Source of the DNA: Streptomyces sp. NBC_00461
GTDB lineage: Bacteria > Actinomycetota > Actinomycetes > Streptomycetales > Streptomycetaceae
Direction: 5' to 3'
Assembly: GCF_036013935.1 (NCBI RefSeq)
Contig: NZ_CP107902.1
Location: forward strand, 2,885,001-2,949,000
Length of the DNA: 64,000 nt
Shown here: in pieces, positions 1-64,000 of the stretch
Layout: each line of letters opens with the position of its first letter
Position numbering within the stretch: the first letter of the stretch is position 1
Translations under genes and position numbers: made by a program
Notes under the pieces: generated by a model
What the model was told of the DNA's origin: nothing
The model's database searches: none
What the model saw: only the letters and a program-made list of their open reading frames with translations

Positions 1-506
1 GACAGCCAACCGCCGGGCACGGGCGGCCAACCGCCGGGCGGAGTGGCGTCGAGCAGGGCTTCGGCCGCCCAGTTGATGTCCTTGAGGCGCGGGTCGATCT
101 GTCGCGCGCCGAACGCCTCCCGCACGACGTCCCAGCTGTCGACCGTGTCGATACGCAGCTTGTGGACGCGGGCGAGGATCGCCGGGTCGAGTTCGTTCTG
201 CTCGCGGTCGGTGAGGACGACCAGGACGGCGGGGCCGGGGCGGCGGCCCGTCAGGTGGTCGAGGACGAGTTCGTGGACGGCGAGCGGTGAGGGCGCCACC
301 GCGACGCCGGCCGTCCGGCCCTCGCCCCAGGCGGGTTCGGCGGGCCCGTCCCACTGAGGTGCGGACCGCAGCAGCACGACCCGGCGCCTGCCTCCGCCAT
401 CTCCGGTGAGGGAGGCGGCGAGGGAGGACTGCGAGGACAGGTACTGGGTGACGGTCGCGCTGTTCAGCCGGACGGCGCCCGGGACGGCGGCGACGGTGTC
501 CGTCAT
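1..506 (-). CDS. pglZ: PglZ, type 2 BREX phosphatase-family protein (N-terminal part, cut by window edge)
   Basis: Reading the minus strand from the ATG at 506 gives an open frame of 168 residues that runs off the window. It contains [29 protein letters not shown] and WAAEALLDA, which I recognise as the N-terminal region of Streptomyces PglZ. PglZ carries an alkaline-phosphatase-like domain (not visible here) and is one of the four core Pgl/BREX-2 proteins acting against phages such as phiC31. Its ATG overlaps the pglY stop in an ATGA arrangement (503-506), so the two genes are translationally coupled. The identification leans on this position directly after pglY. Activity cannot be judged because the catalytic domain lies outside. 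Confidence 0.85.
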
Positions 507-3500
507 TCGACGACCTTCCAGGTGATCTCGATGGTCGCGTCGGGGTGGCGGGCAGCCAGTTCGGACAGTTCCGCCTGGAGGTCGGCGGCGGCGCGTGCCG
601 CGGTCGTACGGCGGCCACCGGACGTCCGCGCGGAGCCGCTGCCGGAGGCGGCCGGTGTGGGTGTCTCCTGCGGGGCGTACGGGATGCGCGGGTCGCTCGT
701 CGGCGTGTTCAGGGACAGGTCGTCAGCCGTGGGCTGGGGTGCGACGGGAGGGGGCGGCGGGGTGGCTGCCTGAGTGCGCTTCACCAGGGCGACGACCTCG
801 CGCTGGGTACGGGCCAGGGCGTCGCGCAGGTCCGCGGTGCGCTGGTCGTCGCGGGCCACGTTGCGCAGCGAGTCGAGCAGTGCCGCGCCCTCGGGGCCGA
901 GTCCGGCCGCGAGTTCGAGGGTGCTCCAGGGCGCGGAGGCGACGGCCTCCGCGACTCCGCGGGCCTGCTTGATGGAGGTCCCGTACCGGTCGGCGCTGGT
1001 CTCGCCGAGGTCGAAGGAGGCGAGGGCCTCCACGGTCTTCTTCGCCCCGGCCGCGCCCTTGCCGGCCTCCGCCGTGAGCGCGTCCAGCAGTTGCAGGGAG
1101 CGGCGGGCGAGGGCGAGTCGTCCGGTGTCGGCGGTCTGGTCGAGACCGAGGAAGGAGGCGTGGGCCTCCAACTGGTGCACCAGGTCCGCCGCGTGGTCCC
1201 GGTGGGCGCGGGCGGCCTCGATGATCTGGCGGGCGAACTGGTTGACCATCCGGCCGCGCCGCAGGGCGGGAGCCTTCTGCCCGAAGATCGTCTCGAAGCG
1301 CTGCCGTGCCGTGTCCCAGTCGGACTCGGCGGGCAGTGGCTGGCTGCGCAGCGCGTCATGGTCCTTGATCGCGGACAGTTCGGGCGCGGGGTCGAGTACG
1401 GTGCCGCCGCGCACCCACACCCGGTCGTCCATCTCGGCGAACGCGGCGACGACGAGCCGGGCGAGGAAGTCGGGCAGGCCGCGCGGGTCGGGCTTGTCCG
1501 TCCAATCGGTCAGGGTGATCAGGGACAGGTCCCCGGTGACGCCCTGGGCGCTGGCGAGCTGGCGGAAGTGGTCGGCCCAGTAGCGGGACAGCTCGAAGTA
1601 CGCCTCCTTCTGCTGCCCGAGGCGCAGGGGCCCGGCGATCCGCTGCATGAGCTTGCGGTCGGTGGCCGGGACCTCCACCCGCCCGTCACGCGCTTCCGCG
1701 GCGGACCGGACGTGGGTGAACACCTTCTTGGTGTCGACTGACTTGACGGCGGTGCCGGTGCCGTCGGGGTCGAGGTCGGGGTGCGCCGGGTACTGGTGGG
1801 CGAGCAGCTTGCCCGCGACGTGCCGGATGCCGTCGTGCAGGCTCTGCCCGAAGGACAGGGTGAGGCCGTCGACATCGGGCAGCGGGACGAGGTGGTCGTC
1901 GAAGTCGGGCACGACGTCGGCGGCCTGCTTCTGGGCTAGACCGTAGGCCTGCTTGAAGGCGCCCTTGACCTGCTTGAGCAGAGCCTCACGCTGGGTTTCG
2001 AGGAGGCCCTTGGCGCGGCTGCGGTTGTCGGCGTTGAGGTGGCCGGCGTACTGGGTGTCGAAGCGGTGCTCGTCGGAGAGGGCCTTGTCGATGACGACGA
2101 GACGCCGGAAGTCGGCGAAGCGCTGCGCGGACAGATGGGCGGGCAGCCAGGCGACGATGCGGGACCGCTCGCCCTGCTGGCGCTCGCGCAGCCGCCGGAT
2201 GCGGTTGACGTCCTCGACCGGGCCCCACTCGCCCTCGTCGAAGGGGAGGTCTATGGCGATACGCCAGCGGCCGTCCTCCTGCGGCATCAGGTCGTGGTCG
2301 GGCAGCTCGTCCTCATCGGCGACGTTCCCGAACACGATCTCGGCGGTGCGGGAGGTACCGCGCCAGGTGAAGCCGAGCTGGTCGCTCAACTGCCCGTGCT
2401 CGACGCCCAGTTCCTCGGACAGCAGACGCCGGGCGAGAGCGACCCGGTTGCCGGGGTTGTCGTTGACTTGAGCGTTGGCGATGACGGAGTCCACGTCGAC
2501 GCCGGACAGCTCCAGCCGCACGCCGGGGTTGGCGTCGGTGCCGGTCTCCTTGATCTCGGGGAACCGGGCCGCCCACTCGGCGACCTTGTTCTTGATGATG
2601 CCGACCTCGGCGCCCGGGATCGGCGCGAGGACGGACCCGTGGTTGAGGGCGCCGAGCCGACGGATGGTCAGCTCCGCCAGGGAGGGCACGCTGGGCGCGA
2701 GCGCCGAGAGCAGCAGGGTGCACACGAGCCGGTTGTCGCCGACGAACATGCGGCAGCGGTTGGCGCGCTGCGGGTCGGCGATGGCCTCGGGCCGGTTGAC
2801 GTACTGCTCGACGTCGTCCTCGGTGATGTCGTACGAGCTGAGGAGGTAGGGCCGAAGCTTGGTCTTGTAGAGCTTGTCGGCGGCCTCAAAGACGACCTTC
2901 AGGCTGTCGGTGAACGGCTTGTCGCCGCCCGCTGCGATCACCGGGTAGAGGTCGCCGACCGGGATGAGCTGCCCGAGCCGGATCTCGTTGCGGTGGTCGG
3001 CGAGCAGCTGGCCCATCAGCTTCAGACCGGTACGGGAGCGCTGCAGCGCGGACGAGATGTGGACGAGGGTGTCCATGAACGCCGGCGAGAACGGGTACGT
3101 CAGCCGGAACGACTCCGCGTCCGCGCCGGTCGTGCCCTTCTCCGAGCCGAGGAGGGTGTCCCAGACCTGGGTGCCGACCCGCTTGGTCTGCTCGAAGGCC
3201 GCGTCGACGAGCCGTTCCGCCTCGGCGTCCTTCGGCTTGAGGATGCGCGCGTGAGCGATCTGCGGGAGGTTGCGGTCCTCCAGGGTGATCTTGTCGAACC
3301 GGCCGGAGGCCAGGTTCAGGGTGTCCTGGATGGAGGCTTCCGCCGCGCCGGACACCTCTTCACCGACGAGTTCACGCAGGTCGCGCTGGCGGGCGATGAA
3401 CGACACGACGGGGATGGCACGCCGGGCGTCGCCGCCCTCCACGAAATTCGTGATCTTGCTGGCCTCGCGGGCCACGAACTTCTGCTCGTGGATGAGAGTC

Positions 3501-4387
3501 GCGAGCCAGAGGATCAACTCGTCCAGGAACAGGATCAGGCCGTCGTAGCCGAGCGACTTGGCGTGCTCGGCGATGACGGACAGACCGGCGTCAAGGGAGA
3601 CGAAGCCGTGCTCGTTCTCGACGGCGTTCTTGGCGAAGCCGGGAAAAAGGTTGGTGCTGGCGTCGTTGACCAGCTTGGCGCGCAACTCGGCCGGGGTGGA
3701 GGGGTTGCGGAGGTTGAGCGGGGTGCCCCCCTCGTGGTTCTCCTCGGCGGCGAGCGCGGTGTCGAGGAGCTGCGGGGTCCAGGCGAAGCCCTCACCCCAC
3801 TCGTCCGTTTCCCCGTCGCCCGCGTCGCCGCCGCCCAGGCCGCGGATGACCGCCTCGTCACCGTAGGTGGCACGGTTGGCGCGGATGTCGGCGAAGAGGG
3901 AGTCGGTCCGGTACACCTGCGGGGTCGGCGCGTCCGGGTGCAGCTTCTTGACGTGCGTGACGTACCCGCCGAGCACCCGCTGTTCGAGGGCCTTCGCGCC
4001 GAGCATGTGGTACGGCACGAGCAGGAACCTCTTGCCGTCCGTGGTCAGCCACTCTTGCCTGGTCAGCACCGGGTCGAACTCGGTACGGGCACGGGCGGCC
4101 GGGTCGCCGCTGAGCAACGCGTACAGCACGGCCATGAAGTGGGACTTACCGGAACCGAACGAGCCGTGCAGGTAGGCCGCCTTGGAGCGGTGTCCGTCGA
4201 GCGAGGACTTGATAAGGGCCAGCGCCTCGTCGAAGTTCTCCAGCAGCCGCTCGGTGACGACGTAGTCCTTGAGCGCGTTCTGTGCGCCTTCGGGTGTCGT
4301 CGCCTCGGCGAGGGACAGCACGAAGTCCGAGGTGGAGATGTTCTCTTTGATGTCGATGACATCGCTGAGGAGGGGCGGCTGGGCCAT
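503..4387 (-). CDS. pglY: PglY, type 2 BREX P-loop ATPase (BrxC-like)
   Basis: A protein of 1294 residues, close to the usual PglY size. The ATG at 4387 is preferred over upstream in-frame starts because the protein then begins [17 protein letters not shown], the conserved N-terminus of the family. The upstream extension is low-complexity Arg/Pro. A Walker A motif (GSFGSGKS) sits at residues 75-82 and a hydrophobic Walker B stretch ([13 protein letters not shown]) near residue 290. The C-terminus is a Pro/Ala/Ser linker followed by a short conserved tail. PglY is an ATPase of the Pgl phage growth limitation system, related to BrxC. It overlaps pglZ by 4 bp and heads the pglYZ block. It is separated from pglX by about 10.9 kb of unrelated genes. 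Confidence 0.92.
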
Positions 4388-4763
4388 TGCGGGTCTCGCT
4401 CTCCCTGACGGTGGTCGGTGCTGCTGCTCGTACTCGGTGTCGTGCGGGGTCCGCCGCCGAGGCCCGAGGCCGGTCCGAGGGGTGGGGCGGGGCACAGGGG
4501 TGCGGATGACCGGTGCGGCGGGCCGGCTGTCCTGGCCGGTGGCGAGGACGGAGCCGGTCGTGCGGTGACCTGACGGGAACGACGCTCACGGCATCGGCCG
4601 GGTCAACGTAGACGGGTTCTCGGCGTCTGCACTTTCGTCCCCCTCGTACTGAACGTCACCCGTACGGCCTGCGCATAGCACCCTACATCGGTACTCCCGT
4701 CGACCCCGTGGCGTATACCCTCGCGCACCGTCCGTGCGGGCCGCTCACGCCCCGTCGTAGGCG
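4388..4763 (-). promoter_or_regulatory. Intergenic region upstream of pglY (probable pglYZ promoter region)
   Basis: About 376 bases lie between the end of the NLR-like gene and the pglY start, all minus-strand genes. No convincing coding frame is visible. A candidate -10-like TATAC lies near 4711-4715, but no clear -35 partner is seen. The gap suggests pglYZ has its own promoter. This is inference from spacing only. Confidence 0.3.
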
Positions 4764-6902
4764 CTACGGCCGCCATCGCCCTGTCCGGTAGGCGTCCAGC
4801 AGTTGTCGGCTCGCGACCGTGAAGGGGTGTTCGGGGCCCAGGCCGTGTTGCCGCCGCTCCACGACGTCGGTCATCAGCGCGATCCCCTCCTCCACGTGTC
4901 CGAGCGCGGCCCGGGTCCGGGAGAGGAGTTGCCGGGCGGCGAGCACGATCGGGTACTCGGGCCCGAAGCGCCGCACATACGTCTCGGCGACCCGCCGGAT
5001 CTCGCGGTCGGCCTCGTCGAAGCGGCCCAGGAGGTACAGCGCCCACGCGTGGTTGTGCCGGGCTCCCAGTGTCACGGTGTGGTCGGGGCCGAGGGACCGA
5101 TCGCATTCCGACGGCAGCGTGAGCAGTGTGCCGCCTTCCTCGGTGACCACTTCGGCGGCGGGCAGCATCTCCAGCAGGCTGGCGCGGGCCCGCAGGGTCA
5201 GCGGATGCGTGGGGCCCAGCGCCGAGCGCCGCCCGGCGACGGTGTCGCGGAGCAGCGCGACGGATTCCTCGCGTCTGCCGAGGTTCGCCAGCACGAGCTG
5301 AAGTCCGTAGCCGCTGTCCGCGGTGTCGGGGTCGTCGGCGCCGAACAGGCGCTCCTGGGCGCCCCGGACCGCGCGGAGCGCCGCTTCGGCTTCGGCGTAC
5401 CTGCCCAGCCGGAACAGTGCCCGCCCTGCCCTGGAGCGGGCGGCGAGGACCGTACGGTGGTCCGCGCCGAGGAGTCGCTGTGCGAGGTCCGCCGCGCTTC
5501 GGGCGGTCTCCCAGGCGGAGAGGTAGTCACCGGTCCGGTGCAGGGCGACCGACAGCCGCGTCGCGACGGCCAGGGCGTCGGCGGCGGACGGCCCACCGAT
5601 GTGCCGCAGCAGGGCCAGCGCGTGGGGTACCAGCAGGCGCAGTCGCGGATCGTGCGGCCCCGCGTCGGGTACGCCGGGCACGGCCGCGTCGAGCAGCCGG
5701 ACGGCTGTCGTGTCGAGGGCGGGCACCAGGTCCGCGGGGGTCGCCGCCGAGACGCTGTCGAGCAGGATGCCGTGACTCTGTACGCAGCGCGCGCCGGCGG
5801 CATCGACGAGTTCGGACAGCGACTGGTCGAGGAGTGCTCTGAGGGCTGTCTCGGTTCGGGCACGAGGCAGTACGGCGCCGATGCCGGCGTGGTTGAGCAG
5901 GGTCAGCGGCAGCGGCTCGGCAGCGAACCGGGCCAGCAGTCTGAGCAGGGCCGCCGCTTCGGGCAGCCCGCGCGCTCCGAACGCGTCGAGGGTCAGCTGC
6001 CAGGTCAGGCCGACCAGATGCCGGGGGTCCGCTTCGGACAGCGCGTCGGCTCCCCGGTCGATCAGCTGGACCCGTTCGTCTCCGTCGAGCTGGTCCCCGT
6101 AGGCGTCCATCGTCCAGGGGTCGAGCACCTGGTGGGAGAGGAAGCCGCCCGCCAGGGTGAGGGCGAGGGGCAGCCGCCCGAGCCGGTCCGCGACCCGTGC
6201 CGCCTGCTCCGTCGTACCGCTGTGCGGTGCGAGATCGCGCAGCACGAGCGCGGCGTCCTCTCGGGGCAGTACGCCGATGTACTGCAGCTCGGCGCCCGGC
6301 CACCACCGGGCCGCCGCTCGCCGTGTGGTCACCAGGACGGTGCCGCGCGGGCTGGTGCGCAGCCAGTTGCCGTCCCGCAGGATCTCCGGCTCGTCGGTGT
6401 TGTCCAGGACCAGTAACCAGGGTTCGGCGGAACGGTCGAGATACGTCCAGACGAGATCGGCGGCAGGTCTGAGGCCGTTGCGTGCGGCGAGCAGTTCGCC
6501 GTCGCCCGCTCCTCGGTCGGCGGCAACGGCGAGCATGCCGGCGCGCAGGCTCGCACGGTCGGAGGCGTTGACCCACAGGCCCACCCGGCCCTGTTCTGCG
6601 GTGACCTCCTGGAAGAGGGCGCAGGCGACCGCCGTCTTGCCCGAGCCGCCCATGCCGTACAGCACGTAGACCTGGCCGCCGCGCTCCGCCTCGACGCTCG
6701 CCCGCAGGTGTTCCATCACCTCGCTGCGGTCGCGCAGCGCGACGGGGGACCGGCCGACCGCCGGGCGTCGCACCGAGTCCGGTCCGCCGTGCTCCGGCCC
6801 GTCACCGCCGGAGTGGTGGTGGTGTTCGCTGATGTGCTGGTCGCCCCGCGACTGGTAGACACGTCCCTGGTCCTCGGCGTGGCCGTCCGTCCCACCCGTC
6901 AT
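4764..6902 (-). CDS. NB-ARC/TPR signal-transduction ATPase (bacterial NLR-like) with N-terminal amyloid-type motif
   Basis: A 712-residue STAND-type ATPase. Residues 12-27 carry QGRVYQSRGDQHISEH, followed by a His/Gly-rich linker. The nucleotide-binding domain has a P-loop (GMGGSGKT, about 82-90), a Walker B-like WLLVLDNTDE near 160, and a VTTRR sensor. Conserved helical-hairpin TPRs with GADHRTV/GPEHPF-type repeats (LG..HP.T) fill roughly residues 440-705, as in Streptomyces FxSxA/NB-ARC-TPR proteins. Such proteins oligomerise on sensing a ligand through their repeats. Its start overlaps the stop of the upstream small gene (ATGA at 6899-6902), so they form an operon. That small protein ends in nearly the same motif, suggesting an NLR-effector pair signalling by amyloid templating. 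The family is clear; the immune role is inferred. Confidence 0.85.
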   Translation of the reverse strand: MTGGTDGHAEDQGRVYQSRGDQHISEHHHHSGGDGPEHGGPDSVRRPAVGRSPVALRDRSEVMEHLRASVEAERGGQVYVLYGMGGSGKTAVACALFQEVTAEQGRVGLWVNASDRASLRAGMLAVAADRGAGDGELLAARNGLRPAADLVWTYLDRSAEPWLLVLDNTDEPEILRDGNWLRTSPRGTVLVTTRRAAARWWPGAELQYIGVLPREDAALVLRDLAPHSGTTEQAARVADRLGRLPLALTLAGGFLSHQVLDPWTMDAYGDQLDGDERVQLIDRGADALSEADPRHLVGLTWQLTLDAFGARGLPEAAALLRLLARFAAEPLPLTLLNHAGIGAVLPRARTETALRALLDQSLSELVDAAGARCVQSHGILLDSVSAATPADLVPALDTTAVRLLDAAVPGVPDAGPHDPRLRLLVPHALALLRHIGGPSAADALAVATRLSVALHRTGDYLSAWETARSAADLAQRLLGADHRTVLAARSRAGRALFRLGRYAEAEAALRAVRGAQERLFGADDPDTADSGYGLQLVLANLGRREESVALLRDTVAGRRSALGPTHPLTLRARASLLEMLPAAEVVTEEGGTLLTLPSECDRSLGPDHTVTLGARHNHAWALYLLGRFDEADREIRRVAETYVRRFGPEYPIVLAARQLLSRTRAALGHVEEGIALMTDVVERRQHGLGPEHPFTVASRQLLDAYRTGRWRP

Positions 6903-6949
6903 CGCTCTGCGATGTGCTGGTCACGTCCCGCTTGGTAGACCCGGGCCTG
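6822..6949 (-). repeat. Paired amyloid-type (RHIM/BASS-like) motif across the junction of two genes
   Basis: Two copies of a 16-residue motif are encoded about 80 bases apart in different reading frames. The C-terminus of the small upstream protein (6902-6949) reads QARVYQAGRDQHIAER. Residues 12-27 of the NLR-like protein (6822-6869) read QGRVYQSRGDQHISEH. Ten of 16 positions are identical, including RVYQ and DQHI. The DNA also repeats (gatgtgctggtc at 6831 and 6911). Known bacterial amyloid signalling sequences occur in this arrangement: the effector C-terminus and the N-terminus of a neighbouring NLR. That these form amyloid is inference. Confidence 0.65.
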
Positions 6950-7309
6950 ACCGGACGCGGTCGCGTGCTGGGTGAACTGCCGGGCGGCCGAGCCACCGGG
7001 ATCGAGTCGGTCCAGCAGTGCGCGCAGTTCCTCGACGGCGTCGGGCCGGGCGACGAGCAGCCGCCGCACCAACCCCTGCCACTGAAGGCGGAGTTCGTCC
7101 AGGGTCTCCTGGTCGTCCGCCGCCACGGCGGCCAGCACCTGCTCGCGACCGGCCTCCAACTCGGCGGCGACGGTCTCGGCGCGCTCGGGTTGCGTCCGAC
7201 GCCAGAGCTGTGTGATCCCGTCACGCACACGGTGCCAGGCATCGGTCGCCATCAACGCGACCAAGGTGGTCCCCGCGCTCTGTGCGAGCAAGGTCACTTC
7301 TGGGTCCAC
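6899..7309 (-). CDS. Small helical protein with C-terminal amyloid-type motif (candidate effector partner of the NLR)
   Basis: A 136-residue protein. The GTG at 7309 is chosen because GGAGGGG lies 6 bases upstream and the product then starts (M)DPEVTLLAQSAGTTLVALM, a recurrent start in Streptomyces. The body is predicted all-helical with a mildly hydrophobic N-terminal helix, a WHRVRDGITQLWRR segment and Leu-rich helices. It contains no enzyme motif I recognise. It ends in RVYQAGRDQHIAER, matching the N-terminal motif of the downstream NB-ARC/TPR protein. Small helical domains of this kind with a C-terminal amyloid motif (Bell/HeLo-like) are proposed membrane-disrupting effectors. Assigning this one to that class is inference from architecture. 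It is co-transcribed with the NLR gene through an ATGA overlap. Confidence 0.7.
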   Translation of the reverse strand: MDPEVTLLAQSAGTTLVALMATDAWHRVRDGITQLWRRTQPERAETVAAELEAGREQVLAAVAADDQETLDELRLQWQGLVRRLLVARPDAVEELRALLDRLDPGGSAARQFTQHATASGQARVYQAGRDQHIAER

Positions 7310-7537
7310 AGCCGCCCCTCCGTTCACCTGATTATCCGACAGCACAGATGGGAAGTGTCACCTGTCAGGCGTTTGCGTGATTTTCTTTCCGATCATTATC
7401 ATTCCAGCCCTGAGCGGCATGAGACAAGGAGGAATCAATCCTCGCCATTACCCCTTCGAGCTGGTTCTAACACATGATCAGGCGGGTAAGTTGCACGCTA
7501 CAGTGAGACATCCCGATCGATCGAGGGGGCGACGGAA
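7310..7537. promoter_or_regulatory. Divergent intergenic region, locally AT-richer
   Basis: This 228-base gap separates the leftward effector/NLR operon from the rightward small gene at 7538. It is visibly richer in A and T around 7370-7480 than its surroundings. An open frame across it (from 7377) has no ribosome binding site or conserved start and I do not call it. Promoters for both directions are expected here. Confidence 0.35.
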
Positions 7538-7807
7538 ATGGCCAGGCCATGGGAAGCAGATCCGGACACAGGTTTCAAACAGCGCCTGGGAAAGACTCCC
7601 CAGGAGCTCGGTAACACAACCGGAACTCCTGACTGCCCTGACATCTGGGAACTCACGAACGGCGACATCGCTGTCATCGGCCGGGATCTGACGCAGTCAC
7701 TCGGAAGGAACCTTCCCGACGGGGTCTCGATCGGGTCGGACGAACGCCTCGTAGTCATCCCCCGGAACATGCTCATCGCGGCGAAGCCGGACATCCCCAG
7801 TGTTTGA
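7538..7807 (+). CDS. Small conserved Streptomyces protein, partner of DUF6879-type gene
   Basis: An 89-residue protein starting at an ATG with GGGGGCGACGGA upstream. It has the pattern CPDIWELTNGDIAVIGRDLT ... VVIPRNMLIAAKPDI: a short beta-rich domain common in Streptomyces immediately before DUF6879 genes. It overlaps the next gene by 8 bases (7800-7807), so translation is coupled. The same domain occurs at the N-terminus of the protein encoded at 11878-12630, where it is fused to a DUF6879 domain. The two parts therefore probably act together. Function unknown. These pairs often sit beside XRE/DUF397 regulators, which suggests a regulatory or toxin-antitoxin-like role (inference). Confidence 0.75.
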   Translation: MARPWEADPDTGFKQRLGKTPQELGNTTGTPDCPDIWELTNGDIAVIGRDLTQSLGRNLPDGVSIGSDERLVVIPRNMLIAAKPDIPSV

Positions 7808-8438
7808 TTCCTTCCCCGGCCGCGCCTCCGAACGCCTGGATCGCCCCACGTACCACGCGGACTTGGGCCGGGTCTACAGCAGTGGGATCGGCTTCCTCAA
7901 CAAGCTTGAGCGCGGCCAGCACTTCAAGGAGCGCGGCTTCCCGAGCTGGGAGGCCTTCGCCGACGGCGACTGGGAGGGGGCGCTGTCCCTGGCCGAGGAG
8001 AGGCGCGAGGAGTACGCCGAGGAACTCCGCCAGGCGTCGCGACTGGGGGTCAGGCACCGCCGCCTTCGCGTCGTGGAATTCCCGGTCACGCCGTATGTGC
8101 AATGGGAGTTGTTCGTCCTGCGCGTACGCGTGGACGTGGGCGACGACATCAAGGTTCTCGACGCTCGCGATATTTCGCACATCGAGCGGACTCGCCCAGT
8201 TCCAGAGGTAGTGATTCTCGGCGATGTAGCCATGTATGAGGTCGTTTACGACGAGGACGGAAATGCGGCCGGAGCCAACCGTTACACCGACCACTCGCTG
8301 ATCCGGGAAACGAACGCCGGATTCGATGCACTCTATGAGCGCGGTGAGGGATTCCACGATTTCTTCGACCGGGAGATCGTCACCCTGGCCCCGCCCCGGG
8401 TGTCCGGTGCTCCGACGGGTGTTCGCGGTTCGCGGTGA
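7800..8438 (+). CDS. DUF6879 family protein
   Basis: A 212-residue protein with a GTG start inside the end of the preceding gene. Recognisable family features are LERGQHFKERGFPSWEAF near the N-terminus, RLRVVEFPVTPYVQWEL in the centre and DDIKVLDARDISHIERT. The usual DFWLFDS motif is replaced by PEVVILGDVAMYEVVYDEDGN. It lacks membrane segments. This family is widespread and multi-copy in Streptomyces with no established biochemical role. The C-terminal 25 residues (PPRVSGAPTGVRGSR) look like read-through and are probably not conserved. It forms a pair with the upstream small gene, inside the region separating pglX from pglY. Confidence 0.75.
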   Translation: MFDSFPGRASERLDRPTYHADLGRVYSSGIGFLNKLERGQHFKERGFPSWEAFADGDWEGALSLAEERREEYAEELRQASRLGVRHRRLRVVEFPVTPYVQWELFVLRVRVDVGDDIKVLDARDISHIERTRPVPEVVILGDVAMYEVVYDEDGNAAGANRYTDHSLIRETNAGFDALYERGEGFHDFFDREIVTLAPPRVSGAPTGVRGSR

Positions 8439-8554
8439 TCAGCGGGGCGGGATGACGAGCGAGCCCTCATGCCAACAGATCACCCCGCCCGGCGATGAGG
8501 AGAACGCCCGTCGCATCGGCCACCCCGTCGGGGGTGAGGAGTGCGCTGGCGGTG
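8439..8554. other. Convergent intergenic gap
   Basis: The gap lies between the DUF6879 gene (plus) and the EcsC-like gene (minus). GGTGATC at about 8434 and GATCACC at about 8480 could pair across a long loop, but no compact terminator hairpin is evident. Confidence 0.3.
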
Positions 8555-9430
8555 TCAAGACTGGGGTTCCTCCAGCTTGATGGCAGGGGCGTCTGCGCCG
8601 TGCTGTTCGGCGTGTGGGGTGGCGAAAGACTCGTGGTCTTCCACGACTTCGCCGTCCACGACTTCCCCATCCATCACTCGGTGCGACGGGTCCGCCAGCG
8701 GCAGGCTGGAGAGGTGCTTCTTGAGCCTCTTGGCCATCGGAAGGTAGGTCGCAAGAGTGAGCCCGCCGGAGACAACGGCCCCAACGAGAGGGATGGCCTT
8801 CGAGACGCTCTTCGCGAAGGAATCCTTTGTCATCTTGACGCCGAGGTAGGCTGCGACTTTTTTGACGATGGGATAGATGAGGCCCTTGGTGAGTGCCTTC
8901 TGAGGCAGCTTCTTGACGGCCTGCTCCGACATCATCCCCGCGACCTTCCCCACAGCGGCGTTCGCCGACTGGGTGCCGAACATCACGCCGAAGAACAGCG
9001 TGAGCACCCCCATGGTCGCGTCGTCGACGTCATCGCCGTCGTCGGAGAACAGGTCGGGCCAGCTGTAGAGGTAGGCGAGTTTCTGCGCGATACGCACCAT
9101 GTGGCCGAAGTACTGGGCCAGGTCGGCGGGCACAGTGGCGGGAAGGGCGAGGATGCCGGGGATCCCGGCAGCGGCGGAGAGAGCGCTGACCTTGCCGGTT
9201 TCGAAGCGGATGGAGTCATTGGCCACCTTGTCGAGAACCTCAACAGGGATGCCCGCAGCAGCAGGGGTCTCTTCTATCGCTCTCCGGATGTCGTCCTCGG
9301 AGCAGTGGCGAGCCAGCGCACTTCGGAGGTACGCCTCCCTGTTGATACGCACACCCGGAAGCTTTGCTGCCGCCAGCAGCACCGCGGAGAAGCGCGACTC
9401 GGGGTTCTCGATGCCTTTGCCCTGTTTCAT
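8555..9430 (-). CDS. EcsC family protein
   Basis: A 291-residue protein starting at ATG 9430. The central region (about residues 75-225) is rich in small and hydrophobic helices (GIPGILALPATVPADLAQYFGHMVRIAQKLAYLY in part; KAIPLVGAVVSGGLTLATYLPMAKRLKK near 225-245). This matches EcsC-family proteins, which contain membrane-associated helices and an NxxR-like aqueous segment. The C-terminus is acidic and repetitive (MDGEVVDGEVVEDHE), probably disordered. The function of EcsC proteins is poorly defined; some are linked to ABC transporters, which are not present here. It lies alone between DUF6879 and a gene remnant in the Pgl insert. A role in defence is possible but only by location. Confidence 0.75.
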   Translation of the reverse strand: MKQGKGIENPESRFSAVLLAAAKLPGVRINREAYLRSALARHCSEDDIRRAIEETPAAAGIPVEVLDKVANDSIRFETGKVSALSAAAGIPGILALPATVPADLAQYFGHMVRIAQKLAYLYSWPDLFSDDGDDVDDATMGVLTLFFGVMFGTQSANAAVGKVAGMMSEQAVKKLPQKALTKGLIYPIVKKVAAYLGVKMTKDSFAKSVSKAIPLVGAVVSGGLTLATYLPMAKRLKKHLSSLPLADPSHRVMDGEVVDGEVVEDHESFATPHAEQHGADAPAIKLEEPQS

Positions 9431-9695
9431 AGCAGAAACTTACAGTAACTTTGCGCCCCAAGGGGCGGGCTTTGTATGCCCAGTTGGGGCCTCCTGATGT
9501 GGGTGTCGGTGGCGTGAGGGCTGGGTCCATCACGATGTAGATCGTCGCCCAGGAAGGCGACCGCCGTCGCGAACCGCGCGTCTCTGGGCGGACGTTGATC
9601 GCGGTGGCAGCCAGCGCCGGCGCGACACCCGGTGAGCGAGGCGCCAGGGCTGCTGAAGGTCCTGCGGAGGCGGACATGCGCAGGGCCCTCGGCAC
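9431..9695. other. Non-coding gap left of a gene remnant
   Basis: About 265 bases with no supported gene. Minus-strand frames here have no ribosome binding site and no recognisable domain. The right end borders an 84-base copy of the start of the ATPase gene found at 14790, so this gap may include a recombination junction. Confidence 0.3.
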
Positions 9696-9779
9696 ATGCC
9701 ACAGCGTCCGGCATCCGAACGCGAGTTCACCATGCGCTTCACCTCAACTCCACGCGGGGCCCGCCTCGCCCGCCGACTC
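9696..9779 (+). pseudogene. Truncated 5' copy of an anti-sigma-type ATPase gene
   Basis: These 84 bases encode MPQRPASEREFTMRFTSTPR and a little more. They align without gaps to 14790-14873, the start of the intact HATPase gene (MPQHRAPEREFTMRFTSTPR). After GCCCGCCGACTC the similarity stops abruptly and the frame continues into unrelated sequence that ends at the methyltransferase stop. This is a remnant, not a gene. With the intact copy it makes a direct repeat bracketing the 9.8-14.8 kb interval. Confidence 0.7.
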
Positions 9780-9831
9780 CTCGGACCAGCCGTCGCGGAT
9801 CGAAGCACAAAGACACGCTCGACCGTGTCCG

Positions 9832-10488
9832 TCACGGAGCGACCGCGCGGACAAGGAGCGTCCCGATGTGCCCAGGCTGAGGCGCGTCGAGGACCCGCGC
9901 GTCGGCCGTGGCGAACCCGGCCCGCGTGAGCAGGCGCTCCCAGACGGCCGGGCGGTAGCTGTAGCGGTAGGTGAACATCGCCTTTCCGGCGAAACCTCCC
10001 TTGTACATGCCCTGCGGCCCGTACGCACCGGGGATGGCCGGCGGCTGCGAGAACACGAACACGCCACCGGGCCTGAGCCGTTGGCGGACAAGGGGGAAGA
10101 GACGGCCCGGGTCGGTGAACCATGCGGCACCGAAGATCGAGTAGACCGCGTCGTACACCTTCTCGTGCCCGCTCAGGTACTCCAGCACCTCGCAGCACAC
10201 GAACTCCGCACCGGTACCGGCCCACTTCGTGGTGGTCTTCTCGACCATGACGGGAGACAGGTCGACACCCCGAGCGGCGATGCCGCGCTCAGCAAGGTGG
10301 GCGAGGGCGCGGCCGGTGCCGCAGCCGATCTCCAGCACGGAGCGCGAGTCGCCCAGCAGCTCCGGGCCGGGTCCGTGACCGGCGTACTGGGTCCAGCAGA
10401 ACCCCGGCTCCGCGTCTTCCTTGAAAGCGGAAGCGGCGAAGGTGTCCCACAGCTCCGTCTCGGCAGCGATGTCGTGTTGTGCGGGCAA
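9832..10488 (-). CDS. Class I SAM-dependent methyltransferase
   Basis: A protein of about 218 residues. The TTG at 10488 is preferred because AGAGGAA lies five bases upstream; an in-frame TTG at 10506 has no such site. Motif I is SVLEIGCGTGRALAHLAERG (residues about 50-69). It is followed by the acidic strand end RGVDLS, motif II (VYDAVYSIFGAAWF) and a post-motif RLRPGGVFVFSQPP. These define a soluble Rossmann-fold methyltransferase of the UbiE/Methyltransf_11 type. The substrate cannot be told. It is transcribed with the upstream glycine-rich-domain-like gene (gap of about 70 bases) and probably two very small genes, a cassette that recurs in Streptomyces (from memory). Confidence 0.85.
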   Translation of the reverse strand: MPAQHDIAAETELWDTFAASAFKEDAEPGFCWTQYAGHGPGPELLGDSRSVLEIGCGTGRALAHLAERGIAARGVDLSPVMVEKTTTKWAGTGAEFVCCEVLEYLSGHEKVYDAVYSIFGAAWFTDPGRLFPLVRQRLRPGGVFVFSQPPAIPGAYGPQGMYKGGFAGKAMFTYRYSYRPAVWERLLTRAGFATADARVLDAPQPGHIGTLLVRAVAP

Positions 10489-10559
10489 GTCGATTCCTCT
10501 TCGCAAAGGCTGGCCCCTGTCCTCCTGGGGACCGAGGACAGGGGCCAGCGTAGGACTGT

Positions 10560-11060
10560 TCAGTGGCTGTCAGGGACCTTGTTGTCGCACGGCGAGCAGT
10601 CCGTGCCGTCGATCGCCCACAGCTCCTTGTCGATGTCGAAGCCGATGGAGTTCAGGAAGCCCGCCGTACGCAGGCACAGACCGTCGCGACGGCGCTGGAT
10701 GAACGGGGCGTGGTGCTTGTAGCGACCCTCGTTGTACGCGTCGCAGAGGGCCCACCACACGGGAGTGTCAAGGATGAGCTGGTGAACACCGATGTCGACG
10801 AGCTTGCCGACCCCGAGGTGGACCTCCGGGTGCTCCATGCAGCCGATGGTGTACATGACCGCGTTGCCGAGGATCCGCTCGGCCATGTCGCGGACCATCG
10901 TGTGGTCGCGCAGCAGCAGAGCCACCTCGCGGTCCCACAGGGTCATGTCGCCGTCCAGCACGTTGATCGTCAGGTGCTTGATGCGGGGCTGAACGGCGTT
11001 GAGGAGTTCCTTCGGGTCCCGTGTGCGGGTGCTCACGGGCCGGTCGAGTGTGGCGGTCAT
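10560..11060 (-). CDS. Glycine-rich-domain-like conserved protein with Cys-containing tail
   Basis: A 166-residue protein with a clear ATG and AGGAGT upstream. The core VGKLVDIGVHQLILDTPVWWALCDAY followed by KHHAPF resembles the 'glycine-rich domain-containing' family, which has a W/GxHxFxLDT motif and conserved histidines. The C-terminus CSPCDNKVPDSH holds paired cysteines, possibly metal-binding or a modification site. No signal peptide or membrane helix is seen. It lies directly upstream of a methyltransferase on the same strand. The two could form a small biosynthetic or regulatory cassette; the product might even be a methyltransferase substrate (speculation). Function unknown. Confidence 0.65.
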   Translation of the reverse strand: MTATLDRPVSTRTRDPKELLNAVQPRIKHLTINVLDGDMTLWDREVALLLRDHTMVRDMAERILGNAVMYTIGCMEHPEVHLGVGKLVDIGVHQLILDTPVWWALCDAYNEGRYKHHAPFIQRRRDGLCLRTAGFLNSIGFDIDKELWAIDGTDCSPCDNKVPDSH

Positions 11061-11263
11061 GGACTACTCCTTCGAAGACAGCTCGTGTCGTACCGGTTCG
11101 AGCCCGCCCCGCCTGTCAGCCTGTCCCGGCTGAAAGCGCGGCGCGGGCGCCTTTGAGGATCCCGTTCCAGCGAGGACTACTGGGTGACCTGGCTGGAGCG
11201 GGCGGCTGGGTGGAGCCCTGGCGGTTGCCCATTCAGCAGACATGGTCGAGGTGTCCGGAGTGG
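11061..11263. other. Intergenic gap, no gene seen
   Basis: About 200 bases between two minus-strand genes. I see no supported coding frame; a promoter for the glycine-rich-domain-like gene and methyltransferase probably lies here. Confidence 0.3.
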
Positions 11264-11500
11264 TCACGAGAAGACCCCGCCACTGCTTGCCGAGTTCAGA
11301 GCACGGGTTCGCTCCCGCATGGCCTGCTGCCGCTCCTCGTCCGTTGCACGGCGGACGCGAGCAGGGTCGACGCCCCACTCGCGTCCGCCCGTCACCGGCC
11401 GAAGCTGCACGACCCGTCCGAGGTGACCCATGACGTAGCCGAGCCTGTCGCGCTCGGTGTCGACGACCAGCGCGCCCTCCGGCTGCTGTTCCTCAGGCAT
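11264..11500 (-). CDS. Very small conserved Streptomyces protein (78 aa)
   Basis: ATG at 11500 with GGGGGTGA upstream, the same bases that end the preceding gene. The protein reads MPEEQQPEGALVVDTERDRL then GYVMGHLGRVVQLRPVTGGREWGVDPARVRRAT. This is a compact SH3-like beta domain seen in many Streptomyces, usually next to another tiny gene as here. The C-terminus is helical and basic. Function is unknown. It probably belongs to one operon with the 64-residue protein upstream and perhaps the downstream cassette. Confidence 0.6.
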   Translation of the reverse strand: MPEEQQPEGALVVDTERDRLGYVMGHLGRVVQLRPVTGGREWGVDPARVRRATDEERQQAMRERTRALNSASSGGVFS

Positions 11501-11506
11501 CACGCG

Positions 11507-11701
11507 TCACCCCCGTCGGATCGCTTCGGCCAGGCGGGCGGCCACGTCGGAGCGCACCCGCCCCAGCTCAATGAGCCGCAGCGTGGGGGAGGCAGGGTCG
11601 ACCCTCAGCGAGGGCAGGACGAGCCCGACATCGGACAGCGCCGCTCTCAACGTCTCCGCCGCCGCGTGCGGGTCGACGTTGTTCCGTTCTTTCGAGGCCA
11701 T
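11507..11701 (-). CDS. Very small conserved Streptomyces protein (64 aa)
   Basis: The ATG at 11701 gives MASKERNNVDPHAAAETLRA followed by LSDVGLVLPSLRVDPASPTLRLIELGRVRSDVAARLAEAIRR. I recognise this as the usual partner of the next small protein, from which it is separated by six bases. No catalytic motif is visible; the protein is predicted helical with one beta strand. It is divergent from the DUF6879 fusion gene at 11878. Function unknown. Confidence 0.6.
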   Translation of the reverse strand: MASKERNNVDPHAAAETLRAALSDVGLVLPSLRVDPASPTLRLIELGRVRSDVAARLAEAIRRG

Positions 11702-11877
11702 GAGCAGGACGCTAGAAGCGGGACGTTGACTGGCGGTATGCTGTTTTCTCGAATTTGCTCGCCTCGCGCCCAAGATTGCTGGTGTTTTCCCCTGAGCCCT
11801 GCCTGACCCCGTAGTGCCAGGCCCGGACCCCCGACCATGCTGATGGGATCAACACCCCGCGAAAGGGAGGAACGTCC
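11702..11877. promoter_or_regulatory. Divergent promoter region
   Basis: These 176 bases separate the leftward tiny genes from the rightward DUF6879 fusion gene. GGGAGGA at 11869-11875 is the ribosome binding site of the latter. No clear operator is visible. Confidence 0.35.
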
Positions 11878-12630
11878 ATGGCGCGTCGGTTGCGCTTCAC
11901 CGGCACGGACAGCAAGGTCGACGGTTGCCCCGCCCTGCACACGGACGAAGGCACCGGCGAGATCATCGTTCAGGGCACGCCCGTCACCGCCCCCGAAGAC
12001 CTCGCACAGCTCCAGCACTTCGGAGTCAGCGAGGCAGCGGTGGCCGTGCCGCGCGAACTGCTCGTGAACTGGGGACCGAAGGAGATGGAGCGAGTGCCGG
12101 AACTCGTGGACCGGGCCACCTTCCGCCGCCTGTTCGAGACCTTCGAGCACACCGCCTGGCGGCTGGAGACGCGGCGCGGTTACGCGTCGGACCGACAGGA
12201 CCCCGACTTTCAGGCGTTCCTGGCCACCGGCTCGTCACCCTGCGACCCCGACGAACCCTGGTTCGTCAACATCAAGGCCCAGACGGGCGCCGGTAAGACG
12301 GTCGGCCGTGTCCGCATCGCCGACAACCCGCCCACCACGGAACAGCTGTTCCTGCTCGACTACGCCCGGCACAACGCCACCTTCGGCGAAGACATCCGGT
12401 ACCTGTGGCGCGAGGACGCCGCGCGGGCCGGCCTACCCGCCGAGGACTTCTGGATCTTCGATTCACGGCTGGTCGCCCTGCTGCACTTCGACGACGAGGA
12501 CAACCTGCTCGACATCGAGCTGATCACCGAACCGGCTGAGGTCGTGCGGTACGCCATCGTGCGCGACGCAGCGACGCACCACGCAATCCCGCGCGACCAG
12601 TTCGCCACGCAGGTGGCCACGACCGAATAG
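11878..12630 (+). CDS. DUF6879 family protein fused to the small partner domain
   Basis: A 250-residue protein with ATG after GGGAGGAACGTCC. Residues 1-70 match the free small protein at 7538-7807 (GCPALH..., EIIVQG, VAVPRELLVNWGPKEM). Residues about 75-250 form the DUF6879 domain (FRRLFETFEHTAWRLETRRG, GKTVGRVRIADNPPT, DFWIFDSRLVALLHFDDEDN, EPAEVVRYAIVRD). This fusion of what is a two-gene pair elsewhere in the same window argues that the two domains work together. It is followed after 10 bases by an XRE regulator on the same strand, so it is probably the first gene of a two-gene operon. Its biochemical role is unknown. Confidence 0.8.
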   Translation: MARRLRFTGTDSKVDGCPALHTDEGTGEIIVQGTPVTAPEDLAQLQHFGVSEAAVAVPRELLVNWGPKEMERVPELVDRATFRRLFETFEHTAWRLETRRGYASDRQDPDFQAFLATGSSPCDPDEPWFVNIKAQTGAGKTVGRVRIADNPPTTEQLFLLDYARHNATFGEDIRYLWREDAARAGLPAEDFWIFDSRLVALLHFDDEDNLLDIELITEPAEVVRYAIVRDAATHHAIPRDQFATQVATTE

Positions 12631-12640
12631 CGCGTGACAG

Positions 12641-13492
12641 GTGAGCACTGACTACCAGCAGGCACGGGTGGCGTTGGGGGCGCGGCTGCGCGAGCTCCGT
12701 TTCCTGTGCCCTGGTGGTCGGCTCACCGGTCAGCAGCTCGCGCAGCGACTCGGCTGGCCGGGCTCCAAGGTCAGCAAGCTGGAGAACGGCAAGCAGACGG
12801 CCACCCCCGAGGATCTGAGGGCGTGGGCCGACGCGACCGGGCAGCCGGGGGTATACCCCGAACTCGCTGCCCGGCTGGCCGGGTTCGAGTCGCACATCAG
12901 GTCATGGCGTCGAGCGCTGGCGAACGGCTTCAAGCCCCTTCACGAGGGGCTGAGCGCCGAGATCGACCGCACCTCGGACATGTGGGTCTGGGAGGAGTCG
13001 GTGATCGCCGGACTGCTGCAGACCCCGGAGTACGCCCGGCACGTCATCCAGCGGTATGCGGAGCTGCTGGACGGACCCGGCGACATCGAGGCAGCCGTCC
13101 GCTCTCGGGTACAGCGCCAGGAATGGCTGTACCGGTCCGGCCGCAGGCTGCACGTGTTGATGTGGGAGGCCGCGTTGCGGTCGCTGATCTGCCCGCCCGC
13201 GGTGCTGGCGAGCCAACTCGACCGTCTCAGCGGCATGATCGGTATGGACACGGTCGAGCTGGGTGTCATCCCCTTCACGGCGTCCGTCAAGATCGTGCCT
13301 GCCAACGGCTTCTGGGTGCTCGATGACCGGCTGGTCGTCGCCGAGGACTGGCACGCCGAACTGTGGCTGGACGACGCCGACAACATCGCCTTGTACAAGA
13401 AGGTCTGGAAGACCCTCAGCGAGTCGGCGGTGCATGAGGCCGACGCCCACAACCTCATCAACTCGGCCCGCCGAGCCTTGAACTCGCGTTGA
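12641..13492 (+). CDS. XRE-family regulator with DUF5753 domain
   Basis: A 283-residue protein starting at GTG, 10 bases after the DUF6879 fusion gene. The helix-turn-helix lies at residues about 10-65 (LTGQQLAQRLGWPGSKVSKL ENG). A DUF5753 domain follows: YEAxxI-like WVWEESVIAGLLQTPEYARH, then VRSRVQRQEWL, IGMDTVELGVIPF and a C-terminal LWLDDADNIALYKKVWKTL. These WhiJ-like regulators generally accompany a DUF397 protein, and some pairs behave as atypical toxin-antitoxin or developmental regulators in Streptomyces. Here the neighbour is a DUF6879 fusion rather than DUF397. A strong terminator hairpin follows at 13521-13562. Confidence 0.9.
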   Translation: MSTDYQQARVALGARLRELRFLCPGGRLTGQQLAQRLGWPGSKVSKLENGKQTATPEDLRAWADATGQPGVYPELAARLAGFESHIRSWRRALANGFKPLHEGLSAEIDRTSDMWVWEESVIAGLLQTPEYARHVIQRYAELLDGPGDIEAAVRSRVQRQEWLYRSGRRLHVLMWEAALRSLICPPAVLASQLDRLSGMIGMDTVELGVIPFTASVKIVPANGFWVLDDRLVVAEDWHAELWLDDADNIALYKKVWKTLSESAVHEADAHNLINSARRALNSR

Positions 13493-13520
13493 GGGGGCTC
13501 AAGCTCCCGTTGGGATGTGC

Positions 13521-13562
13521 GCAGGGCCCCTGGGTAAGCACACGCCTGCCCAGGGGCCCTGC
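13521..13562. terminator. Bidirectional terminator hairpin
   Basis: GCAGGGCCCCTGGG (13521-13534) pairs perfectly with CCCAGGGGCCCTGC (13549-13562) around a 14-base loop. It sits between the convergent XRE gene (plus) and DUF397 gene (minus). Confidence 0.85.
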
Positions 13563-13567
13563 CGCTG

Positions 13568-13771
13568 TCAGAGGGCCGCGAACTCGACGAACGCGGTCCA
13601 CGCCGTGGGTTCTACGGCGAGTGCGGCGCGGGTTGTGTCCTTTGAGTCGCGGACGTGGACCCTGGCCGGGGCAGCGGCAACTTCGACGCACTGACCGCCC
13701 TCAGCGCCGCTGTAGCTGCTCTTGACCCAGACAAGCGCAGGCGTGGGACCGCGCTTTGCTTCAGCGTTCAT
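13568..13771 (-). CDS. DUF397 family protein
   Basis: A 67-residue protein with the family signature WVKSSYSGAEGGQCVEVA followed by VHVRDSK and a WTAFVEF tail. The start ATG overlaps the stop of the upstream XRE gene (13768-13771), so the two are coupled. DUF397 proteins are partners of XRE/DUF5753 regulators in Streptomyces. Known examples bind and antagonise the regulator, and the pair with a SpoIIAB-like ATPase resembles the whiJ-type locus. No catalytic residues are evident. Confidence 0.92.
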   Translation of the reverse strand: MNAEAKRGPTPALVWVKSSYSGAEGGQCVEVAAAPARVHVRDSKDTTRAALAVEPTAWTAFVEFAAL

Positions 13772-14598
13772 CTCTCTCCCAACAGCTTCTCGATGAAGGC
13801 CAGGGACTCACTCGGAGTGAGAGCCTGCGCTCGGATAATCCCATAGCGCGCGGACAGCGCATGGACCGCATCTCGCTCGGTGACCAGCGTGCTCCGACCT
13901 TGAGCCTCCATGTAACCGACCTGTTGCCCCTGCCTCGGCATCAGCAAGGTGAACGCGCCATCCACACCAGCATTGTCCTCGCGGTCGAGCGGCATCACCT
14001 GAAGCTCGACGTTCCGCTTCTGGCCGAGCAAAAGCAGCTGCTCAAGCTGTCCGCGCCACACCTGCTCGCCGCCGAGCGGCCGCCCTACAACCGGCTCCTC
14101 CATGACGAAGCTCAGCAGCGGGGCAGGCCACCTGTCGAAGATCTCCTGTCGTGTGAGTCGCGCTGCAACGCGCTGCTCGATGGTCGCCTCGTCCAGCAGT
14201 GGACGCCGCATCCCCAGCAGAGCCCGCGTGTACTCCTCTGTCTGCAACAGGCCGTTGACCACGTGGGTGTCATACACGTAAAGCTCGACTGCCTCGGCCT
14301 CCAACTTGGCCGCATCCCGGAAGAACGCCGGATACTGAGCCCGAGCCACCTCCTCCTTGCTCGCGCTCAACACCCCACCCGCCCCCAGCACTTCATCCGC
14401 CTGGTCGATGAACTTCGGCGGCGGGATACGTCTCGCCTGCTCGAACGACGCGATCGTCGAGGCCGAGTACCCGGTCAGCGACCCGAGCTTCGCGCGGTCC
14501 ATCCCCGCCCGCTCCCGGAACAGCTTCAACTGCCGCCCGAACACATAGAGAATGCCCGTCCCGACCTCGTACTCCGGCTGCTGAACCTCGACGTCCAC
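13768..14598 (-). CDS. XRE-family regulator with DUF5753 domain, partner of DUF397
   Basis: A 276-residue protein. The GTG at 14598 is chosen because GAGAGGAG lies about 7 bases upstream; longer versions add an unconserved N-terminus. The HTH occupies residues about 15-65 (FRERAGMDRAKLGSLTGYSASTIASFE). DUF5753 features are VELYVYDTHVVNGLLQTEEYTR, RLTRQEIFDR, FVMEEPVVGRPLGG, VELQVMPL and an acidic C-terminal helix (SLAFIEKLLGER). It is coupled to DUF397 and divergent from the HATPase gene at 14790. This is the standard XRE-DUF397-HATPase cluster of Streptomyces, thought to act in regulation of development or stress. Confidence 0.92.
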   Translation of the reverse strand: MDVEVQQPEYEVGTGILYVFGRQLKLFRERAGMDRAKLGSLTGYSASTIASFEQARRIPPPKFIDQADEVLGAGGVLSASKEEVARAQYPAFFRDAAKLEAEAVELYVYDTHVVNGLLQTEEYTRALLGMRRPLLDEATIEQRVAARLTRQEIFDRWPAPLLSFVMEEPVVGRPLGGEQVWRGQLEQLLLLGQKRNVELQVMPLDREDNAGVDGAFTLLMPRQGQQVGYMEAQGRSTLVTERDAVHALSARYGIIRAQALTPSESLAFIEKLLGER

Positions 14599-14789
14599 TC
14601 CGCAGCTCCTCTCGTACAACCGCCCAGTCAGCGAACTCGGAGCCTGGGAACCGGTCACGCCCAACACCACGTACAAGCGCACGGCCCGCGTGTACAGCCC
14701 GTACCCGTCAGAGCATCGCTCCTGTTCAACGCTACGCAGTGTCCGCAACCGTTGACCTCATGAAGTCAGCAACTCCCCCGAACGGGCAT

Positions 14790-15377
14790 ATGCCACAACA
14801 CCGCGCACCCGAACGCGAGTTCACCATGCGCTTCACCTCAACCCCACGCGGTGCCCGCCTCGCCCGCCGACTCGTCTCACACCGCCTGAACGACTGGGGC
14901 CACTCGTACGCGACCCCGATCAACGAGACGCTCACCCTCATCACGGCGGAACTCACCGCCAACGCCGTACGACACGGCCACGTCCCCGGCCGGGACTTCC
15001 ACCTCCAACTCACCCTGGCCGAGGGCACCTTCCGCATCGAGGTGACCGACACCCGTGCCGAGAAACAGCCCCCGTCCACTCCCCCGAACCCCGACACCGC
15101 ATCCGAGTCCGGCCGGGGCCTGCTCCTCGTCGCCGCCCTCGCGGACGACTGGGGCGTCACTCCTCGCCTGGCCGCCCCCGGCAAAACGGTATGGGCGCAG
15201 CTGCGCGTACCGACCGGAAGCCGCCCGCCCACTTACCAGGCGGCGGCCCCTTGTCCGACCGACTCGGTATCGGCGTACGAGCACAACACCGAGTCGTTTC
15301 CGGCTACTTCTTCACTGCCACGCGACGGCCTCGGGTTGCGGCCGGGGGCTGCCAGTTACGGAGATCGTCATCCGTGA
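14790..15377 (+). CDS. SpoIIAB/RsbW-like ATP-binding protein (HATPase_c_2)
   Basis: Starting at ATG 14790 (an upstream ATG at 14760 is possible) the protein has 195 residues. N-box TLITAELTANAVRHG (about 50-64) and G-box SGRGLLLVAALADDWGV (about 105-121) mark a GHKL ATPase of the anti-sigma-factor kinase type. The domain is complete by about residue 145 (VWAQLRVPTGSR). The remaining 50 residues (TYQAAAPCPTDSV onward) look like non-conserved read-through, and their coding sequence overlaps the convergent 3' end of pglX by 74 bases. This suggests a recombination junction between this cluster and pglX. The partner sigma factor or target is unknown. Confidence 0.85.
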   Translation: MPQHRAPEREFTMRFTSTPRGARLARRLVSHRLNDWGHSYATPINETLTLITAELTANAVRHGHVPGRDFHLQLTLAEGTFRIEVTDTRAEKQPPSTPPNPDTASESGRGLLLVAALADDWGVTPRLAAPGKTVWAQLRVPTGSRPPTYQAAAPCPTDSVSAYEHNTESFPATSSLPRDGLGLRPGAASYGDRHP

Positions 15378-18300
15378 GTCCGTGTTCGCCCTGCTTCTGC
15401 TGGCGGTAACCGGCGAAGAAGTCCGCCGGAGAGCCGCTGTAGAGCATGTCGAACTCGTTGTGCCACTGGGACAGCCACGGCTGGAGTTCCAGCAGGCCGG
15501 CGAGGAACGGCGTGATCTCCTCGGTGGACAGCGCGGTGTTGGTGAAGTACGTCGCGAGGGCCTGCGCCTGCTCCCGGTGGTCCCAGCCGGCCCACCCGTA
15601 CAGCTCGGGGGTGGCGGCGTTGGTCTGCCCGTAGGAGATGAACCGCTCCTTCGGCACGTCGAGCTTGCCGCGCGCCTTCCAGTAGGAGACGCGCAGGAAG
15701 TCGGCCGAGGTGTACTTCGGTGGCACGGGGATGGAGTCCCGGATCTTCCGCTTGGCGGGCTCGTCGGGCGCGGCGTCCTCCTTGCGCTGGAGGTCCCACA
15801 CCTCTTCCCAGTCGGCGCGCTTCTTCAGCCCGGAGGGCTTGTAGCGCAGGGCAGGGAGAAACGGCACGTGCTCGTCGGTGATCAGCTCGGCGACAACCTT
15901 CGCGAGTTCCTTGCGAGGCGCGTAGAGCTTAGCGACGGAGACGAAGTCCTCGTCGCGGGAGAGCGCTTCGGTAAGGCGGGCCAAGGTGAGGATGATGGAC
16001 TGACCGTTCTCGTCGAACCAGAAGTTGCGGTTCTCCATACGGTCGAGCAGCCAGGAGCGGAGGGCCTTCTCCTGCATAGCATCCCAGCCTTCAGCGGCCC
16101 AACGGCGCTTGTACTCAGGGCGCTCGACCGCACTAATGGCACGAGACGATTCAATGGCGTTGATGCGCTTCTGAACGACCTCACGATACTCGGCGGGCCA
16201 GTGAGACGGAATCTCGGTAATCGGGGTGGACCCATGACGGGCAAACCATGCCGTCTCCTGTTCCCCCCGCCTGACTTGCCGCGCGAGTACAATTTCGAAG
16301 GAGCGTTCGCCTAGTGCGAGTTCCGGGATGTCAGGGTCATCGGAATTATCGGAGACGCGAAGATCCTCAGGATAAAGGTCATACAGGAAGTAGACTTGCC
16401 AGTCCAGCTCCTCTTGAAGGGCCAGCATCCGAGCGCGAGTGGATTCCCACTTAGCCCTAGCTTCGCGAAGGGCGCGTGCCGTAGGGGCGCCATCAGCGAC
16501 CAAGGCAGCGGGGCTGTTGACCGCTAGATGCTGGGCGAGGTTGTCGAGGGCCGTGGCTAGAGCGGCAGGGCACTCGGCAGGAACAGGGAAACGCTCCAAC
16601 TTAGTTCCCGTGAACTCATAGCGCTCTTCCCACGCCTCATCCTGCATGCCGCGCCCGTTGCCGCCTCCAGCCTTGGGTTGACTCACTTGCCTCAGCCAAA
16701 ACCCAGCAGCCGAGCTGTTAAGTAGTCCCAACAACTGCAGGTACCCCTCCTCGCTCCCCCCCTTCGGCAACTTAATCACCGGAGACGACTGTTTGAACAC
16801 CTTCCCACCCCGGTCCAAAACGAAGTGGTTATGCGTGGCAACAAATGCAAAATTGATCGTCCAATCATGGGCACCGGGACTTGGAGTGGTTTGGTGCCAT
16901 TCATACCACCGTCGACCATCCGTAAAATACGTCCCCTTTGAGAAGGTGGCACGATTCCCCATCGTGGTTCGCGCCGGCCACAACCATTTGTACGCTTGGG
17001 AAGCATGAGGCAGCTCACGAAGCATCAGGTCCTCGGTGTACGGAAAGAAGCTATAAGTGTCACCATCTCGCACCCAGTCTCGCAATTCATCACCGAGCAC
17101 CAGATCCTTACCGAAGGATTCCTCTGCCCCACGTCGCACCCAAGCTGCTCGAGTCGTCAACATGATGTCGTCAGCGTTTGTCATGCCAAAGACCCCGAGT
17201 CGACTGGTCAAGGAAGAAAGTTTGGTCGCGCAAGCTTCGTCGAGCCGCTCGACCATCTCAAGTCCACCATCGGCCAAAATCCACGGCTGACGCCCGAAGT
17301 ACTTCCCTCGTGCAAGATCATCTACTGATACCCACTGGCTAACCGAACCAGGCATGTCGATTTGCGCCACAATCGCCTGCCAAACCAACCCGTCCTCGGC
17401 GTTGCCTGGCACAGACGGCTCGCCCTGGACACTACGAACCGTCCGGATGACGGGCGATCGCCCGTCTCCGCCTCGCTGCCTTCCCACGAGAATGACAGTC
17501 GGCGTGCCATGCCCTGGGATGTAGGCTCCCGAGGTGTCAATTACCTCAGTCAACTCCACTGCGTGACCGAAATATTGCTCGATAAGCTTGGTCCCAAACT
17601 CACGCTTCATAAAAGAGTTTGCGGTGATCTGGCCAACCATTCCATAGCCATGTCCCGTAGCGTCCCCGCGCTTAGCCAGCTCGAAGAAACGCTGAGCGAA
17701 CGGAACCGACAAGGCATACTTGCCAGAACACGCCGGATACATCTCCCGATACAGCTCGTTAAGCGTCTTGTCCTTGACCGTGATGTACGGCGGGTTCCCC
17801 ACCACCACGTGATACCGCCCCGGCCGCAGGATCTCCGGGTGCAGGTGCACATCCTCCGTGGCGTACTTGAACTCGGCCAGTTCGTCCGCGAGGTCCTCGT
17901 CCACCCCGCCGAACAGGTTGCCCTGCTGAGAGCGGCGGGCTTTGATCAGCGAGTCCCCCACCGCCAAATGAATCGGCCACTCGTACTTCGCCGCCTCCGC
18001 CAGCGTCCGCACCTCACCCGCCGCCATCGCCGCAACCAGCAACCGGAACCGAGCAACAGCCACCGCGAACGGATTGATGTCCACCCCGTGCACTGAGTCC
18101 AGCGCAGCCCGCACCCGCTCATGCGCATCTCGCCCCGGCTGCCCCTCCCCCCACAACCGCACCAACCGCCGAAACGCCCCCAGCACAAAGTGCCCCGACC
18201 CACAAGTAGGGTCGATCATCTTCAGTTCCTCGTATCCGAACTCCCGCACAGCCGGATTCATCGTCCTGTCGAGGATGAACTCCTCCACGAACTCCGGCGT

Positions 18301-18930
18301 CTGGAGCAGCGCGTACGTCTTCCGCGCAGCCTCACTCAGGTCCTGGTACAGATCCCCCAGGAACCGGGTGTCCCAGCCCTCCGTACCGTCCTCGTTCAGC
18401 GGGTCGGTGAAGTCATGGACAAGGAAACCCCCCTCATCCCTCCCCCGCCAGAACTCGACCAACTCCCGCGCACCGTCGTGCGACAGCGGAACCTGGTACA
18501 GCGGATTATGCCGCTCATCAAAAAGCAGCCGCCCCGCCTGCCCCTGCCCCAACTCCTCGAACGCCTTCTCCAGCCACCCCCGGTACGTCGGATCCTCGTC
18601 CGATTCCACATACGCGTCGTACCGAGACTCCGCCAACTCCCGCCGGTCGCCGTCCGGCCCCGTCAGGTACGGCTCCGGGATCAGGCGGTTGTCCTCGCAG
18701 AACCGTACGAACACAGTCCCCAGCACCCACGCCACCGCGACCTGTGTGACCCGCTCGTCCAGCCACGAGGTCCACGTCGCCGCCGTACGACCCAGCTTGC
18801 GTGCCTGGTCGTACTCGGACTTCAGACGCGCGCCGACATCGCCCAGCGCCTTCACCTGTCGCCCGAGGTCGGTCTCGACCGCCTTGACCTGCTGCTTCAG
18901 GTCGTTCAACAGAGCCTTGCGGTCGATCAC
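15304..18930 (-). CDS. pglX: PglX, type 2 BREX adenine-specific DNA methyltransferase
   Basis: A 1208-residue protein of normal PglX length. Motif I is DPTCGSGHF (about residue 235) and motif IV is NPPY (VGNPPYITVKDK, about 380), as in N6-adenine methyltransferases. The C-terminal half is the probable target-recognition and spacer region. PglX modifies DNA in the Pgl phage-growth-limitation system. Its ATG overlaps the pglW stop (ATGA, 18927-18930). Base composition is uneven: both ends are typical high-GC, but about 16.1-17.75 kb (residues about 393-950) is much lower (29 of 60 bases G/C at 16801-16860), pointing to an imported target-recognition segment. A run of seven G on the coding strand (16756-16762) is a possible phase-variation site, as reported for S. 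coelicolor pglX. The frame is intact here. Confidence 0.95.
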   Translation of the reverse strand: MIDRKALLNDLKQQVKAVETDLGRQVKALGDVGARLKSEYDQARKLGRTAATWTSWLDERVTQVAVAWVLGTVFVRFCEDNRLIPEPYLTGPDGDRRELAESRYDAYVESDEDPTYRGWLEKAFEELGQGQAGRLLFDERHNPLYQVPLSHDGARELVEFWRGRDEGGFLVHDFTDPLNEDGTEGWDTRFLGDLYQDLSEAARKTYALLQTPEFVEEFILDRTMNPAVREFGYEELKMIDPTCGSGHFVLGAFRRLVRLWGEGQPGRDAHERVRAALDSVHGVDINPFAVAVARFRLLVAAMAAGEVRTLAEAAKYEWPIHLAVGDSLIKARRSQQGNLFGGVDEDLADELAEFKYATEDVHLHPEILRPGRYHVVVGNPPYITVKDKTLNELYREMYPACSGKYALSVPFAQRFFELAKRGDATGHGYGMVGQITANSFMKREFGTKLIEQYFGHAVELTEVIDTSGAYIPGHGTPTVILVGRQRGGDGRSPVIRTVRSVQGEPSVPGNAEDGLVWQAIVAQIDMPGSVSQWVSVDDLARGKYFGRQPWILADGGLEMVERLDEACATKLSSLTSRLGVFGMTNADDIMLTTRAAWVRRGAEESFGKDLVLGDELRDWVRDGDTYSFFPYTEDLMLRELPHASQAYKWLWPARTTMGNRATFSKGTYFTDGRRWYEWHQTTPSPGAHDWTINFAFVATHNHFVLDRGGKVFKQSSPVIKLPKGGSEEGYLQLLGLLNSSAAGFWLRQVSQPKAGGGNGRGMQDEAWEERYEFTGTKLERFPVPAECPAALATALDNLAQHLAVNSPAALVADGAPTARALREARAKWESTRARMLALQEELDWQVYFLYDLYPEDLRVSDNSDDPDIPELALGERSFEIVLARQVRRGEQETAWFARHGSTPITEIPSHWPAEYREVVQKRINAIESSRAISAVERPEYKRRWAAEGWDAMQEKALRSWLLDRMENRNFWFDENGQSIILTLARLTEALSRDEDFVSVAKLYAPRKELAKVVAELITDEHVPFLPALRYKPSGLKKRADWEEVWDLQRKEDAAPDEPAKRKIRDSIPVPPKYTSADFLRVSYWKARGKLDVPKERFISYGQTNAATPELYGWAGWDHREQAQALATYFTNTALSTEEITPFLAGLLELQPWLSQWHNEFDMLYSGSPADFFAGYRQQKQGEHGLTDDDLRNWQPPAATRGRRVAVKK

Positions 18931-21900
18931 TTGACGTCTCCCTCGACACCACTGGCACCAGCACTAGCCACAACCTCGCCGGACCCGCGATGGGCGTTGC
19001 CCACCCACGTGTCCGGAAGCTGAATCCACTCGCCCAGGCCGGCCTGGTACGGCACGGCCACCTGCCCGAGCCGGGGCTCGCGCGAGGGATCGCTCTGCGG
19101 GACCAGGAGCCACAGTCCCCGCCCGCCCCGCCGGGCCGCCGACGCCAGCCGGTCCAGGACGCCCATCGCGTCGTAGCGCGCGAACACCCCGGCCTCCGTC
19201 AGCAGCACAGGACCGGCGGGACCAACAGGGCCGGCCCCGCCCCCGCCCCCGTTGCCCAGCAGCTCCGTGATCCGGGGCTCCACCGCACCCCACGCCGTCC
19301 GCACGTACTCCGCGAACCGCACCGCACCCTTCGAACCCGGCTCGGCGGCGTCCGCCTTGAGCAGGGTCTCCCAGGTGGGCTTGGTGCCCGGCGTGACCTG
19401 CGCGTGCAGGGCCTCCAGGAACAGCTCGGTCACCGACACCGCATCCGTGCCCAGCCGCCCGGCACCCAATTCCCGCAGCGCGTCCCGCACCAGCTGCTGC
19501 CGTACGGTCAGCACCCGGTACCCGTCCCGGCGGGCCGACGCGAGCAGCCGTTCCTCCGCGCGTACCGCGCCCGCGAGCTGCGGGTCGTCGGCGTACCGGG
19601 TCACCGCACCCGTACGCGTCGACTGGCGCCACGCACCCGTCGTCAGATAGCTCGACGCGTCGTCCACCCGCGTCGGCAAGTAGCGCAGCACGCCCTCGCG
19701 TTCGTGCATGCTGAGCGACAGTTCGAAGCCGGCGTCGCGCAGCGCCTTGGTGAGCGGGCCGCCCGTCGGCAGTTCGTGGTGTGTGCCGCCACGCCCGTCG
19801 GGGACGACCATCTCCGGGAAGCGAGCACGGACCCGCTCGTGCACGGCCTCGCCGGTCAGCCCCGGCTGCTGTCCCTCCGGCATACCCGGGATCCAGCGGA
19901 CGAGCCCCGCCTGTGTGAGGCGCAACGCCCTGACCAGCGACAGGTCCCGCGAGTAGATCTCCAGGCGCGGTGTGGCGGCGGCGTTCACGGATGCGGCAGC
20001 CGCCAGCTCCACCATGCGCCGCTCGTCCCAGTCCACCGCGCCCGGTGGCACCGTCAGCGCGCCCAGTTCGGCCAGGACGGTCGCCGCCGTCGGCAGGGTG
20101 TCCAGCTTGGCGAGGCGGTCGGCCGTCTTGCCGAGGCGGGTCGCGTACTCCAGCAGGCCGGGCGCGGTCGGGGTGTCCGGGCCGTCGTTCTCCCGTACAT
20201 CGAGGGCGAGCAGGCCGGCGCCCAGGGACTCGTCCGTCGCCTTGCGGTTCGGCTGGTGCTGGAACTCGGCTTCCTGCGGCAGCAGTTGCTCGCCCTCGAC
20301 CACGGCCCGTACGGCCGCCAGCGCCATCGCCCGCCGCTGCTCGCGCCCCGCGAGATGCGTGCCGCGCCGGACCGCCAAGGCATCCGCGATCTCCACCGCC
20401 GAAGCGACCCGTCCCATGCTCGCCAGGAGGTCGATGATCTCCTCGCGCAGTGCCTGGACGGCGGGCTCCGCCTTCCACCGCTTGCGCTCGTCCTTGAGCA
20501 TCTGCGGGATACGGCCGTGGCTCAGGGCGAGCGCGTCCGCGACGTCCTTCTGCTTCGGCCAGACCCCGATGTCGGGCAGCACGCCGTGCTCGTCGGGCAG
20601 GCGCAGCAACAGCCGTACCATCTCCGCCTTGTTGCGGTTGGAGCCGTTGTTGTTGACGGCGGGCACGAAGACGGTGGCGAGGGTGTCGAGGCTGACGGAG
20701 CGGAGCGTGCGGGGGGACAGCGCGCCCGCCGAGGCGCCCGTGGCGAGTTCGCCGACGAGGGCCGACTCGGCGGCGGTGAGCTGCTCCAGCTCCTCCTTGG
20801 CCTCCGCGCGGCCCTTCGGCGTCAGCGGCGAGACGGGGATCTCGCGCAGCCGCTCGCCCCACTCGCGCTGACGCTGCTGGACTTCGTTGCGGGTCTTGGC
20901 GCCGAGGCCGGGGGCGTTGACGAGCTTGCGGCGGCTGTAGTCGAGCAGTTCGCCGACCGTGGTGATGCCGAGGCCGTAGAGGAAGGACTGGGCGGCGGGC
21001 GTGAGGCCGGAGACGGTCAGCGGGGTGTCGCGGGTGACCTCGGCGGCGAGGCGGTCGCGCTGCTGCTCGGCGGTCTCCGGCTCGGCGTCCGCGATCGCCA
21101 CCGCGGCGGCGCCCTCGGCGGGTGTCCCCTCCCCTGCGGTCGCGGGGGCCGGGTGGCGTGAACGGTGGCTGGACGGGACGGTCTGGGAGGCGTCGAGGAA
21201 GACCTTCCGCCAGGCGTCCCGCATCGGCTTCAGCTCGGGGAACCGCTTGCCGGCGTCGCGGTGCAGGGCCTTCTGGAAGAAGGCGACGAGACCGTCCCGT
21301 ACGGCCGGGTCGAAGGCCTCGGCCGCGATGGTCGGGTACGGCCACTCCTTCGCGTCGGTCATACGCGGCAGGACACTGCCGTCGCCCCACTTGGGCAGCT
21401 CGCCGGAGGCCATCTGGTGCAGGGTGACGGCGACGGCGTACCGCTCGGCGTGCGAGTCGTACGAGCCGCGGGTGATGACGTCGACGAAGGGGTCGAGGTA
21501 GCCGTCGGTGCCCGCGTTGGTGCTCTTCGCCGGGTAGCCGGCGAGGGAGAAGTCGATGAGGACGAGTTCGCGGGTGCGGTTGGGGCGGATGCGGATGGCG
21601 ATGTTGTCGGGCTTGATGTCGCGGTGCCAGACGCCCTCGCCCTCCAGGAAGTCGACGGCTCCGAAGAGGTAGTCGCCGTACGCCTCCAACTGGTCCACCT
21701 GGAGGCGGCCGTTGTCGCGGAGCTGGCGGGCGACCGTCTCCTCACGGCGGCGCGGGCGGCCCCCGCCCTCGGTGCTCTGTCCGTTGTCGTCGCGCTCGTC
21801 GCCGACGTACTCCAGTGCCAGGACGGTACGGCCGCCGATGTGCAGCGGCTCGGGTTCGACGAGGCGGATGATGCCGGAGTGGGGGCGCAGGCGTCCCATG

Positions 21901-23651
21901 GCCTCGGCCTCGCGGGCGAGGATCTCGCTGCGGCTGTCGGAGAGGGCGACCTTCAGCACGGCCAGCGGGCGGGTCCTGCGGGCTTCGGCCTGCAGATCGC
22001 GGACAAGGAAAGCGCGGCTGGTGGAGCCCGTGCCGAGGCGGCGGCGGATCTCCCACCGGCCGGCGAACACGTCACCGGCGACGGCCTCCAGCGGGTCCTT
22101 GTCGGCGGTGGTCCCGTCGTCCTCGTCGGCCGGCCCCTCCGTAGCGATGGCCGCCTGGGCCGGGGCGGTGAGGGAGTCCTCGACGACCTCCAGCAGCTCC
22201 AGGAACTCGTCCACGCTGGACAGGCGCTGGCCCGGCCGGTAGGCGGTGGCGGCCTGGACCAGCTCGTCCACGTCCTCCGACAGGCCGTCCACCAGGGAGC
22301 TGGGGCGCAGGCCCTCCCCCGCCTCCAGTCGGGCCAGCAGCTCGGCCTGGCTGGCGGCCGGGGCCTTGCCGGTGACGAGGAGGTAGGTGAGGACGCCGAG
22401 CCCGTACACGTCGAGGTGGACCGGGTCGGGGTTGAGGGCGGTGAGTTCGGGGGCGAGGTAGGCGTCGGCGTCGTCGGCCAGGTGCATCGCGGACAGGGCG
22501 GTCGGCGCGAAGCGGGTCATGCCCTGGCCCTGGGAGGAGTCGCCGCTGCGCTGGGTGGCGATCTGCCAGTCGGAGATCTGGAGGTGCGGGGTGAGCCAGG
22601 CGGCCTCCTCCCCGACGGCCCGGCCCTTCCTGCCGCGCGGCCGGGGGACGACGAGCACGGAGCGGGCGGCGAGCGCCCGGTGGTGGATGCGGCTGGAGTG
22701 CGCGGAGCGCATGGTCTCGGCGAGCTGGCGGACGAGTGCCATCCGGCCGAGGATGTCCAGCTTCTCGCCGTACTGGACCAGGTACTCGTCCAGCTTCAGG
22801 GTGTCCGGGTGGTAGTCGAAGATGAGGGAGGGGCCGGCCGCGTGTCCGGAGGGGAAGTACTGCTTGAGTTCGACCACGCCCGGGTGCTTGAAACGGCCCA
22901 GCACCGCGGCTTCGCGCCGGGCGGCGTTCTCGACGGACTGGCGCAGGGAAGCGTCCGAGCCTCGCTCGCTGAGGTAGATGCGGACGCGGGCGGCCTCGGG
23001 GAGGTCGCTGTGGCGGGCGAGGTAGTCCGCCCAGGTGGGACCGGAGTCGAAGGACTTCCGCTCCAGGTCGTACGGGCCGACCTTGTACTGCGCGTCGCTC
23101 TTGCGGATGCCGATGTTCTTGAGGGCCGCCTCGATCTCGCGCGAGCCGATCGCGGTGATACGGCGCCGCTCGTCGCGCGGGGGCTGCCCCAGCATCTCGA
23201 CGAGCTGGTGGACGGTGTAGACGCCGTTCTGGTCGTGGGCGGGCAGCCGTACGCGGAGGCTGTTGTCCGTGAAGCAGACGGCCTCTGCGACCCAGACCCG
23301 CTTGTTGCCGGGCAGCGCAAGCAGGCCGGCGAGTTCCTTGGCCTTGCGGTTGACCAGGTGCAGCGGGTTGCCGTGCGTACGGCGGCGGCCGCCGGGTGTG
23401 GTCTGCACCCAGGTGCCGTTCTCGGACGTGACCGAGCCGTGCCAGTCCTTCAGCTCGATCATGCAGACGCCGCCGGGAGTGACGACCAGGAGGTCGACTT
23501 CCCGGACGTGACCGGTGTTCGCGGTGAAGGTGAAGTTCGACCAGGCACGCCAGGGGTCGGAGTCCGGCAGCTGCTCCCGGATCGCCTCCAGGCCGCGGCG
23601 TTCGTGATCGAACTCGGACTCGGTGACCGTGACCCACCGGCCTTCCCGCAT
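18927..23651 (-). CDS. pglW: PglW, type 2 BREX NERD/Ser-Thr protein kinase
   Basis: A 1574-residue multidomain protein. It starts with a NERD nuclease-related domain (residues about 10-130, VDLLVVTPGGVCMIELKDWHG). A first kinase-like domain (about 200-490) lacks catalytic residues: HRA replaces HRD near 323 and DWQ replaces DFG near 360. A second kinase domain (about 530-850) has a Gly loop LGTGSTSRAF, Lys in LAVLKVAL, HRDIKPDN (about 675) and DFS in place of DFG (about 699). Next is a helix-hairpin-helix region (about 877-935, PGLGAKTRNEVQQ) and a large alpha-helical C-terminal half. PglW is the kinase required for Pgl resistance. It heads the pglWX operon, is coupled to pglX by ATGA, and is divergent from the helicase-PLD gene. 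Confidence 0.95.
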   Translation of the reverse strand: MREGRWVTVTESEFDHERRGLEAIREQLPDSDPWRAWSNFTFTANTGHVREVDLLVVTPGGVCMIELKDWHGSVTSENGTWVQTTPGGRRRTHGNPLHLVNRKAKELAGLLALPGNKRVWVAEAVCFTDNSLRVRLPAHDQNGVYTVHQLVEMLGQPPRDERRRITAIGSREIEAALKNIGIRKSDAQYKVGPYDLERKSFDSGPTWADYLARHSDLPEAARVRIYLSERGSDASLRQSVENAARREAAVLGRFKHPGVVELKQYFPSGHAAGPSLIFDYHPDTLKLDEYLVQYGEKLDILGRMALVRQLAETMRSAHSSRIHHRALAARSVLVVPRPRGRKGRAVGEEAAWLTPHLQISDWQIATQRSGDSSQGQGMTRFAPTALSAMHLADDADAYLAPELTALNPDPVHLDVYGLGVLTYLLVTGKAPAASQAELLARLEAGEGLRPSSLVDGLSEDVDELVQAATAYRPGQRLSSVDEFLELLEVVEDSLTAPAQAAIATEGPADEDDGTTADKDPLEAVAGDVFAGRWEIRRRLGTGSTSRAFLVRDLQAEARRTRPLAVLKVALSDSRSEILAREAEAMGRLRPHSGIIRLVEPEPLHIGGRTVLALEYVGDERDDNGQSTEGGGRPRRREETVARQLRDNGRLQVDQLEAYGDYLFGAVDFLEGEGVWHRDIKPDNIAIRIRPNRTRELVLIDFSLAGYPAKSTNAGTDGYLDPFVDVITRGSYDSHAERYAVAVTLHQMASGELPKWGDGSVLPRMTDAKEWPYPTIAAEAFDPAVRDGLVAFFQKALHRDAGKRFPELKPMRDAWRKVFLDASQTVPSSHRSRHPAPATAGEGTPAEGAAAVAIADAEPETAEQQRDRLAAEVTRDTPLTVSGLTPAAQSFLYGLGITTVGELLDYSRRKLVNAPGLGAKTRNEVQQRQREWGERLREIPVSPLTPKGRAEAKEELEQLTAAESALVGELATGASAGALSPRTLRSVSLDTLATVFVPAVNNNGSNRNKAEMVRLLLRLPDEHGVLPDIGVWPKQKDVADALALSHGRIPQMLKDERKRWKAEPAVQALREEIIDLLASMGRVASAVEIADALAVRRGTHLAGREQRRAMALAAVRAVVEGEQLLPQEAEFQHQPNRKATDESLGAGLLALDVRENDGPDTPTAPGLLEYATRLGKTADRLAKLDTLPTAATVLAELGALTVPPGAVDWDERRMVELAAAASVNAAATPRLEIYSRDLSLVRALRLTQAGLVRWIPGMPEGQQPGLTGEAVHERVRARFPEMVVPDGRGGTHHELPTGGPLTKALRDAGFELSLSMHEREGVLRYLPTRVDDASSYLTTGAWRQSTRTGAVTRYADDPQLAGAVRAEERLLASARRDGYRVLTVRQQLVRDALRELGAGRLGTDAVSVTELFLEALHAQVTPGTKPTWETLLKADAAEPGSKGAVRFAEYVRTAWGAVEPRITELLGNGGGGGAGPVGPAGPVLLTEAGVFARYDAMGVLDRLASAARRGGRGLWLLVPQSDPSREPRLGQVAVPYQAGLGEWIQLPDTWVGNAHRGSGEVVASAGASGVEGDVK

Positions 23652-23944
23652 GCCTGTTCCCCGCTCCTCGTGCCTTCAGCGGCCGCCGTTCCCCATGGTC
23701 AGCCCCTCGATAATGATCCTAGTGGCCGCCTGTGGCTTGAGAAGGGGTGGTGAAGAAACGGGACCATGGGACATGCGGCCCGCAGGACCGGCCCGGTCCG
23801 CGTCGCGCAAAGGAGCGGCGAGAGGCCCCGTGAACGGGCCGTACCCGTACGCACCCGCAGCGCGAAGAAGAGACCGAAGGTGAACTCACACTCCCCGCCC
23901 GCCCCGCAGCAGCCGGGTTCCGACGCTCCGGGCTCCTGATCCGC

Positions 23945-24020
23945 GGCGAACAGATCGTCGCGGAGCTCGCCACCTACGCGGTGCTGCATGGGCCACGTCC
24001 CAGAACTCGACTTCCACCGG
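23945..24020 (+). pseudogene. Frameshifted remnant of a HATPase (anti-sigma-type) gene
   Basis: The plus strand encodes EQIVAELATYAVLHG, then after a one-base shift HVPELDFH. Together these match the N-box region of the intact protein at 14790 (LITAELTANAVRHGHVPGRDFH). An extra G near 23990 breaks the frame, and neither the start nor the G-box is present. It is the second remnant of this gene type in the window. Confidence 0.55.
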
Positions 24021-24100
24021 TGAGGAGGGTGTTCTCCCCGCCCGGCAGCGCTGACCGGAAACACGTTCGCCCCACCTCGGGGTACATAGGCTCGCTCTTC

Positions 24101-24123
24101 CGTGTGCCCTGGTCCGGCACACG
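24101..24123 (+). promoter_or_regulatory. Hairpin/operator just upstream of the helicase gene
   Basis: CGTGTGCC (24101-24108) and GGCACACG (24116-24123) form a perfect 8-bp inverted repeat with a 7-base spacer. It lies 36 bases before the chosen ATG and touches an alternative ATG at 24126. It could be an operator or a leader hairpin; with start 24126 it would fold over the initiation region. Confidence 0.45.
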
Positions 24124-24158
24124 TCATGACGATGAAGCCGATCACCTCGGGGGTGGAG

Positions 24159-27100
24159 ATGGCACAGGAATCGATCCGTCCGTATCCGGTGGGTGAGCTG
24201 CTGGCAGCGGTCCGGCTGGAGGTCACCGCCGAGCTGCGCAGCGACGGCAAGGACGAGCAGAAGGTGGCCCTGTCGAAGGGCCGCCGTACCTCGCACTCCG
24301 AGGCGCGGCACGAGTACCTGTTCCAGTGCCGCAAGTGGCAGGACGGCCTCGACGGCAAGCCCGTGCTGGTCCGGCCATCCCGCTCCACCGGTGACTGGGC
24401 GCCGGCCGAGGCCAAGCGGCTTCCGGACGGCGGTGTGCGCCTGACCACCGCCGTGGACCTGGGCGACTCGCCCGCGAACGTGCAGATACGCGAGGACGAC
24501 GCAGCCGGATGGCGCACGCTCGCCGAACGCCTGGAAGCAGTGGGACAGCCGGAACACCCTGTGCGTGTGGAGAGTGCCGGGTGGATGGTCGGCCGGGGCA
24601 GCCCGCGGCTCGGCAGCGACCGCTCGATGGCCCGGTGGGTGGCCGACTGGGCGTCCTTGCAGCTCAATTCCGGACAACGTCAGGCGGTCTCCCAGGCTCT
24701 CGCCAGCGAGGTCACCTTCCTGTGGGGGCCGCCCGGCACCGGCAAGACCGATGTCGTCGGACACATCATCGAGGGAAGTTACCGACAGGACCTCACGGTT
24801 CTCTTCCTGGCGCCCACCAAGGTCGCCGTCGACCAGGCCCTGGAACGCGTCTGCGACCTTCTCTCCGCGGAGACCGGCTTCCCCGACGGGCTCGTGCAGC
24901 GCGCCGGAGACATCACGGTCCCGTCGCTGCGGGACAGGTACGGCGAGCAGGTGGATCCCGACCGGATCGCCGCGCGGCTCTCCGCGACGCTGGACGCCGC
25001 ACTCACCGAACGCGCCGCCGCCCTGCGCACCGCTCAGGCGGGCATCGCCGCGCACGACAAGGTGGGCGTCGTCCGTGCCGATCTCGCGACGGCCCAACAG
25101 CAGTACACGCAGTCCACGCAGAGCCGCGACGCGGCGAACTCAGCCCAGGCCTGCGCCCGCAGGGAGATCGCCGAGCAGACCGCCCTGATCGAGAAGGTCG
25201 GCGCTCCACGCGGCCTGTTCGCCGACCGGAAGCAGAAGCAGCTGGACGACGCACGAGTAGCCGTCACCGGAGCCCGTACCCGCCTGGAGTCGATCGCGTC
25301 GAACCTCGCCGCTGCCGAACGTGCCGGGCGGCATGCCATGGCGGAAGTGACCCGGCTGCGGTCCGTCCTGTCGGCCGAGGAGACAAGGGTGTCCGGCCTG
25401 CCGAGCCGGGCATCGCTGGTGTCGCAGGCCGACAGGCTGCAACAGGAGATCAACACGCTGGAAGAGCAGCGGCGGGCGATCAAGGACACGGTCCGTTCGA
25501 AGTGTCGGGTCCTCGGTGCGACCGTCGCCAAGGCCGTCCAGTCGCACAAGCTGCTCGACCGGGTCGACGTGGTCGTCATCGACGAGGCGGGGATGGTCGA
25601 TCTTCCCTCCGCCTGGTACGCGGCAGGTCTCGCCGGGAAGCGGGTCGTCGTGGCGGGCGACTTCCGCCAGCTTCCGGCGGTGACCAAGGGCAGCGGCGAC
25701 CGCAAGGCGACGCCGGAGGAACGCGACCACGCCCTGCAGTGGTGCGCGCGGGACGTCTTCCACGCGGCGGGCCTGGTCGGGGAGGCCGGATCCGTCCGGC
25801 CGGACAATCGGCTCGTGGCGCTGAACACCCAGTACCGGATGCGCGGTCCGATCTGCGATGTGGTCAACACCGTCGCCTATCCGGACGCGCCCTTGTCCAC
25901 AGGACGGGCGGACGGCTCTCGCATTCCGTTCAACCCGCTGGTCGACGCGCCCGTGATCCTCATCGACACGTCGAAGCAGCGGATCGCCGGGCGCGACCAC
26001 CTCACCAACACGGTGCACGAGGCGGCCGTCCACGAACTCGTGCGCGGTCTGCAGTACGAGGGCGTCCTGCCCGGCCGCAAGGCGGAGGACGTACCCGCGG
26101 GGGAGCAGGCCACGGACCGGCTGGCGGTGATCGCCCCGTACCGCGCGCAGGTGCAGGCCCTCAAGAACAGCCTGTCGTACCGTTTCGGGACGTCGTACGA
26201 AGGTCTCGTGGACACCGTCCACCGGTTCCAGGGGAGCCAGCGACCGATCGTCGTCCTCGACACCACGGCCGGATCCGGCAGGTCGCCCGGGTACTTCTTC
26301 AGCGGCAGCGGCCTGTCCTCGCACACCTGCCGGCTCCTCAACGTCGCACTGAGCCGGGCGCAGGACCACCTCGTCGTCCTTGCGGACGTCGAGCACCTGC
26401 GTGAGCACCTGCCCGTCGGCAGCGAGGCGCTGCGCATGCTCGATCACCTGGAGGCGAACGCGCAGTGCATGTCCGTGGACCAGCTCATCCCGGTCCGTGA
26501 CGCGGCCCAGCTGTCGGCCCTGTCCGACGAGGAGCTGGCCCGGCCTGCGTTCTTCCCCGCGGACGAGGTGCCCGCGGCCGTTCAGTGGGACATCGCGAGG
26601 ACCACTCGCACGATCGAGTTGTACTCACCCTTCCTCGATCGCCAGCCGGTCCGCACCTGGTCGGCCCATCTTGCGAAGCGGGTGGTGGACGGCGTTCAGG
26701 TGACGGTCAGGACCCGGGACCCGCAGGAGCAGACGACCGATACGGCGGCTGCACGTGTTCGGGAACTGGTCGACGAACTGCTTTCGGTGGGCTGCCGGGT
26801 CGAGTTCCGCGAGCGGATGCACGAGAAGGTGCTGATCCTTGACGGGAGTGTGCTGTGGCACGGCTCGCTCAATCTGCTGGCCAACAAGGGCCCCACCGAC
26901 CTGATGATGCGGCTCACGGACCCGGTGGCGTGCGAGCGGGTGGGGCGGGTCATCGAGCGTGCCCGCAAGGAGAGGGCCGCGTGGAACCCGCGGACGACAG
27001 GCGCGGACAAGGCGGGCGGAGCGGGCCGTTCCGACGGAGAACGCCTCTATCTGGAGGTCCCCTACGCGGACAAGGACGAGGCGAAGAAGCGGCTCGGCGC

Positions 27101-27191
27101 GCGGTGGGATCCCGACCGCCGCAAGTGGTATGTGGACGCCGCCAAGGTGAGCCGGGAGCAGGCCGCGCGCTGGCTGCCGCCGTCATCATGA
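24159..27191 (+). CDS. SF1 (UPF1/Dna2-like) helicase with PLD nuclease domain and DUF5710 tail
   Basis: A 1010-residue protein from ATG 24159 (GGGGGTGGAG directly before it; in-frame ATGs at 24126 and 24132 are alternatives). Helicase motifs: GPPGTGKT (about 190), a long coiled-coil insertion (about 280-440), VVVIDEAGMVD (about 474), VVVAGDFRQLPAV, QYRMR (about 558), HRFQGSQ (about 688) and LNVALSRAQDHLVVL. A phospholipase-D-type domain follows with HEKVLILDGSVLWHGSLN (HxK, about 887). The last 48 residues form a DUF5710 domain (LGARWDPDRRKWYV). A helicase plus PLD nuclease beside BREX is typical of anti-phage effectors. It is not the Lhr-type BrxHI of BREX-2. Defence function is inferred. 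Confidence 0.88.
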   Translation: MAQESIRPYPVGELLAAVRLEVTAELRSDGKDEQKVALSKGRRTSHSEARHEYLFQCRKWQDGLDGKPVLVRPSRSTGDWAPAEAKRLPDGGVRLTTAVDLGDSPANVQIREDDAAGWRTLAERLEAVGQPEHPVRVESAGWMVGRGSPRLGSDRSMARWVADWASLQLNSGQRQAVSQALASEVTFLWGPPGTGKTDVVGHIIEGSYRQDLTVLFLAPTKVAVDQALERVCDLLSAETGFPDGLVQRAGDITVPSLRDRYGEQVDPDRIAARLSATLDAALTERAAALRTAQAGIAAHDKVGVVRADLATAQQQYTQSTQSRDAANSAQACARREIAEQTALIEKVGAPRGLFADRKQKQLDDARVAVTGARTRLESIASNLAAAERAGRHAMAEVTRLRSVLSAEETRVSGLPSRASLVSQADRLQQEINTLEEQRRAIKDTVRSKCRVLGATVAKAVQSHKLLDRVDVVVIDEAGMVDLPSAWYAAGLAGKRVVVAGDFRQLPAVTKGSGDRKATPEERDHALQWCARDVFHAAGLVGEAGSVRPDNRLVALNTQYRMRGPICDVVNTVAYPDAPLSTGRADGSRIPFNPLVDAPVILIDTSKQRIAGRDHLTNTVHEAAVHELVRGLQYEGVLPGRKAEDVPAGEQATDRLAVIAPYRAQVQALKNSLSYRFGTSYEGLVDTVHRFQGSQRPIVVLDTTAGSGRSPGYFFSGSGLSSHTCRLLNVALSRAQDHLVVLADVEHLREHLPVGSEALRMLDHLEANAQCMSVDQLIPVRDAAQLSALSDEELARPAFFPADEVPAAVQWDIARTTRTIELYSPFLDRQPVRTWSAHLAKRVVDGVQVTVRTRDPQEQTTDTAAARVRELVDELLSVGCRVEFRERMHEKVLILDGSVLWHGSLNLLANKGPTDLMMRLTDPVACERVGRVIERARKERAAWNPRTTGADKAGGAGRSDGERLYLEVPYADKDEAKKRLGARWDPDRRKWYVDAAKVSREQAARWLPPSS

Positions 27192-27495
27192 CGTCCTCCC
27201 GGCGGTCGCAGGCGCCGCCCGGATCCACACACAGCCCTCACGGACGACGGAGAGCCGCCCGCCCCCGGCAGGCCCGGACAGGGCGCCTCACTCGCATGCC
27301 TGCACAACTCCAGTTGCAGTAGGGTTATTTGTGCTGCGCATCCTCCCGGAGGGGTACGAGCGCGGAGTTCATGTGCCGGTCGGCGGCATGTGAGCAGTGG
27401 TGGTGAATCGCCACGCGGACACGCGTGGTGTGTGAGCGGATGCCCGGTGGGCCGTCCCCCCACCATTCCTGCTCACGGCCAAGGAGTGGTCACCT
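27192..27495. other. Intergenic region with a hairpin, before a small membrane protein gene
   Basis: About 300 bases after the helicase. CCACGCG (27411-27417) pairs with CGCGTGG (27422-27428) around GACA. The ribosome binding site AAGGAG (27481-27486) of the following small gene ends the region. No other gene is seen; a terminator for the helicase is not obvious. Confidence 0.35.
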
Positions 27496-27624
27496 GTGAA
27501 CCCTGCCGAGTACAAGCCTGCGCGTTTCGCCTGGTTCCGTAAGGTCCTGGTGGACGTCGCCATCAGTGTCGTCGCCAACGTGTTGGTGGCGGCGATGATG
27601 TCGGCAGCGCACCTGCTTTTCTGA
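27496..27624 (+). CDS. 42-residue single-span membrane protein
   Basis: GTG start 9 bases after AAGGAG, then VNPAEYKPARFAWFRKVLVD followed by a hydrophobic helix (VAISVVANVLVAAMMSAAHLLF) ending at the stop. One transmembrane span with a basic, aromatic N-terminus (predicted inside) is clear. The gene is followed by a terminator-like hairpin and is convergent with the DUF2075 gene. Small single-span proteins in defence islands can be toxins or membrane effectors, but nothing here proves that. Conservation in other Streptomyces would be needed to be sure it is expressed. Confidence 0.55.
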   Translation: MNPAEYKPARFAWFRKVLVDVAISVVANVLVAAMMSAAHLLF

Positions 27625-27635
27625 AGCAGGCGAGT

Positions 27636-27656
27636 GGCGGGCACCGGGAGCCCGCC
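27636..27656. terminator. Terminator-like hairpin between convergent genes
   Basis: GGCGGGC (27636-27642) and GCCCGCC (27650-27656) form a 7-bp stem with a 7-base loop, between the small membrane protein gene and the DUF2075 gene on the opposite strand. Confidence 0.6.
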
Positions 27657-27677
27657 GCTCCACCTTGAGCGCAGGGC

Positions 27678-29795
27678 TCAGAACAGCATCATGTCGTTCT
27701 TCCGCTTGGCCTTGCTCTGTGCCCGTCGGGCCCTGCGGCTCCGCGCGGCCCCGCTGTGCCGCGCGATCCTCAGCTCGGGAGGGATGGTCGACTGCGTCGG
27801 CCGGAGCCCCTGCACGTCGGTCTTCCCCACCAACTTCCTGAGGTGACGCCGGGTCTCCTCGTCCGTGGAGTAGAGGACGGTCGCCCGGCTCGCTCTGGTC
27901 AGCAGGACGTGGTAGGCGTGACGCACGCAGCGGGCGAATTCGTCGTCGTCGAGGGTGCTGGTTCGAACCTTCGGATCGAGCGAGCCCGGCTTCGCGACCC
28001 GCATGACACCAGCCGCCAGGCCCTTTCGCTGTTTTCCTCGCCGGAAGACCCAGCGGTCGGTACGCCAGACCATGTCATCGCCCATGATCACCCCACACCA
28101 GTCCCACTCAAGACCTTGCGCGGTGTAGACACAGCCGACCTGGCCGATTCCGGCGTCGTGTACCGGCCAGATCCTCGACGGTGGCTCGCCGTTGGCGCAG
28201 AAGGACTCACTGGACGCGTTCCATGGACGGTGCCAGCCACCTATGCGTACGTCCTTCTCGAGGTTCTTGTTCTCGTCCGGCTTGCTCCAGGGCCAGCAGT
28301 AGCCGGCCACCATCCGGGCGGTCGCTCCTGCCTCGAACTCGGTGCGGACGATGTGCTCCATCTCGTCGGGTGTGTCGACGACTTCGATGTGCATGAGTCC
28401 GTCCGGGACCCAATCGTGCGGCTCCTGCGTCGAAACGCCGAGCAATGCCCGAACCCAGCGGAGGTAGGCGTCACTGCCTCCACATCGGTACTGCTCCGTC
28501 AGATGGTAGCGACGGACAAGCGCATCGCGGCGTCGCGCGGCATCCTCGATATGTTCCACGGTGCCGACGTCGTGCGGGCGCACGGTCTGGCCTGCGTCGA
28601 GAAAGAAGACCGTCAGACGTGACGCATCGAGCAGTTCGTCCACCTGCGGCTTCGTGCCCTGCTTCTCCGCAGGGAGGCGGTAGTTGGTGGTCTTGTCCCT
28701 CAGCCGGTGCGCCTCGTCGCAGATCAACACGTCCAGCGGCGGACTCGGCGCATTCACGAAACTGCTGAAGTACGCGAAGCGCTCCCGGAACTCGGCCGCG
28801 GTGTATCCGACGTTCTCCTTGATCGCGGCGTTGAAGGCCCGCGAACCACTCGCGTACTTCACCGTACGACCTGCGGCTTCAAGATCGGCTCGCAGTTGCA
28901 ACCCGACGGCGCTTTTCCCGGTGCCAGGCCCTCCGCTGATCAGGAAGACGGCATGCTGTGGACGGGGCACGATCGCCGCTCGGTCCGGGCTGTCCAGAAT
29001 CAGCTCCGAAGCATCGAGTACGTCATCGGCGACTTCCCTCTGGCGCCCCCGCAAGGTGAAGACCGTGTCCTCCCCGCACGAGTTGACCATCGCTTCGAGC
29101 AACGGCGTGTTCCGGAGATTCATCCGGTGCAGTATGTACTCGGCCGAGGAGTAGTCGTCCTCGGCTGTGAAATGGCGCTGCAAGTCGCTGAGAAGCCTGG
29201 CCCGGGTATCACTCGTGTACGTGTGCGCGTAGGGGCCTGTAGGCGCGTCGACGCCGAGCAGTGGCCGGACGGATTCATTCGTGGCGTTGTGCAGATAGGC
29301 GAAACCACCGCACTCGAACTGCAGCCCGTTCAGCGGACCTGTGGGGCCGGTGAACAGCGCGTGGTATTCGCTGAGTTGGAGGGCAGGGTGTTTGACGGGG
29401 TCGTCGATCCCGTCGACGTACACGAGATCAGCTGTCGCAGCCTCCACCCTCGTCACCGCCGACCACTGTTTCAACTCGACGAGCTGGACGGAAAGGGTGC
29501 CTTCCGCGGGGTGCCTGCCCACGAGAACCACATCGATCTGCCCGTCCGTACCAGGGCCTTCGGATTCCTCCACGGTCGGCGAGCATTCGACGATCATCTC
29601 GACGTTGCCCCGCTCGGCGGCCACCAGGTCCTCAGCGAGAGAGACAAGGCTTCTGGCCCAGGCGGAGCGCTCGCCGTCAGAGGACTCACCTCGCCCGAAG
29701 TGCACCCAGCGGGCGGCCAGGTGCGGCACCAGGCGACGCCGTGCGTGCAGGGCCAGCAGGTCTCGCGCCGCCAACCGCAGCAGGAGCATGGACAC
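27678..29795 (-). CDS. DUF2075 helicase/nuclease-like protein, copy 1
   Basis: About 705 residues. GTG at 29795 is favoured because GGGGGAA lies 7 bases upstream; ATG 29789 and GTG 29816 are alternatives. The N-terminal domain carries DVVLVG...VQLVELKQW (about residue 105), a D-ExK pattern of PD-(D/E)XK nucleases. The DUF2075 helicase-like part has GGPGTGKSAV (about 287), LICDEAHRLRD (about 360), TEQYRCGGSDAYLRWV, YTAQGLEWDW and a C-terminal LLTRASRATVLYSTD. The basic tail (RARRAQSKAKRKND) may bind nucleic acid. Its paralogue lies just upstream on the same strand with the same leader. DUF2075/Schlafen-like helicases occur often in defence islands; the role here is inferred. Confidence 0.85.
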   Translation of the reverse strand: MSMLLLRLAARDLLALHARRRLVPHLAARWVHFGRGESSDGERSAWARSLVSLAEDLVAAERGNVEMIVECSPTVEESEGPGTDGQIDVVLVGRHPAEGTLSVQLVELKQWSAVTRVEAATADLVYVDGIDDPVKHPALQLSEYHALFTGPTGPLNGLQFECGGFAYLHNATNESVRPLLGVDAPTGPYAHTYTSDTRARLLSDLQRHFTAEDDYSSAEYILHRMNLRNTPLLEAMVNSCGEDTVFTLRGRQREVADDVLDASELILDSPDRAAIVPRPQHAVFLISGGPGTGKSAVGLQLRADLEAAGRTVKYASGSRAFNAAIKENVGYTAAEFRERFAYFSSFVNAPSPPLDVLICDEAHRLRDKTTNYRLPAEKQGTKPQVDELLDASRLTVFFLDAGQTVRPHDVGTVEHIEDAARRRDALVRRYHLTEQYRCGGSDAYLRWVRALLGVSTQEPHDWVPDGLMHIEVVDTPDEMEHIVRTEFEAGATARMVAGYCWPWSKPDENKNLEKDVRIGGWHRPWNASSESFCANGEPPSRIWPVHDAGIGQVGCVYTAQGLEWDWCGVIMGDDMVWRTDRWVFRRGKQRKGLAAGVMRVAKPGSLDPKVRTSTLDDDEFARCVRHAYHVLLTRASRATVLYSTDEETRRHLRKLVGKTDVQGLRPTQSTIPPELRIARHSGAARSRRARRAQSKAKRKNDMMLF

Positions 29796-29802
29796 GAGGA
29801 GG

Positions 29803-29869
29803 TTCCCCCAGGGCACGAGTGACTCGTGCGGGTGGGGGCGTGTCCACAGAGGAAGCCCGTCGGGCCGCG
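29803..29869 (-). promoter_or_regulatory. Structured 5' leader of DUF2075 copy 1, ribosome binding site inside hairpin
   Basis: On the minus strand the leader ends in an extended hairpin. The outer stem is CCCCCA/TGGGGG (29838-29833 with 29810-29805). The inner stem GCACGAGT/ACTCGTGC (29829-29822 with 29820-29813) has a one-base centre. The ribosome binding site GGGGGAA is the 3' strand of the outer stem, so folding would block translation. Upstream is a block shared with copy 2 (29851-29869, coding-strand CGCGGCCCGACGGGCTTCC), itself able to form GCCC-GAC-GGGC. The same layout before the paralogue supports function. A protein operator or the end of a mobile element are alternatives. Confidence 0.6.
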
Positions 29870-29994
29870 ACCGGTTCGGTGATCTTAGGCAGAAAGCGGC
29901 TCACCCAGGGAACGGCGATCCTCTTTCGGCCTGTTCGACCGAGTGGCTTGGCCGATTCACGGCAATCTCGGTTGTCCGGCCGTGGGTACCGCGG
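29870..29994. other. Gap between the two DUF2075 genes
   Basis: About 125 bases between the stop of copy 2 and the shared leader block of copy 1. Nothing further is recognised; a promoter for copy 1 may lie here. Confidence 0.3.
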
Positions 29995-31881
29995 TCACGT
30001 CGCGGCCAGATTCCGCGTCGGCTGTCCCCCGAGTTCCCGCAGCTTCTCCCGTGTCTCCGGGTCCGTCGAGTACACGATCGTTCCGACCATGCCGCGGGTC
30101 AGCAGGACCTTGTAGGTGTTGCGGATCAGGCGGTCCACGTCGGCGTCCGGGGTGGACTTCTTGAAGACCGGGTCCTTGGACGCCGTACGGTCCGTGACCC
30201 ATCGGTCGCCGCGCCACACAAGATCCGGGCCGATGATCACGCCGGACCAGTCGTACTCGAAGCCCTGGGCGGTGTAGACACAGCCGATCTGTCCGAAACC
30301 TGCCGGGTCAGTGGCCCACAGAGCGGCCGGCGGCGCACCGGAGACGGAGCGATCACCACGCAGATTCCAGGGGCGGGCCCAGTCCCCGATGACGACGTCG
30401 GGCGGGAGCGGATCGCCTGGTTTGGGTTCCGGGGACCAGCGCCAGCAGTAACCCGCGGACATGCGGGCGCCGTAGCCGTGGGTCCGCCGGGCTTCGAGGA
30501 AGGCTTCCATCTCCTGCGGGCTGTCGGCGACCGACAACCGCATGCGGTCGTCGGGTTCCCACACCACCGGCCCGCCCGGCTCCAGGCCGAGGAGCCGGAC
30601 CACCCAGCGCAGGTAGGCGTCACTGCCCCCGCAGCGGAACTGGCTGTCCAGCGGGATGACGTGGCACGGGATGTCCCGCTTCGCCGCTGCCGCCTTGATC
30701 TCGGCGACCGTCCCCATCTCGCCGGGACGGACGACCTGGTGCTCGTCGAGGAAGAAGACGGGCACGTAGGCGACGTCGATGAGTTCGTCGATCTGGGCCC
30801 TGCCGGTACGGTTCTCGGCGCGCGTGTAGCGGTTGGCCGAGGTCTCCCGAATGCGGTGCGCCTCGTCGCAGATCAGGGCACCCAGGCTGTTCTTCTCGGC
30901 CGTCATGAAGCTGTTGAAGTACTTGAACAGGTCCTGGACTTCTCGCCTGCGAGCTCCGGCGACCTTCCTCATCGTCTTCGTGAACGACTGCGAGCCGGTG
31001 GCGTGCAGTGCGGGAACACCGCGACGGTAGAGCTCGCCGAGCAGTTGGAGAGCGATCACGCTCTTGCCGGTGCCGGGGCCACCCGTGACGATGACGACTT
31101 CCTTGCGGTCGGAGTGCTTCGCCTTCTCCACCGCGTTGAGGACCATGCGATACGCGACCTGCTGCTCGTCGAGAAGGACGAACTGTGTGCGTTCGCGCAC
31201 CTCCTCGGCGGCCACGGACATCAGCTGCTTCGACGGCACCGTCGCGCCTGCGTGGAGTTCGTCCGCTGCCCTGGCCCCTGGGTGCTTGTCGCTCAGCCTC
31301 GAACGAAGGTGGTCGAGGAAGGCGCCGCGGCGTTCCGCGGTGAAGAGCAGTCCATGGCCGTCGTACTCGATCTCCCGCAGCCCGGTCACGCCGAACTCGG
31401 TGGCGTTGTGCAGAAATGCCACTCCGGCCACCCGGTGCCCGTGTTCGGATACCGCCCCGTTGAAATTGACGAGGTACTCGCAGTAGCGGCGCACCTGCTC
31501 GATGGGGTTGAGGACCGGCTGGGCGTATGCGTCGACATGGCACAGGGTGAGGTCGTCCTCGTGGGGCAAAGCCTGGCTCCACTGTTTCAGCTCCACCACG
31601 ACGTACGACGGGTCTCCCGTGACCGGGTGCACACCGGCGAGTACGACGTCGGCCCGCTTGCTGTTCAGCGGGAGCGCGTACTCCAGCATGACCTCCACGT
31701 CTCCCAGGCCGGCGTCGTTGAGTGCGGCTGCCAGGACGGGGATGCTGCGTTCCCAGGAACGCACCTCCGAGGCACCGGGCCGATAGCCGTGCATGTGGAC
31801 GAAGTTGTCGGTGAGGTGCAGGAACAGCGAACCGTCGAGTGCCATGACGGCGACCGTTTTCGCGGACGCGCGGAACAGCAA
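29995..31881 (-). CDS. DUF2075 helicase/nuclease-like protein, copy 2
   Basis: About 628 residues if translation starts at TTG 31881, four to five bases after GGGGGAAG; the first certain ATG is at about 31844. The longer frame to 32259 runs through a transposase remnant and is rejected. The N-terminal domain has ADVVLAGVHP...VVVELKQWSQA (about 97), a PD-(D/E)XK-like pattern. Helicase motifs are VTGGPGTGKSVIALQLLGEL (about 266), ALICDEAHRIRE (about 337), DSQFRCGGSDAYLRWVVRLL, YTAQGFEYDWSGVIIG and VLLTRGMVGTIVYSTD. It is clearly paralogous to copy 1, but the two differ at many positions, so the duplication is not recent. Both are preceded by the same leader. Confidence 0.83.
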   Translation of the reverse strand: MLFRASAKTVAVMALDGSLFLHLTDNFVHMHGYRPGASEVRSWERSIPVLAAALNDAGLGDVEVMLEYALPLNSKRADVVLAGVHPVTGDPSYVVVELKQWSQALPHEDDLTLCHVDAYAQPVLNPIEQVRRYCEYLVNFNGAVSEHGHRVAGVAFLHNATEFGVTGLREIEYDGHGLLFTAERRGAFLDHLRSRLSDKHPGARAADELHAGATVPSKQLMSVAAEEVRERTQFVLLDEQQVAYRMVLNAVEKAKHSDRKEVVIVTGGPGTGKSVIALQLLGELYRRGVPALHATGSQSFTKTMRKVAGARRREVQDLFKYFNSFMTAEKNSLGALICDEAHRIRETSANRYTRAENRTGRAQIDELIDVAYVPVFFLDEHQVVRPGEMGTVAEIKAAAAKRDIPCHVIPLDSQFRCGGSDAYLRWVVRLLGLEPGGPVVWEPDDRMRLSVADSPQEMEAFLEARRTHGYGARMSAGYCWRWSPEPKPGDPLPPDVVIGDWARPWNLRGDRSVSGAPPAALWATDPAGFGQIGCVYTAQGFEYDWSGVIIGPDLVWRGDRWVTDRTASKDPVFKKSTPDADVDRLIRNTYKVLLTRGMVGTIVYSTDPETREKLRELGGQPTRNLAAT

Positions 31882-31884
31882 GGA

Positions 31885-31974
31885 CTTCCCCCAGGCAGCA
31901 CGAAAGGACTCGTGCGGGTGGGGGCATGTCCTTCGAGACTCCACCGGGGTGGAGCGGAAGCCCGTCGGGCCGCG
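31885..31974 (-). promoter_or_regulatory. Structured 5' leader of DUF2075 copy 2, ribosome binding site inside hairpin
   Basis: Same layout as copy 1. The outer stem CCCCCA/TGGGGG is 31924-31919 with 31893-31888. The inner stem GCACGA/TCGTGC is 31915-31910 with 31903-31898. GGGGGAA of the outer stem is the ribosome binding site. Between the hairpin and the shared upstream block (31956-31974) there is an additional perfect hairpin CTCCAC-CCCG-GTGGAG that copy 1 lacks. The flanking TTCC and GGAC that would close it are present in both copies. Loops and spacers differ while stems are kept, as expected for a structured RNA. Confidence 0.6.
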
Positions 31975-32012
31975 TTGACGATGTGTTTGAGGGTACCTGG
32001 CGGTCTTGAGGC

Positions 32013-32110
32013 TCGCCGAGTCGTTCTTCGCCACCATCAAACGGGAGTTGCTCGGCACGAGCTCCTGACCCAGCCGGGCCGCCGCCCGCACCGCGATCTT
32101 CGACTTCCTA
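32013..32110 (+). pseudogene. IS3-family transposase fragment
   Basis: The plus strand encodes AESFFATIKRELLGTSS, a stop, then PSRAAARTAIFDFLRG in the same frame. This matches the C-terminal part of IS3-family OrfB (AESFFATLKREL..., FDFIEGWYN). The fragment is short, interrupted, lacks the DDE start and ends before YN. It is a relic lying about 100 bases from the rnpB-derived repeat, consistent with past mobile-element activity. Confidence 0.7.
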
Positions 32111-32135
32111 CGTGGCCACACGGTCCGCTTTACAC

Positions 32136-32243
32136 CGGTGCGGAACAGGGTCTGGCCAAGTCCCTGATTTCGCCAAAAGGGCCGATGACCAGCGCTTTCA
32201 CTGGTCATTGGCCCTTGAGGGCAGACGAGTCGGGCTGTACGCC
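32136..32243. repeat. Copy of rnpB 3' end and terminator (att-like site, distal)
   Basis: These 108 bases align without gaps to 39591-39698, the 3' end and terminator of rnpB. The last 22 bases (32222-32243) are identical. In between, the terminator stem (32179-32214, GGGCC...GGCCC with ATGACCAG/CTGGTCAT) differs in sequence from the rnpB one but keeps pairing and the shared CTTTCACTGG loop. This is the pattern left when an element integrates at the 3' end of a conserved RNA gene and brings its own copy. It marks the left edge of a segment of about 7.5 kb. Confidence 0.75.
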
Positions 32244-32255
32244 AGTACAGCCCGA
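32230..32255. repeat. Perfect inverted repeat at the distal att-like site
   Basis: TCGGGCTGTAC (32230-32240) and GTACAGCCCGA (32245-32255) are perfect 11-base arms around GCCA. The left arm is part of the 22-base rnpB-derived core, and the right arm is absent from rnpB itself. It could be a recombinase arm site. Confidence 0.6.
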
Positions 32256-32280
32256 TCAAGCCGACAGCGAAGCGTGCCGG

Positions 32281-32450
32281 TCATCTGGAGGCCGTTGTCA
32301 TGTCTGGGTTGCCGTAGTAGGCGTCGGTGCCGTGCTTGCGGGTGTAGTGGCGGTCGAGCAGGTGGCTGAGCGGTGGGGCGGTCGGGGCGAGGCTGAGGGT
32401 CTGGAGCGCGATATCGGCGACGGCCTCGTAGATGATCGCGTCGGTCCACC
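32281..32450 (-). pseudogene. araD: C-terminal remnant of L-ribulose-5-phosphate 4-epimerase
   Basis: The minus strand encodes TDAIIYEAVADIALQTLSL followed by HLLDRHYTRKHGTDAYYG and a stop at 32281. The HYxRKHGxxAYYGQ ending is characteristic of AraD, which interconverts L-ribulose-5-phosphate and D-xylulose-5-phosphate in arabinose catabolism. No upstream part is present: the sequence runs directly into an ABC-transporter fragment. It is a deletion remnant and supports an arabinose-use origin for this locus. Confidence 0.7.
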
Positions 32451-32454
32451 GGGA

Positions 32455-32793
32455 CGGACCCGGCCAGCGTGCCCATCAGCGTGGACTTCCCGGCGCCGTT
32501 CTCATTGACGAGTGCCATCGTCTTGTCCTTGCCCAGCGCCTTCTCCGCGGCCAGGGTGTACGCCCCGGTGTCGCCCTGCTGGTACGGCACTGCACCACAG
32601 TGCCGAAAATGACGCCGGACTTGATGAACTTCAGCGTCTGGGCGTCGGAGTCGTCCGACACGATGTGCACGGAGCCGGACTTGCCCGCCGAGGTCACCGC
32701 CTGCGCCAGCGCGGGGCCGTCGTAGGAGTGGACCCCGTACAGGCCGTTGACGTCGGGGTTGTTGGCCAGGATGGTCTCCGCGTCGGAGGCCAC
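32455..32793 (-). pseudogene. Fused, frameshifted remnants of a sugar ABC transporter (binding protein + ATPase P-loop)
   Basis: Going leftward, 32793-32590 encode a piece of a ribose/xylose-type periplasmic binding protein (ILANNPDVNGLYGVHSYDGP then VHIVSDDSDAQTLKFIKSG, VIFGTVVQ). A frameshift near 32590 changes frame to QQGDTGAYTLAAEKAL, still binding protein. It then joins directly MALVNENGAGKSTLMGTLAG, the Walker A of an RbsA/XylG-like ATPase. Permease and most of both proteins are missing. Internal deletions and a frameshift make this non-functional. Confidence 0.75.
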
Positions 32794-33207
32794 GGTCCCG
32801 CCGACGGTCTCCGGCCGTTGGCATGGCGGTGCCTGGGAGGCGGGCGGGGATGGTCGGTGGTGGTGCAGTCAGCAAGCACAGGCGGGCGAGTGGCCTGCTG
32901 TGGCCGTGCGAAAACGCCGACCGTGGTGAACGGCCGCGGTGAGGGCGGCACGGTGACGATATGTGAGTGCCTGACGGTGGGTCAGGTCGTGGGGGCCATC
33001 GGACCGGAAGACGGCTCGCCTCGCCGGGATCGCGACCCAAGTGGCTTGGCAGCAACGGTCGTTCGGCATATGGCACTCGCCGTGACGACCCCTGGTGATC
33101 GGGGTGGTCCCCCAGCCGAATGGCCGGCGCTCACGCTGACGGGAAGCGGTCCATGGCGGACTTCCCTTTCTCAGTGCAGGCCGGTGGTGCGACCGGGGCG
33201 ACGCCGG
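32794..33207. other. Region without a recognisable gene
   Basis: About 410 bases between the ABC-transporter remnant and the LacI gene. Several long frames exist on both strands because of GC bias, but none shows a recognised domain or ribosome binding site. It may be further decayed transporter sequence. Confidence 0.35.
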
Positions 33208-34239
33208 TCAGCGCCGGGGGCGGGTGGCCGAGGTTCGCACCACAAGAGTGGGCGGGATGACGATGTGGGGTGTCTCGCCGGACGCCGGGATCCCGGCGTC
33301 GGGATCGCCGACGATCTCGATCAGCGCCCGCAGGGCACGTCGGCCGAGTTCGTCGAAGTCCTGACGGACGCTGGTCAGCGACGGGCCGAAGTACTCGGTC
33401 TCCGGCATGTCGTCGAAACCGACGACGCTGATGTCCTCGGGCACCCGGTGCCCGGCCTGTTGCAGGGCTCGCAGCAGGCCGAGGGCCATGTGGTCGTTGG
33501 CGCAGAACACCGCGGTGACATCGGGGTCGGCGGCGATCCGCTGACCGAGCTCGTACCCGGTGCCGGCCGTCCAGTCGACGCCGCCCAGCGGTTCGACCAC
33601 CGGAGCGCCACGCTTCCCCAGCATGTTGCGCCAACCGGCCTCGCGCTCCTGCGCGTCGAGCCAGGAGCGCGGCCCGATCAGATGGTGCACCGTGCGATGA
33701 CCGAGGTCGAGCAGGTAGGAGGTGGCGAGTTCGGCACCCGCCTCGTTGTCCACGGCGACCGAGGCCAGCGAGGTGTGGGTGCCGCAGCCGACCGCGACCA
33801 GGGGCACGTCCGACGGCACGTTCGCCAGTGCGGCGACCGCGGTGCTCTGCGGCGCGATGACGATGATCCCCTCCACGCCCTGGTCCCGAAGCCGGTCGAC
33901 GGCATCCAGTACCGAGCGCCGGTCGAGCGTGCCGATCGCGGCCACGGTGACGAAGTACTCGTGCTGTCTGGCCGCCTGCTCGATGCCGTAGAGCATGCAA
34001 GCCGGGCCGTACAGCGTGGTGTTGAAGCTGATCACACCCAGGGTGCGGGTGCGGCGGGTGGCCAGGGTGCGGGCGGCGGCGTTGGGGCGGTAGCCGAGTT
34101 CACGGACGGCGGCGAGCACACGGTCCCGGGTGGCCGGCCGCACGTTCGGGTGGTCGTTGAGGACCCGTGAGACGGTCTGGTGCGAGACGCCCGCGACCTG
34201 GGCCACGTCCGCCATCACCGGTGCACGATCCGCGTCCAT
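33208..34239 (-). CDS. LacI-family transcriptional regulator (probable arabinose/arabinan repressor)
   Basis: A 343-residue protein from ATG 34239. The N-terminal HTH and hinge are classical (VMADVAQVAGVSHQTVSRVL, NDHPNVRPATRDRVLAAVRELGYRPNAAARTLA in parts), followed by a periplasmic-binding-like effector domain (LGVISFNTTLYGP, GIIVIAPQ, VAVDNEAGAELATSYLLDLGH, AVFCANDHMALGLLRALQ, VVGFDDMPETEYF). Its closest neighbours are secreted arabinofuranosidases and araD and ABC remnants, so an arabinose or arabino-oligosaccharide effector is likely. Two lac-type operators lie at 34314-34330 and 34691-34708, between this gene and the divergent GH54 gene. This supports auto-regulation and control of the glycosidase. 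Confidence 0.9.
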   Translation of the reverse strand: MDADRAPVMADVAQVAGVSHQTVSRVLNDHPNVRPATRDRVLAAVRELGYRPNAAARTLATRRTRTLGVISFNTTLYGPACMLYGIEQAARQHEYFVTVAAIGTLDRRSVLDAVDRLRDQGVEGIIVIAPQSTAVAALANVPSDVPLVAVGCGTHTSLASVAVDNEAGAELATSYLLDLGHRTVHHLIGPRSWLDAQEREAGWRNMLGKRGAPVVEPLGGVDWTAGTGYELGQRIAADPDVTAVFCANDHMALGLLRALQQAGHRVPEDISVVGFDDMPETEYFGPSLTSVRQDFDELGRRALRALIEIVGDPDAGIPASGETPHIVIPPTLVVRTSATRPRR

Positions 34240-34313
34240 GCTCCACCTTCTCACGCACCATCATGTATCCGATCCGGCGCCTTCTCCGATGGGGGGCAGC
34301 GCGTCGTGGGCGA

Positions 34314-34330
34314 ATTGTTAGCGCACACAT
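34314..34330. promoter_or_regulatory. LacI-type operator 1
   Basis: ATTGTTAGCGCACACAT, an imperfect palindrome centred on GCGC that matches the TTGTTAGCGCT.ACAA style of Streptomyces LacI operators. It lies about 75 bases upstream of the LacI gene. Confidence 0.75.
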
Positions 34331-34690
34331 CCTGAGGGTCAAGGCGCTCCAACCGCTCTCTTTCGGAATTCTCAACCGGATCGTCAGGCCCTAGAACCGC
34401 TCTGACCTGCCCATTTGTCGCCGCCAGCGTCGCCTACGCAATGCCGACCGGGCGCCGGAGCTATGGGAGTGCATGACCTTTGTTTCCACACTCTTGACTG
34501 TTCAGCAGTGTTGACCGGATGTTCATCCCGGCGTAAAAAGACGGAGTCGCGAGACCGGTCGATCATCATCGACCTCGCGAGAACAGTGCAGGCACAGCAT
34601 CCCGGTCCAGCTCCAACAGGGCGTCCGACAGGCCGACCGTACCCCCGTCCCCATACAGCTCGGATGAGTGGCGGCATCCGAGAGCCCCCC

Positions 34691-34708
34691 TTGTTAGCGC
34701 TCACAATT
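34691..34708. promoter_or_regulatory. LacI-type operator 2
   Basis: TTGTTAGCGCTCACAATT, almost a perfect palindrome (one mismatch), 43 bases upstream of the GH54 start. Binding of the divergent LacI protein here would repress the arabinofuranosidase. Confidence 0.8.
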
Positions 34709-34750
34709 CCCCTGCCGAGCGGGTCGAACCCAAGACGGAAGAGGTCCACA

Positions 34751-36250
34751 GTGATAGCCACACATCTGAGAGGGCTCCGGCTGAGGGTGGTGGGCGCGGT
34801 CCTGGCACTGCTCGCCGGCATCCTGGCCGCCACCATCAGCACCGCGGGCACGGCCCAGGCCGCCTCGTCGCTGCCCTGCGACATCTACGCTTCCGCCGGG
34901 ACGCCCTGCGCCGCGGCGCACAGCACCACGCGGGCGCTCTACGCCTCTTACAACGGCTCTCTCTACCAGGTCAAGCGCGCCTCGGACTCCGCCACCACGA
35001 ACATCGGCGTACTCAGCGCCGGCGGCTACGCCAACGCCGCGGCGCAGGACTCCTTCTGCTCCGGCACGACCTGCGTCATCACCAAGATCTACGACCAGAG
35101 CTCGAACCACAACGACCTGACCATCGAGGGGCCGGGTGGCAACGGCGGACAGGACGTCGGCGCGATCGCGAACGCTCTGCCGGTCACGGTCGGCGGCCAC
35201 AAGGCGTACGGCATCTTCGTGAACGCCGGCGTCGGCTACCGCGACAACAGCACCACGGGCATCGCCACCGGCAGCTCCCCCGAGGGCGCCTACATGGTGA
35301 CCAGCGGCCACCACGTGAACAACCGCTGCTGCTTCGACTACGGCAACGCCGAGACGTCCGGCAACGACACCGGCAACGGCCACATGGACGCGATCAACTT
35401 CGGCACGGAGTGCTGGTTCTCGTGTTCCGGCGCCGGATCGGGCCCCTGGGTCGAGGCGGACCTGGAGAACGGGCTCTTCTTCGGAGGGAACGGAGCCAAC
35501 TCGAACAACAAGGGCAACTCCAGCGAGTTCGTCACCGCCCTGGAGAAGAACAACGGCAAGACCACCTACGCCATCAAGGGCGGCAACGCCCAGTCGGGCA
35601 GCCTGACCACCTGGTACAACGGGGCCCTGCCCAACCTCGGCGGATACACCCCGATGCACCTGGAAGGCGCAATCGTCCTGGGCACCGGCGGTGACAACAG
35701 CAACGGTTCGGCCGGATCCTTCTTCGAAGGCGTCATGACCTCCGGATATCCGACGGACGCCGCCGACAACGCCGTACAGGCCAACGTCACCTCGGTCGGC
35801 TACACCACCCCGACCGCGACCTTCCCGGTCGCCGGCACCGCCTACCGCCTGACCAACGTGAACAGCTCCAAGGTCCTCGACGCCGTCAACTGCGGGACAG
35901 CCAACGGAACCGCGATCGACCAGTGGGCCTCGCTCGGCAACTCCTGCCAGCAGTGGAAGTTCGCCGGCGCGGGCAACGGCCACTACACGATCACCAACGT
36001 CAACAGCGGCACGGTCCTGGACGACGAGAACTGCGGTCAGTCCAACGGCACGGCCGTCCAGCTGTGGGCCTCGCTCGGCAACACCTGCCAGCAGTGGGAC
36101 GTCACCGCCGTCGGCAGTCACTACACCATCAGCAACGTCAACACCGGCACGGTGCTCGACGTGACGAACTGCGGAACGGCCAACGGGACCGCGGTCCGTC
36201 AGTGGCAGCAGCTCGACAACACCTGCCAGCAGTGGAACATCGCCCCCTGA
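34751..36250 (+). CDS. Secreted GH54 alpha-L-arabinofuranosidase with C-terminal CBM13 (ricin-type) domain
   Basis: A 499-residue protein from GTG 34751, with GGAAGAGG upstream. Residues 1-37 are a Sec signal peptide (LRLRVVGAVLALLAGILAAT, cleavage near TAQA-AS). The GH54 catalytic domain (about 40-360) starts SLPCDIYASAGTPCAAAHST and is cysteine-rich. It contains NFGTECW with the family's proposed nucleophile Glu and GTGGDNSNG with the proposed acid Asp. Residues about 365-499 form a beta-trefoil CBM13 with repeated CQQW motifs. It releases L-arabinose from arabinan or arabinoxylan outside the cell. It follows a LacI operator and precedes a GH51 gene. A second GH54 is encoded at 57108-58646. 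Confidence 0.93.
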   Translation: MIATHLRGLRLRVVGAVLALLAGILAATISTAGTAQAASSLPCDIYASAGTPCAAAHSTTRALYASYNGSLYQVKRASDSATTNIGVLSAGGYANAAAQDSFCSGTTCVITKIYDQSSNHNDLTIEGPGGNGGQDVGAIANALPVTVGGHKAYGIFVNAGVGYRDNSTTGIATGSSPEGAYMVTSGHHVNNRCCFDYGNAETSGNDTGNGHMDAINFGTECWFSCSGAGSGPWVEADLENGLFFGGNGANSNNKGNSSEFVTALEKNNGKTTYAIKGGNAQSGSLTTWYNGALPNLGGYTPMHLEGAIVLGTGGDNSNGSAGSFFEGVMTSGYPTDAADNAVQANVTSVGYTTPTATFPVAGTAYRLTNVNSSKVLDAVNCGTANGTAIDQWASLGNSCQQWKFAGAGNGHYTITNVNSGTVLDDENCGQSNGTAVQLWASLGNTCQQWDVTAVGSHYTISNVNTGTVLDVTNCGTANGTAVRQWQQLDNTCQQWNIAP

Positions 36251-36520
36251 CCGAACGACCGACTCGCCGATGGCCCGCCAACCTCCCCAACGGCGGACCA
36301 ACGGCCTGTCTTGGAACGCGATCGGTGGACGGGCCGCCAAGCTGCCCGGACCTCACCCTCCACAGCCGGCCCGGAGCGCACTGATCCGCGCCTGGGCTCC
36401 ACGCACATCCAGCCGCCGCCGGCAGAAAGGCACTTACCTCTCTCCCCCGGGTCAGCCTCGTTCCCCCGCCGCGCCCCACACGCAGTGTCCGATCGATCCG
36501 TCTCGCAAAGGAATTCCCGC
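36251..36520. other. Intergenic region between the two arabinofuranosidase genes
   Basis: A 270-base gap between same-strand genes. The ribosome binding site AAAGGAA (36507-36513) of the GH51 gene is at its end. No operator like those upstream of GH54 is seen, so GH51 could be read from the GH54 promoter or its own. Confidence 0.35.
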
Positions 36521-39139
36521 ATGCCTTCAGAAGCCGGACTGCCCCGCAGAACCGTCCTGACAGCCCTCGGTGCCGCATCCCTGGCCGGGACCTTCGCTGC
36601 TTCCGCTCCCGCCCGGGCCGCCGAGCGCTCGGGCACGGCCGCGGACGCCACCGCCTCGGACCTGCCCGCCGCAACCGCACACTGGACCTTCGACGAGGGC
36701 TCCGGTACCTCCGCCGCCGACTCGTCCGGCAACGCTCACCCCGCCACGCTCCAGGGTGCGGCCGCCTGGGACACCGGCAAGGTCGGCGCCCACAGCCTGA
36801 GCCTCACGGCAGGCGGCAACGCCACCGCGTCCGGGCCCGTCCTCGACACCTCCAAGGCGTTCTCGGTGGCCGCCTGGGTCAACCTCACTCAGCTGGGCGG
36901 CTACCAGACCGCCGTCAGCATCGACGGCAAGGTGGTCAGCTCCTTCTACCTGGGGCTGCGCGACGACGTCGGCACCTTCGCCTTCGCCCGACTCGACTCG
37001 GACGCCGCCCAGAACGCCGCCGTGGCGGCCGCCGCCTCGGCCCCCACCACCGGCACCTGGACCCATCTGGTCGGCGTCAGCGACCCCTCGGCCGGTGTCA
37101 CCCGCCTCTACGTCGACGGCGTGCTGGAAGGCGAAACCGCCTACACCGCGGGCTGGACCGGCACCGGCGACACGGCGATCGGCCGGGCGCTCTACGGCGG
37201 CGGGCAAGTCGACCAGTGGCAGGGCCTGATCGACGACGTGTGGATGTTCCCGGCCGCCCTCACCTCCGACCAGGTCGCGACGCTGGCCGGGGTGCCGGTG
37301 GAGACCACGACACCGCTGCTGAGCGTGGACGTCGCCAATCCCGCACACGCCGTGTCCCCGATCCTCCCCGGCCTGATGTTCGAGGACATCAACCACTCCG
37401 GCGAGGGCGGCATCTACGCCGAACTGGTGCAGAACCGCTCGATGATGGCCAGCGACACCACGCCCGTGCACTGGTCCGCCGTCGGCGGCACGACCCTGGC
37501 GCTCGACACCGCCACCCCCCTCAACGACGTCCTCAAGCGTTCCCTCAAGGTCGTACTGCCGAGCGGTACCGGGACCGGGAACCGGGCCGGGGTGGCCAAC
37601 GACGGTTTCTGGGGCATACCCGTGCGCCCCCGAACCACCTACACCGCACGCTTCTTCGCCAAGGCATCGCGCCGCATCGGTCCCCTCACGGTGGCCATCG
37701 AGTCGGCGGACGGCACGACGGTGTACGCCTCCGCACGAGTGCCGCACATCGGCACCGCCTTCCCCGACCGCCCCTTCGAGCTGACCCTGCGCACCGGTTC
37801 AGGCGCCCCCGTGACCGGCGACGCGAGGCTGACCGTCACCACCGCCGACCCCGCCGCCGCGGGCGGGACCCTGTGGCTCCAGCACGTCTCGCTCTTCCCG
37901 CCCACCCACAACAACCGCCCCAACGGCCTGCGCACCGACCTGATGGACAAACTCATCGCCCTCAAGCCGAAGTTCCTGCGCTTCCCCGGCGGAAACTTCC
38001 TCGAGGGCAACACCATCGCGACGCGGTTCAACTGGAAGAACACCATCGGTCCGGTCTGGGAGCGCCCCGGCCACATGGACGACGCCTGGGGCTACTGGTC
38101 CACGGACGGGCTCGGACTCCTCGAATACCTGGAATGGGTCGAGGACATGCACGCCCAGCCGGTCCTCGCCGTCTTCGCCGGCTACACGCTGAAGGGTGAA
38201 CACGTCACCGGCGACGCGCTCAAGCCGTACGTCCAGGACGCCCTCGACGAGATCGAATACGTCACCGGCCCCGTCACCAGCACCTGGGGCGCGAAACGGG
38301 CCGCCGACGGACACCCGAAGCCGTTCCCGCTGGAGTTCGTGGAGATCGGCAACGAGGACTGGTTCGATTCCTCGGGCTCCTACGACGCCCGATTCACGGC
38401 CTTCTACGACGCGATCAAGGCGAAGTACCCGCACCTGAAGCTGATCGCCACGACGACGGTGACGAGCCGCACGCCGGACCTGATCGACGAGCACTACTAT
38501 CTCGCGCCGTCCGCCGCCCAGGCCTCCACCCACAAGTACGACAACCGGGACCGCAATTCGACGAAGGTCTTCGTCGGTGAGTGGGCCGCGCAGGAGGGCC
38601 GCCCCACCCCCGACCTCAACGCCGCGCTGGGCGACGCCGCTTGGCTGGCCGGACTGATCCGCAACTCGGACCAGGTCCTGATGGAGTGCTACGCGCCGCT
38701 GTTCTCCCACGTCAAGAACAACGTGTGGGCCACCAACCTCATCGCCTACGACAACCTCACCAGCTACGTGTCGCCCAGCTACTGGGCGCAGCAAATGCTG
38801 ACAAGCCAACTGGGCAAAACGGTGCTGCCGGCCACCGCACGCGCGCTGCCCGGCCTCGCCACCGTGGCCACCCGCTCCGGCAACCGTCTCTACGTCGCGA
38901 TCGTCAACTCCGGGACGGAGAAGGCGACCGTGCCGGTCGAACTGAAGGGCTTGGCGAAGGGTGTCAAGAAGAACGCCACCGCCACCGTCCTGACGGGCCC
39001 TTCACGCACGACCACCAACACCCTGGCCGACCCCAACACCCTCGTACCCAGCACCAGCACGGTCAAGGGCGCCGCGGCAACATTCACCAGCACCGTGCCG
39101 GCACTTTCCGTCACGGTCCTGGAACTCACCCTGACCTGA
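36521..39139 (+). CDS. Secreted (Tat-type) GH51 alpha-L-arabinofuranosidase with N-terminal LamG domain
   Basis: An 872-residue protein from ATG 36521, 8 bases after AAAGGAAT. The N-terminus has a twin-arginine signal (LPRRTVLTALGAASLAG, cleavage after ARA). Residues about 45-265 are a LamG/concanavalin-like domain (AHWTFDEGSGTSAADSSGNA; VDGVLEGETAYTAGWTGTGD). The GH51 part begins about 275 (PILPGLMFEDINHSGEGG). The acid/base Glu is in EIGNEDWF and the nucleophile Glu in FVGEWAAQEGR. A C-terminal beta-domain ends SVTVLELTLT. It cleaves terminal arabinofuranosyl residues. Export by Tat is inferred from the RR motif. With the GH54 enzyme upstream it forms an extracellular arabinan-degrading pair. 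Confidence 0.93.
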   Translation: MPSEAGLPRRTVLTALGAASLAGTFAASAPARAAERSGTAADATASDLPAATAHWTFDEGSGTSAADSSGNAHPATLQGAAAWDTGKVGAHSLSLTAGGNATASGPVLDTSKAFSVAAWVNLTQLGGYQTAVSIDGKVVSSFYLGLRDDVGTFAFARLDSDAAQNAAVAAAASAPTTGTWTHLVGVSDPSAGVTRLYVDGVLEGETAYTAGWTGTGDTAIGRALYGGGQVDQWQGLIDDVWMFPAALTSDQVATLAGVPVETTTPLLSVDVANPAHAVSPILPGLMFEDINHSGEGGIYAELVQNRSMMASDTTPVHWSAVGGTTLALDTATPLNDVLKRSLKVVLPSGTGTGNRAGVANDGFWGIPVRPRTTYTARFFAKASRRIGPLTVAIESADGTTVYASARVPHIGTAFPDRPFELTLRTGSGAPVTGDARLTVTTADPAAAGGTLWLQHVSLFPPTHNNRPNGLRTDLMDKLIALKPKFLRFPGGNFLEGNTIATRFNWKNTIGPVWERPGHMDDAWGYWSTDGLGLLEYLEWVEDMHAQPVLAVFAGYTLKGEHVTGDALKPYVQDALDEIEYVTGPVTSTWGAKRAADGHPKPFPLEFVEIGNEDWFDSSGSYDARFTAFYDAIKAKYPHLKLIATTTVTSRTPDLIDEHYYLAPSAAQASTHKYDNRDRNSTKVFVGEWAAQEGRPTPDLNAALGDAAWLAGLIRNSDQVLMECYAPLFSHVKNNVWATNLIAYDNLTSYVSPSYWAQQMLTSQLGKTVLPATARALPGLATVATRSGNRLYVAIVNSGTEKATVPVELKGLAKGVKKNATATVLTGPSRTTTNTLADPNTLVPSTSTVKGAAATFTSTVPALSVTVLELTLT

Positions 39140-39160
39140 CGCCTGCCGAATGCCACAACA

Positions 39161-39197
39161 CACCCTGCTTGCCTGCTCGTTGCGGGCGGGCAGGGTG
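39161..39197 (+). terminator. Terminator after the GH51 gene
   Basis: CACCCTGC (39161-39168) pairs with GCAGGGTG (39190-39197); the loop region can pair further (GCC/GGC). It lies 21 bases after the GH51 stop. Confidence 0.65.
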
Positions 39198-39590
39198 CAA
39201 TCTCGCGTGCGGGAACGCGGCCCGCAGTCCTGGCGCACAGCAGGCCGAACAGCGCCCCGTGGTGCTCGGCGGCGGCCGGTCGGAATCCGCCGGCGGGGCC
39301 TCGATCGGCCCGGCCTGGGGGTCGGCATCCACGTCGCCCCCGGGCCAAGCCGGGGCGCATCCGCCCGGGGGGCAAATGTCAAGCATGCAGCTTGCCCACG
39401 AAGCCGGATTGTCGAAGAGGTACAAGCTCACGAAGCTTCGCGCCTTGCCAGGCTTCGCAGCCGGACCATCCGGATCACGCAGGGCAGAGGCCTCTTGCCG
39501 CAGGCCAGAACCCGTCGCCGCCAATCTCCACCCTCGGAGCCCATCGCTGCTTTCATGGCTACGCACGTAGCCGTGCGACCCCGTTTGAAC
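39198..39590. other. Region without a supported gene, between GH51 and rnpB
   Basis: About 390 bases. Open frames on both strands lack ribosome binding sites and recognisable domains. It borders the rnpB-derived repeat block (39591-39698) and would be the end of the inserted segment. No integrase is visible. Confidence 0.4.
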
Positions 39591-39698
39591 CGGTGCGGTA
39601 CGGGTTCTGACTAGGCCTCAGATTCCACAAAAGGAGCCCCTGACCGGCACTTTCACTGGCCAGGGGCTCTTGGCGACAGACGAGTCGGGCTGTACGCC
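39591..39698. repeat. rnpB-proximal copy of the att-like repeat
   Basis: This 108-base block aligns without gaps with 32136-32243; the last 22 bases (39677-39698) are identical and are the 3' end of rnpB. It includes the rnpB terminator (39634-39669). Together the two copies are direct repeats about 7.45 kb apart. Confidence 0.75.
39634..39669 (-). terminator. Terminator of rnpB
   Basis: On the minus strand GAGCCCCTG pairs with CAGGGGCTC (arms at 39661-39669 and 39634-39642), with GGC/GGC-flanked loop AGTGAAAGT, followed by CCTTTTG. It starts eight bases after the end of rnpB. Confidence 0.85.
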
Positions 39699-40080
39699 GG
39701 GTTCTGTCGCCCGGTCGCCTCGCGGCGGCCGGGGAGACGGCCATCCATCTAGGACCGGCGTTGCCGCCGGCCTCGTGCGGTCTACCCGCGGACTCGGGCG
39801 GGCAGCCCTCGAACGTCCGCGCAGAAACACCGGGGTGTTTCCTTTTGACCTTGCTCCGGGTGGGGTTTACCTAGCTGCCCAGGTCGCCCTGGGCACTGGT
39901 GGTCTCTTACACCACCGTTTCACCCTTACCGGAGGCCGAAGCCTCCGGCGGTCTGTTTTCTGTGGCACTGTCCCGCGAGTCACCTCGGGTGGCCGTTAGC
40001 CACCACCCTGCCCTGTGGAGCCCGGACGTTCCTCGGGAAGCCTCCGTCAAGAGGACTCCACGCGGCCGTCCGCCCGGCTC
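39677..40080 (-). ncRNA. rnpB: RNase P RNA (bacterial type A)
   Basis: About 404 nt on the minus strand. The 5' end begins about CGGGCGGACGGCCGCGTGGA. Conserved elements follow: GGCTAACGGCCACC, ACAGAAAACAGACCGCC, AGGGTGAAACGGTGG, GTAAGAGACCACCAG, ACCCGGAGCAAGGTCAAAAG, and the 3' P4 strand ACAGAACCCGGCGTACAGC. This is the ribozyme that matures tRNA 5' ends. Ends are estimated to within a few bases. The 5' part overlaps the last about 30 bases of the upstream EamA gene, so its promoter must lie within that gene. Its 3' end is duplicated at 32222-32243, marking it as an integration target. Confidence 0.95.
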
Positions 40081-40994
40081 GTCTGCCGTGTCGACCATGC
40101 TACCCGGCGTGTGCGTTCGACCGGACCGGAGCCGGAACCGGGTCCCGCCGTCGCCAGGACCGAGCCTGCCAGGATCAGGGTGAAGGCCGCCGCGATGCCC
40201 GCCGTCAGCTCCTCGCCCAGGAACAGGGCTCCCGCCGCCACCGCCACGGCCGGGTTGACGTAGGTGAAGACCGTCGCCCGGGTGGGTCCGACCTCCTTGA
40301 TCAGTTCGAGGAACGCCACGAAGGCGAGCGCCGTGCAGATCGCGCCCAGGCCGATCAACGCCACCAGCACCGAGGTCGACGGCATCTCGGACGGCCAGGT
40401 CGCCGCGGACGCCGGCGCGTAGACCAGCGCCGCCAGTGCCAGGCAGGGCGCGGTGAGCTGGAGGGTCGGGACGTCCTTCAGCCAGCGGGCCGCGATCAGC
40501 GGTGCCGTCGCGTAGCCCAGGACCGTGAGCATGACCTCGCCCAGGGAGCGGGCGTCTCCGCCCGTCAGGTGCGGGACCGTCAGCACGCCCACCCCCACCA
40601 GGCCAAGGGCCAGCCCCGCCATGCGCCGTACGCCCAACTGCTCCGTGTCGCCGAAGAAGCGGGCCAGGACCACGCCCACGATCGGGACGCCCGCGATCAG
40701 CAGGCCGGCCGTGGAGCTGGACAGGTGCCGTTCGGCATCGGTGAGGGTGAACCAGGGGCCGATGATCTCTATGCACGCGAAGGCCAGCATCGGCAGCCAG
40801 TGGGTACGGATCGTGCGGAGCAGGCCGCCCTGCCGTATCGCGAAGGGAAGCAGCAGGACCGCGCCCAGGGCGCAGCGCGTGAACACCACCATGGACGGGG
40901 AGAGCGGGGCGTCCACCGCCACCTTGATCATCAGGTAGGGGATGCCCCAGACGACTCCCATCAGGGAGAACAGGAACCAGCCGCGTGCAGTCAT
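40047..40994 (-). CDS. EamA-family (DMT) transporter
   Basis: A 315-residue membrane protein with ten predicted transmembrane helices in two EamA repeats (start WFLFSLMGVVWGIPYLMIKV; second half VLGYATAPLIAARW, GLGAICTALAFVAFLELIKE, VNPAVAVAAGALFLGEELT). DMT proteins export amino acids or other small metabolites; the substrate is unknown. The C-terminal tail is charged and non-conserved, and its coding sequence overlaps the 5' end of rnpB. The neighbouring AraC-type gene is on the same strand 20 bases upstream and could regulate it. Confidence 0.88.
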   Translation of the reverse strand: MTARGWFLFSLMGVVWGIPYLMIKVAVDAPLSPSMVVFTRCALGAVLLLPFAIRQGGLLRTIRTHWLPMLAFACIEIIGPWFTLTDAERHLSSSTAGLLIAGVPIVGVVLARFFGDTEQLGVRRMAGLALGLVGVGVLTVPHLTGGDARSLGEVMLTVLGYATAPLIAARWLKDVPTLQLTAPCLALAALVYAPASAATWPSEMPSTSVLVALIGLGAICTALAFVAFLELIKEVGPTRATVFTYVNPAVAVAAGALFLGEELTAGIAAAFTLILAGSVLATAGPGSGSGPVERTRRVAWSTRQTSRADGRVESS

Positions 40995-41013
40995 GCAGAG
41001 ACCATGCGCCCGC

Positions 41014-41841
41014 TCAGCGCCTGCCGTCTTGAACGCTGTTGCGGTACGCCGCAGGCGTCACCCCCAGTACCCGCCGGAACCAGCGGGTCAGATGCGCCTG
41101 GTCCGCGAAGCCGACGAGGGAGGCCACCTCCGCGGGGCGCAGGCCGGTGTCGAGGAGGCGGCGGGCCCTGGTCACGCGGTACTGGGCCAGCCAGGCGTAC
41201 GGCGGCAGACCCATCGTCGTACGGAAGGCGCGGAGGAGTTGGTAGCGGGAGAGGCCCAGGTCGGCGGCGAGGGCTGCCAGGGAGGGGGGTTCCAGCAGTT
41301 CGTCGGCCAGGCGGTCTCGTACGACCGTGGCGATGCGGTCGGCTCCGGGGATCGCGTCCGTCGTCGGGCGGGCCGTGGAGTGGCGGCGGGCCAGGGCCGT
41401 GAGCAGCCAGGGGAGGCGGGACTCGGCCTCCAGGGGGTCGGGGCAGGTGTTGAGGTCGGTGTGGGTGCGCAGGATGGCGGCGGCCAGCTCCGGGTCGTCT
41501 ATCAGCGGCTCGCGGAAGTGCGGGACGCCGTCGGAGAACGTGCCGTCCGTGAGGAGGGCGGGGGCGGCGTACAGGGCGCGGTAGGCGTAGCCGTCCGTCG
41601 CGTTGCCGGGGCCGCCCGTGTGTACCTCGCCGGGGGCCAGGACGACGATGGAGCCGGGGCCCGTGCGGATGTGGCCGCCGCGGTAGTCGATGACCTCGGA
41701 GCCGCCCACGCAGACGCCGACGGTGAACTCGTCGTGGGCGTGCGGGGCGTAGACGTGCTTGTCGAAGCGGGCGGTCAGCAGGTCGAGCGGGGGTCCGCAA
41801 CGGCCCAGCCTCGCCCTTGTCCACAGTGCCTGCTCGGCCAT
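41014..41841 (-). CDS. AraC-family transcriptional regulator
   Basis: A 275-residue protein. The N-terminal cupin-like ligand-binding domain (HDEFTVGVCVGG, GSIVVLAPGEVHTG) is followed by a double HTH at about 175-270 (LAALAADLGLSRYQLLRAFR; PAEVASLVGFADQAHLTRWFRRVLGVTPAAYR). It lies directly upstream of the EamA transporter gene on the same strand, a common regulator-exporter pair. The ligand is unknown. Confidence 0.9.
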   Translation of the reverse strand: MAEQALWTRARLGRCGPPLDLLTARFDKHVYAPHAHDEFTVGVCVGGSEVIDYRGGHIRTGPGSIVVLAPGEVHTGGPGNATDGYAYRALYAAPALLTDGTFSDGVPHFREPLIDDPELAAAILRTHTDLNTCPDPLEAESRLPWLLTALARRHSTARPTTDAIPGADRIATVVRDRLADELLEPPSLAALAADLGLSRYQLLRAFRTTMGLPPYAWLAQYRVTRARRLLDTGLRPAEVASLVGFADQAHLTRWFRRVLGVTPAAYRNSVQDGRR

Positions 41842-41871
41842 GCGCCCATACCCCCTCGACCTCCTTGTGCC

Positions 41872-42411
41872 CTACGGGGAGTGGAACGCCTTCAGGCCTC
41901 TTTTCCATGCCGCGGCGAGGTCGGCGTCGTCCGGAAACCGTCCGTGGATCTCCAGGATCACCATGCCGTGCGCGAACGCCCACAGGGATCGGGCCGCGTC
42001 CACATCCCAGTCGCACGCCCGCATCAGCGGCATCGCGGCCCGGTCCTCCAGGCCGGGCGGGAGAGCGGCGCGCGGGAGGGGGCGCTCGGTGGCCAGGCAG
42101 TAGAGGTGGGGGTGGGCGAGGGCGTAGGTGCGGTACGCCTCCGCGAGGGCCGGGAGCGAAGCGGGCTCGCGTTCCTCCACCGCCTCCAGGGCCGCCGCCG
42201 ATTCCTCCAGCATCTGCGCGATCAGCTCCACCTCGACGGCGTGCTTGTCGGGGAAGTGCTTGTAGAGGGAGGGCGCCTTGATGCCGAGGCGGTCGGCGAG
42301 CGCGCGCAGGGTGAGCGCGGCCGGCCCGGACTCCTCCAGGAGCGTCCGGGCGGCGGTCGCGATCTCGCGGGCGCGGGGGGTCAGGCGGTCGGTGGCGGGT
42401 CGGTCAGCCAC
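41872..42411 (-). CDS. TetR-family regulator
   Basis: A 179-residue protein with HTH at residues about 10-60 (LTLRALADRLGIKAPSLYKHFPDK) and a TetR_C-type helical domain (YRTYALAHPHLYCLATERPL). It overlaps the upstream DUF4260 gene by 8 bases, so the two form one operon. Two palindromic operators (42865-42881 and 42901-42919) precede the operon, implying auto-repression. The effector is unknown; the co-transcribed membrane protein is the likely regulated product. Confidence 0.9.
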   Translation of the reverse strand: MADRPATDRLTPRAREIATAARTLLEESGPAALTLRALADRLGIKAPSLYKHFPDKHAVEVELIAQMLEESAAALEAVEEREPASLPALAEAYRTYALAHPHLYCLATERPLPRAALPPGLEDRAAMPLMRACDWDVDAARSLWAFAHGMVILEIHGRFPDDADLAAAWKRGLKAFHSP

Positions 42412-42826
42412 GCTGGAAGCCCTCCTTCGTGCGCAGTCCGTAGCCGAAGGCGCGATCGTACGAGATGTGGGCGAGCCAGCCGCACAGGGCCGCGAAGGCG
42501 GGGGCCCAGGCGAAGACGGGCTGGACCGAGTACGCGACCGCCAGGGCCAGGGGGACGAGGGCCCGGTGCATCGCGTTGTAGTACGGCACCGCGCGCGGAG
42601 CCAGCTGTCCCTTCGCCATACGGGGCGCCTCGTCCAGGGCGACCAGGAAGGTCAGGTCCGGCAGGACGAAGAAGACGAGGGCGAGGCCACCGGCGAGCCA
42701 CCCGTGGTTGACGGCTTCCAGGATCGCGAAGGCGGACCAGAACAGGGCGTTCGCGAGCCAGGCCGTGCGGCGGAGGAGGGATCGGGCGGAGCGGTGGGCG
42801 GTGGTGGTGGTCGTGACCGTACTCAT
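42404..42826 (-). CDS. DUF4260 membrane protein
   Basis: A 140-residue protein with four predicted transmembrane helices (LANALFWSAFAILEAV; LAGGLALVFFVLPDLTFLVA; ALVPLALAVAYSV; FAALCGWLAHISYDRAFGYG). HISYDRAFGYGLK is the hallmark ending of DUF4260. Function is unknown. It is first in an operon with a TetR regulator and directly follows two TetR-type operators. Confidence 0.88.
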   Translation of the reverse strand: MSTVTTTTTAHRSARSLLRRTAWLANALFWSAFAILEAVNHGWLAGGLALVFFVLPDLTFLVALDEAPRMAKGQLAPRAVPYYNAMHRALVPLALAVAYSVQPVFAWAPAFAALCGWLAHISYDRAFGYGLRTKEGFQRG

Positions 42827-42864
42827 GGCTGCCTCCTGTTGCGGAAGAGAGTGACCGACGGAGT

Positions 42865-42881
42865 GGCTAACACCGTTAGCC
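42865..42881. promoter_or_regulatory. TetR-type operator 1
   Basis: GGCTAACACCGTTAGCC, a 17-base inverted repeat (arms GGCTAAC/GTTAGCC), 39 bases upstream of the DUF4260 start. Confidence 0.8.
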
Positions 42882-42900
42882 CCCTCTGGACATGACCGTA

Positions 42901-42919
42901 CGGCTAACAGTGTTAGCCG
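42901..42919. promoter_or_regulatory. TetR-type operator 2
   Basis: CGGCTAACAGTGTTAGCCG, a perfect 19-base palindrome sharing its arms with operator 1, centred 37 bases away. Confidence 0.85.
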
Positions 42920-42973
42920 TCAAGGGGTGCCGAGCGCTCCCGCACGCGATCGCGGCGACGATCACGCAGGCGA

Positions 42974-44455
42974 TTACGCAGGCGTGAAGCGTACGGTCGC
43001 CGTTCCCGGGTCGGCCTGCGTGAGCCGGACCCGCAGGCGTTCGCCCAGGGGCAGGTGGTCACCCTCGATCCGGCCGATGATCGCCGGAGACTCCAACTGG
43101 ACCTTCCCGACCGCGAGTTGACGGTCCGCGGGTCGACGGTCCGCGGGTTGACGGCCCGTGGGTTGGTGCTCCCCGACCTCCACCACGTATCCGTCGAAGA
43201 CCTCGCCCACCCGGTCCTTGAGCAGCGCCGCCTCCACGATGTCCACGCACGCGCGTTCCACCGTGCCCGCGAGCCGGCTGCCGTCGGCCATCTCCTTCGG
43301 CAACACGTCCAGCGCGGCGAGCACCCAGTCCGGCGGGGGCTCTCCGGCCACGGCCGCGAGGCAGATCTCGGACGCGTACCGGTCGGCGAGCCGCCTCAAC
43401 GGCGCCGTGCAGTGGGCGTAGGGGGCGGCGACCGCGGCGTGCGTGGTGATCGGCGGAAGGGCCCCGTCCCGGAAGACGGTGTAGCCCGCCCCGCGCAGCA
43501 GAGTCGTGCACTCCTGGAGGAAGGCCGCGTGGTGCGGTCGGTGCGGGTCGAGGGAACGGATCAACTGGGCGTACGAGACATGGTGCGGCCACTCGATGTG
43601 CAGCGCGTGCGCGGTACGACGCAGGCGGCCGACGGCGCCGTCCGGGGCGGCCGGGAGGGTGCGCAGCACGCCCGTGCCGCCCGCCAGCATCAGATCCGCG
43701 GCCGCCATCCCGGTCAGCAGGGAGATCTGCGCGTTCCAGCCCTCGGCGGGCAGCGGTGCCCGGTAGCCGAGCTGGTACGCGTGGTCGCGCTCGACGATCG
43801 CCTGCTCGGGCACGTTCAGTGAGATCCCGCCCCGCTCCACCTCCAGCCGCTGCCGCGCCTGCCCGATCTCGGCCAGCAGGGCGAGCGGCTCCTCGGCCGT
43901 CTTCTGGTCGATCTGCCGCTGTACGCCGGTGTAGTCGAGCTTGGCCCGGCTGCGGACGAGGGCGCGGCGGACGTCGACGGCGCCGGTGCGGCCTTCCGCG
44001 TCGAGGTCGATCGTCCAGAGCACGGCCGGGCGGACCTGGTCCGGGAGGAGGCTGGCGGCGCCCTCACTCAGCGGCGCGGGATGCAGCGGGATCTTCTCGT
44101 CCGGGAAGTACAGCGTGGCCACCCGCCGGTGGGCCTCCGCGTCCAGCGCCGCTCCCGGCGCGACGAAGGCGGCGACGTCCGCGATGGCGTAACGGACGCG
44201 GTAGCCGGTGCTGCCCCGCCGGGACAGGTGCATCGCCTGGTCGAGGTCGGTCGACGTCGGCGGGTCGATGGTGAAGAGGGGGATGTCCGTGGCGTCGTAC
44301 GACGGAAGGGCGGGGGCCTTCGCGGCCCGTTCGGCCTCGGCGAGCACCTCGGGCGGAAAGCTCTCCGGGACGCCGAGTTCGGTACGCAGTGCGATGAGGG
44401 CGGCCCGGAGGGGGGCTTCGGGGGCGCCGGTCACGCGGATGTGGCGGCGGGGCAT
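42974..44455 (-). CDS. RNB-domain (RNase II/R-type) ribonuclease
   Basis: A 493-residue protein from ATG 44455 (MPRRHIRVTGAPEAP). The RNB domain shows FTIDPPTSTDLDQAMHLSRR (catalytic Asp cluster), RYAIADVAAFV, TLYFPDEKIPLHP, LSEGAASLLPDQ, and the RNA-binding YAHCTAPLRRLADRY. It degrades RNA 3' to 5'. N-terminal cold-shock domains of RNase R are missing, as in actinobacterial short RNB proteins. The C-terminal S1-like region contains a 5-residue repeat encoded by a 15-bp tandem repeat (43117-43161). It is divergent from yaaA. Confidence 0.93.
   Translation of the reverse strand: MPRRHIRVTGAPEAPLRAALIALRTELGVPESFPPEVLAEAERAAKAPALPSYDATDIPLFTIDPPTSTDLDQAMHLSRRGSTGYRVRYAIADVAAFVAPGAALDAEAHRRVATLYFPDEKIPLHPAPLSEGAASLLPDQVRPAVLWTIDLDAEGRTGAVDVRRALVRSRAKLDYTGVQRQIDQKTAEEPLALLAEIGQARQRLEVERGGISLNVPEQAIVERDHAYQLGYRAPLPAEGWNAQISLLTGMAAADLMLAGGTGVLRTLPAAPDGAVGRLRRTAHALHIEWPHHVSYAQLIRSLDPHRPHHAAFLQECTTLLRGAGYTVFRDGALPPITTHAAVAAPYAHCTAPLRRLADRYASEICLAAVAGEPPPDWVLAALDVLPKEMADGSRLAGTVERACVDIVEAALLKDRVGEVFDGYVVEVGEHQPTGRQPADRRPADRQLAVGKVQLESPAIIGRIEGDHLPLGERLRVRLTQADPGTATVRFTPA
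43117..43161. repeat. 15-bp tandem repeat within the RNB gene
   Basis: Three units of GTTGACGGTCCGCGG (with small changes) at 43117, 43132 and 43147. The period keeps the reading frame and encodes a Q/R-P-A-D-R repeat in a linker of the protein, a likely site of length variation. Confidence 0.8.
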
Positions 44456-44531
44456 GTAGCGAGCGTAGGGCCGTGGCCGCCTCGGGGCACGCCGTACGCT
44501 GTCGCAGAGCTCAAACAGAAGGAGATCTTCC

Positions 44532-45314
44532 GTGCTGGTCCTGCTGCCTCCCTCCGAAGGCAAGGCAACCTCCGGCCGTGGTGCCCCGCTGAAGCTGGAG
44601 TCGCTGTCCCTGCCCGGACTGACCCCCGCCCGTGAGGCCGTGCTCGGCGAGCTGGTCGACCTGTGTGCCGGGGACGAGGAGAAGGCGCGGGAGGTGCTCG
44701 GGCTGAGCGAGGGGCTGCGGGGCGAGGTGGCGAAGAACGCCGGGCTGCCGACGGCCGGGGCCCGGCCCGCGGGGGAGATCTACACGGGTGTGCTGTACGA
44801 CAACCTCGACCTGGCTTCCCTGGACGCTGCCGCGAAGAGGCGTGCCGCCCGGTCCTTGCTCGTCTTCTCCGGGCTGTGGGGCGCGGTCCGGGTGACCGAC
44901 AGGATCCCCTCGTATCGCTGCTCGATGGGTGTGAGGCTGCCCGGACTCGGGGCGCTGGGCTCCCATTGGCGGACGGCGATGTCGGACACGCTGCCCGAGG
45001 CCGCCGGGGACGGGCTGGTACTGGATCTGCGCTCCTCCGCGTATACGGCCGCGTGGAAGCCGAAGGGCGAGGTCGCCGGGCGGACCGCGAGCGTACGGGT
45101 GCTGCACGCGCCGACCCGCAAGGTCGTCAGCCACTTCAACAAGGCGACCAAGGGGCGGATCGTACGGAGTCTGCTGACGGCGGGCGCGGCGCCCAAGGGG
45201 CCGGGCGCGTTGGTGGAGGTGCTGCGGGACCTCGGGTACGTGGTGGAGGTGGAGCCACCGAAGGGCGCGGGCAAGGCGTGGACGCTGGATGTGCTGGTGG
45301 ACGAGGTCCACTGA
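44532..45314 (+). CDS. yaaA: YaaA-family peroxide stress protein
   Basis: A 260-residue protein starting at GTG after AGAAGGAG. It has the family's N-terminal LVLLPPSEGK, YTGVLYDNLD, LVFSGLWGAVRVTDRIPSYR, LDLRSSAYTAAWKP and the C-terminal KVVSHFNKATKGRIVR. In E. coli YaaA limits free iron during peroxide stress. The family has a DNA-binding-like fold. It is divergent from the RNB gene and followed by KDPG aldolase. Confidence 0.92.
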   Translation: MLVLLPPSEGKATSGRGAPLKLESLSLPGLTPAREAVLGELVDLCAGDEEKAREVLGLSEGLRGEVAKNAGLPTAGARPAGEIYTGVLYDNLDLASLDAAAKRRAARSLLVFSGLWGAVRVTDRIPSYRCSMGVRLPGLGALGSHWRTAMSDTLPEAAGDGLVLDLRSSAYTAAWKPKGEVAGRTASVRVLHAPTRKVVSHFNKATKGRIVRSLLTAGAAPKGPGALVEVLRDLGYVVEVEPPKGAGKAWTLDVLVDEVH

Positions 45315-45383
45315 GACCTGCCTCTGCTGAGGCGTCCACTACTGAGGCGTCCGCTGGCGCCCATGCCCAGGCGCCCTGCCATT

Positions 45384-45415
45384 GCAGCGTGCGCAACGAG
45401 CTTTGCGCATGCTGC
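45384..45415. promoter_or_regulatory. Nested inverted repeat in the eda promoter
   Basis: GCAGC (45384-45388) with GCTGC (45411-45415) outside, and TGCGCAA (45390-45396) with TTGCGCA (45403-45409) inside, centred about 38 bases before the aldolase ATG. This looks like an operator for a dimeric regulator. Confidence 0.6.
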
Positions 45416-45437
45416 GACGCCTCGGCAGTATGGCGCC

Positions 45438-46064
45438 ATGCCCACCTCGCTGCTGGATCTCGCCCCCGTCGTGCCCGTCGTCGTCCTCGATGACGCCGCC
45501 GACGCCGTACCGCTCGCGCGGGCGCTGGTCGCCGGTGGGCTGCCGGCCATCGAGGTGACGTTGCGGACGCCGGTCGCGCTGGAGGCGATCCGCGCGATCG
45601 CCGGTGCGGTGCCGGACGCGGTGGTCGGGGCGGGCACCGTGATCACACCGGAGCAGGTGAAGGAGTCGGTGGCCGCCGGGGCGCGCTTCCTGGTCAGCCC
45701 GGGCTGGACGGACGTGCTCGTGGAAGCGATGCGGGCGTCCGGGGTGCCGTTCCTGCCGGGGGTGTCGACCACCTCGGAAGTGGTGGCTCTGCTGGAGCGC
45801 GGGGTGCGGGAGATGAAGTTCTTCCCGGCGCAGGCGGCGGGCGGGACGGCGTATCTGAAGTCCCTCGCGGGGCCCCTGCCGCAGGCGCGGTTCTGTCCGA
45901 CGGGCGGCATCGGTGCCGCGAACGCGCCCGAGTACCTCAGGCTGCCCAACGTCGGCTGTGTGGGCGGAACCTGGATGATTCCCGCGGACGCCGTCGCCGC
46001 CAAGGACTGGGGGCGGGTCGAGATGCTGGCGCGAGAGGCGGCTCAGCTCGGGCCGGGCGGCTGA
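45438..46064 (+). CDS. eda: 2-keto-3-deoxy-6-phosphogluconate (KDPG) aldolase
   Basis: A 208-residue class I aldolase from ATG 45438. Conserved features: VVVLDDAADAVPLARAL, the IEVTLRTPVALEAIR strand with catalytic Glu, VGAGTVITPEQV, FLVSPG, and KFFPAQAAGG with the Schiff-base Lys, then PTGGIGAANAPEYL. It cleaves KDPG to pyruvate and glyceraldehyde-3-phosphate (Entner-Doudoroff or uronate pathways). No other pathway gene is adjacent. A palindrome upstream (45384-45415) suggests regulated expression. Confidence 0.94.
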   Translation: MPTSLLDLAPVVPVVVLDDAADAVPLARALVAGGLPAIEVTLRTPVALEAIRAIAGAVPDAVVGAGTVITPEQVKESVAAGARFLVSPGWTDVLVEAMRASGVPFLPGVSTTSEVVALLERGVREMKFFPAQAAGGTAYLKSLAGPLPQARFCPTGGIGAANAPEYLRLPNVGCVGGTWMIPADAVAAKDWGRVEMLAREAAQLGPGG

Positions 46065-46086
46065 CCTGCTCCGCGCCCCGGCACGG

Positions 46087-47406
46087 TCAGCGCAGGTGAG
46101 AGGTGTCGTTGAAGAGTCGTACGCTCGCGTTGCCGTCCGTGTAGTAGGCCACCGCCGAGAGGGAGGCGGCCGAGAGTTCCATGCGGAACAGGGACTCGGG
46201 CGGGGCGCCCAGGGCGAGGCGTACGAACGTCTTGATCGGGGTGACGTGGGTGACGAGGAGAACCGTGCGGCCCTTGTACGCCGCCACCAGCTTGTCCCGC
46301 GCCACCGCGATCCGGGTCGCGGTCGCCGCGAAGCTCTCGCCCCCGCCGGTCGGCCGGGCCTCCGGGTCGGCCAGCCAGGCGTTCATGTCGTCGGGGTAGC
46401 GCTCGCGGACCTCGCCGAACGTGAGCCCCTCCCAGGCGCCGAAGTCCGTCTCGCGCAGCCCGTCGTCGACGCTCACCTCCAGGCCGAGACGTGCGGCGAC
46501 GATGCCCGCGGTCTCGCGGGTACGGGCGAGGGGCGACGCGACGATCGCCTCGATCGTGCCGCGCCGGGCCAGCGCGGCCCCGACCCGCTCGGCCTGCTCC
46601 CGGCCGACGTCCGACAGGGACGGATCGGTACCGCCACTCCCCGAGAACCGCTTCTGCGGAGTCAGCGGGGTCTCACCGTGCCGCAGGAGGACGAAGGTCG
46701 CGGGCGCCCCCATGTCGGCGGGAGCCCAGCCGGGACTGGCAACGGTGCGCGCGGCCCGGACGTCGGCGTCAGCCTTCGCCCCGGCACTGCCTGCCTCCCC
46801 CCTGTCCTCCACCGCACCGCTGCGGTCGGAGGGGACGGCGGAGACGTCAGCGGCAGGGCGTGCCTCTGCCAGCGCCGCGCGTGCTCTCGCCGCGCCCGCC
46901 GCCGCGTCGCCCGGCGGGCCGGACGGCTCCGGGGCCGCGAGCCGCGCGGCGCGTGCGTCCAGCTCTGCCGTGGACACCGACGGCGACCACTGCTCGCCGC
47001 GCTTGCCCGCGTCCATCGCCTCGTTCGCGAGCCGGTCCGCGTGCTTGTTCCGCTCGCGCGGGATCCACTCGTACGTCACCTGCTCCGGCGGGAAGACGCG
47101 GGCCGCCTCCGTCGCCAGCGGCTTCATGTCGGGGTGCTTGATCTTCCAGCGGCCCGACATCTGCTCGACGACCAGCTTGGAGTCCATGCGGACGTGCACC
47201 TTGGCCGACGGGTCCAGGTCACGGGCGGCCCGCAGGCCCGCCAGCAGCCCCCGGTACTCGGCGACGTTGTTCGTGGCGACGCCGATGTACTCGGCCGCCT
47301 CCACCAGCGTCTCCCCCGTCGCCGCGTCGATCACGACGGATCCGTAGCCCGCGGGCCCCGGATTTCCCCGTGAACCGCCGTCCGCCTCGACGATGAACTC
47401 CCGCAC
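46087..47406 (-). CDS. Bifunctional RNase H / histidine phosphatase
   Basis: A 439-residue fusion. Residues 1-135 are type I RNase H (VEADGGSRGNPGPAGYGSVV; NNVAEYRGLLAGL; VRMDSKLVVEQMSGRWKIKH; ERNKHADRLANEAMD), with all four acidic positions visible. An Ala/Ser-rich linker leads to a phosphoglycerate-mutase-type phosphatase from about 235 (FVLLRHGETPLT with catalytic RHG; LRETDFGAWEGLTF; LLVTHVTPIKTFV). The mycobacterial homologue has RNase H and acid or alpha-ribazole phosphatase activity. It is the last gene of the Nif3-like – zinc-ribbon – RNase H series, all on the minus strand. Confidence 0.95.
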   Translation of the reverse strand: MREFIVEADGGSRGNPGPAGYGSVVIDAATGETLVEAAEYIGVATNNVAEYRGLLAGLRAARDLDPSAKVHVRMDSKLVVEQMSGRWKIKHPDMKPLATEAARVFPPEQVTYEWIPRERNKHADRLANEAMDAGKRGEQWSPSVSTAELDARAARLAAPEPSGPPGDAAAGAARARAALAEARPAADVSAVPSDRSGAVEDRGEAGSAGAKADADVRAARTVASPGWAPADMGAPATFVLLRHGETPLTPQKRFSGSGGTDPSLSDVGREQAERVGAALARRGTIEAIVASPLARTRETAGIVAARLGLEVSVDDGLRETDFGAWEGLTFGEVRERYPDDMNAWLADPEARPTGGGESFAATATRIAVARDKLVAAYKGRTVLLVTHVTPIKTFVRLALGAPPESLFRMELSAASLSAVAYYTDGNASVRLFNDTSHLR

Positions 47407-47478
47407 GGCACAAGCCCCTTACAGTCGCCCTGGCGATCGCCCAGGCCGTCGCCCGGGCCATCGCCCTTGCCGTCGCTC

Positions 47479-48222
47479 CTACAGACCGGACTCGGCCGTA
47501 CGCACCAGGATGCGACGGCAGTTCTCGCAGCGCACCACGGTGTCGGGGGCGGCCGAGCGGATCTCGTTGATGTCGGTGATCGCCAGCTCCTGACGGCAGC
47601 CCTGGCAGGTGCGCTGGTACAGCTTGGCCGCGCCGATGCCGCCCTGCTGCTCGCGCAGCTTGTCGTAGAGCTTGAGCAGGTCCGCGGGGATGGTGCCCGC
47701 GATGACCTCGCGCTCCTTCGTCACCGTGGCCACCTCGCCGTCGATCTCCTCGAACGCGGCGTCGCGGCGCGCACTCGCGTCGTCGATCTTCGACTGGACG
47801 GAGGAGACCCGCTCGGTGAGTTCGGTGACCCGCTCCTGCACGGACTCGATGCGCTCCATGACCTCCAGGACGACGTCCTCGAGGTCGCCCTGCCGCTTGG
47901 CGAGGGAGGTGATCTCGCGCTGGAGGTTCTCCAGGTCCTTCGGGGAGGTCGCGGCACCGGAGTCCAGGCGCTGCTGGTCGCGGGCGGCGCGCTGGCGCAC
48001 CTGGTCCACGTCCTGCTCGGCCTTGGTCTGCTCGCGGGCGGTGTCGCTCGCCTCGGTCTGTGCGGCCACCAGCAGGTCGCGCAGCTGGTTGTGGTCCTTG
48101 GTCAGCGACTCGATCTCGGCGTGCTCGGGCAGCGACTTCCGCCGGTGGGCGAGCTGCTGCAGCCGGACGTCGAGTGCCTGGACGTCGAGGAGTCGGATCT
48201 GGTCGGCGGGCGCGGCGTTCAG
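47479..48222 (-). CDS. Coiled-coil zinc-ribbon protein (DUF164/CdsZ-like), CTG start
   Basis: A 247-residue protein. The only start that preserves the conserved N-terminus (NAAPADQIRLLDVQALDVRL) is CTG at 48222, with GGAG eight bases upstream and a CTGA overlap with the Nif3-like stop. A long coiled coil fills residues about 30-175. The C-terminus has a four-Cys zinc ribbon (CQGCRQEL ... VRCENCRRILVR). Proteins of this family are proposed translation- or RNA-associated factors. It lies in a conserved actinobacterial series with Nif3-like and RNase H genes. Confidence 0.9.
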   Translation of the reverse strand: MNAAPADQIRLLDVQALDVRLQQLAHRRKSLPEHAEIESLTKDHNQLRDLLVAAQTEASDTAREQTKAEQDVDQVRQRAARDQQRLDSGAATSPKDLENLQREITSLAKRQGDLEDVVLEVMERIESVQERVTELTERVSSVQSKIDDASARRDAAFEEIDGEVATVTKEREVIAGTIPADLLKLYDKLREQQGGIGAAKLYQRTCQGCRQELAITDINEIRSAAPDTVVRCENCRRILVRTAESGL

Positions 48223-49070
48223 TTGGGGGCTCCTGCGGTTGCGTCAGAGGAGGCCGCATGGGCCGTCCAGGGGTCGGTGACCGTCTTGGACACATGGACC
48301 CTGAGGTCCCATCCGTGCCGGTCGGAGATCTCGTCGAGCTGGGTTGCGGCCAGCTCGCACCAGGGCCACTCGGTGGCCCAGTGCGCCGCGTCGAGCAGCG
48401 CGAGGGGGCTTTGGGCGGTGGCCTCGGAGGCCGGGTGGTGGCGCAGGTCCGCGGTGAGGAAGGCGTCCACCCCGGCCGCGCGGACCTGGTCGAAGAGGCT
48501 GTCGCCGGAGCCGCCGCTGACGGCGACCGTACGGACCGTCGCCTCCGGGTCGCCGGCGACGCGGATGCCCTGCGCGGTGGCGGGCAGCCGCTCGGCGGCA
48601 CGGGCCGCGAACTCCTTCAGGGACAGCGGGTGGTCCAGTTCGCAGACGCGGCCGAGGCCCCGGCGGCCGGACGGATCGGTGGCGTCCGGCACCAGGGGCC
48701 CGACGATGCGCAGGTCCAGCGCGCCGGCCAGCGCGTCGCTGACGCCCGGGTCGGCCGTGTCCGCGTTCGTGTGGGCGACGTGCAGCGCGATGTCGTTCTT
48801 GATCAGGGTGTGCACGACGCGGCCCTTGAAGTGGCCGGCCGCGACCGTCGTCGTACCGCGAAGGTAGAGCGGGTGGTGGGTGACGAGCAGGTCGGCGCCC
48901 AGCTTCACCGACTCGTCGACGATCTCCTGGACCGGGTCGACGGCGAACAGGACCCGGGTGACCTCCTGGGCGGGGTCGCCCACGACGGTGCCGACCGCGT
49001 CCCAGGACTCGGCCCGCTCGGCGGGCCACAGGTTCTCCAGCGCGGCGATGACTTCAGACAGACGGGGCAC
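48219..49070 (-). CDS. Nif3-like dinuclear metal centre protein
   Basis: A 283-residue protein from GTG 49070 ((M)PRLSEVIAALENLWPAERAE). Typical family motifs are DAVGTVVGDP, VLFAVDPVQEIVDES, DLLVTHHPLYLRGTTTV (metal-binding HH), VAHTNADTADPGVSDALA, SGGSGDSLFD and HWATEWPWCE. Metal ligands (HH, and C-terminal H and E) are present. Often labelled GTP cyclohydrolase I type 2, but the in vivo role of the family is uncertain. Its stop overlaps the start of the zinc-ribbon gene, so translation is coupled. Confidence 0.93.
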   Translation of the reverse strand: MPRLSEVIAALENLWPAERAESWDAVGTVVGDPAQEVTRVLFAVDPVQEIVDESVKLGADLLVTHHPLYLRGTTTVAAGHFKGRVVHTLIKNDIALHVAHTNADTADPGVSDALAGALDLRIVGPLVPDATDPSGRRGLGRVCELDHPLSLKEFAARAAERLPATAQGIRVAGDPEATVRTVAVSGGSGDSLFDQVRAAGVDAFLTADLRHHPASEATAQSPLALLDAAHWATEWPWCELAATQLDEISDRHGWDLRVHVSKTVTDPWTAHAASSDATAGAPN

Positions 49071-49314
49071 GGTCAAAAGGCTACCTGGCTGATCTGTGCC
49101 GCTGAACCGATGTCCCGGTCCCGGCACCACGATCCCGGTCGCAACGAACGGAACGGTGCCGGAACCCGGCCGCACCCCCGGCCCCCGTCAGCACACCGGC
49201 CCCCGTTTCCTCAGGCGAATCGTTCCTTGGCCACCCTTATGTGTGAAGCAGGAGCCTCGTGGTCCCACGTGTGTGCGTGCGAAAACTAGCTTCGTCGCCG
49301 GAGGTGACCAGACC

Positions 49315-50583
49315 ATGACGGCGTGTGCGATCGAGCCCGAGGCTGCCCCCGAGGACGGCGCCCCGCAATCGGGCTGCACCATCACCGCGGACGGCGCCTA
49401 CGCCGCCCGGCTCGCCCTGGACGGCGACTCCTGGTTCCCGGAGCGCTGGACACTGGACGGCCCCGAGCCGTACGCCGTGTCGCTGCCCGGCAACCAACCC
49501 GAGGAGCCCGGCACCGAGGTGCAGCCGATGGGCGACGGGCGGGTGCTCATCCGCCGGCCGATGGACGGGCGGCATGTCTTCTCGCTGCTCTACCCGACGG
49601 GGCCCGGCACCGGCGAGGTGCTGATCGGCGCGGTCGAGTGCCCGGACGAGGACACCCGGCTGCGGCTGCTGCCTCCCGCGCCGGGCGGCGAGCAGGCGTA
49701 CGCCCTGGCCGTGGGCCGGCACACCAGCACGGTGTGGCTGGTGGCGGGCGGCGCCTTCGGGCCCGAGCACGTGGCGGAGGTCCCGGGGCGCTGCTCGGGC
49801 GGGGTGTGGCTGGATCATGCGGGGCGGATGCTGGCGCTGGACCGTGAGATCGGCGGCCGGACCAAGGCGGTCGTGGTCGACCTGGAGCGGGCCGGCGAGG
49901 TCTCGCCCCTTCTGCAGATCGCCGAGGCCAGCGACGACCGGCTGCTGCTCGCCGACCCGGACAGCGGCCTGCTGCTGATCCGCTCGGACGCGCCGTCGCC
50001 GGGCGAGGACCGGCTGGGCTGGGGGGTGCTGGGCAGCACGCTGCCGGTGCGTTTCCCGGAGTGCCTGCGCCTGCCCGACTGTGCCGTCACGCCCTTCGCC
50101 ATCCAGCCGGGGCAGGTGCTGATGCCGGAGAGCTGCGGGGTGGCGCTTCGGGTCGACGGGCCCGTCGGCAGCTGGGTGGGGCTGTGGCGACCGGACCGGC
50201 GGCGGCTGCACCATCTCCCGGCGCCTGAGGGGTGGTTGGCGGGCGCCGGGCTGTGGACCAGGGACGGGGTGCTCCAACTGCCGTACGCCACGGTCGAGAT
50301 GCCGTGCGGCGTGGCACGGATGATGGCGCCCCCGGGGGAGACGGGGGAATCGGGGGAGATGGGGGAATCGGGGGATGCAGGGGGATCAGGGGGCGCGGGG
50401 GGATCAGGGGGCGCAGGGCCGGAGGATCCGGTCCGGGATGGTGCGACCGCCCCGGCGGCGGACGGGAGTTCGTCCCCGTCGCCGGGCACGCGGTCCCCGT
50501 CCGTATCGGATCCTCCGGAGCCTGTCGCGCCGCGTCCCGTGCCGTTGCAGCAGGCGCCCTTGGGACGTCTTGTAACGAAATAG
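49315..50583 (+). CDS. Conserved Streptomyces protein, probable beta-propeller
   Basis: A 422-residue protein from ATG 49315, after CGGAGGTGACCAGACC. No enzyme motif is visible. The sequence is made of repeating beta-strand patterns (PDEDTRLRLLPP, TSTVWLVAGGAFG, GGVWLDHAGRMLALDRE, DDRLLLADPDSGLLLIRSD, VGLWRPDRRRLHHL), suggesting a WD40/propeller-like fold. Residues about 340-400 are low-complexity (GES/GGSG repeats), probably disordered. No signal peptide. I recognise it as a widespread hypothetical protein of the genus, function unknown. It is divergent from the Nif3-like gene. Confidence 0.75.
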   Translation: MTACAIEPEAAPEDGAPQSGCTITADGAYAARLALDGDSWFPERWTLDGPEPYAVSLPGNQPEEPGTEVQPMGDGRVLIRRPMDGRHVFSLLYPTGPGTGEVLIGAVECPDEDTRLRLLPPAPGGEQAYALAVGRHTSTVWLVAGGAFGPEHVAEVPGRCSGGVWLDHAGRMLALDREIGGRTKAVVVDLERAGEVSPLLQIAEASDDRLLLADPDSGLLLIRSDAPSPGEDRLGWGVLGSTLPVRFPECLRLPDCAVTPFAIQPGQVLMPESCGVALRVDGPVGSWVGLWRPDRRRLHHLPAPEGWLAGAGLWTRDGVLQLPYATVEMPCGVARMMAPPGETGESGEMGESGDAGGSGGAGGSGGAGPEDPVRDGATAPAADGSSSPSPGTRSPSVSDPPEPVAPRPVPLQQAPLGRLVTK

Positions 50584-50620
50584 TGCCGATGGGCGTGGCC
50601 GTCTGGATTCGAACAGAGGG

Positions 50621-50644
50621 CAGCCGGTTAAACTCGCCCGGCTG
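50621..50644 (+). terminator. Terminator-like hairpin after the propeller-like gene
   Basis: CAGCCGG (50621-50627) pairs with CCGGCTG (50638-50644) around a 10-base loop, 38 bases after the stop. Confidence 0.6.
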
Positions 50645-50679
50645 TTAGAAAGATCATGTTAACGGGGTGAATCCTTCCG

Positions 50680-50832
50680 ATGAGCGACGCACGCACCATG
50701 CAGCTGTCCGCCGAGACCCGGGAAGACGCAGGCCACGGCCGGCACCGGGGTCCGGTTTCGGTCCAAGACGGTGACTCGGCCCCTCGCGGCCGCCACCGCA
50801 GGCCGGACGAGGACGCCGAGGCGGCTGCCTGA
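50680..50832 (+). CDS. 50-residue conserved small protein
   Basis: ATG at 50680 with GGGGTGA 9 bases upstream encodes MSDARTMQLSAETREDAGHG, then a RHRGPVSVQDGDSAPRGRHRRPDEDAEAAA tail. It is rich in His, Arg and acidic residues and probably disordered. Similar short proteins are, as far as I recall, common in Streptomyces at this place, between a hypothetical gene and an SDR gene. It is followed by a perfect terminator hairpin. Function unknown. Confidence 0.55.
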   Translation: MSDARTMQLSAETREDAGHGRHRGPVSVQDGDSAPRGRHRRPDEDAEAAA

Positions 50833-50851
50833 CGGTTACACGGTTACGCAC

Positions 50852-50891
50852 GGAAGGGCCTCGCACGTCGACCGACGTGCGAGGCCCTTCC
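50852..50891. terminator. Bidirectional terminator, perfect 19-bp stem
   Basis: GGAAGGGCCTCGCACGTCG (50852-50870) pairs perfectly with the complementary arm 50873-50891 around AC. It separates the small plus-strand gene from the SDR gene on the minus strand. Confidence 0.93.
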
Positions 50892-50897
50892 GTCTCT

Positions 50898-51836
50898 CTA
50901 CCCGCGCCGGAGCCCCAGCACCTCCGCCGCCGCGAACGTCTCCCCCGCCGGCCGCTCCGCGTAGTGCGGGGTGAGCAGGGCGTCGAGTTCGTCGTAGGTG
51001 AAGGTGTCCTGCTTGCTGTCGAACTTGGCCTGCACACTGGGCCGTTCGATGATCGCCACCATGCCGCCGTGTACGACGAGCAACTGCCCGTTGACGCGAG
51101 CGGCGGCGGGTGAGGCCAGATAGCCCACGAGCGGGGCGACGTGTTCGGGGGCGAGCGGGTCGAGCCCCTCCGTGGGCTGCTCGAAGCCGGCGAAGACGTC
51201 CTCGGTCATCCGGGTGCGGGCGCGCGGGCAGATGGCGTTGGCCGTGACGCCGTACTTGCCCAGGGCGAGGGCGGAGGAGGTGGTCAGGCCGACGATTCCG
51301 CCTTTCGCCGCCGCGTAGTTGGGCTGCCCGGCGGAGCCCGCCAGGAACGCCTCCGACGACGTGTTCACGATCCGCCCGAACACCGGCCCGCCCACCGCCT
51401 TGGACCGCTCGCGCCAGTGCGCGGCCGCGAAGTGGGTCGTGTTGAAGTGGCCCTTGAGGTGGACGCGGATCACCGAGTCCCACTCGCCCTCGGTCATGGA
51501 GAAGACCATGCGGTCGCGCAGGATGCCCGCGTTGTTGACCAGGATGTCCAGTTTGCCGAACTCGCTGATCGCCGACTCGACCAGTTCGCGGGCCTGTTGG
51601 AAGTCGGCCACGTCCCCGGTGTGGGCGAGCGCCCTGCCGCCCGCCGCGCGTATCTCGGCGGCGACCTGCCCGGCGGGGCCGCCGGAGGCCTCCCCCGAGC
51701 CGTCCCGGCCCGGCTGCCCGAAGTCGTTGACGACGACGGCGGCGCCGAGCCGGGCGAGTTCCAGCGCCTCGGCACGGCCCAGGCCCCGGCCCGCGCCGGT
51801 GACGATGGCCGACAGTCCCTCAAGTGGCAGTGACAT
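50898..51836 (-). CDS. Short-chain dehydrogenase/reductase (lipid or steroid type)
   Basis: A 312-residue SDR from ATG 51836. The NAD(P)-binding motif is TGAGRGLG, with NDFG after strand 2, then DILVNNAGILRD, and catalytic Ser (NTSSEAF) and YAAAK (Tyr-x-x-x-Lys). The size and the C-terminal extension (YDELDALLTPHYAERPAGET) resemble the 3-hydroxyacyl-CoA dehydrogenase-like SDRs of actinobacteria. It forms a same-strand module with a zinc alcohol dehydrogenase and a MaoC dehydratase, suggesting oxidation of a lipid- or steroid-derived acyl-CoA. Substrate not known. Confidence 0.92.
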   Translation of the reverse strand: MSLPLEGLSAIVTGAGRGLGRAEALELARLGAAVVVNDFGQPGRDGSGEASGGPAGQVAAEIRAAGGRALAHTGDVADFQQARELVESAISEFGKLDILVNNAGILRDRMVFSMTEGEWDSVIRVHLKGHFNTTHFAAAHWRERSKAVGGPVFGRIVNTSSEAFLAGSAGQPNYAAAKGGIVGLTTSSALALGKYGVTANAICPRARTRMTEDVFAGFEQPTEGLDPLAPEHVAPLVGYLASPAAARVNGQLLVVHGGMVAIIERPSVQAKFDSKQDTFTYDELDALLTPHYAERPAGETFAAAEVLGLRRG

Positions 51837-51853
51837 GCGTATCCTTGGAGTCG

Positions 51854-52939
51854 TCAGATCTCGATGCACGTACGAAGCGCCGTGCCCGTCCGCATCTGGT
51901 CCAGTGCCTCGTTGATCTCGCTCAGCGGCACCCGGTGGGTGATCAGGCCCTCCAGGTCGATGCGGCCCGCCCGCCACAGGGCGATGGTGCGCTCGTAGGA
52001 GCGCAGGACGTCGCCGCCGCCGTACATCGAGGGCAGGATCCGCTTCTCGTCGAAGAACAGCTCGAACATGTTGAGCTGCAGGAAGTCGTCCATGGCGCCC
52101 GCGCCGACGACGACGAGCGTGCCGCCGCGCCGGGTGTTCTCGTACGCCGTCCGGGCCGTGGCCGACCTGCCGACGACCTCGAAGACGTAGTCGAAGCCCT
52201 CGCCGCCGGTGACCTGTTGCCTGGCGTCGGCCAGCTCGTCCGGCGAGACCGCCTTCGTGGCACCGAACCTGAGGGCGGACTCGCGGCGCGAGGCGACCGG
52301 GTCGACGGCGACGATCTCGGCGGCGCCCTTGAGCCGCGCGCCCTGGATCGCGGAGATGCCGACGCCGCCGCAGCCGATGACGGCGACCGACGAACCGGCC
52401 TCCACGTCGGCGGTGTTGAGGGCGGCACCCAGGCCCGTGGTCACCCCGCAGCCGATCAGCGCGGCGATGTCGAAGGGCACGTCGTCCGGTATCGGCACGG
52501 CGCAGCCCGCGTCGACGACGACCTCCTCGGCGAAGGTGCCGGTGCCCGCGAAGCCGAACACGTCGGCAGGGGTGCCGCCGGGGCGCCTGAAGTTGGGGGT
52601 GCCCGCGTTCATGAACCCGGCCAGACACAGCTCCGTCTGCCCGCGCCGGCAGGCCGGACAGGCACCGCAGGCCGGCAGCCAGCACACGACCACCCGGTCG
52701 CCTGGCTTCACACCCCGTACGCCGTCCCCGACTTCGACGATCTCGCCCGCGCCCTCGTGTCCGGGCACGAACGGCGCCGGCTGCGGCAGCACCCCGCTCA
52801 TCGCCGACAGGTCCGAGTGGCACAGCCCGGTGGCCCGCACCCGGATCCTCACCTTGCCGGGCCCGAAGCCTGTCGCCTCGACGTCGTCGAAGACCTCCAG
52901 CTTGTCCTGGCCGATCTCGTGCAGTACGGCTGCGCGCAT
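51854..52939 (-). CDS. Zinc-dependent alcohol dehydrogenase (MDR family)
   Basis: A 361-residue enzyme. Catalytic-zinc ligands are visible in GLCHSDLSA and PGHEGAGEIV, and structural-zinc cysteines in CWLPACGACPACRRGQTELC. The NAD-binding motif is VAVIGCGGVGISAI. This is the class III-like group (mycothiol or formaldehyde-type relatives) common in Streptomyces next to this SDR. It lies 17 bases upstream of the SDR gene and is probably co-transcribed. Likely substrate: a long-chain or aromatic alcohol (inference). Confidence 0.93.
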   Translation of the reverse strand: MRAAVLHEIGQDKLEVFDDVEATGFGPGKVRIRVRATGLCHSDLSAMSGVLPQPAPFVPGHEGAGEIVEVGDGVRGVKPGDRVVVCWLPACGACPACRRGQTELCLAGFMNAGTPNFRRPGGTPADVFGFAGTGTFAEEVVVDAGCAVPIPDDVPFDIAALIGCGVTTGLGAALNTADVEAGSSVAVIGCGGVGISAIQGARLKGAAEIVAVDPVASRRESALRFGATKAVSPDELADARQQVTGGEGFDYVFEVVGRSATARTAYENTRRGGTLVVVGAGAMDDFLQLNMFELFFDEKRILPSMYGGGDVLRSYERTIALWRAGRIDLEGLITHRVPLSEINEALDQMRTGTALRTCIEI

Positions 52940-52953
52940 GGTGCGGCTCCCCT

Positions 52954-53053
52954 CAACTGCCTGCTTCAGCTACTTGTTTCGGCTACCTGCTTCAGCTGCC
53001 CGTTTCAACTGCCTGCTTCGACTGCGTGCTTCGGCTGCATGCTTCAACTGCCC
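52954..53053. repeat. 13-bp tandem repeat (minisatellite)
   Basis: Nearly eight imperfect copies of a 13-base unit, for example CAACTGCCTGCTT and CGGCTACCTGCTT, fill most of the gap between the alcohol dehydrogenase and MaoC genes. The period is not a multiple of three and no gene crosses it. Units differ mainly at positions 2, 6-8 and 10. Confidence 0.85.
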
Positions 53054-53059
53054 GTCGGA

Positions 53060-53935
53060 TCACGAGTGTTCGACGATGGTGTCGGCGAGGACGGGCGCGT
53101 CGTCCCGCTCCGCCGCGCTCACGGCGACCCTGGTGGACTCCGGTGTGTGCCACATGCGGATGCGCAGGGTCTCCCCCGGATACACGACGCCCGCGAACCG
53201 GGTGGTGTACGAGCGCACCCGGGTCACGTCGCCGCCGAGCAGCGTGTCGACGACCGCCTTGAGCGTCATGCCGTAGGTGCACAGTCCGTGCAGGATGGGC
53301 CGTTCGAACCCGGCGACCTTGGCGAAGTCGGGGTCGGCGTGCAGCGGGTTCCAGTCGCCGGAGAGGCGGTAGAGCAGGGCCTGGTCCTCGCGGATCGGGC
53401 GCTCGACGGTGCGGTCGGGGGCGCCGGTGGGCGGGTCGAGGCGAGCGGACGGGCCGCGGTCGCCACCCCAGCCGCCCTCTCCGCGGACGAAGATCTGCGC
53501 GTCGCTGGTCCACAGCGGGCCGTCGGCGTCGGCGGCCTCGGTGCGCATGACCAGGACGGCCGCCTTGCCCTTGTCGTACACGGCGGCGATGCGGCCGGTG
53601 GCGGTGGCCGTACCCGCGACGGGGATCGGGCGGTGCAGGGTCAGCGACTGGCCGCCGTGCAGGACGCGGGCCAGGTCGACGTCGATACCGGGCATGGACA
53701 GGCTGCTGATCACGCCGGGTGAGCCGGAGCCCGCGACGGTGGCGAAGCTCGGCAGCACGTGCAGCCGGGACTCCAGGGTGTAGCGCAGCTCGTCGGGGTC
53801 TGTGGCGGGGCTGCGTTTGTCGGGATTCGCGGCCGCCCCGACGCCGAGGTGGTAGAGCAGGACGTCCTTGCGGTCCCAGGTGATCTCGCCGGAACGTGGC
53901 TCGGCGGCGACGGCCTGCGCTGCGTCGATGGGCAT
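53060..53935 (-). CDS. MaoC-like double hotdog enoyl-CoA hydratase
   Basis: A 291-residue protein from ATG 53935. It has an N-terminal dehydratase-like half (ITWDRKDVLLYHLGVGA; LPSFATVAG) and a C-terminal MaoC domain with the hydratase signature RLSGDWNPLHADPDFAKVAGFERPILHGLCTYG (catalytic D and H, quoted in pieces). It hydrates enoyl-CoA in a beta-oxidation-like pathway. It lies upstream of the alcohol dehydrogenase and SDR on the same strand. The 13-bp repeat between them may separate or modulate transcription. Confidence 0.92.
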   Translation of the reverse strand: MPIDAAQAVAAEPRSGEITWDRKDVLLYHLGVGAAANPDKRSPATDPDELRYTLESRLHVLPSFATVAGSGSPGVISSLSMPGIDVDLARVLHGGQSLTLHRPIPVAGTATATGRIAAVYDKGKAAVLVMRTEAADADGPLWTSDAQIFVRGEGGWGGDRGPSARLDPPTGAPDRTVERPIREDQALLYRLSGDWNPLHADPDFAKVAGFERPILHGLCTYGMTLKAVVDTLLGGDVTRVRSYTTRFAGVVYPGETLRIRMWHTPESTRVAVSAAERDDAPVLADTIVEHS

Positions 53936-54194
53936 ACGGCTCCTGTACATGGGCGGCATGAAGACCCCGGTGCGGCCGTCCGCACCGTCGGCCGCACCGA
54001 GGTCGCTACGGGGCCGACCTAGAACGCGTTCCAGTCCGGCGACCTCTGTATAGCCCAGCGCCCGTCACTTGTGAAGGCTCCTGACGGAGTGTCAGCTCGC
54101 TGTGCCGTAGCGGTCGCCCCGTGACATTTGTCCTGCCGGAGTCCGTACAGGCGGATCTGCCGGACGGCCGCCCCCTCTCCGTAGCGTCGCCGTC

Positions 54195-55118
54195 ATGACG
54201 AACACGACTGGAACGGGAGCCGGGGCGGAGCCCGCGGTGTCCTTCACGGGGGCGGTCAAGAACTTCGGCTCCGTACGCGCCGTCGACGGCGTCGACCTGG
54301 CCATCGCGCCCGGCGAGACCGTCGCCCTGCTGGGCCGCAACGGAGCCGGCAAGTCGACGACGATCTCGCTGCTGCTCGGCCTGAACGAACCCGACGAGGG
54401 CACGGTCCGCCTCTTCGGCGCTCCCCCGGAGCGGTCGGTGCGCGCCGGGCGGGTCGGCGCGATGCTGCAGGAGGGACGGGCGGTGCCCAGGGTGACCGTG
54501 CAGGAGCTGGTCTCCTTCGTGGCCCGCCGCTACCCGGCCCCGATGCCCGTCGCGCGGGCGCTGCGACTGGCCGGGATCTCCGAGCTGGCGGGGCGGCGCG
54601 TGGACCGGCTGTCCGGCGGTCAGACGCAGCGTGTGCGGTTCGCCGTCGCGCTCGCCGGGAACCCCTCGGTGATCGTCCTGGACGAGCCCACCGCGGCCCT
54701 GGACGTGGAGGCGCGGCAGGCCTTCTGGACCTCGATGCGGTCCTACGCCCGTCTCGGCCACACCGTTCTGTTCTCCACGCACCACCTGGAGGAGGCGGAC
54801 GCGCACGCCGACCGGATCCTCGTCATCGACGGGGGCCGGATCGTCGCGGACGGCACCGGTGAGCAGCTCAAGCGGTCGGTGGGCGGCAGCCTGGTCGCCT
54901 TCGACCTCGCGGGACGCTCCACCGAGGGCCTGGAGCTGCTGCCCGGCGTACGGTCGGTGGAGGTGCGCGGGGACCGGGCCCGACTGCGCAGCGACGACCC
55001 GGACGCGACGGTGGTCGCGCTGGCGGAGCTGCACGCGATACGCGGCCTGGAGGTCGTCCCGGCGTCGCTCGACGACGCGTTCCTGGCCCTCACCGCACGT
55101 GTCGAGGAGGCGGCGTGA
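54195..55118 (+). CDS. ABC transporter ATPase (drug/antibiotic exporter type)
   Basis: A 307-residue ATPase. Walker A is LGRNGAGKST, the signature RLSGGQTQRVRFA, Walker B VIVLDEPTAALD, and the H-loop STHHLEEAD. A C-terminal extension of about 80 residues is typical of DrrA/CcmA-like exporters. It overlaps the permease gene (TGATG) and heads an operon ABC ATPase – permease – histidine kinase – (response regulator), the layout of self-regulated exporters responding to membrane or cell-wall stress. Confidence 0.94.
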   Translation: MTNTTGTGAGAEPAVSFTGAVKNFGSVRAVDGVDLAIAPGETVALLGRNGAGKSTTISLLLGLNEPDEGTVRLFGAPPERSVRAGRVGAMLQEGRAVPRVTVQELVSFVARRYPAPMPVARALRLAGISELAGRRVDRLSGGQTQRVRFAVALAGNPSVIVLDEPTAALDVEARQAFWTSMRSYARLGHTVLFSTHHLEEADAHADRILVIDGGRIVADGTGEQLKRSVGGSLVAFDLAGRSTEGLELLPGVRSVEVRGDRARLRSDDPDATVVALAELHAIRGLEVVPASLDDAFLALTARVEEAA

Positions 55119-55834
55119 TGCTGGACTATCTGCGGCTCGAAGTGCGCCGGACCCTGCGCGACGCCGGTTTCGTCGTCGGCGGGATCGCGATGCCGGTGCT
55201 GATGTATCTGCTGTTCACCAACCTCGGCGCGGACGACGGCAGTTGGAAGACCGGCGCGATGGTCGGCATGGCCGGTTACGGCGCCGTCGGCTCCGCCCTG
55301 AACACCGGCGGCGGGGTCGCCGAGGACCGGGCGATCGGCTGGCTGCGGCAGCTGCGGGTGACGCCGATGACCCCGCGCCAGGTCGTCGTCGGCCGGGCCC
55401 TGACCGGCTCGGTGACGGTGCTGCCGGCCATCCTCGCCGTCCTCGCGGCGGGCGGCCTGGTCAACGGCGTACGCCTGGACGTCTGGCAGTGGGCGGCGAT
55501 CGCCGTGCTGCTGTGGCTGGGCTCGGTACCCTTCACCCTGCTGGGCCTGGGCAACGGCTACCGGCTGACCGGGCAGACCACGGGCGTGGCGAACATGGCG
55601 TGCAACCTGGGTCTGGCGGTGCTGGGCGGCCTGTGGTTCCCGGTCACCCTCTTCCCGGGCTGGCTGAGCACCCTGTCCGCGTACACCCCGACGTACCGGT
55701 TCGCCCAGCTCGGCACCTCGGTCGCCGACGGGCACGCCCCGGCGCTCGGCGCGGTCACGGTCCTCACCCTCTGGCTGCTGGCCTTCGGTTCGTACGCTGT
55801 GCTGTCGTACCGACGGTCCGGCCGGACCGTCTGA
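55118..55834 (+). CDS. ABC-2 type transporter permease
   Basis: A 238-residue membrane protein starting at the ATG of a TGATG overlap. About six transmembrane helices are visible (FVVGGIAMPVLMYLLFTNLG; ILAVLAAGGLV; WAAIAVLLWLGSVPFTLLGL; GLAVLGGLWFPVTLFPGWL; ALGAVTVLTLWLLAFGSYAV). It has the family pattern near helix 5 (WFPVTLFPGWLSTLSAYTPT). It pairs with the ATPase upstream as an exporter; substrate unknown. Confidence 0.92.
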   Translation: MLDYLRLEVRRTLRDAGFVVGGIAMPVLMYLLFTNLGADDGSWKTGAMVGMAGYGAVGSALNTGGGVAEDRAIGWLRQLRVTPMTPRQVVVGRALTGSVTVLPAILAVLAAGGLVNGVRLDVWQWAAIAVLLWLGSVPFTLLGLGNGYRLTGQTTGVANMACNLGLAVLGGLWFPVTLFPGWLSTLSAYTPTYRFAQLGTSVADGHAPALGAVTVLTLWLLAFGSYAVLSYRRSGRTV

Positions 55835-55849
55835 ACGGGGAGCGAGATC

Positions 55850-57130
55850 ATGTCCTGGATGCGAGGAGTCACCTGTCAGGTGGGCCGGTGGCGGGCGGCC
55901 CGGGCGCAGTGGCGCGCGGAGATGGAGCGGTTCAAGGCCGCTCAGAAGGAGGCGCGCAGGACGGGCGGGAAGATGCCGGAGAACCCTGGTCCTCCGCCGA
56001 CGGGCTTCGCGCTGCTGCCGTGGCTGCTGATGGGGATGGGTGCCTTCTCCAACCTCTTCCAGGGCAAGACGCCCAATCCCTGGATCGGTGGCGTGGGTCT
56101 GTTCGCCTTCAACTCCCTCTACATCTATGTGACGTTCCGCTCCTTCGTGAAGGAGAAGCGCGAGGCGGACGCGACCCGGGTGGCGCTCGCCGCGATGGCC
56201 GTGATCACCTGCGGACTGGCCATCGGGTACGGCGGCAGCTGGCTGTACTTCTTCCCGCTGCTGGGCCTGGCCACCGGTGCGGTCGTGCGAGGCCCGTGGC
56301 TGGGCAAGGTCGGCCTCGGGCTGACGGCGCTCGCGGCGGCGGTCTCCGTGTTCCGGGCGGGCTGGGACGCGGTGAACGTCGCGTACGGCACGTTCCTTTC
56401 GACGATGGTGACCGCGGCGATCCTGTCCCTCTCCGAGGCCGTACGGGAGCTGCGCGCGGCCCGGGAGGAACTGGCCCGGCGGGCGGTCGAGGAGGAGCGG
56501 CTGCGCTTCTCCCGCGATCTGCACGACCTGCTCGGGCACACCCTGTCGGTGATCGTGGTGAAGTCGGAGGCGGCCCGGCGGCTGGCCTCGCGGAACCTGG
56601 ACGCCGCGCTCACCCAGATCACCGACATCGAGTCGGTCGGCCGCCAGGCGCTCACGGAGATCCGCGAGGCCGTGACCGGCTACCGCGAGGGCAGCCTCGC
56701 CACCGAACTGGACCGGGCCCGCTCGGCGCTGTCCGCGGCGGCCGTCGAACCGGTGGTGGTCCGCTCGGGCACACCGCTGGCGCCGCAGACCGAGGCGCTG
56801 CTGGGCTGGGTGGTGCGGGAGGCGGTCACCAACGTCGTGCGGCACGCCTGCGCCACACGCTGCGAGATCACCGTGGACAGCACACCCGAGCACGTCCGCC
56901 TCACGATCGCCGACAACGGGTCCGGCGAGCCGGTCCCCTCGTCGACGCCGCCCTTGCCGGGCATCGGCGGCACCGGCCTGAAGGGGCTGACCGAACGCCT
57001 CGCGGCGGCCGGCGGCTCCCTGCGGGCCGGCCCGTCGCCGCGAGGCGGTTTCACGGTGACCGCCGAACTACCGGTGGAGCCCAGCGGCCTGGCGGACGCC
57101 GCTCTGCTTACGGTGCCCAGGGCTGGCTGA
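55850..57130 (+). CDS. DesK-type sensor histidine kinase
   Basis: A 426-residue kinase 15 bases after the permease. Residues about 50-200 hold several transmembrane helices. The HisKA_3 motif is RFSRDLHDLLGHTLSVI (phospho-His about 220). The HATPase has VVREAVTNVVRHA (N-box) and IADNGSG, GTGLKGLTERL (G boxes). It senses membrane state or exporter substrate and should phosphorylate the NarL-type regulator at 58900. An oppositely oriented GH54 gene lies between them, and its 3' end overlaps this gene by 23 bases. Confidence 0.93.
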   Translation: MSWMRGVTCQVGRWRAARAQWRAEMERFKAAQKEARRTGGKMPENPGPPPTGFALLPWLLMGMGAFSNLFQGKTPNPWIGGVGLFAFNSLYIYVTFRSFVKEKREADATRVALAAMAVITCGLAIGYGGSWLYFFPLLGLATGAVVRGPWLGKVGLGLTALAAAVSVFRAGWDAVNVAYGTFLSTMVTAAILSLSEAVRELRAAREELARRAVEEERLRFSRDLHDLLGHTLSVIVVKSEAARRLASRNLDAALTQITDIESVGRQALTEIREAVTGYREGSLATELDRARSALSAAAVEPVVVRSGTPLAPQTEALLGWVVREAVTNVVRHACATRCEITVDSTPEHVRLTIADNGSGEPVPSSTPPLPGIGGTGLKGLTERLAAAGGSLRAGPSPRGGFTVTAELPVEPSGLADAALLTVPRAG

Positions 57131-58646
57131 CCACCCAGCTCACGTCGTCCGCCCAGGACGTGGCGCTGTCCCAGGTGTTGGAGCCGCCGTTGCTCGCCAC
57201 GTAGACGTTGAGGTTGTAGTGGCGGATGAACTTGGCCGGGTAGTTGTACGACGCGAACGAGGTGCCCGTGCCGCTCTTGCCGGTCGTCGGGCAGAAGGTC
57301 GCGTCGGATCTGAACTGCGCGGTGCCGTCCATGGGTTGCCGCTGGAGTCGGTAGTTGTAGTGCCGCAGGAAGTCACCGGGGTAGTTGCGTGACTCGAAGG
57401 AGACGCAGGAGCTGCCGGCCAGGCCCCGGCGGACGATCCAGGTGGCGTCGCTCTTGTCGAGCGCCGAACTGCTCGACGTGATCGGCGAGACGACCCCCGC
57501 GTCGTTCTGGTGGCGTATGTAGTCGGTGGTGCAGCACGAGGTCGTCGCGCGCAGCGAGATCTCCGAACCGGGGTTCAGCGAACCGGTGGAGCCGGTCGAG
57601 CCGCCGTATCCGACGGAGACGATGTTGGCCTGCACCGAGTTGTCGGCGGCGTCCGTCGGGATGCCCGAGGTCATGACGCCCTCGAAGAAGGACCCGATGG
57701 AGCCGTTGCTGTTGTCGCCGCCCGTGCCGAGGACGATCGCGCCCTCCTGATGCATCGGCGAGTAGCCGCTCGTGGTGGGCTCACCGCCGGAATAGGTGGT
57801 GGTGAGGCTGCCCGACTGGGAATTTCCGTATTTCAGCGCGAAATGGTCCTGACCGTTGTTTTTCAGCAAAGCGGTCACGAACGGCATCGCCCCGGTGCCG
57901 GTGTTCGACGTGTTCTTGCTGTAGCCGGCGTCCGACTGGAACAGGCCGTTCTCCAGGTCTGCCTGCACCCATGGGCCGCCGCCGTAGCAGGGCGAGAACC
58001 AGCACTCGGTGCCGAAGTTGATCGCGTCCATGTGGCCGTTGCCGGTGTCCTTGTTGTTCGTCTCGGCGTTGCCGTAGTCGAAGCAGCACCTGCCGTTGAC
58101 ATGGGTACCGGAGGTGACCATGTACATCCCCTCCGCCTGCCCGTTCACGGCGACACCGGAGGTGGAGTTGTCCCGGTAGCCCATGCCTGCCGAGATCTCC
58201 AGGCCGTAGACCTGGTGGCCGCCGACGGTCACCGGCAGGGCGTCGGCGGGTGCGCCGACATCGGCCGCACCTGCCCCGCCGGCCCCTTCGACGGTCAGGT
58301 CGTTGTGGCGCGAGGACTGGTCGTAGATCTTGGTGATGATGCAGGTGGTGCCGGAGCAGAAGGAGTCCTGGGCCGCCGCGTTGGCGTACCCGCCGGCGGC
58401 CAGCAGCCCGATGTTCGCCGTGGCGCTGTCGGAGGCTCGCTGCACCTGGTACAGCGAGCCGCTGTACGAGGAGTAGAGCGCCCTGACGAGGCTGTGCGCG
58501 GCGACGCAGGGGGTGCCCGCGGCGGCGTAGATGTCGCAGGGCAGCGAACTCGCGGCGGCGGCCTGCGGGACACCGACGGCGAGCGCGAGGACGGTGACGA
58601 GCGCCGAGAGCGCGGCCAGGGTCGCGGTTCTGAGTCTTGAGAACAA
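57108..58646 (-). CDS. abfB: Secreted GH54 alpha-L-arabinofuranosidase with CBM42
   Basis: A 512-residue protein from TTG 58646 (AAAGAGGTC upstream). The signal peptide is LRTATLAALSALVTVLALAV..., cleaved near AAAA-SS. The GH54 domain (about 33-345) starts SLPCDIYAAAGTPCVAAHSL. It has the nucleophile NFGTECW and acid GTGGDNSNG, closely similar to the 34751-36250 enzyme. A CBM42 (AbfB) arabinofuranose-binding domain follows (about 360-512, DYIRHQNDAGVV; FLRHYNYRLQ; FIRHYNLNVYVAS). It hydrolyses arabinan side chains outside the cell. It is inserted antisense inside a two-component operon. A palindromic promoter region lies at 58675-58721. Confidence 0.94.
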   Translation of the reverse strand: MFSRLRTATLAALSALVTVLALAVGVPQAAAASSLPCDIYAAAGTPCVAAHSLVRALYSSYSGSLYQVQRASDSATANIGLLAAGGYANAAAQDSFCSGTTCIITKIYDQSSRHNDLTVEGAGGAGAADVGAPADALPVTVGGHQVYGLEISAGMGYRDNSTSGVAVNGQAEGMYMVTSGTHVNGRCCFDYGNAETNNKDTGNGHMDAINFGTECWFSPCYGGGPWVQADLENGLFQSDAGYSKNTSNTGTGAMPFVTALLKNNGQDHFALKYGNSQSGSLTTTYSGGEPTTSGYSPMHQEGAIVLGTGGDNSNGSIGSFFEGVMTSGIPTDAADNSVQANIVSVGYGGSTGSTGSLNPGSEISLRATTSCCTTDYIRHQNDAGVVSPITSSSSALDKSDATWIVRRGLAGSSCVSFESRNYPGDFLRHYNYRLQRQPMDGTAQFRSDATFCPTTGKSGTGTSFASYNYPAKFIRHYNLNVYVASNGGSNTWDSATSWADDVSWVVSQPWAP

Positions 58647-58674
58647 GGCTGACCTCTTTCACTGTCCGATATCC

Positions 58675-58721
58675 CGAACGTCGTTCGACCAAAATGCCGA
58701 ACGTATTTCACCGATCGAAAT
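58675..58721. promoter_or_regulatory. Operator-like repeats upstream of the GH54-CBM42 gene
   Basis: CGAACG-T-CGTTCG (58675-58687) is a perfect palindrome. ATTTC (58705-58709) and GAAAT (58717-58721) form a second inverted repeat. CCGAAC recurs at 58674, 58697 and 58723. This A/T-richer segment probably contains the promoter and a regulator site. Confidence 0.55.
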
Positions 58722-58899
58722 ACCGAACAATTGCGGGCGGAAGAACAGGCACAGCAATTGCAAAGGTGAACTCCCAATGCAGAGGCGATTGTTGGCCCGG
58801 ACCCGGAGGCCGTCAAGACTCGCGGAACGGAACAATGACAAGTCTTTAGACGGGTTTCTCGTCGAGCCCCGGGCGCGCCCCGCGCCCTACCCTTGAGCC

Positions 58900-59541
58900 G
58901 TGAACGAGATGCCCCGGGACCACCGGCCGACGAAGTGTGTGAGGGTCCTGCTCGCCGAGGACCAGGGAATGATGCGGGGCGCGCTCGCCCTGCTGCTCGG
59001 CCTGGAGGAGGACCTGGAGGTCGTCGCCCAGGTCGGGACGGGCGACGCGATCGTGGACGCCGCGCTGACCCACCGGCCGGACGTGGCCCTGCTGGACATC
59101 GAACTGCCGAACATGAGCGGCCTGGACGCGGCGGCCGAGCTGCGCGAACAGGCTCCGGACTGCCGGGTGTTGATCCTCACCACCTTCGGGCGGCCCGGCT
59201 ATCTGCGCCGCGCCATGGAGGCGGGCGCGGCGGGCTTCCTGGTGAAGGACGGTCCGGTGGAGGAACTGGCCGCCGCGATCCGCCGGGTGCTGACCGGCGA
59301 GACCGTGATCGACCCGGCGCTCGCCGCCGCCGCACTCAGCGCCGGGCCGAGCCCGCTCACCGCCCGCGAGTGCGACGTCCTCAAGGCGTCCGTGGACGGC
59401 GCGACGGTCGCCGACATCGCCGCCAAGCTGCATCTGTCCGAGTCGACGGTCCGCAACTACCTCTCGTCCGCGATCGGCAAGACGGGCACCCGCAACCGCA
59501 TGGAGGCGATGCGGGAGGCCCGGCAGCAGGGGTGGCTGTGA
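58900..59541 (+). CDS. NarL/FixJ-family response regulator
   Basis: A 213-residue regulator starting at GTG. The receiver domain has LLAEDQGMMRGAL, phosphoacceptor Asp in VALLDIELPNMSGLD (about 65), the Thr of LTTFGRPGYL and Lys of FLVKDG. The LuxR-type HTH lies at about 145-210 (LTARECDVLKASVDGATVADIAAKL; SESTVRNYLSSAIGK). It is the expected partner of the DesK-type kinase at 55850, and would control the exporter operon. The separation by the GH54 gene is unusual. Confidence 0.94.
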   Translation: MNEMPRDHRPTKCVRVLLAEDQGMMRGALALLLGLEEDLEVVAQVGTGDAIVDAALTHRPDVALLDIELPNMSGLDAAAELREQAPDCRVLILTTFGRPGYLRRAMEAGAAGFLVKDGPVEELAAAIRRVLTGETVIDPALAAAALSAGPSPLTARECDVLKASVDGATVADIAAKLHLSESTVRNYLSSAIGKTGTRNRMEAMREARQQGWL

Positions 59542-59544
59542 CCG

Positions 59545-60369
59545 TCACCCCAACTTCGTCACGAACACCGACTTGGAGCCCGTGCCCTTCGGCGCCAGGC
59601 ACACGAACCAGTTGTCCGGGGACCCCTCGGCCGGGCGGATGCCCTGCTCCTGAAGCGCGGCCGCGGCTTCCCCCGAAAGCCTGCGGAGCTTGGTACGAGT
59701 GCCGTCCTGCCAGGTGCAGGTGACCTCCTGAGCGGACTTGGCAACCCGGCCGATCACCAGGCGCACGGGTCCCCCGGAGGCGGGCTGCAACCGGGTCGAG
59801 CCGGATTCCAGGTCCGTGTCCGCCTCCCTGCTCCCCTTGGGGAGCGTGCTGTAAATCACCAGCGACCGCTGGTCCCCGTAGCTCCTGTGCACGAAGTAGG
59901 CGCTCTTGCCGATCAGGTCGGAGGCCTTGCGGATGTCCCCGGGGAATTCCCCGTACTCGGTCATGGCCGCCAACTGGGTCTGCGCCTCCGCCGCATTGCG
60001 CGGTGCGCCCCACACGTTGATCCAGACGTCCCAGTCCTTGCCGTCCTCGGTACCCCTCGCCAGCGTCGTCGACTGCGGCTCGCCGAGCCTCGGCGCCGCG
60101 GTCGTCGGCGGGTGGGTGGCCACCTGCGCTCCGCGATGCCCGTCCCCGTCACCCGGCAGCCCCGCAAGCGCCAGCGTCCCCGTCGTCCCGACGATCGCCA
60201 GCGCCGCCGCCGTCGCCACCGCCCAGCGACGGGCCCTGCGACGCCGGCCACCGCGGATCACCGCCTGGGTGGGGGCTATACCGATCTCGACCCCGTCCGC
60301 GGCTTCGGCGAGCAGGAGGGCGATGTCGGTGTTCGTCATGTCGTGGTTCGTCTCCCGGTCCGCGCTCAT
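59545..60369 (-). CDS. Membrane-anchored protein partner of the SigE-family sigma factor
   Basis: A 274-residue protein whose ATG overlaps the sigma-factor stop (TGATG). Residues about 40-70 are a basic stretch (RGGRRRRARRW) followed by one transmembrane helix (AVATAAALAIVGTTGTLALAG). The rest is an extracellular domain without recognised motif (KDWDVWINVWGAP; SAYFVHRSYGDQRSLVIYS). This topology fits a regulator or anti-sigma-like partner of the sigma factor, but no zinc-finger anti-sigma motif is present. Function is inferred from coupling. Confidence 0.75.
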   Translation of the reverse strand: MSADRETNHDMTNTDIALLLAEAADGVEIGIAPTQAVIRGGRRRRARRWAVATAAALAIVGTTGTLALAGLPGDGDGHRGAQVATHPPTTAAPRLGEPQSTTLARGTEDGKDWDVWINVWGAPRNAAEAQTQLAAMTEYGEFPGDIRKASDLIGKSAYFVHRSYGDQRSLVIYSTLPKGSREADTDLESGSTRLQPASGGPVRLVIGRVAKSAQEVTCTWQDGTRTKLRRLSGEAAAALQEQGIRPAEGSPDNWFVCLAPKGTGSKSVFVTKLG

Positions 60370-60911
60370 CACTTACGCCCTCCCCCGCTCGTCACCATGT
60401 CCGCCAGTCCCGGTATGGCGCGGAGTTTCGCGATCCCCTTGGCCGCGTTGCTCTTCACCGCGCCGACGGAGCAGCCCATCGCCTCCGCCGTCTGTGTCTC
60501 CGTGAGGTCCTCCCAGTACCGCAGGACCACCGCCTCCCGCTGCCGCACGGGCAGTTGGGCGAGCGCCGTCAGCAGAACGCCCCGGTCGTCGGCCTGGGCG
60601 ATGCGGTCACCGGAGTCGGCGATCTCGCGCGCCAGGCCCGAGTCGTCCTTCGGCGCCAGGAACTCCCGTAGTTTTCTGCGGTGCTTGCGCGCATGCGCGT
60701 TGATCATCACGCGCCGTACATACGCCTCCGGGTCGTCCGCCGAGCCGACCCGGCGCCAGGCCACGTAGACCTGTTCGAGCGTCGACTGGACGAGGTCCTC
60801 CGCGGCGTGCTGCTCCCCCGTGAGGAGAAATGCCGTGCGCATCAGCCGAGGCCAGCGGCCGATGACAAAGCTCTGGAACTCCGTGTCCCGAGCCTCCTTG
60901 CGTTCCCCCAT
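60369..60911 (-). CDS. SigE-family ECF sigma factor
   Basis: A 180-residue sigma factor from ATG 60911 with AGGAGGT upstream. Region 2 (FVIGRWPRLMRTAFLLTGEQHAAEDLVQSTLEQVYVAW, in part) and region 4 (LPVRQREAVVLRYWEDLTETQTAEAMGCSVGAVKS) are complete. The SigE-70 family of Streptomyces is usually paired with a membrane protein encoded just downstream, as here. Targets are unknown. Confidence 0.93.
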   Translation of the reverse strand: MGERKEARDTEFQSFVIGRWPRLMRTAFLLTGEQHAAEDLVQSTLEQVYVAWRRVGSADDPEAYVRRVMINAHARKHRRKLREFLAPKDDSGLAREIADSGDRIAQADDRGVLLTALAQLPVRQREAVVLRYWEDLTETQTAEAMGCSVGAVKSNAAKGIAKLRAIPGLADMVTSGGGRK

Positions 60912-60960
60912 GGGCACCTCCTAGATGTCTTAAGGAGTCCATGGGCAGCCCGGACCGTTG

Positions 60961-61038
60961 CCTCACCCCGCCGAGATCTTCGGCGACCTCACTCCGCCGA
61001 GATTTTCCGCGGCCTCACTTCGCGGAGGTTCTGCGGGG
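60961..61038. repeat. 26-bp tandem repeat at the end of the MFS gene
   Basis: Three imperfect 26-base units starting CCTCAC..CGCCGAGAT at 60961, 60987 and 61013. The third overlaps the last codons of the MFS gene. The first two lie between it and the sigma-factor gene. Confidence 0.7.
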
Positions 61039-62445
61039 CAGCCACACCAGCATCAGCACCGCCCCCGCGAGCAGCACCCCGGTGCCCGTCCGGAAGACCA
61101 GCGCGTACCCCTCCGTGAGCGCCCCCGGAGCATCGCTCCCGGCCGACCGCGTCGCCGCGATGGTCGACATCACCGCGAGCCCCAGTGAACCGCCCATCGT
61201 GCGCGAGGTGTTGACCAGCCCCGAGACCAGTCCGGCCTCTCCGGGAGCCGCCCCCGCCGTGGCGAGCGCGGCGAGCGGGGTCGCCGTCAGGCCGGCCCCC
61301 AGCATCATCAGGATCCCCGGGATCATGATCTCCGTCGGGTAGGCGCCCTCCGGCGTCATCATCGACTGCCAGCCGAAGCCGGCCGCCGCCACGACCGTCC
61401 CGAGCACGGCCACCTTGCGCGCGCCGAACACCGGCATGAACCGGGGCGCCGCCTTCGAACCGACGAGCACCGCCAGCGAGCTCGGCACCAGCGCCAGCCC
61501 GGCCTCCAGCGGCGTGTAGCCGAGTACGTTCTGCGCGTACAGCGTCATGAAGAACCACATGCAGAACATCGCGGAGCCGCACAGGAACATCGCCGCGTTC
61601 GCCGACGACACGGCCCGTACCCGGAACAGCCCGAGCGGCATGAGCGGGACCGCCGTACGCGACTCGACGAGCAGGAAGAGCGCGATCAGCGCGAGCCCCG
61701 CGGCCAGCGGCACGAGCGTGGCCGCCGCCGTCCACCCCTCCGCCTCCGTCTGCGAGATCCCGTACGCGAGGGTCGCGAGCCCTGCCGTCACCAGTACCGC
61801 GCCCGGCAGATCGAGCCTGCGCCCGTTCCCGTTCCGGCTCTCCGCCAGCCATCGCGTCGCGCCGGCCAGCACGACCGCCCCGATCGGCACGTTGATCAGC
61901 AGTACCCACCGCCAGGACAGGCCGTCCACCAGCGCCCCGCCGACCAGCCCGCCCGCCGCTCCGCCACCGGCACCCACCGCGGTCCAGGTCGCTATGGCCC
62001 GCGCCCGCGCGGCCCCCTCCGGGACCGCCGAGGTGAGGATCGTCAGCGTCGACGGCGCGAGCACGGCCGCCCCCAGCCCCTGCACGGCCCGCGCCACCAG
62101 CAGCTGACCGCCCTCCTGTGCCAGGCCGCCGCCGAACGAGGCCAGCGTGAACAGGGCGAGCCCCACCAGGAACATCCGCTTGCGCCCGTACAGGTCCCCG
62201 GCCCGCCCACCGAGCAGCATGAAACCGGCGAAGGCGATCGCGTACGCGTTCACCACCCACTGCAGTCCCTGCGGGCTCAGCCCCAGGTCGGCCCGCATCG
62301 ACGGCAACGCCACATTGACGACCGACACATCGAGCACGACCAGGAACTGTCCGGCGCAGGCGAGCGCCACGACCAGCCACGTGGGCGGCGCGGTACGGCG
62401 GGACGAGGTCCGGGTGACGTCAGCGGCTTCCAGCATGCCTGTCAT
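61015..62445 (-). CDS. MFS transporter, DHA2 (EmrB/QacA) family
   Basis: A 476-residue protein with 14 predicted transmembrane helices. Motifs: LDVSVVNVALPSMRADLG (motif D1), NAYAIAFAGFMLLGGRAGDLYGRKR (motif A), ARAVQGLGAAVLAPSTLTIL (motif B) and GGLVGGALVDGLSWRWVLLINVPIG (motif C), characteristic of drug-proton antiporters. It probably exports an antibiotic or dye-like compound. It is divergent from another DHA2-like gene; their shared upstream region may carry operators. Confidence 0.93.
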   Translation of the reverse strand: MTGMLEAADVTRTSSRRTAPPTWLVVALACAGQFLVVLDVSVVNVALPSMRADLGLSPQGLQWVVNAYAIAFAGFMLLGGRAGDLYGRKRMFLVGLALFTLASFGGGLAQEGGQLLVARAVQGLGAAVLAPSTLTILTSAVPEGAARARAIATWTAVGAGGGAAGGLVGGALVDGLSWRWVLLINVPIGAVVLAGATRWLAESRNGNGRRLDLPGAVLVTAGLATLAYGISQTEAEGWTAAATLVPLAAGLALIALFLLVESRTAVPLMPLGLFRVRAVSSANAAMFLCGSAMFCMWFFMTLYAQNVLGYTPLEAGLALVPSSLAVLVGSKAAPRFMPVFGARKVAVLGTVVAAAGFGWQSMMTPEGAYPTEIMIPGILMMLGAGLTATPLAALATAGAAPGEAGLVSGLVNTSRTMGGSLGLAVMSTIAATRSAGSDAPGALTEGYALVFRTGTGVLLAGAVLMLVWLPRRTSAK

Positions 62446-62673
62446 GCTCTCAACCCGCTTACGCCCCTTGCATCGGGATTTCGCCCGACCCGGTCCTCGG
62501 TCTCACGACCAGCACCGCCCGCCAGTCAGCCAGCCAGGCAGCCAGGCAGCCACCTGACGGTTGATCAGATACCCATGGCTCGGTCAAGAATTCATTAGAG
62601 ACCCGAAGCAACGGAATAGTTGCCTGCGCATACGAGGTTTACCCAGCACTTATCTCACGGGAGGCCTCACTCA
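62446..62673. promoter_or_regulatory. Divergent region between two MFS genes
   Basis: 228 bases. GCAAC (62608-62612) and GTTGC (62619-62623) form a short inverted repeat 50 bases before the rightward start. CAGCCAGG-type short repeats occur at 62520-62555. No coding sequence is seen. Confidence 0.4.
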
Positions 62674-64000
62674 ATGACGCACACGACGACCGACCAGCCC
62701 GCGCGGAAAGCGAGCGGAGCCCTGGTTCCGGTGCTCGCCTTCGCGGGGATCGTTGTCGCGGTGATGCAGACCCTGCTCGTCCCGGTCATCAAGGACCTGC
62801 CGCAGCTGCTGGGCACCGCGCCCAGCAACGCCACCTGGGTCCTGACCTCGACGCTGCTCTCGGGAGCCGTAGCCACGCCGATCATGGGCCGCCTCGGCGA
62901 CCTCTACGGAAAGCGGCGCATGCTGATCCTCAGCCTCGCCGTCATGGTGGTCGGTGCCCTGGTCAGCGCCCTCACCAGCGAACTGCTCACGATGATCGCC
63001 GGCCGTGCGCTGCAGGGCTTCGCGATGGGCGCGATCCCGCTCGGCATCGGCCTGATGCGCGACATGCTGCCGCGCGAGAAGCTCGGCTCGGCCATGGCCC
63101 TGATGAGCTCCTCGATCGGCGTCGGCGGCGGACTCGCGCTGCCGCTCGCGGCCCTGATCGCCCAGCACGCCGACTGGCACGCTCTCTTCTACGTCGCCGC
63201 CGGCCTCGGCGCGCTCGCCATCCTCCTCACCCTCCTCGTCGTACCGGAGTCCCCGATGCGCGCCGAGGGCTCCTTCGACGTCCTGGGTGCGATAGGCCTC
63301 TCCACCGGACTCGTCCTCTTCCTCCTGCCGATCACCAAGGGCAGCGACTGGGGCTGGACGTCCGGCACCACGCTCGGCCTGTTCGCCGCGTCCGCCGTCG
63401 TCCTCGTCCTGTGGGGCGTGATGGAGCTGCGCGTGAAGGCCCCGCTGGTGGACCTGCGCACCACGGCCCGCCCGGCCGTCCTGTTCACCAACCTCGCCTC
63501 GATCATGGTCGGTGTCTCCTTCTACGTCGTCTCCCTCGTCCTTCCCCAGCTGCTCCAGCTCCCGAAGGCCACCGGCTACGGTCTCGGCCAGTCGATGGTC
63601 ACCGCGGGCCTGCTGGTCGCGCCGCTGGGCCTGACGATGATGCTCACGGCGCCGGTCTACGCCCGCCTGTCGGCGAAGTACGGCCCCAAGGTCACCCTGA
63701 TCCTCGGCATGCTGATCATCGCGATCGGTTACGGCGCCGGCCTCGGCCTGATGAGCGCCGCCTGGCAGAGCCTCGTCATCGCGGTGCTCCTCGGCGCCGG
63801 CATCGGCCTCGCCTACTCCTCCCTCCCCGCGCTGATCGTCGGCGCGGTCCCGGCCTCGGAGACGGGCGCGGCCAACGGCCTGAACACGCTGATGCGTTCC
63901 ATCGGTACGTCGGTGTCGAGCGCCGTCATCGGCATGGTGCTGGCCAACACCGCGAACAACGTCGGCGGTGTGGAGATCCCGACCATGCACGGCTTCCGGG
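62674..64000 (+). CDS. MFS transporter (cut by window end)
   Basis: From ATG 62674 (GGGAGG nine bases upstream) an open frame of at least 442 codons runs off the window. It encodes a hydrophobic MFS protein: GIVVAVMQTLLVPVIKDLPQ, TWVLTSTLLSGAVATPIMGR followed by LGDLYGKRRMLI (motif A), AGRALQGFAMGAIPLGIGLM, SSSIGVGGGLALPLAALIAQ, then later helices ending GLNTLMRSIGTSVSSAVIGM. It resembles DHA2-family exporters of actinobacteria. The long minus-strand frame across the same bases is an antisense artefact. Confidence 0.92.
   Translation, partial: MTHTTTDQPARKASGALVPVLAFAGIVVAVMQTLLVPVIKDLPQLLGTAPSNATWVLTSTLLSGAVATPIMGRLGDLYGKRRMLILSLAVMVVGALVSALTSELLTMIAGRALQGFAMGAIPLGIGLMRDMLPREKLGSAMALMSSSIGVGGGLALPLAALIAQHADWHALFYVAAGLGALAILLTLLVVPESPMRAEGSFDVLGAIGLSTGLVLFLLPITKGSDWGWTSGTTLGLFAASAVVLVLWGVMELRVKAPLVDLRTTARPAVLFTNLASIMVGVSFYVVSLVLPQLLQLPKATGYGLGQSMVTAGLLVAPLGLTMMLTAPVYARLSAKYGPKVTLILGMLIIAIGYGAGLGLMSAAWQSLVIAVLLGAGIGLAYSSLPALIVGAVPASETGAANGLNTLMRSIGTSVSSAVIGMVLANTANNVGGVEIPTMHGFR

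What the first reader, a model, noticed from the sequence alone, without database searches (positions are those of the whole stretch)
6822..7309. NLR-like ATPase and small protein share a terminal amyloid-type motif: candidate prion-like immune pair inside a BREX locus
The small protein ends with QARVYQAGRDQHIAER and the coupled NB-ARC/TPR protein begins with QGRVYQSRGDQHISEH (10 of 16 identical). In known bacterial amyloid signalling, an NLR with an N-terminal motif templates the same motif at the C-terminus of a neighbouring helical effector. Here both lie in one operon (ATGA overlap) between pglX and pglY. This would add a cell-death module to the Pgl system. The motif itself is seen; the amyloid behaviour and effector role are inferred.
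Basis: partly seen in the sequence, partly recalled or inferred. Interest (0 to 1): 0.85.

Follow-up and report, generated by a model that had tools for sequence, protein, structure and literature searches.

The report
NLR–prion-like effector pair inside Pgl locus
A Streptomyces-type phage-defence locus (BREX type 2, or Pgl) carries a two-gene immune module in which an NLR-type sensor and a small helical protein share a short, probably amyloid-forming tag; such pairs are already known in bacteria, but this one recurs beside the Pgl genes in related species and may be a built-in backup cell-death switch.

Summary
The 136-aa protein ends and the overlapping NLR begins with matching 16-mers (10/16; 0 of 20,000 shuffles reach 10), and the pattern searched hits only these two sites in the 10.4-Mb genome. 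The pairing is conserved: in 67 of 79 named homologous loci the motif occurs exactly twice, 74-155 bp apart. Distant relatives of the helical domain end in other motifs; across 19 such pairs the neighbouring NLR matches better than permuted partners (0 of 20,000), though clearly in only about half. Elsewhere the helical domain is fused to NB-ARC NLRs. AlphaFold gives a five-helix bundle with a disordered motif tail. This is the logic of published BASS/Bell-NLR amyloid-signalling pairs; its BASS class could not be tested. New, as far as I could search, is the setting: the pair belongs to a four-gene cassette that lies beside pglY of BREX-2 in 17 of 33 close loci (window included) and in 0 of 47 more distant ones. 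Amyloid formation, killing and coupling to Pgl are inferred. Against: within the RVYQAGRDQHI family cognate motifs are no more alike than non-cognate ones, and most BREX-2 loci examined lack the pair.

The parts
6899..7309 (-). small helical protein (136 aa), putative Bell-like effector with C-terminal motif
   Evidence: homologues align from the same first residue and conserve W25, W36, W77, R82, R83 (50 rows); AlphaFold helices 3-20, 25-39, 41-63, 67-87, 91-102, tail 115-136 disordered; no Pfam hit above cut-off, no NCBIfam or PADLOC hit
6902..6949 (-). C-terminal shared motif QARVYQAGRDQHIAER (residues 121-136)
   Evidence: third codon positions vary while residues hardly do
6822..6869 (-). 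N-terminal shared motif QGRVYQSRGDQHISEH of the NLR (residues 12-27)
4764..6902 (-). NLR: motif, NB-ARC (residues 63-263), TPR repeats; 4-base overlap with the small protein gene
   Evidence: NB-ARC 6e-7, 29.4 bits, cut-off 23.5; TPR_10 1.8e-22
7538..7807 (+). 89-aa protein of unknown family, divergent from the pair, part of the cassette
   Evidence: present within 2.5 kb in 31 of 32 close loci and 12 of 47 distant ones; no Pfam, PADLOC or NCBIfam hit
7800..8438 (+). DUF6879 protein, part of the cassette
   Evidence: PF21806 1.5e-33; found with the 89-aa gene in the same loci; nucleotide similarity of close loci spans about 4762-8450
503..4495 (-). PglY (BREX-2 ATPase)
   Evidence: NF047891, 2275 bits, cut-off 1700
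15304..18930 (-). PglX (BREX-2 methyltransferase)
   Evidence: NF033451, 1779 bits, cut-off 400
18927..23651 (-). PglW (BREX-2 kinase)
   Evidence: NF033442, 1719 bits, cut-off 990
1..377 (-). start of PglZ, which runs on out of the window (L137:12600-15377)
   Evidence: NF033446, 983 bits, cut-off 200

Best explanation
This is a bacterial NLR amyloid-signalling pair (BASS type, working like fungal NLR/HET-S). Shown: two overlapping genes; one motif at the C-terminus of a predicted helical-bundle protein and at the N-terminus of an NB-ARC/TPR NLR; conservation of the pairing; a tendency of motif classes to change together; and fusion of the same helical domain to other NLRs. Inferred: a phage- or stress-derived signal is sensed by the TPR region; the NLR oligomerises through NB-ARC; the clustered N-terminal motifs nucleate a beta-arch amyloid; this templates the disordered tail of the small protein; the helical domain is concentrated or released and stops or kills the cell, perhaps at the membrane. 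Carried as a cassette beside pglY of BREX-2, it may act as an abortive-infection layer behind Pgl; the passenger reading is about as likely.
For: Motif pair above chance. Exactly two motif instances 74-155 bp apart in 67 of 79 named loci, 0 reversed-motif hits in 1.49 Mb; the C-terminal instance was part of the recruiting pattern, the N-terminal one was not. By pattern 119 of 136 loci (window's own included) have the N-terminal motif in the next gene and 121 a start in the 4-base overlap. Protein-level selection on the C-terminal motif: majority base 99% at codon position 2 against 78% at position 3. Motif classes: tail-to-cognate-NLR similarity 30.1 against 21.6 (sd 1.5) permuted, 0 of 20,000, 19 pairs out of 59 small proteins. 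In 15 loci fetched because the match lay in a long frame, 14 gave a hit of the helical domain near the N-terminus (E 4e-13 to 0.002); 8 of 8 scanned have NB-ARC over cut-off. Five-helix bundle at pLDDT mostly over 90 with a tail under 50. Complete BREX-2 around it: W, X, Y, Z, BrxD, BrxHI. PglY covered at 75% or more beside the cassette in 16 of 32 close loci plus the window, Pgl fragments in 5 more. In the genus sample minus the window genome, 6 of 8 genomes with a close small-protein homologue have PglY over cut-off against 27 of 198 overall (P = 9e-5). Precedent: Dyrka 2020 as described in passages of PMC8086366, PMC7889193 and PMC9815663.
Confidence: 0.72

Rival explanations
1. Passenger at a hot spot: a genuine NLR/effector pair, but with no functional tie to Pgl. 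The pglX-pglY interval is simply a tolerant insertion slot in a defence island.
For: The interval is highly variable in 20 other Pgl loci, from essentially nothing (L170) to 11.2 kb (L155), and holds unrelated genes. The pair exists without a PglW/X/Y match at 50% identity in 10 of 32 close loci and in 47 of 47 distant ones. NLR remnants occur upstream of pglY in L161 and L162.
Against: Association within one clade is strong and scattered over its tree (17 of 33 beside PglY, 5 with Pgl fragments); in the 16 loci the NLR and pglY share strand and order, 120-2857 bp apart.
Confidence: 0.5
2. Homotypic docking without amyloid: the motif is a short beta-pairing or adaptor tag that brings NLR and effector together in a finite complex, with no self-propagating polymer.
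For: Motif classes changing together needs only specific pairing; amyloid was not tested; AlphaFold leaves the tail unstructured.
Against: Architecture and placement match the BASS pairs, where a BASS3 peptide aggregates with cross-beta signatures and GFP-BASS3 forms foci lost on Gln-to-Pro change (passages of PMC8086366 and PMC9815663); the motif of this window has not been tested.
Confidence: 0.2
3. DNA- or RNA-level element: the two similar stretches about 80 bp apart are a regulatory repeat, not a protein motif.
For: Spacing of 80 bp in most loci. For the N-terminal copy codon position 3 is about as conserved as position 1 (0.84 against 0.86), so that copy alone does not show protein-level selection.
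Against: Third codon positions vary while residues stay fixed in the C-terminal copy (0.78 against 0.99 at position 2); both copies are read in frame, in two different frames across the ATGA junction; protein motif classes tend to change together.
Confidence: 0.02
4. Part of an FxSxx-COOH peptide system: the NLR would be the FxSxx_TPR protein.
For: NF040586 is the best NCBIfam hit of the NLR.
Against: 245.2 bits against a cut-off of 300; the neighbouring genes scanned are BREX-2, cassette and other slot genes. A radical SAM partner was not searched for as such.
Confidence: 0.03

Closest known systems
Bacterial amyloid signalling sequences (BASS 1-10) with Bell-domain effectors and NLRs (Dyrka et al. 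2020 J Mol Biol; not held; known here through passages of PMC8086366, PMC7889193, PMC9815663, PMC12261475)
   Same: Adjacent or overlapping genes; motif at the NLR N-terminus and the C-terminus of a small helical protein; actinobacterial hosts
   Different: BASS class not assignable here (profiles not held; from recall, not from a call, it resembles BASS2); no clear transmembrane helix; placed beside BREX-2 genes with two further conserved genes
Fungal NLR/HET-S and HELLP signalosomes; RHIM necrosome
   Same: Templating logic and two-gene architecture (passages of PMC7889193, PMC7885112)
   Different: No sequence relation found by the family scans made; the RHIM tetrad V/I-Q-V/I/L/C-G (recalled consensus) is not present: Y-Q-A-G and Y-Q-S-R here
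BREX type 2 / Pgl of Streptomyces, and auxiliary effectors embedded in BREX loci such as PARIS-like OLD/TOPRIM modules (PMC12839542, passages and section 35 part 1)
   Same: Complete BREX-2 core; extra defence module inside the core locus, proposed there as a backup layer
   Different: The auxiliary effectors catalogued in that section are nucleases; the main text has 0 occurrences of NLR, NB-ARC or amyloid; its STAND mentions seen concern BREX core proteins such as BrxB and PglW
Bacterial NLR-related anti-phage proteins (Kibby et al. 2023; seen only as a reference in PMC12881547)
   Same: STAND/NLR sensors in bacteria
   Different: Taken from recall: mostly single proteins with fused effector domains; here sensor and effector are separate and share a tag

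Membership tests
BASS-type NLR/effector amyloid-signalling pair | NLR gene adjacent to or overlapping a small effector gene | tested here: met
   ATGA overlap; 121 of 136 loci with a start in the 4-base overlap
BASS-type NLR/effector amyloid-signalling pair | Same motif at NLR N-terminus and effector C-terminus | tested here: met
BASS-type NLR/effector amyloid-signalling pair | Match to one of the ten BASS profiles | not testable with these tools
   Profiles and motif logos not held; the JMB paper is not in the library
BASS-type NLR/effector amyloid-signalling pair | Motif forms amyloid and templates its partner | not testable with these tools
   Bench test needed
Bell domain (helical bundle with hydrophobic or transmembrane helix) | Alpha-helical bundle | tested here: met
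   AlphaFold, 93 of 136 residues at pLDDT 90 or more, all five main helices
Bell domain (helical bundle with hydrophobic or transmembrane helix) | Hydrophobic N-terminal/transmembrane helix | tested here: inconclusive
   Most hydrophobic 19-mer of the window protein begins at residue 5, Kyte-Doolittle 1.14; 0 of 50 rows reach 1.6
Bell domain (helical bundle with hydrophobic or transmembrane helix) | Fold relation to HeLo, MLKL or four-helix death effectors | tested here: inconclusive
NLR (STAND, NB-ARC with superstructure-forming repeats) | NB-ARC with P-loop plus C-terminal TPR | tested here: met
BREX type 2 (Pgl) | PglW, PglX, PglY, PglZ, BrxD, BrxHI together | tested here: met
   PglW/X/Z and BrxD over NCBIfam cut-offs, PglY, BrxHI PADLOC 1062 bits
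BREX type 2 (Pgl) | The NLR pair as a constant component of BREX-2 | tested here: not met
   In the genus sample 6 of 28 PglY loci over cut-off hold it (window included, one across a contig break); 20 of 28 fetched do not; 2 not examined
FxSxx-COOH system TPR protein (NF040586) | Score over curated cut-off | tested here: not met
   245.2 against 300 bits
RHIM/BASS3-like motif | Core tetrad (V/I)-Q-(V/I/L/C)-G (recalled) | tested here: not met
   YQAG and YQSR in the window pair

The most novel reading that the evidence does not exclude
A subtype of BREX-2/Pgl carries its own prion-like suicide switch: an NLR that senses failure or inhibition of Pgl (for example a phage anti-BREX protein) and, through amyloid templating, fires a helical-bundle effector. 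This would be an amyloid counterpart of PARIS modules inside BREX, with the 89-aa protein and DUF6879 as its regulators.
Probability: 0.3. Interest if true: 0.85.

Novelty: new variant of a known kind. Interest (0 to 1): 0.62.

Why it matters
The biological role and outcome of bacterial NLR amyloid signalling are called unexplored in the 2021 Prion review (PMC7889193, passages). A clade of such pairs that repeatedly lives beside a known anti-phage system gives that question a concrete setting: a tractable genus, a defined phage-defence partner and predicted single-residue knock-outs. The tendency of sensor and effector to change motif class together, on one and the same helical domain, also argues from sequence alone that the tag is the element linking sensor to effector.

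Tried and rejected
Chance similarity was rejected. A DNA-level repeat was rejected in the main (the N-terminal copy alone does not decide it). FxSxx_TPR membership failed its cut-off. RHIM/BASS3 identity was rejected on the recalled tetrad. Sequence search of PDB with the small-protein profile gave only weak hits that I take as unrelated, best E 0.058; the 16 chains matched by the NLR are kinesin light chains and two kinesin-light-chain-like TPR entries. The fold search listed no HeLo, MLKL or Bell chain, which does not exclude them. No phage record encodes a relative of the small protein at E 0.01; 13 plasmid records do, all under 60% identity. Pair-specific covariation within the motif family was looked for and not found. 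A tree of 44 NLRs (quick method) gave 10 to 12 changes of the Pgl-linked state, without a shuffled control, and cannot tell gain from loss. Literature: five motif strings in print, 0 papers; BREX + NLR + amyloid together, 3 papers, none on this subject by title; Pgl papers, 25 of 27 listed, of which PMC4365076 was searched for passages and PMC12839542 for passages plus section 35 part 1; a broader Pgl/NLR search returned the top 25 of 101,457 papers, nearly all plant NLR papers by title. Supplements and subscription papers were not open to me.
Full report
What is there. The window comes from a 10.37-Mb single-contig genome that is not named; its near relatives in the named collection are all but entirely Streptomyces records. 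On the minus strand it holds PglW (18927-23651), PglX (15304-18930), a stretch of other genes (about 7.5-15.3 kb), a 136-aa protein (6899-7309), an NLR (4764-6902), PglY (503-4495) and the start of PglZ (from 377 outwards). PglZ, BrxD and BrxHI follow in L137. All six BREX-2 core proteins were identified with curated or PADLOC models. The stop codon of the small gene overlaps the start of the NLR as ATGA. The NLR has NB-ARC (63-263) and TPR repeats; its motif (residues 12-27) lies in an N-terminal extension before NB-ARC.

Chance. The last 16 residues of the small protein and residues 12-27 of the NLR are 10/16 identical. Shuffling both termini reaches 10 identities in 0 of 20,000 trials and the score in 1 of 20,000. 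A back-translated pattern of the motif matches exactly twice in the genome, at these two sites, with no match of the reversed control.

Conservation of the pairing. The small protein has relatives at E <= 0.001 in 113 of 199 genomes of the genus sample and 123 of 197 of the order sample, both counts including the window genome. I then looked at 136 loci: L001-L057 (best matches of those searches, window's own included) and L058-L136 (79 loci, the best 80 kept of 219 relatives found in the named genome collection). The two sets overlap in genomes and are not independent. 134 have the C-terminal motif by pattern, 119 the N-terminal motif in the next gene, and 121 a start codon in the 4-base overlap. 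Of the 17 rows that failed one pattern, several show a variant by eye (L027, L028, L030, L050, L052, L055, L120); in the others I could place no partner, or the script missed it (L096, where one search finds the NLR motif). In the 79 named loci, six-frame scanning finds the motif exactly twice in 67, once in 11 and four times in one (L101, two pairs on opposite strands). In the 67, the copies lie 74-155 bp apart, mostly 80. The reversed motif gives 0 hits in 1.49 Mb. These 79 loci were recruited with a pattern of the C-terminal motif, so only the second copy is independent evidence. In the C-terminal copy third codon positions vary (majority base 0.78) while second positions do not (0.99), so selection acts on the peptide; the N-terminal copy gives 0.86, 0.94 and 0.84 for positions 1 to 3 and does not show this by itself.

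Motif classes tend to change together. More distant relatives of the helical domain end in other motifs. I fetched 60 such loci: 59 gave a separate small protein and 19 of these have a P-loop gene directly downstream by my rule. Tail-to-cognate-NLR similarity is 30.1 on average against 21.6 (sd 1.5) for permuted partners, 0 of 20,000 permutations as high. The signal is uneven: the cognate NLR ranks first of 19 in 4 cases and second in 5, and fifth or worse in the other 10, where I see no clear shared motif. Clear examples: GGDAFLAGRDMTVTRG with GGSAFMAGRDIHVRYG (L209), SVVNAVQGGNQYNHYM with GRINAVQGGDQYNYIY (L233), ADRRSKVVQAGENITI with ARWFSGILQAGGDITV (L201). Within the RVYQAGRDQHI family itself, cognate motifs are no more alike than non-cognate ones (46.66 against 46.15; 2,041 of 20,000 permutations as high; 95 distinct motif pairs): the tag is nearly fixed there and gives no pair-level specificity. 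Relatedness of loci was not corrected for in either test.

Fusion evidence. Among matches lying in long open frames I fetched 15 loci. 14 gave a tblastn hit of the helical domain near the N-terminus of an 821-1639-aa reading frame, at E 4e-13 to 0.002, so the weakest are marginal; 13 of the 14 have a strict P-loop 173-221 residues in. All 8 that I scanned have NB-ARC over the curated cut-off, and L184 ends in a CHAT domain. So the same helical domain sits in the effector position of one-piece NLRs, while in the window it is a separate protein sharing a tag with its NLR.

The BREX-2 setting. In 32 named loci whose small protein is at least 78% identical over the match (L058-L089), 16 have PglY covered at 75% or more, downstream on the same strand, 120-2857 bp from the NLR end. 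I did not check these PglY genes for frame integrity; that of L072 is broken into two frames and that of L062 is cut by the contig end. PglX is seen upstream in 11 of the 16 within the 10 kb held and in a twelfth (L059) in the longer fetch L138. L070 has PglX upstream and its contig ends 249 bp after the NLR. Pgl fragments remain in L067, L071, L073, L068 (about 110 bases of the pglX 3' end by nucleotide match) and L084 (PglX fragment further upstream, L150). The other 10 show no PglW, X or Y match at 50% identity or more in the DNA held, which is short on one side in L064 and L077; L065 has a full-length PglX-like gene at 41% identity. With the window, 17 of 33 lie beside PglY. None of the 47 more distant loci has a match at 50% identity or more. 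On a quick NLR tree the Pgl-linked state is scattered over the close clade with 10 to 12 changes. In the genus sample, 28 of 199 genomes have PglY over cut-off. Six of these, window included, hold the pair: five with PglY on the same contig about 2.5-3 kb from the small gene, one across a contig break (G197, whose contig is L070 by its length). Twenty of the 28 were fetched upstream of pglY and lack the small protein, two of them (L161, L162) keeping C-terminal pieces of this NLR; two were not examined. Excluding the window genome, 6 of 8 genomes with a close homologue (E < 1e-60, a line drawn after seeing the list) have PglY over cut-off against 27 of 198 (hypergeometric P = 9e-5); one of the six (G011) has its PglY on another contig than the pair. 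The interval between pglX and pglY runs from essentially nothing (L170) to 11.2 kb (L155) and holds varied genes; in L158 and L161 no pglX is seen within about 13 kb. So it is a variable slot.

A four-gene cassette. Nucleotide similarity between close loci spans about window 4762-8450 whether or not Pgl is present. It takes in two divergent plus-strand genes, an 89-aa protein without family and a DUF6879 protein. Both lie within 2.5 kb in 31 of 32 close loci (the exception, L088, starts inside the small gene) and 12 of 47 distant ones; in L118 and, further away, in L127 they are linked in another arrangement. They are candidates for regulators or partners; nothing here says which.

How it works. 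The best-supported reading is a bacterial NLR amyloid-signalling pair of the BASS kind. Sensing by TPR, NB-ARC oligomerisation, amyloid nucleation by the clustered N-terminal motifs, templating of the effector tail, and growth arrest or death are all inferred from that family and from fungal models (passages of PMC7889193, PMC8086366, PMC9815663). Because it is carried beside BREX-2 genes in many close relatives, a backup role behind Pgl deserves a test. The passenger reading is at least as likely on present evidence, since most BREX-2 loci examined lack the pair and many pairs live without Pgl.

What is known. NLR/Bell pairs sharing amyloid motifs in actinobacteria and other multicellular bacteria are published; the original paper is not in the library. 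Assignment to BASS1-10 could not be tested; from recall, not from a call, the motif resembles BASS2. The January 2026 BREX survey (PMC12839542) has 0 occurrences of NLR, NB-ARC or amyloid in its main text, and the auxiliary effectors of its section 35 (part 1 read) are nucleases. No held paper combines BREX, NLR and amyloid on this subject by title. Supplements and subscription papers were not seen, so novelty of the setting is provisional.

Noticed in passing
window 7538-8438: Divergent gene pair (89-aa unknown + DUF6879) found with the NLR pair in 31 of 32 close loci at a nearly constant distance from the small gene; probably a functional part of the cassette.
   Followed up: partly
window 7310-15303 and L154-L173: The pglX-pglY interval is a variable cargo slot in these BREX-2 loci; L158 and L161 hold a frame of 1580-1599 aa of unidentified kind, L163, L165 and L166 a 627-647-aa P-loop protein.
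   Followed up: partly
L161:3986-5212 and L162 (just before pglY): C-terminal pieces of the same NLR (97% and 82-84% identical) without its N-terminal motif or the small protein: they look like decayed copies.
   Followed up: no
L184:416-5335: One-piece protein: helical domain, NB-ARC and a C-terminal CHAT domain.
   Followed up: no
L101: Two motif pairs on opposite strands about 2.4 kb apart, both of the RVYQAGRDQHI class.
   Followed up: no
L027, L050, L053: By eye, the small protein is followed by a motif-bearing or motif-like protein that looks membrane-spanning rather than NLR-like, so the tag may also couple other partners.
   Followed up: no
L071, L073: Short PglW pieces near the 3' end of pglX, as if most of both genes had been deleted while the NLR cassette stayed.
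   Followed up: no
window 11878-13492: Second DUF6879 gene followed by an XRE/DUF5753 regulator inside the same slot.
   Followed up: no
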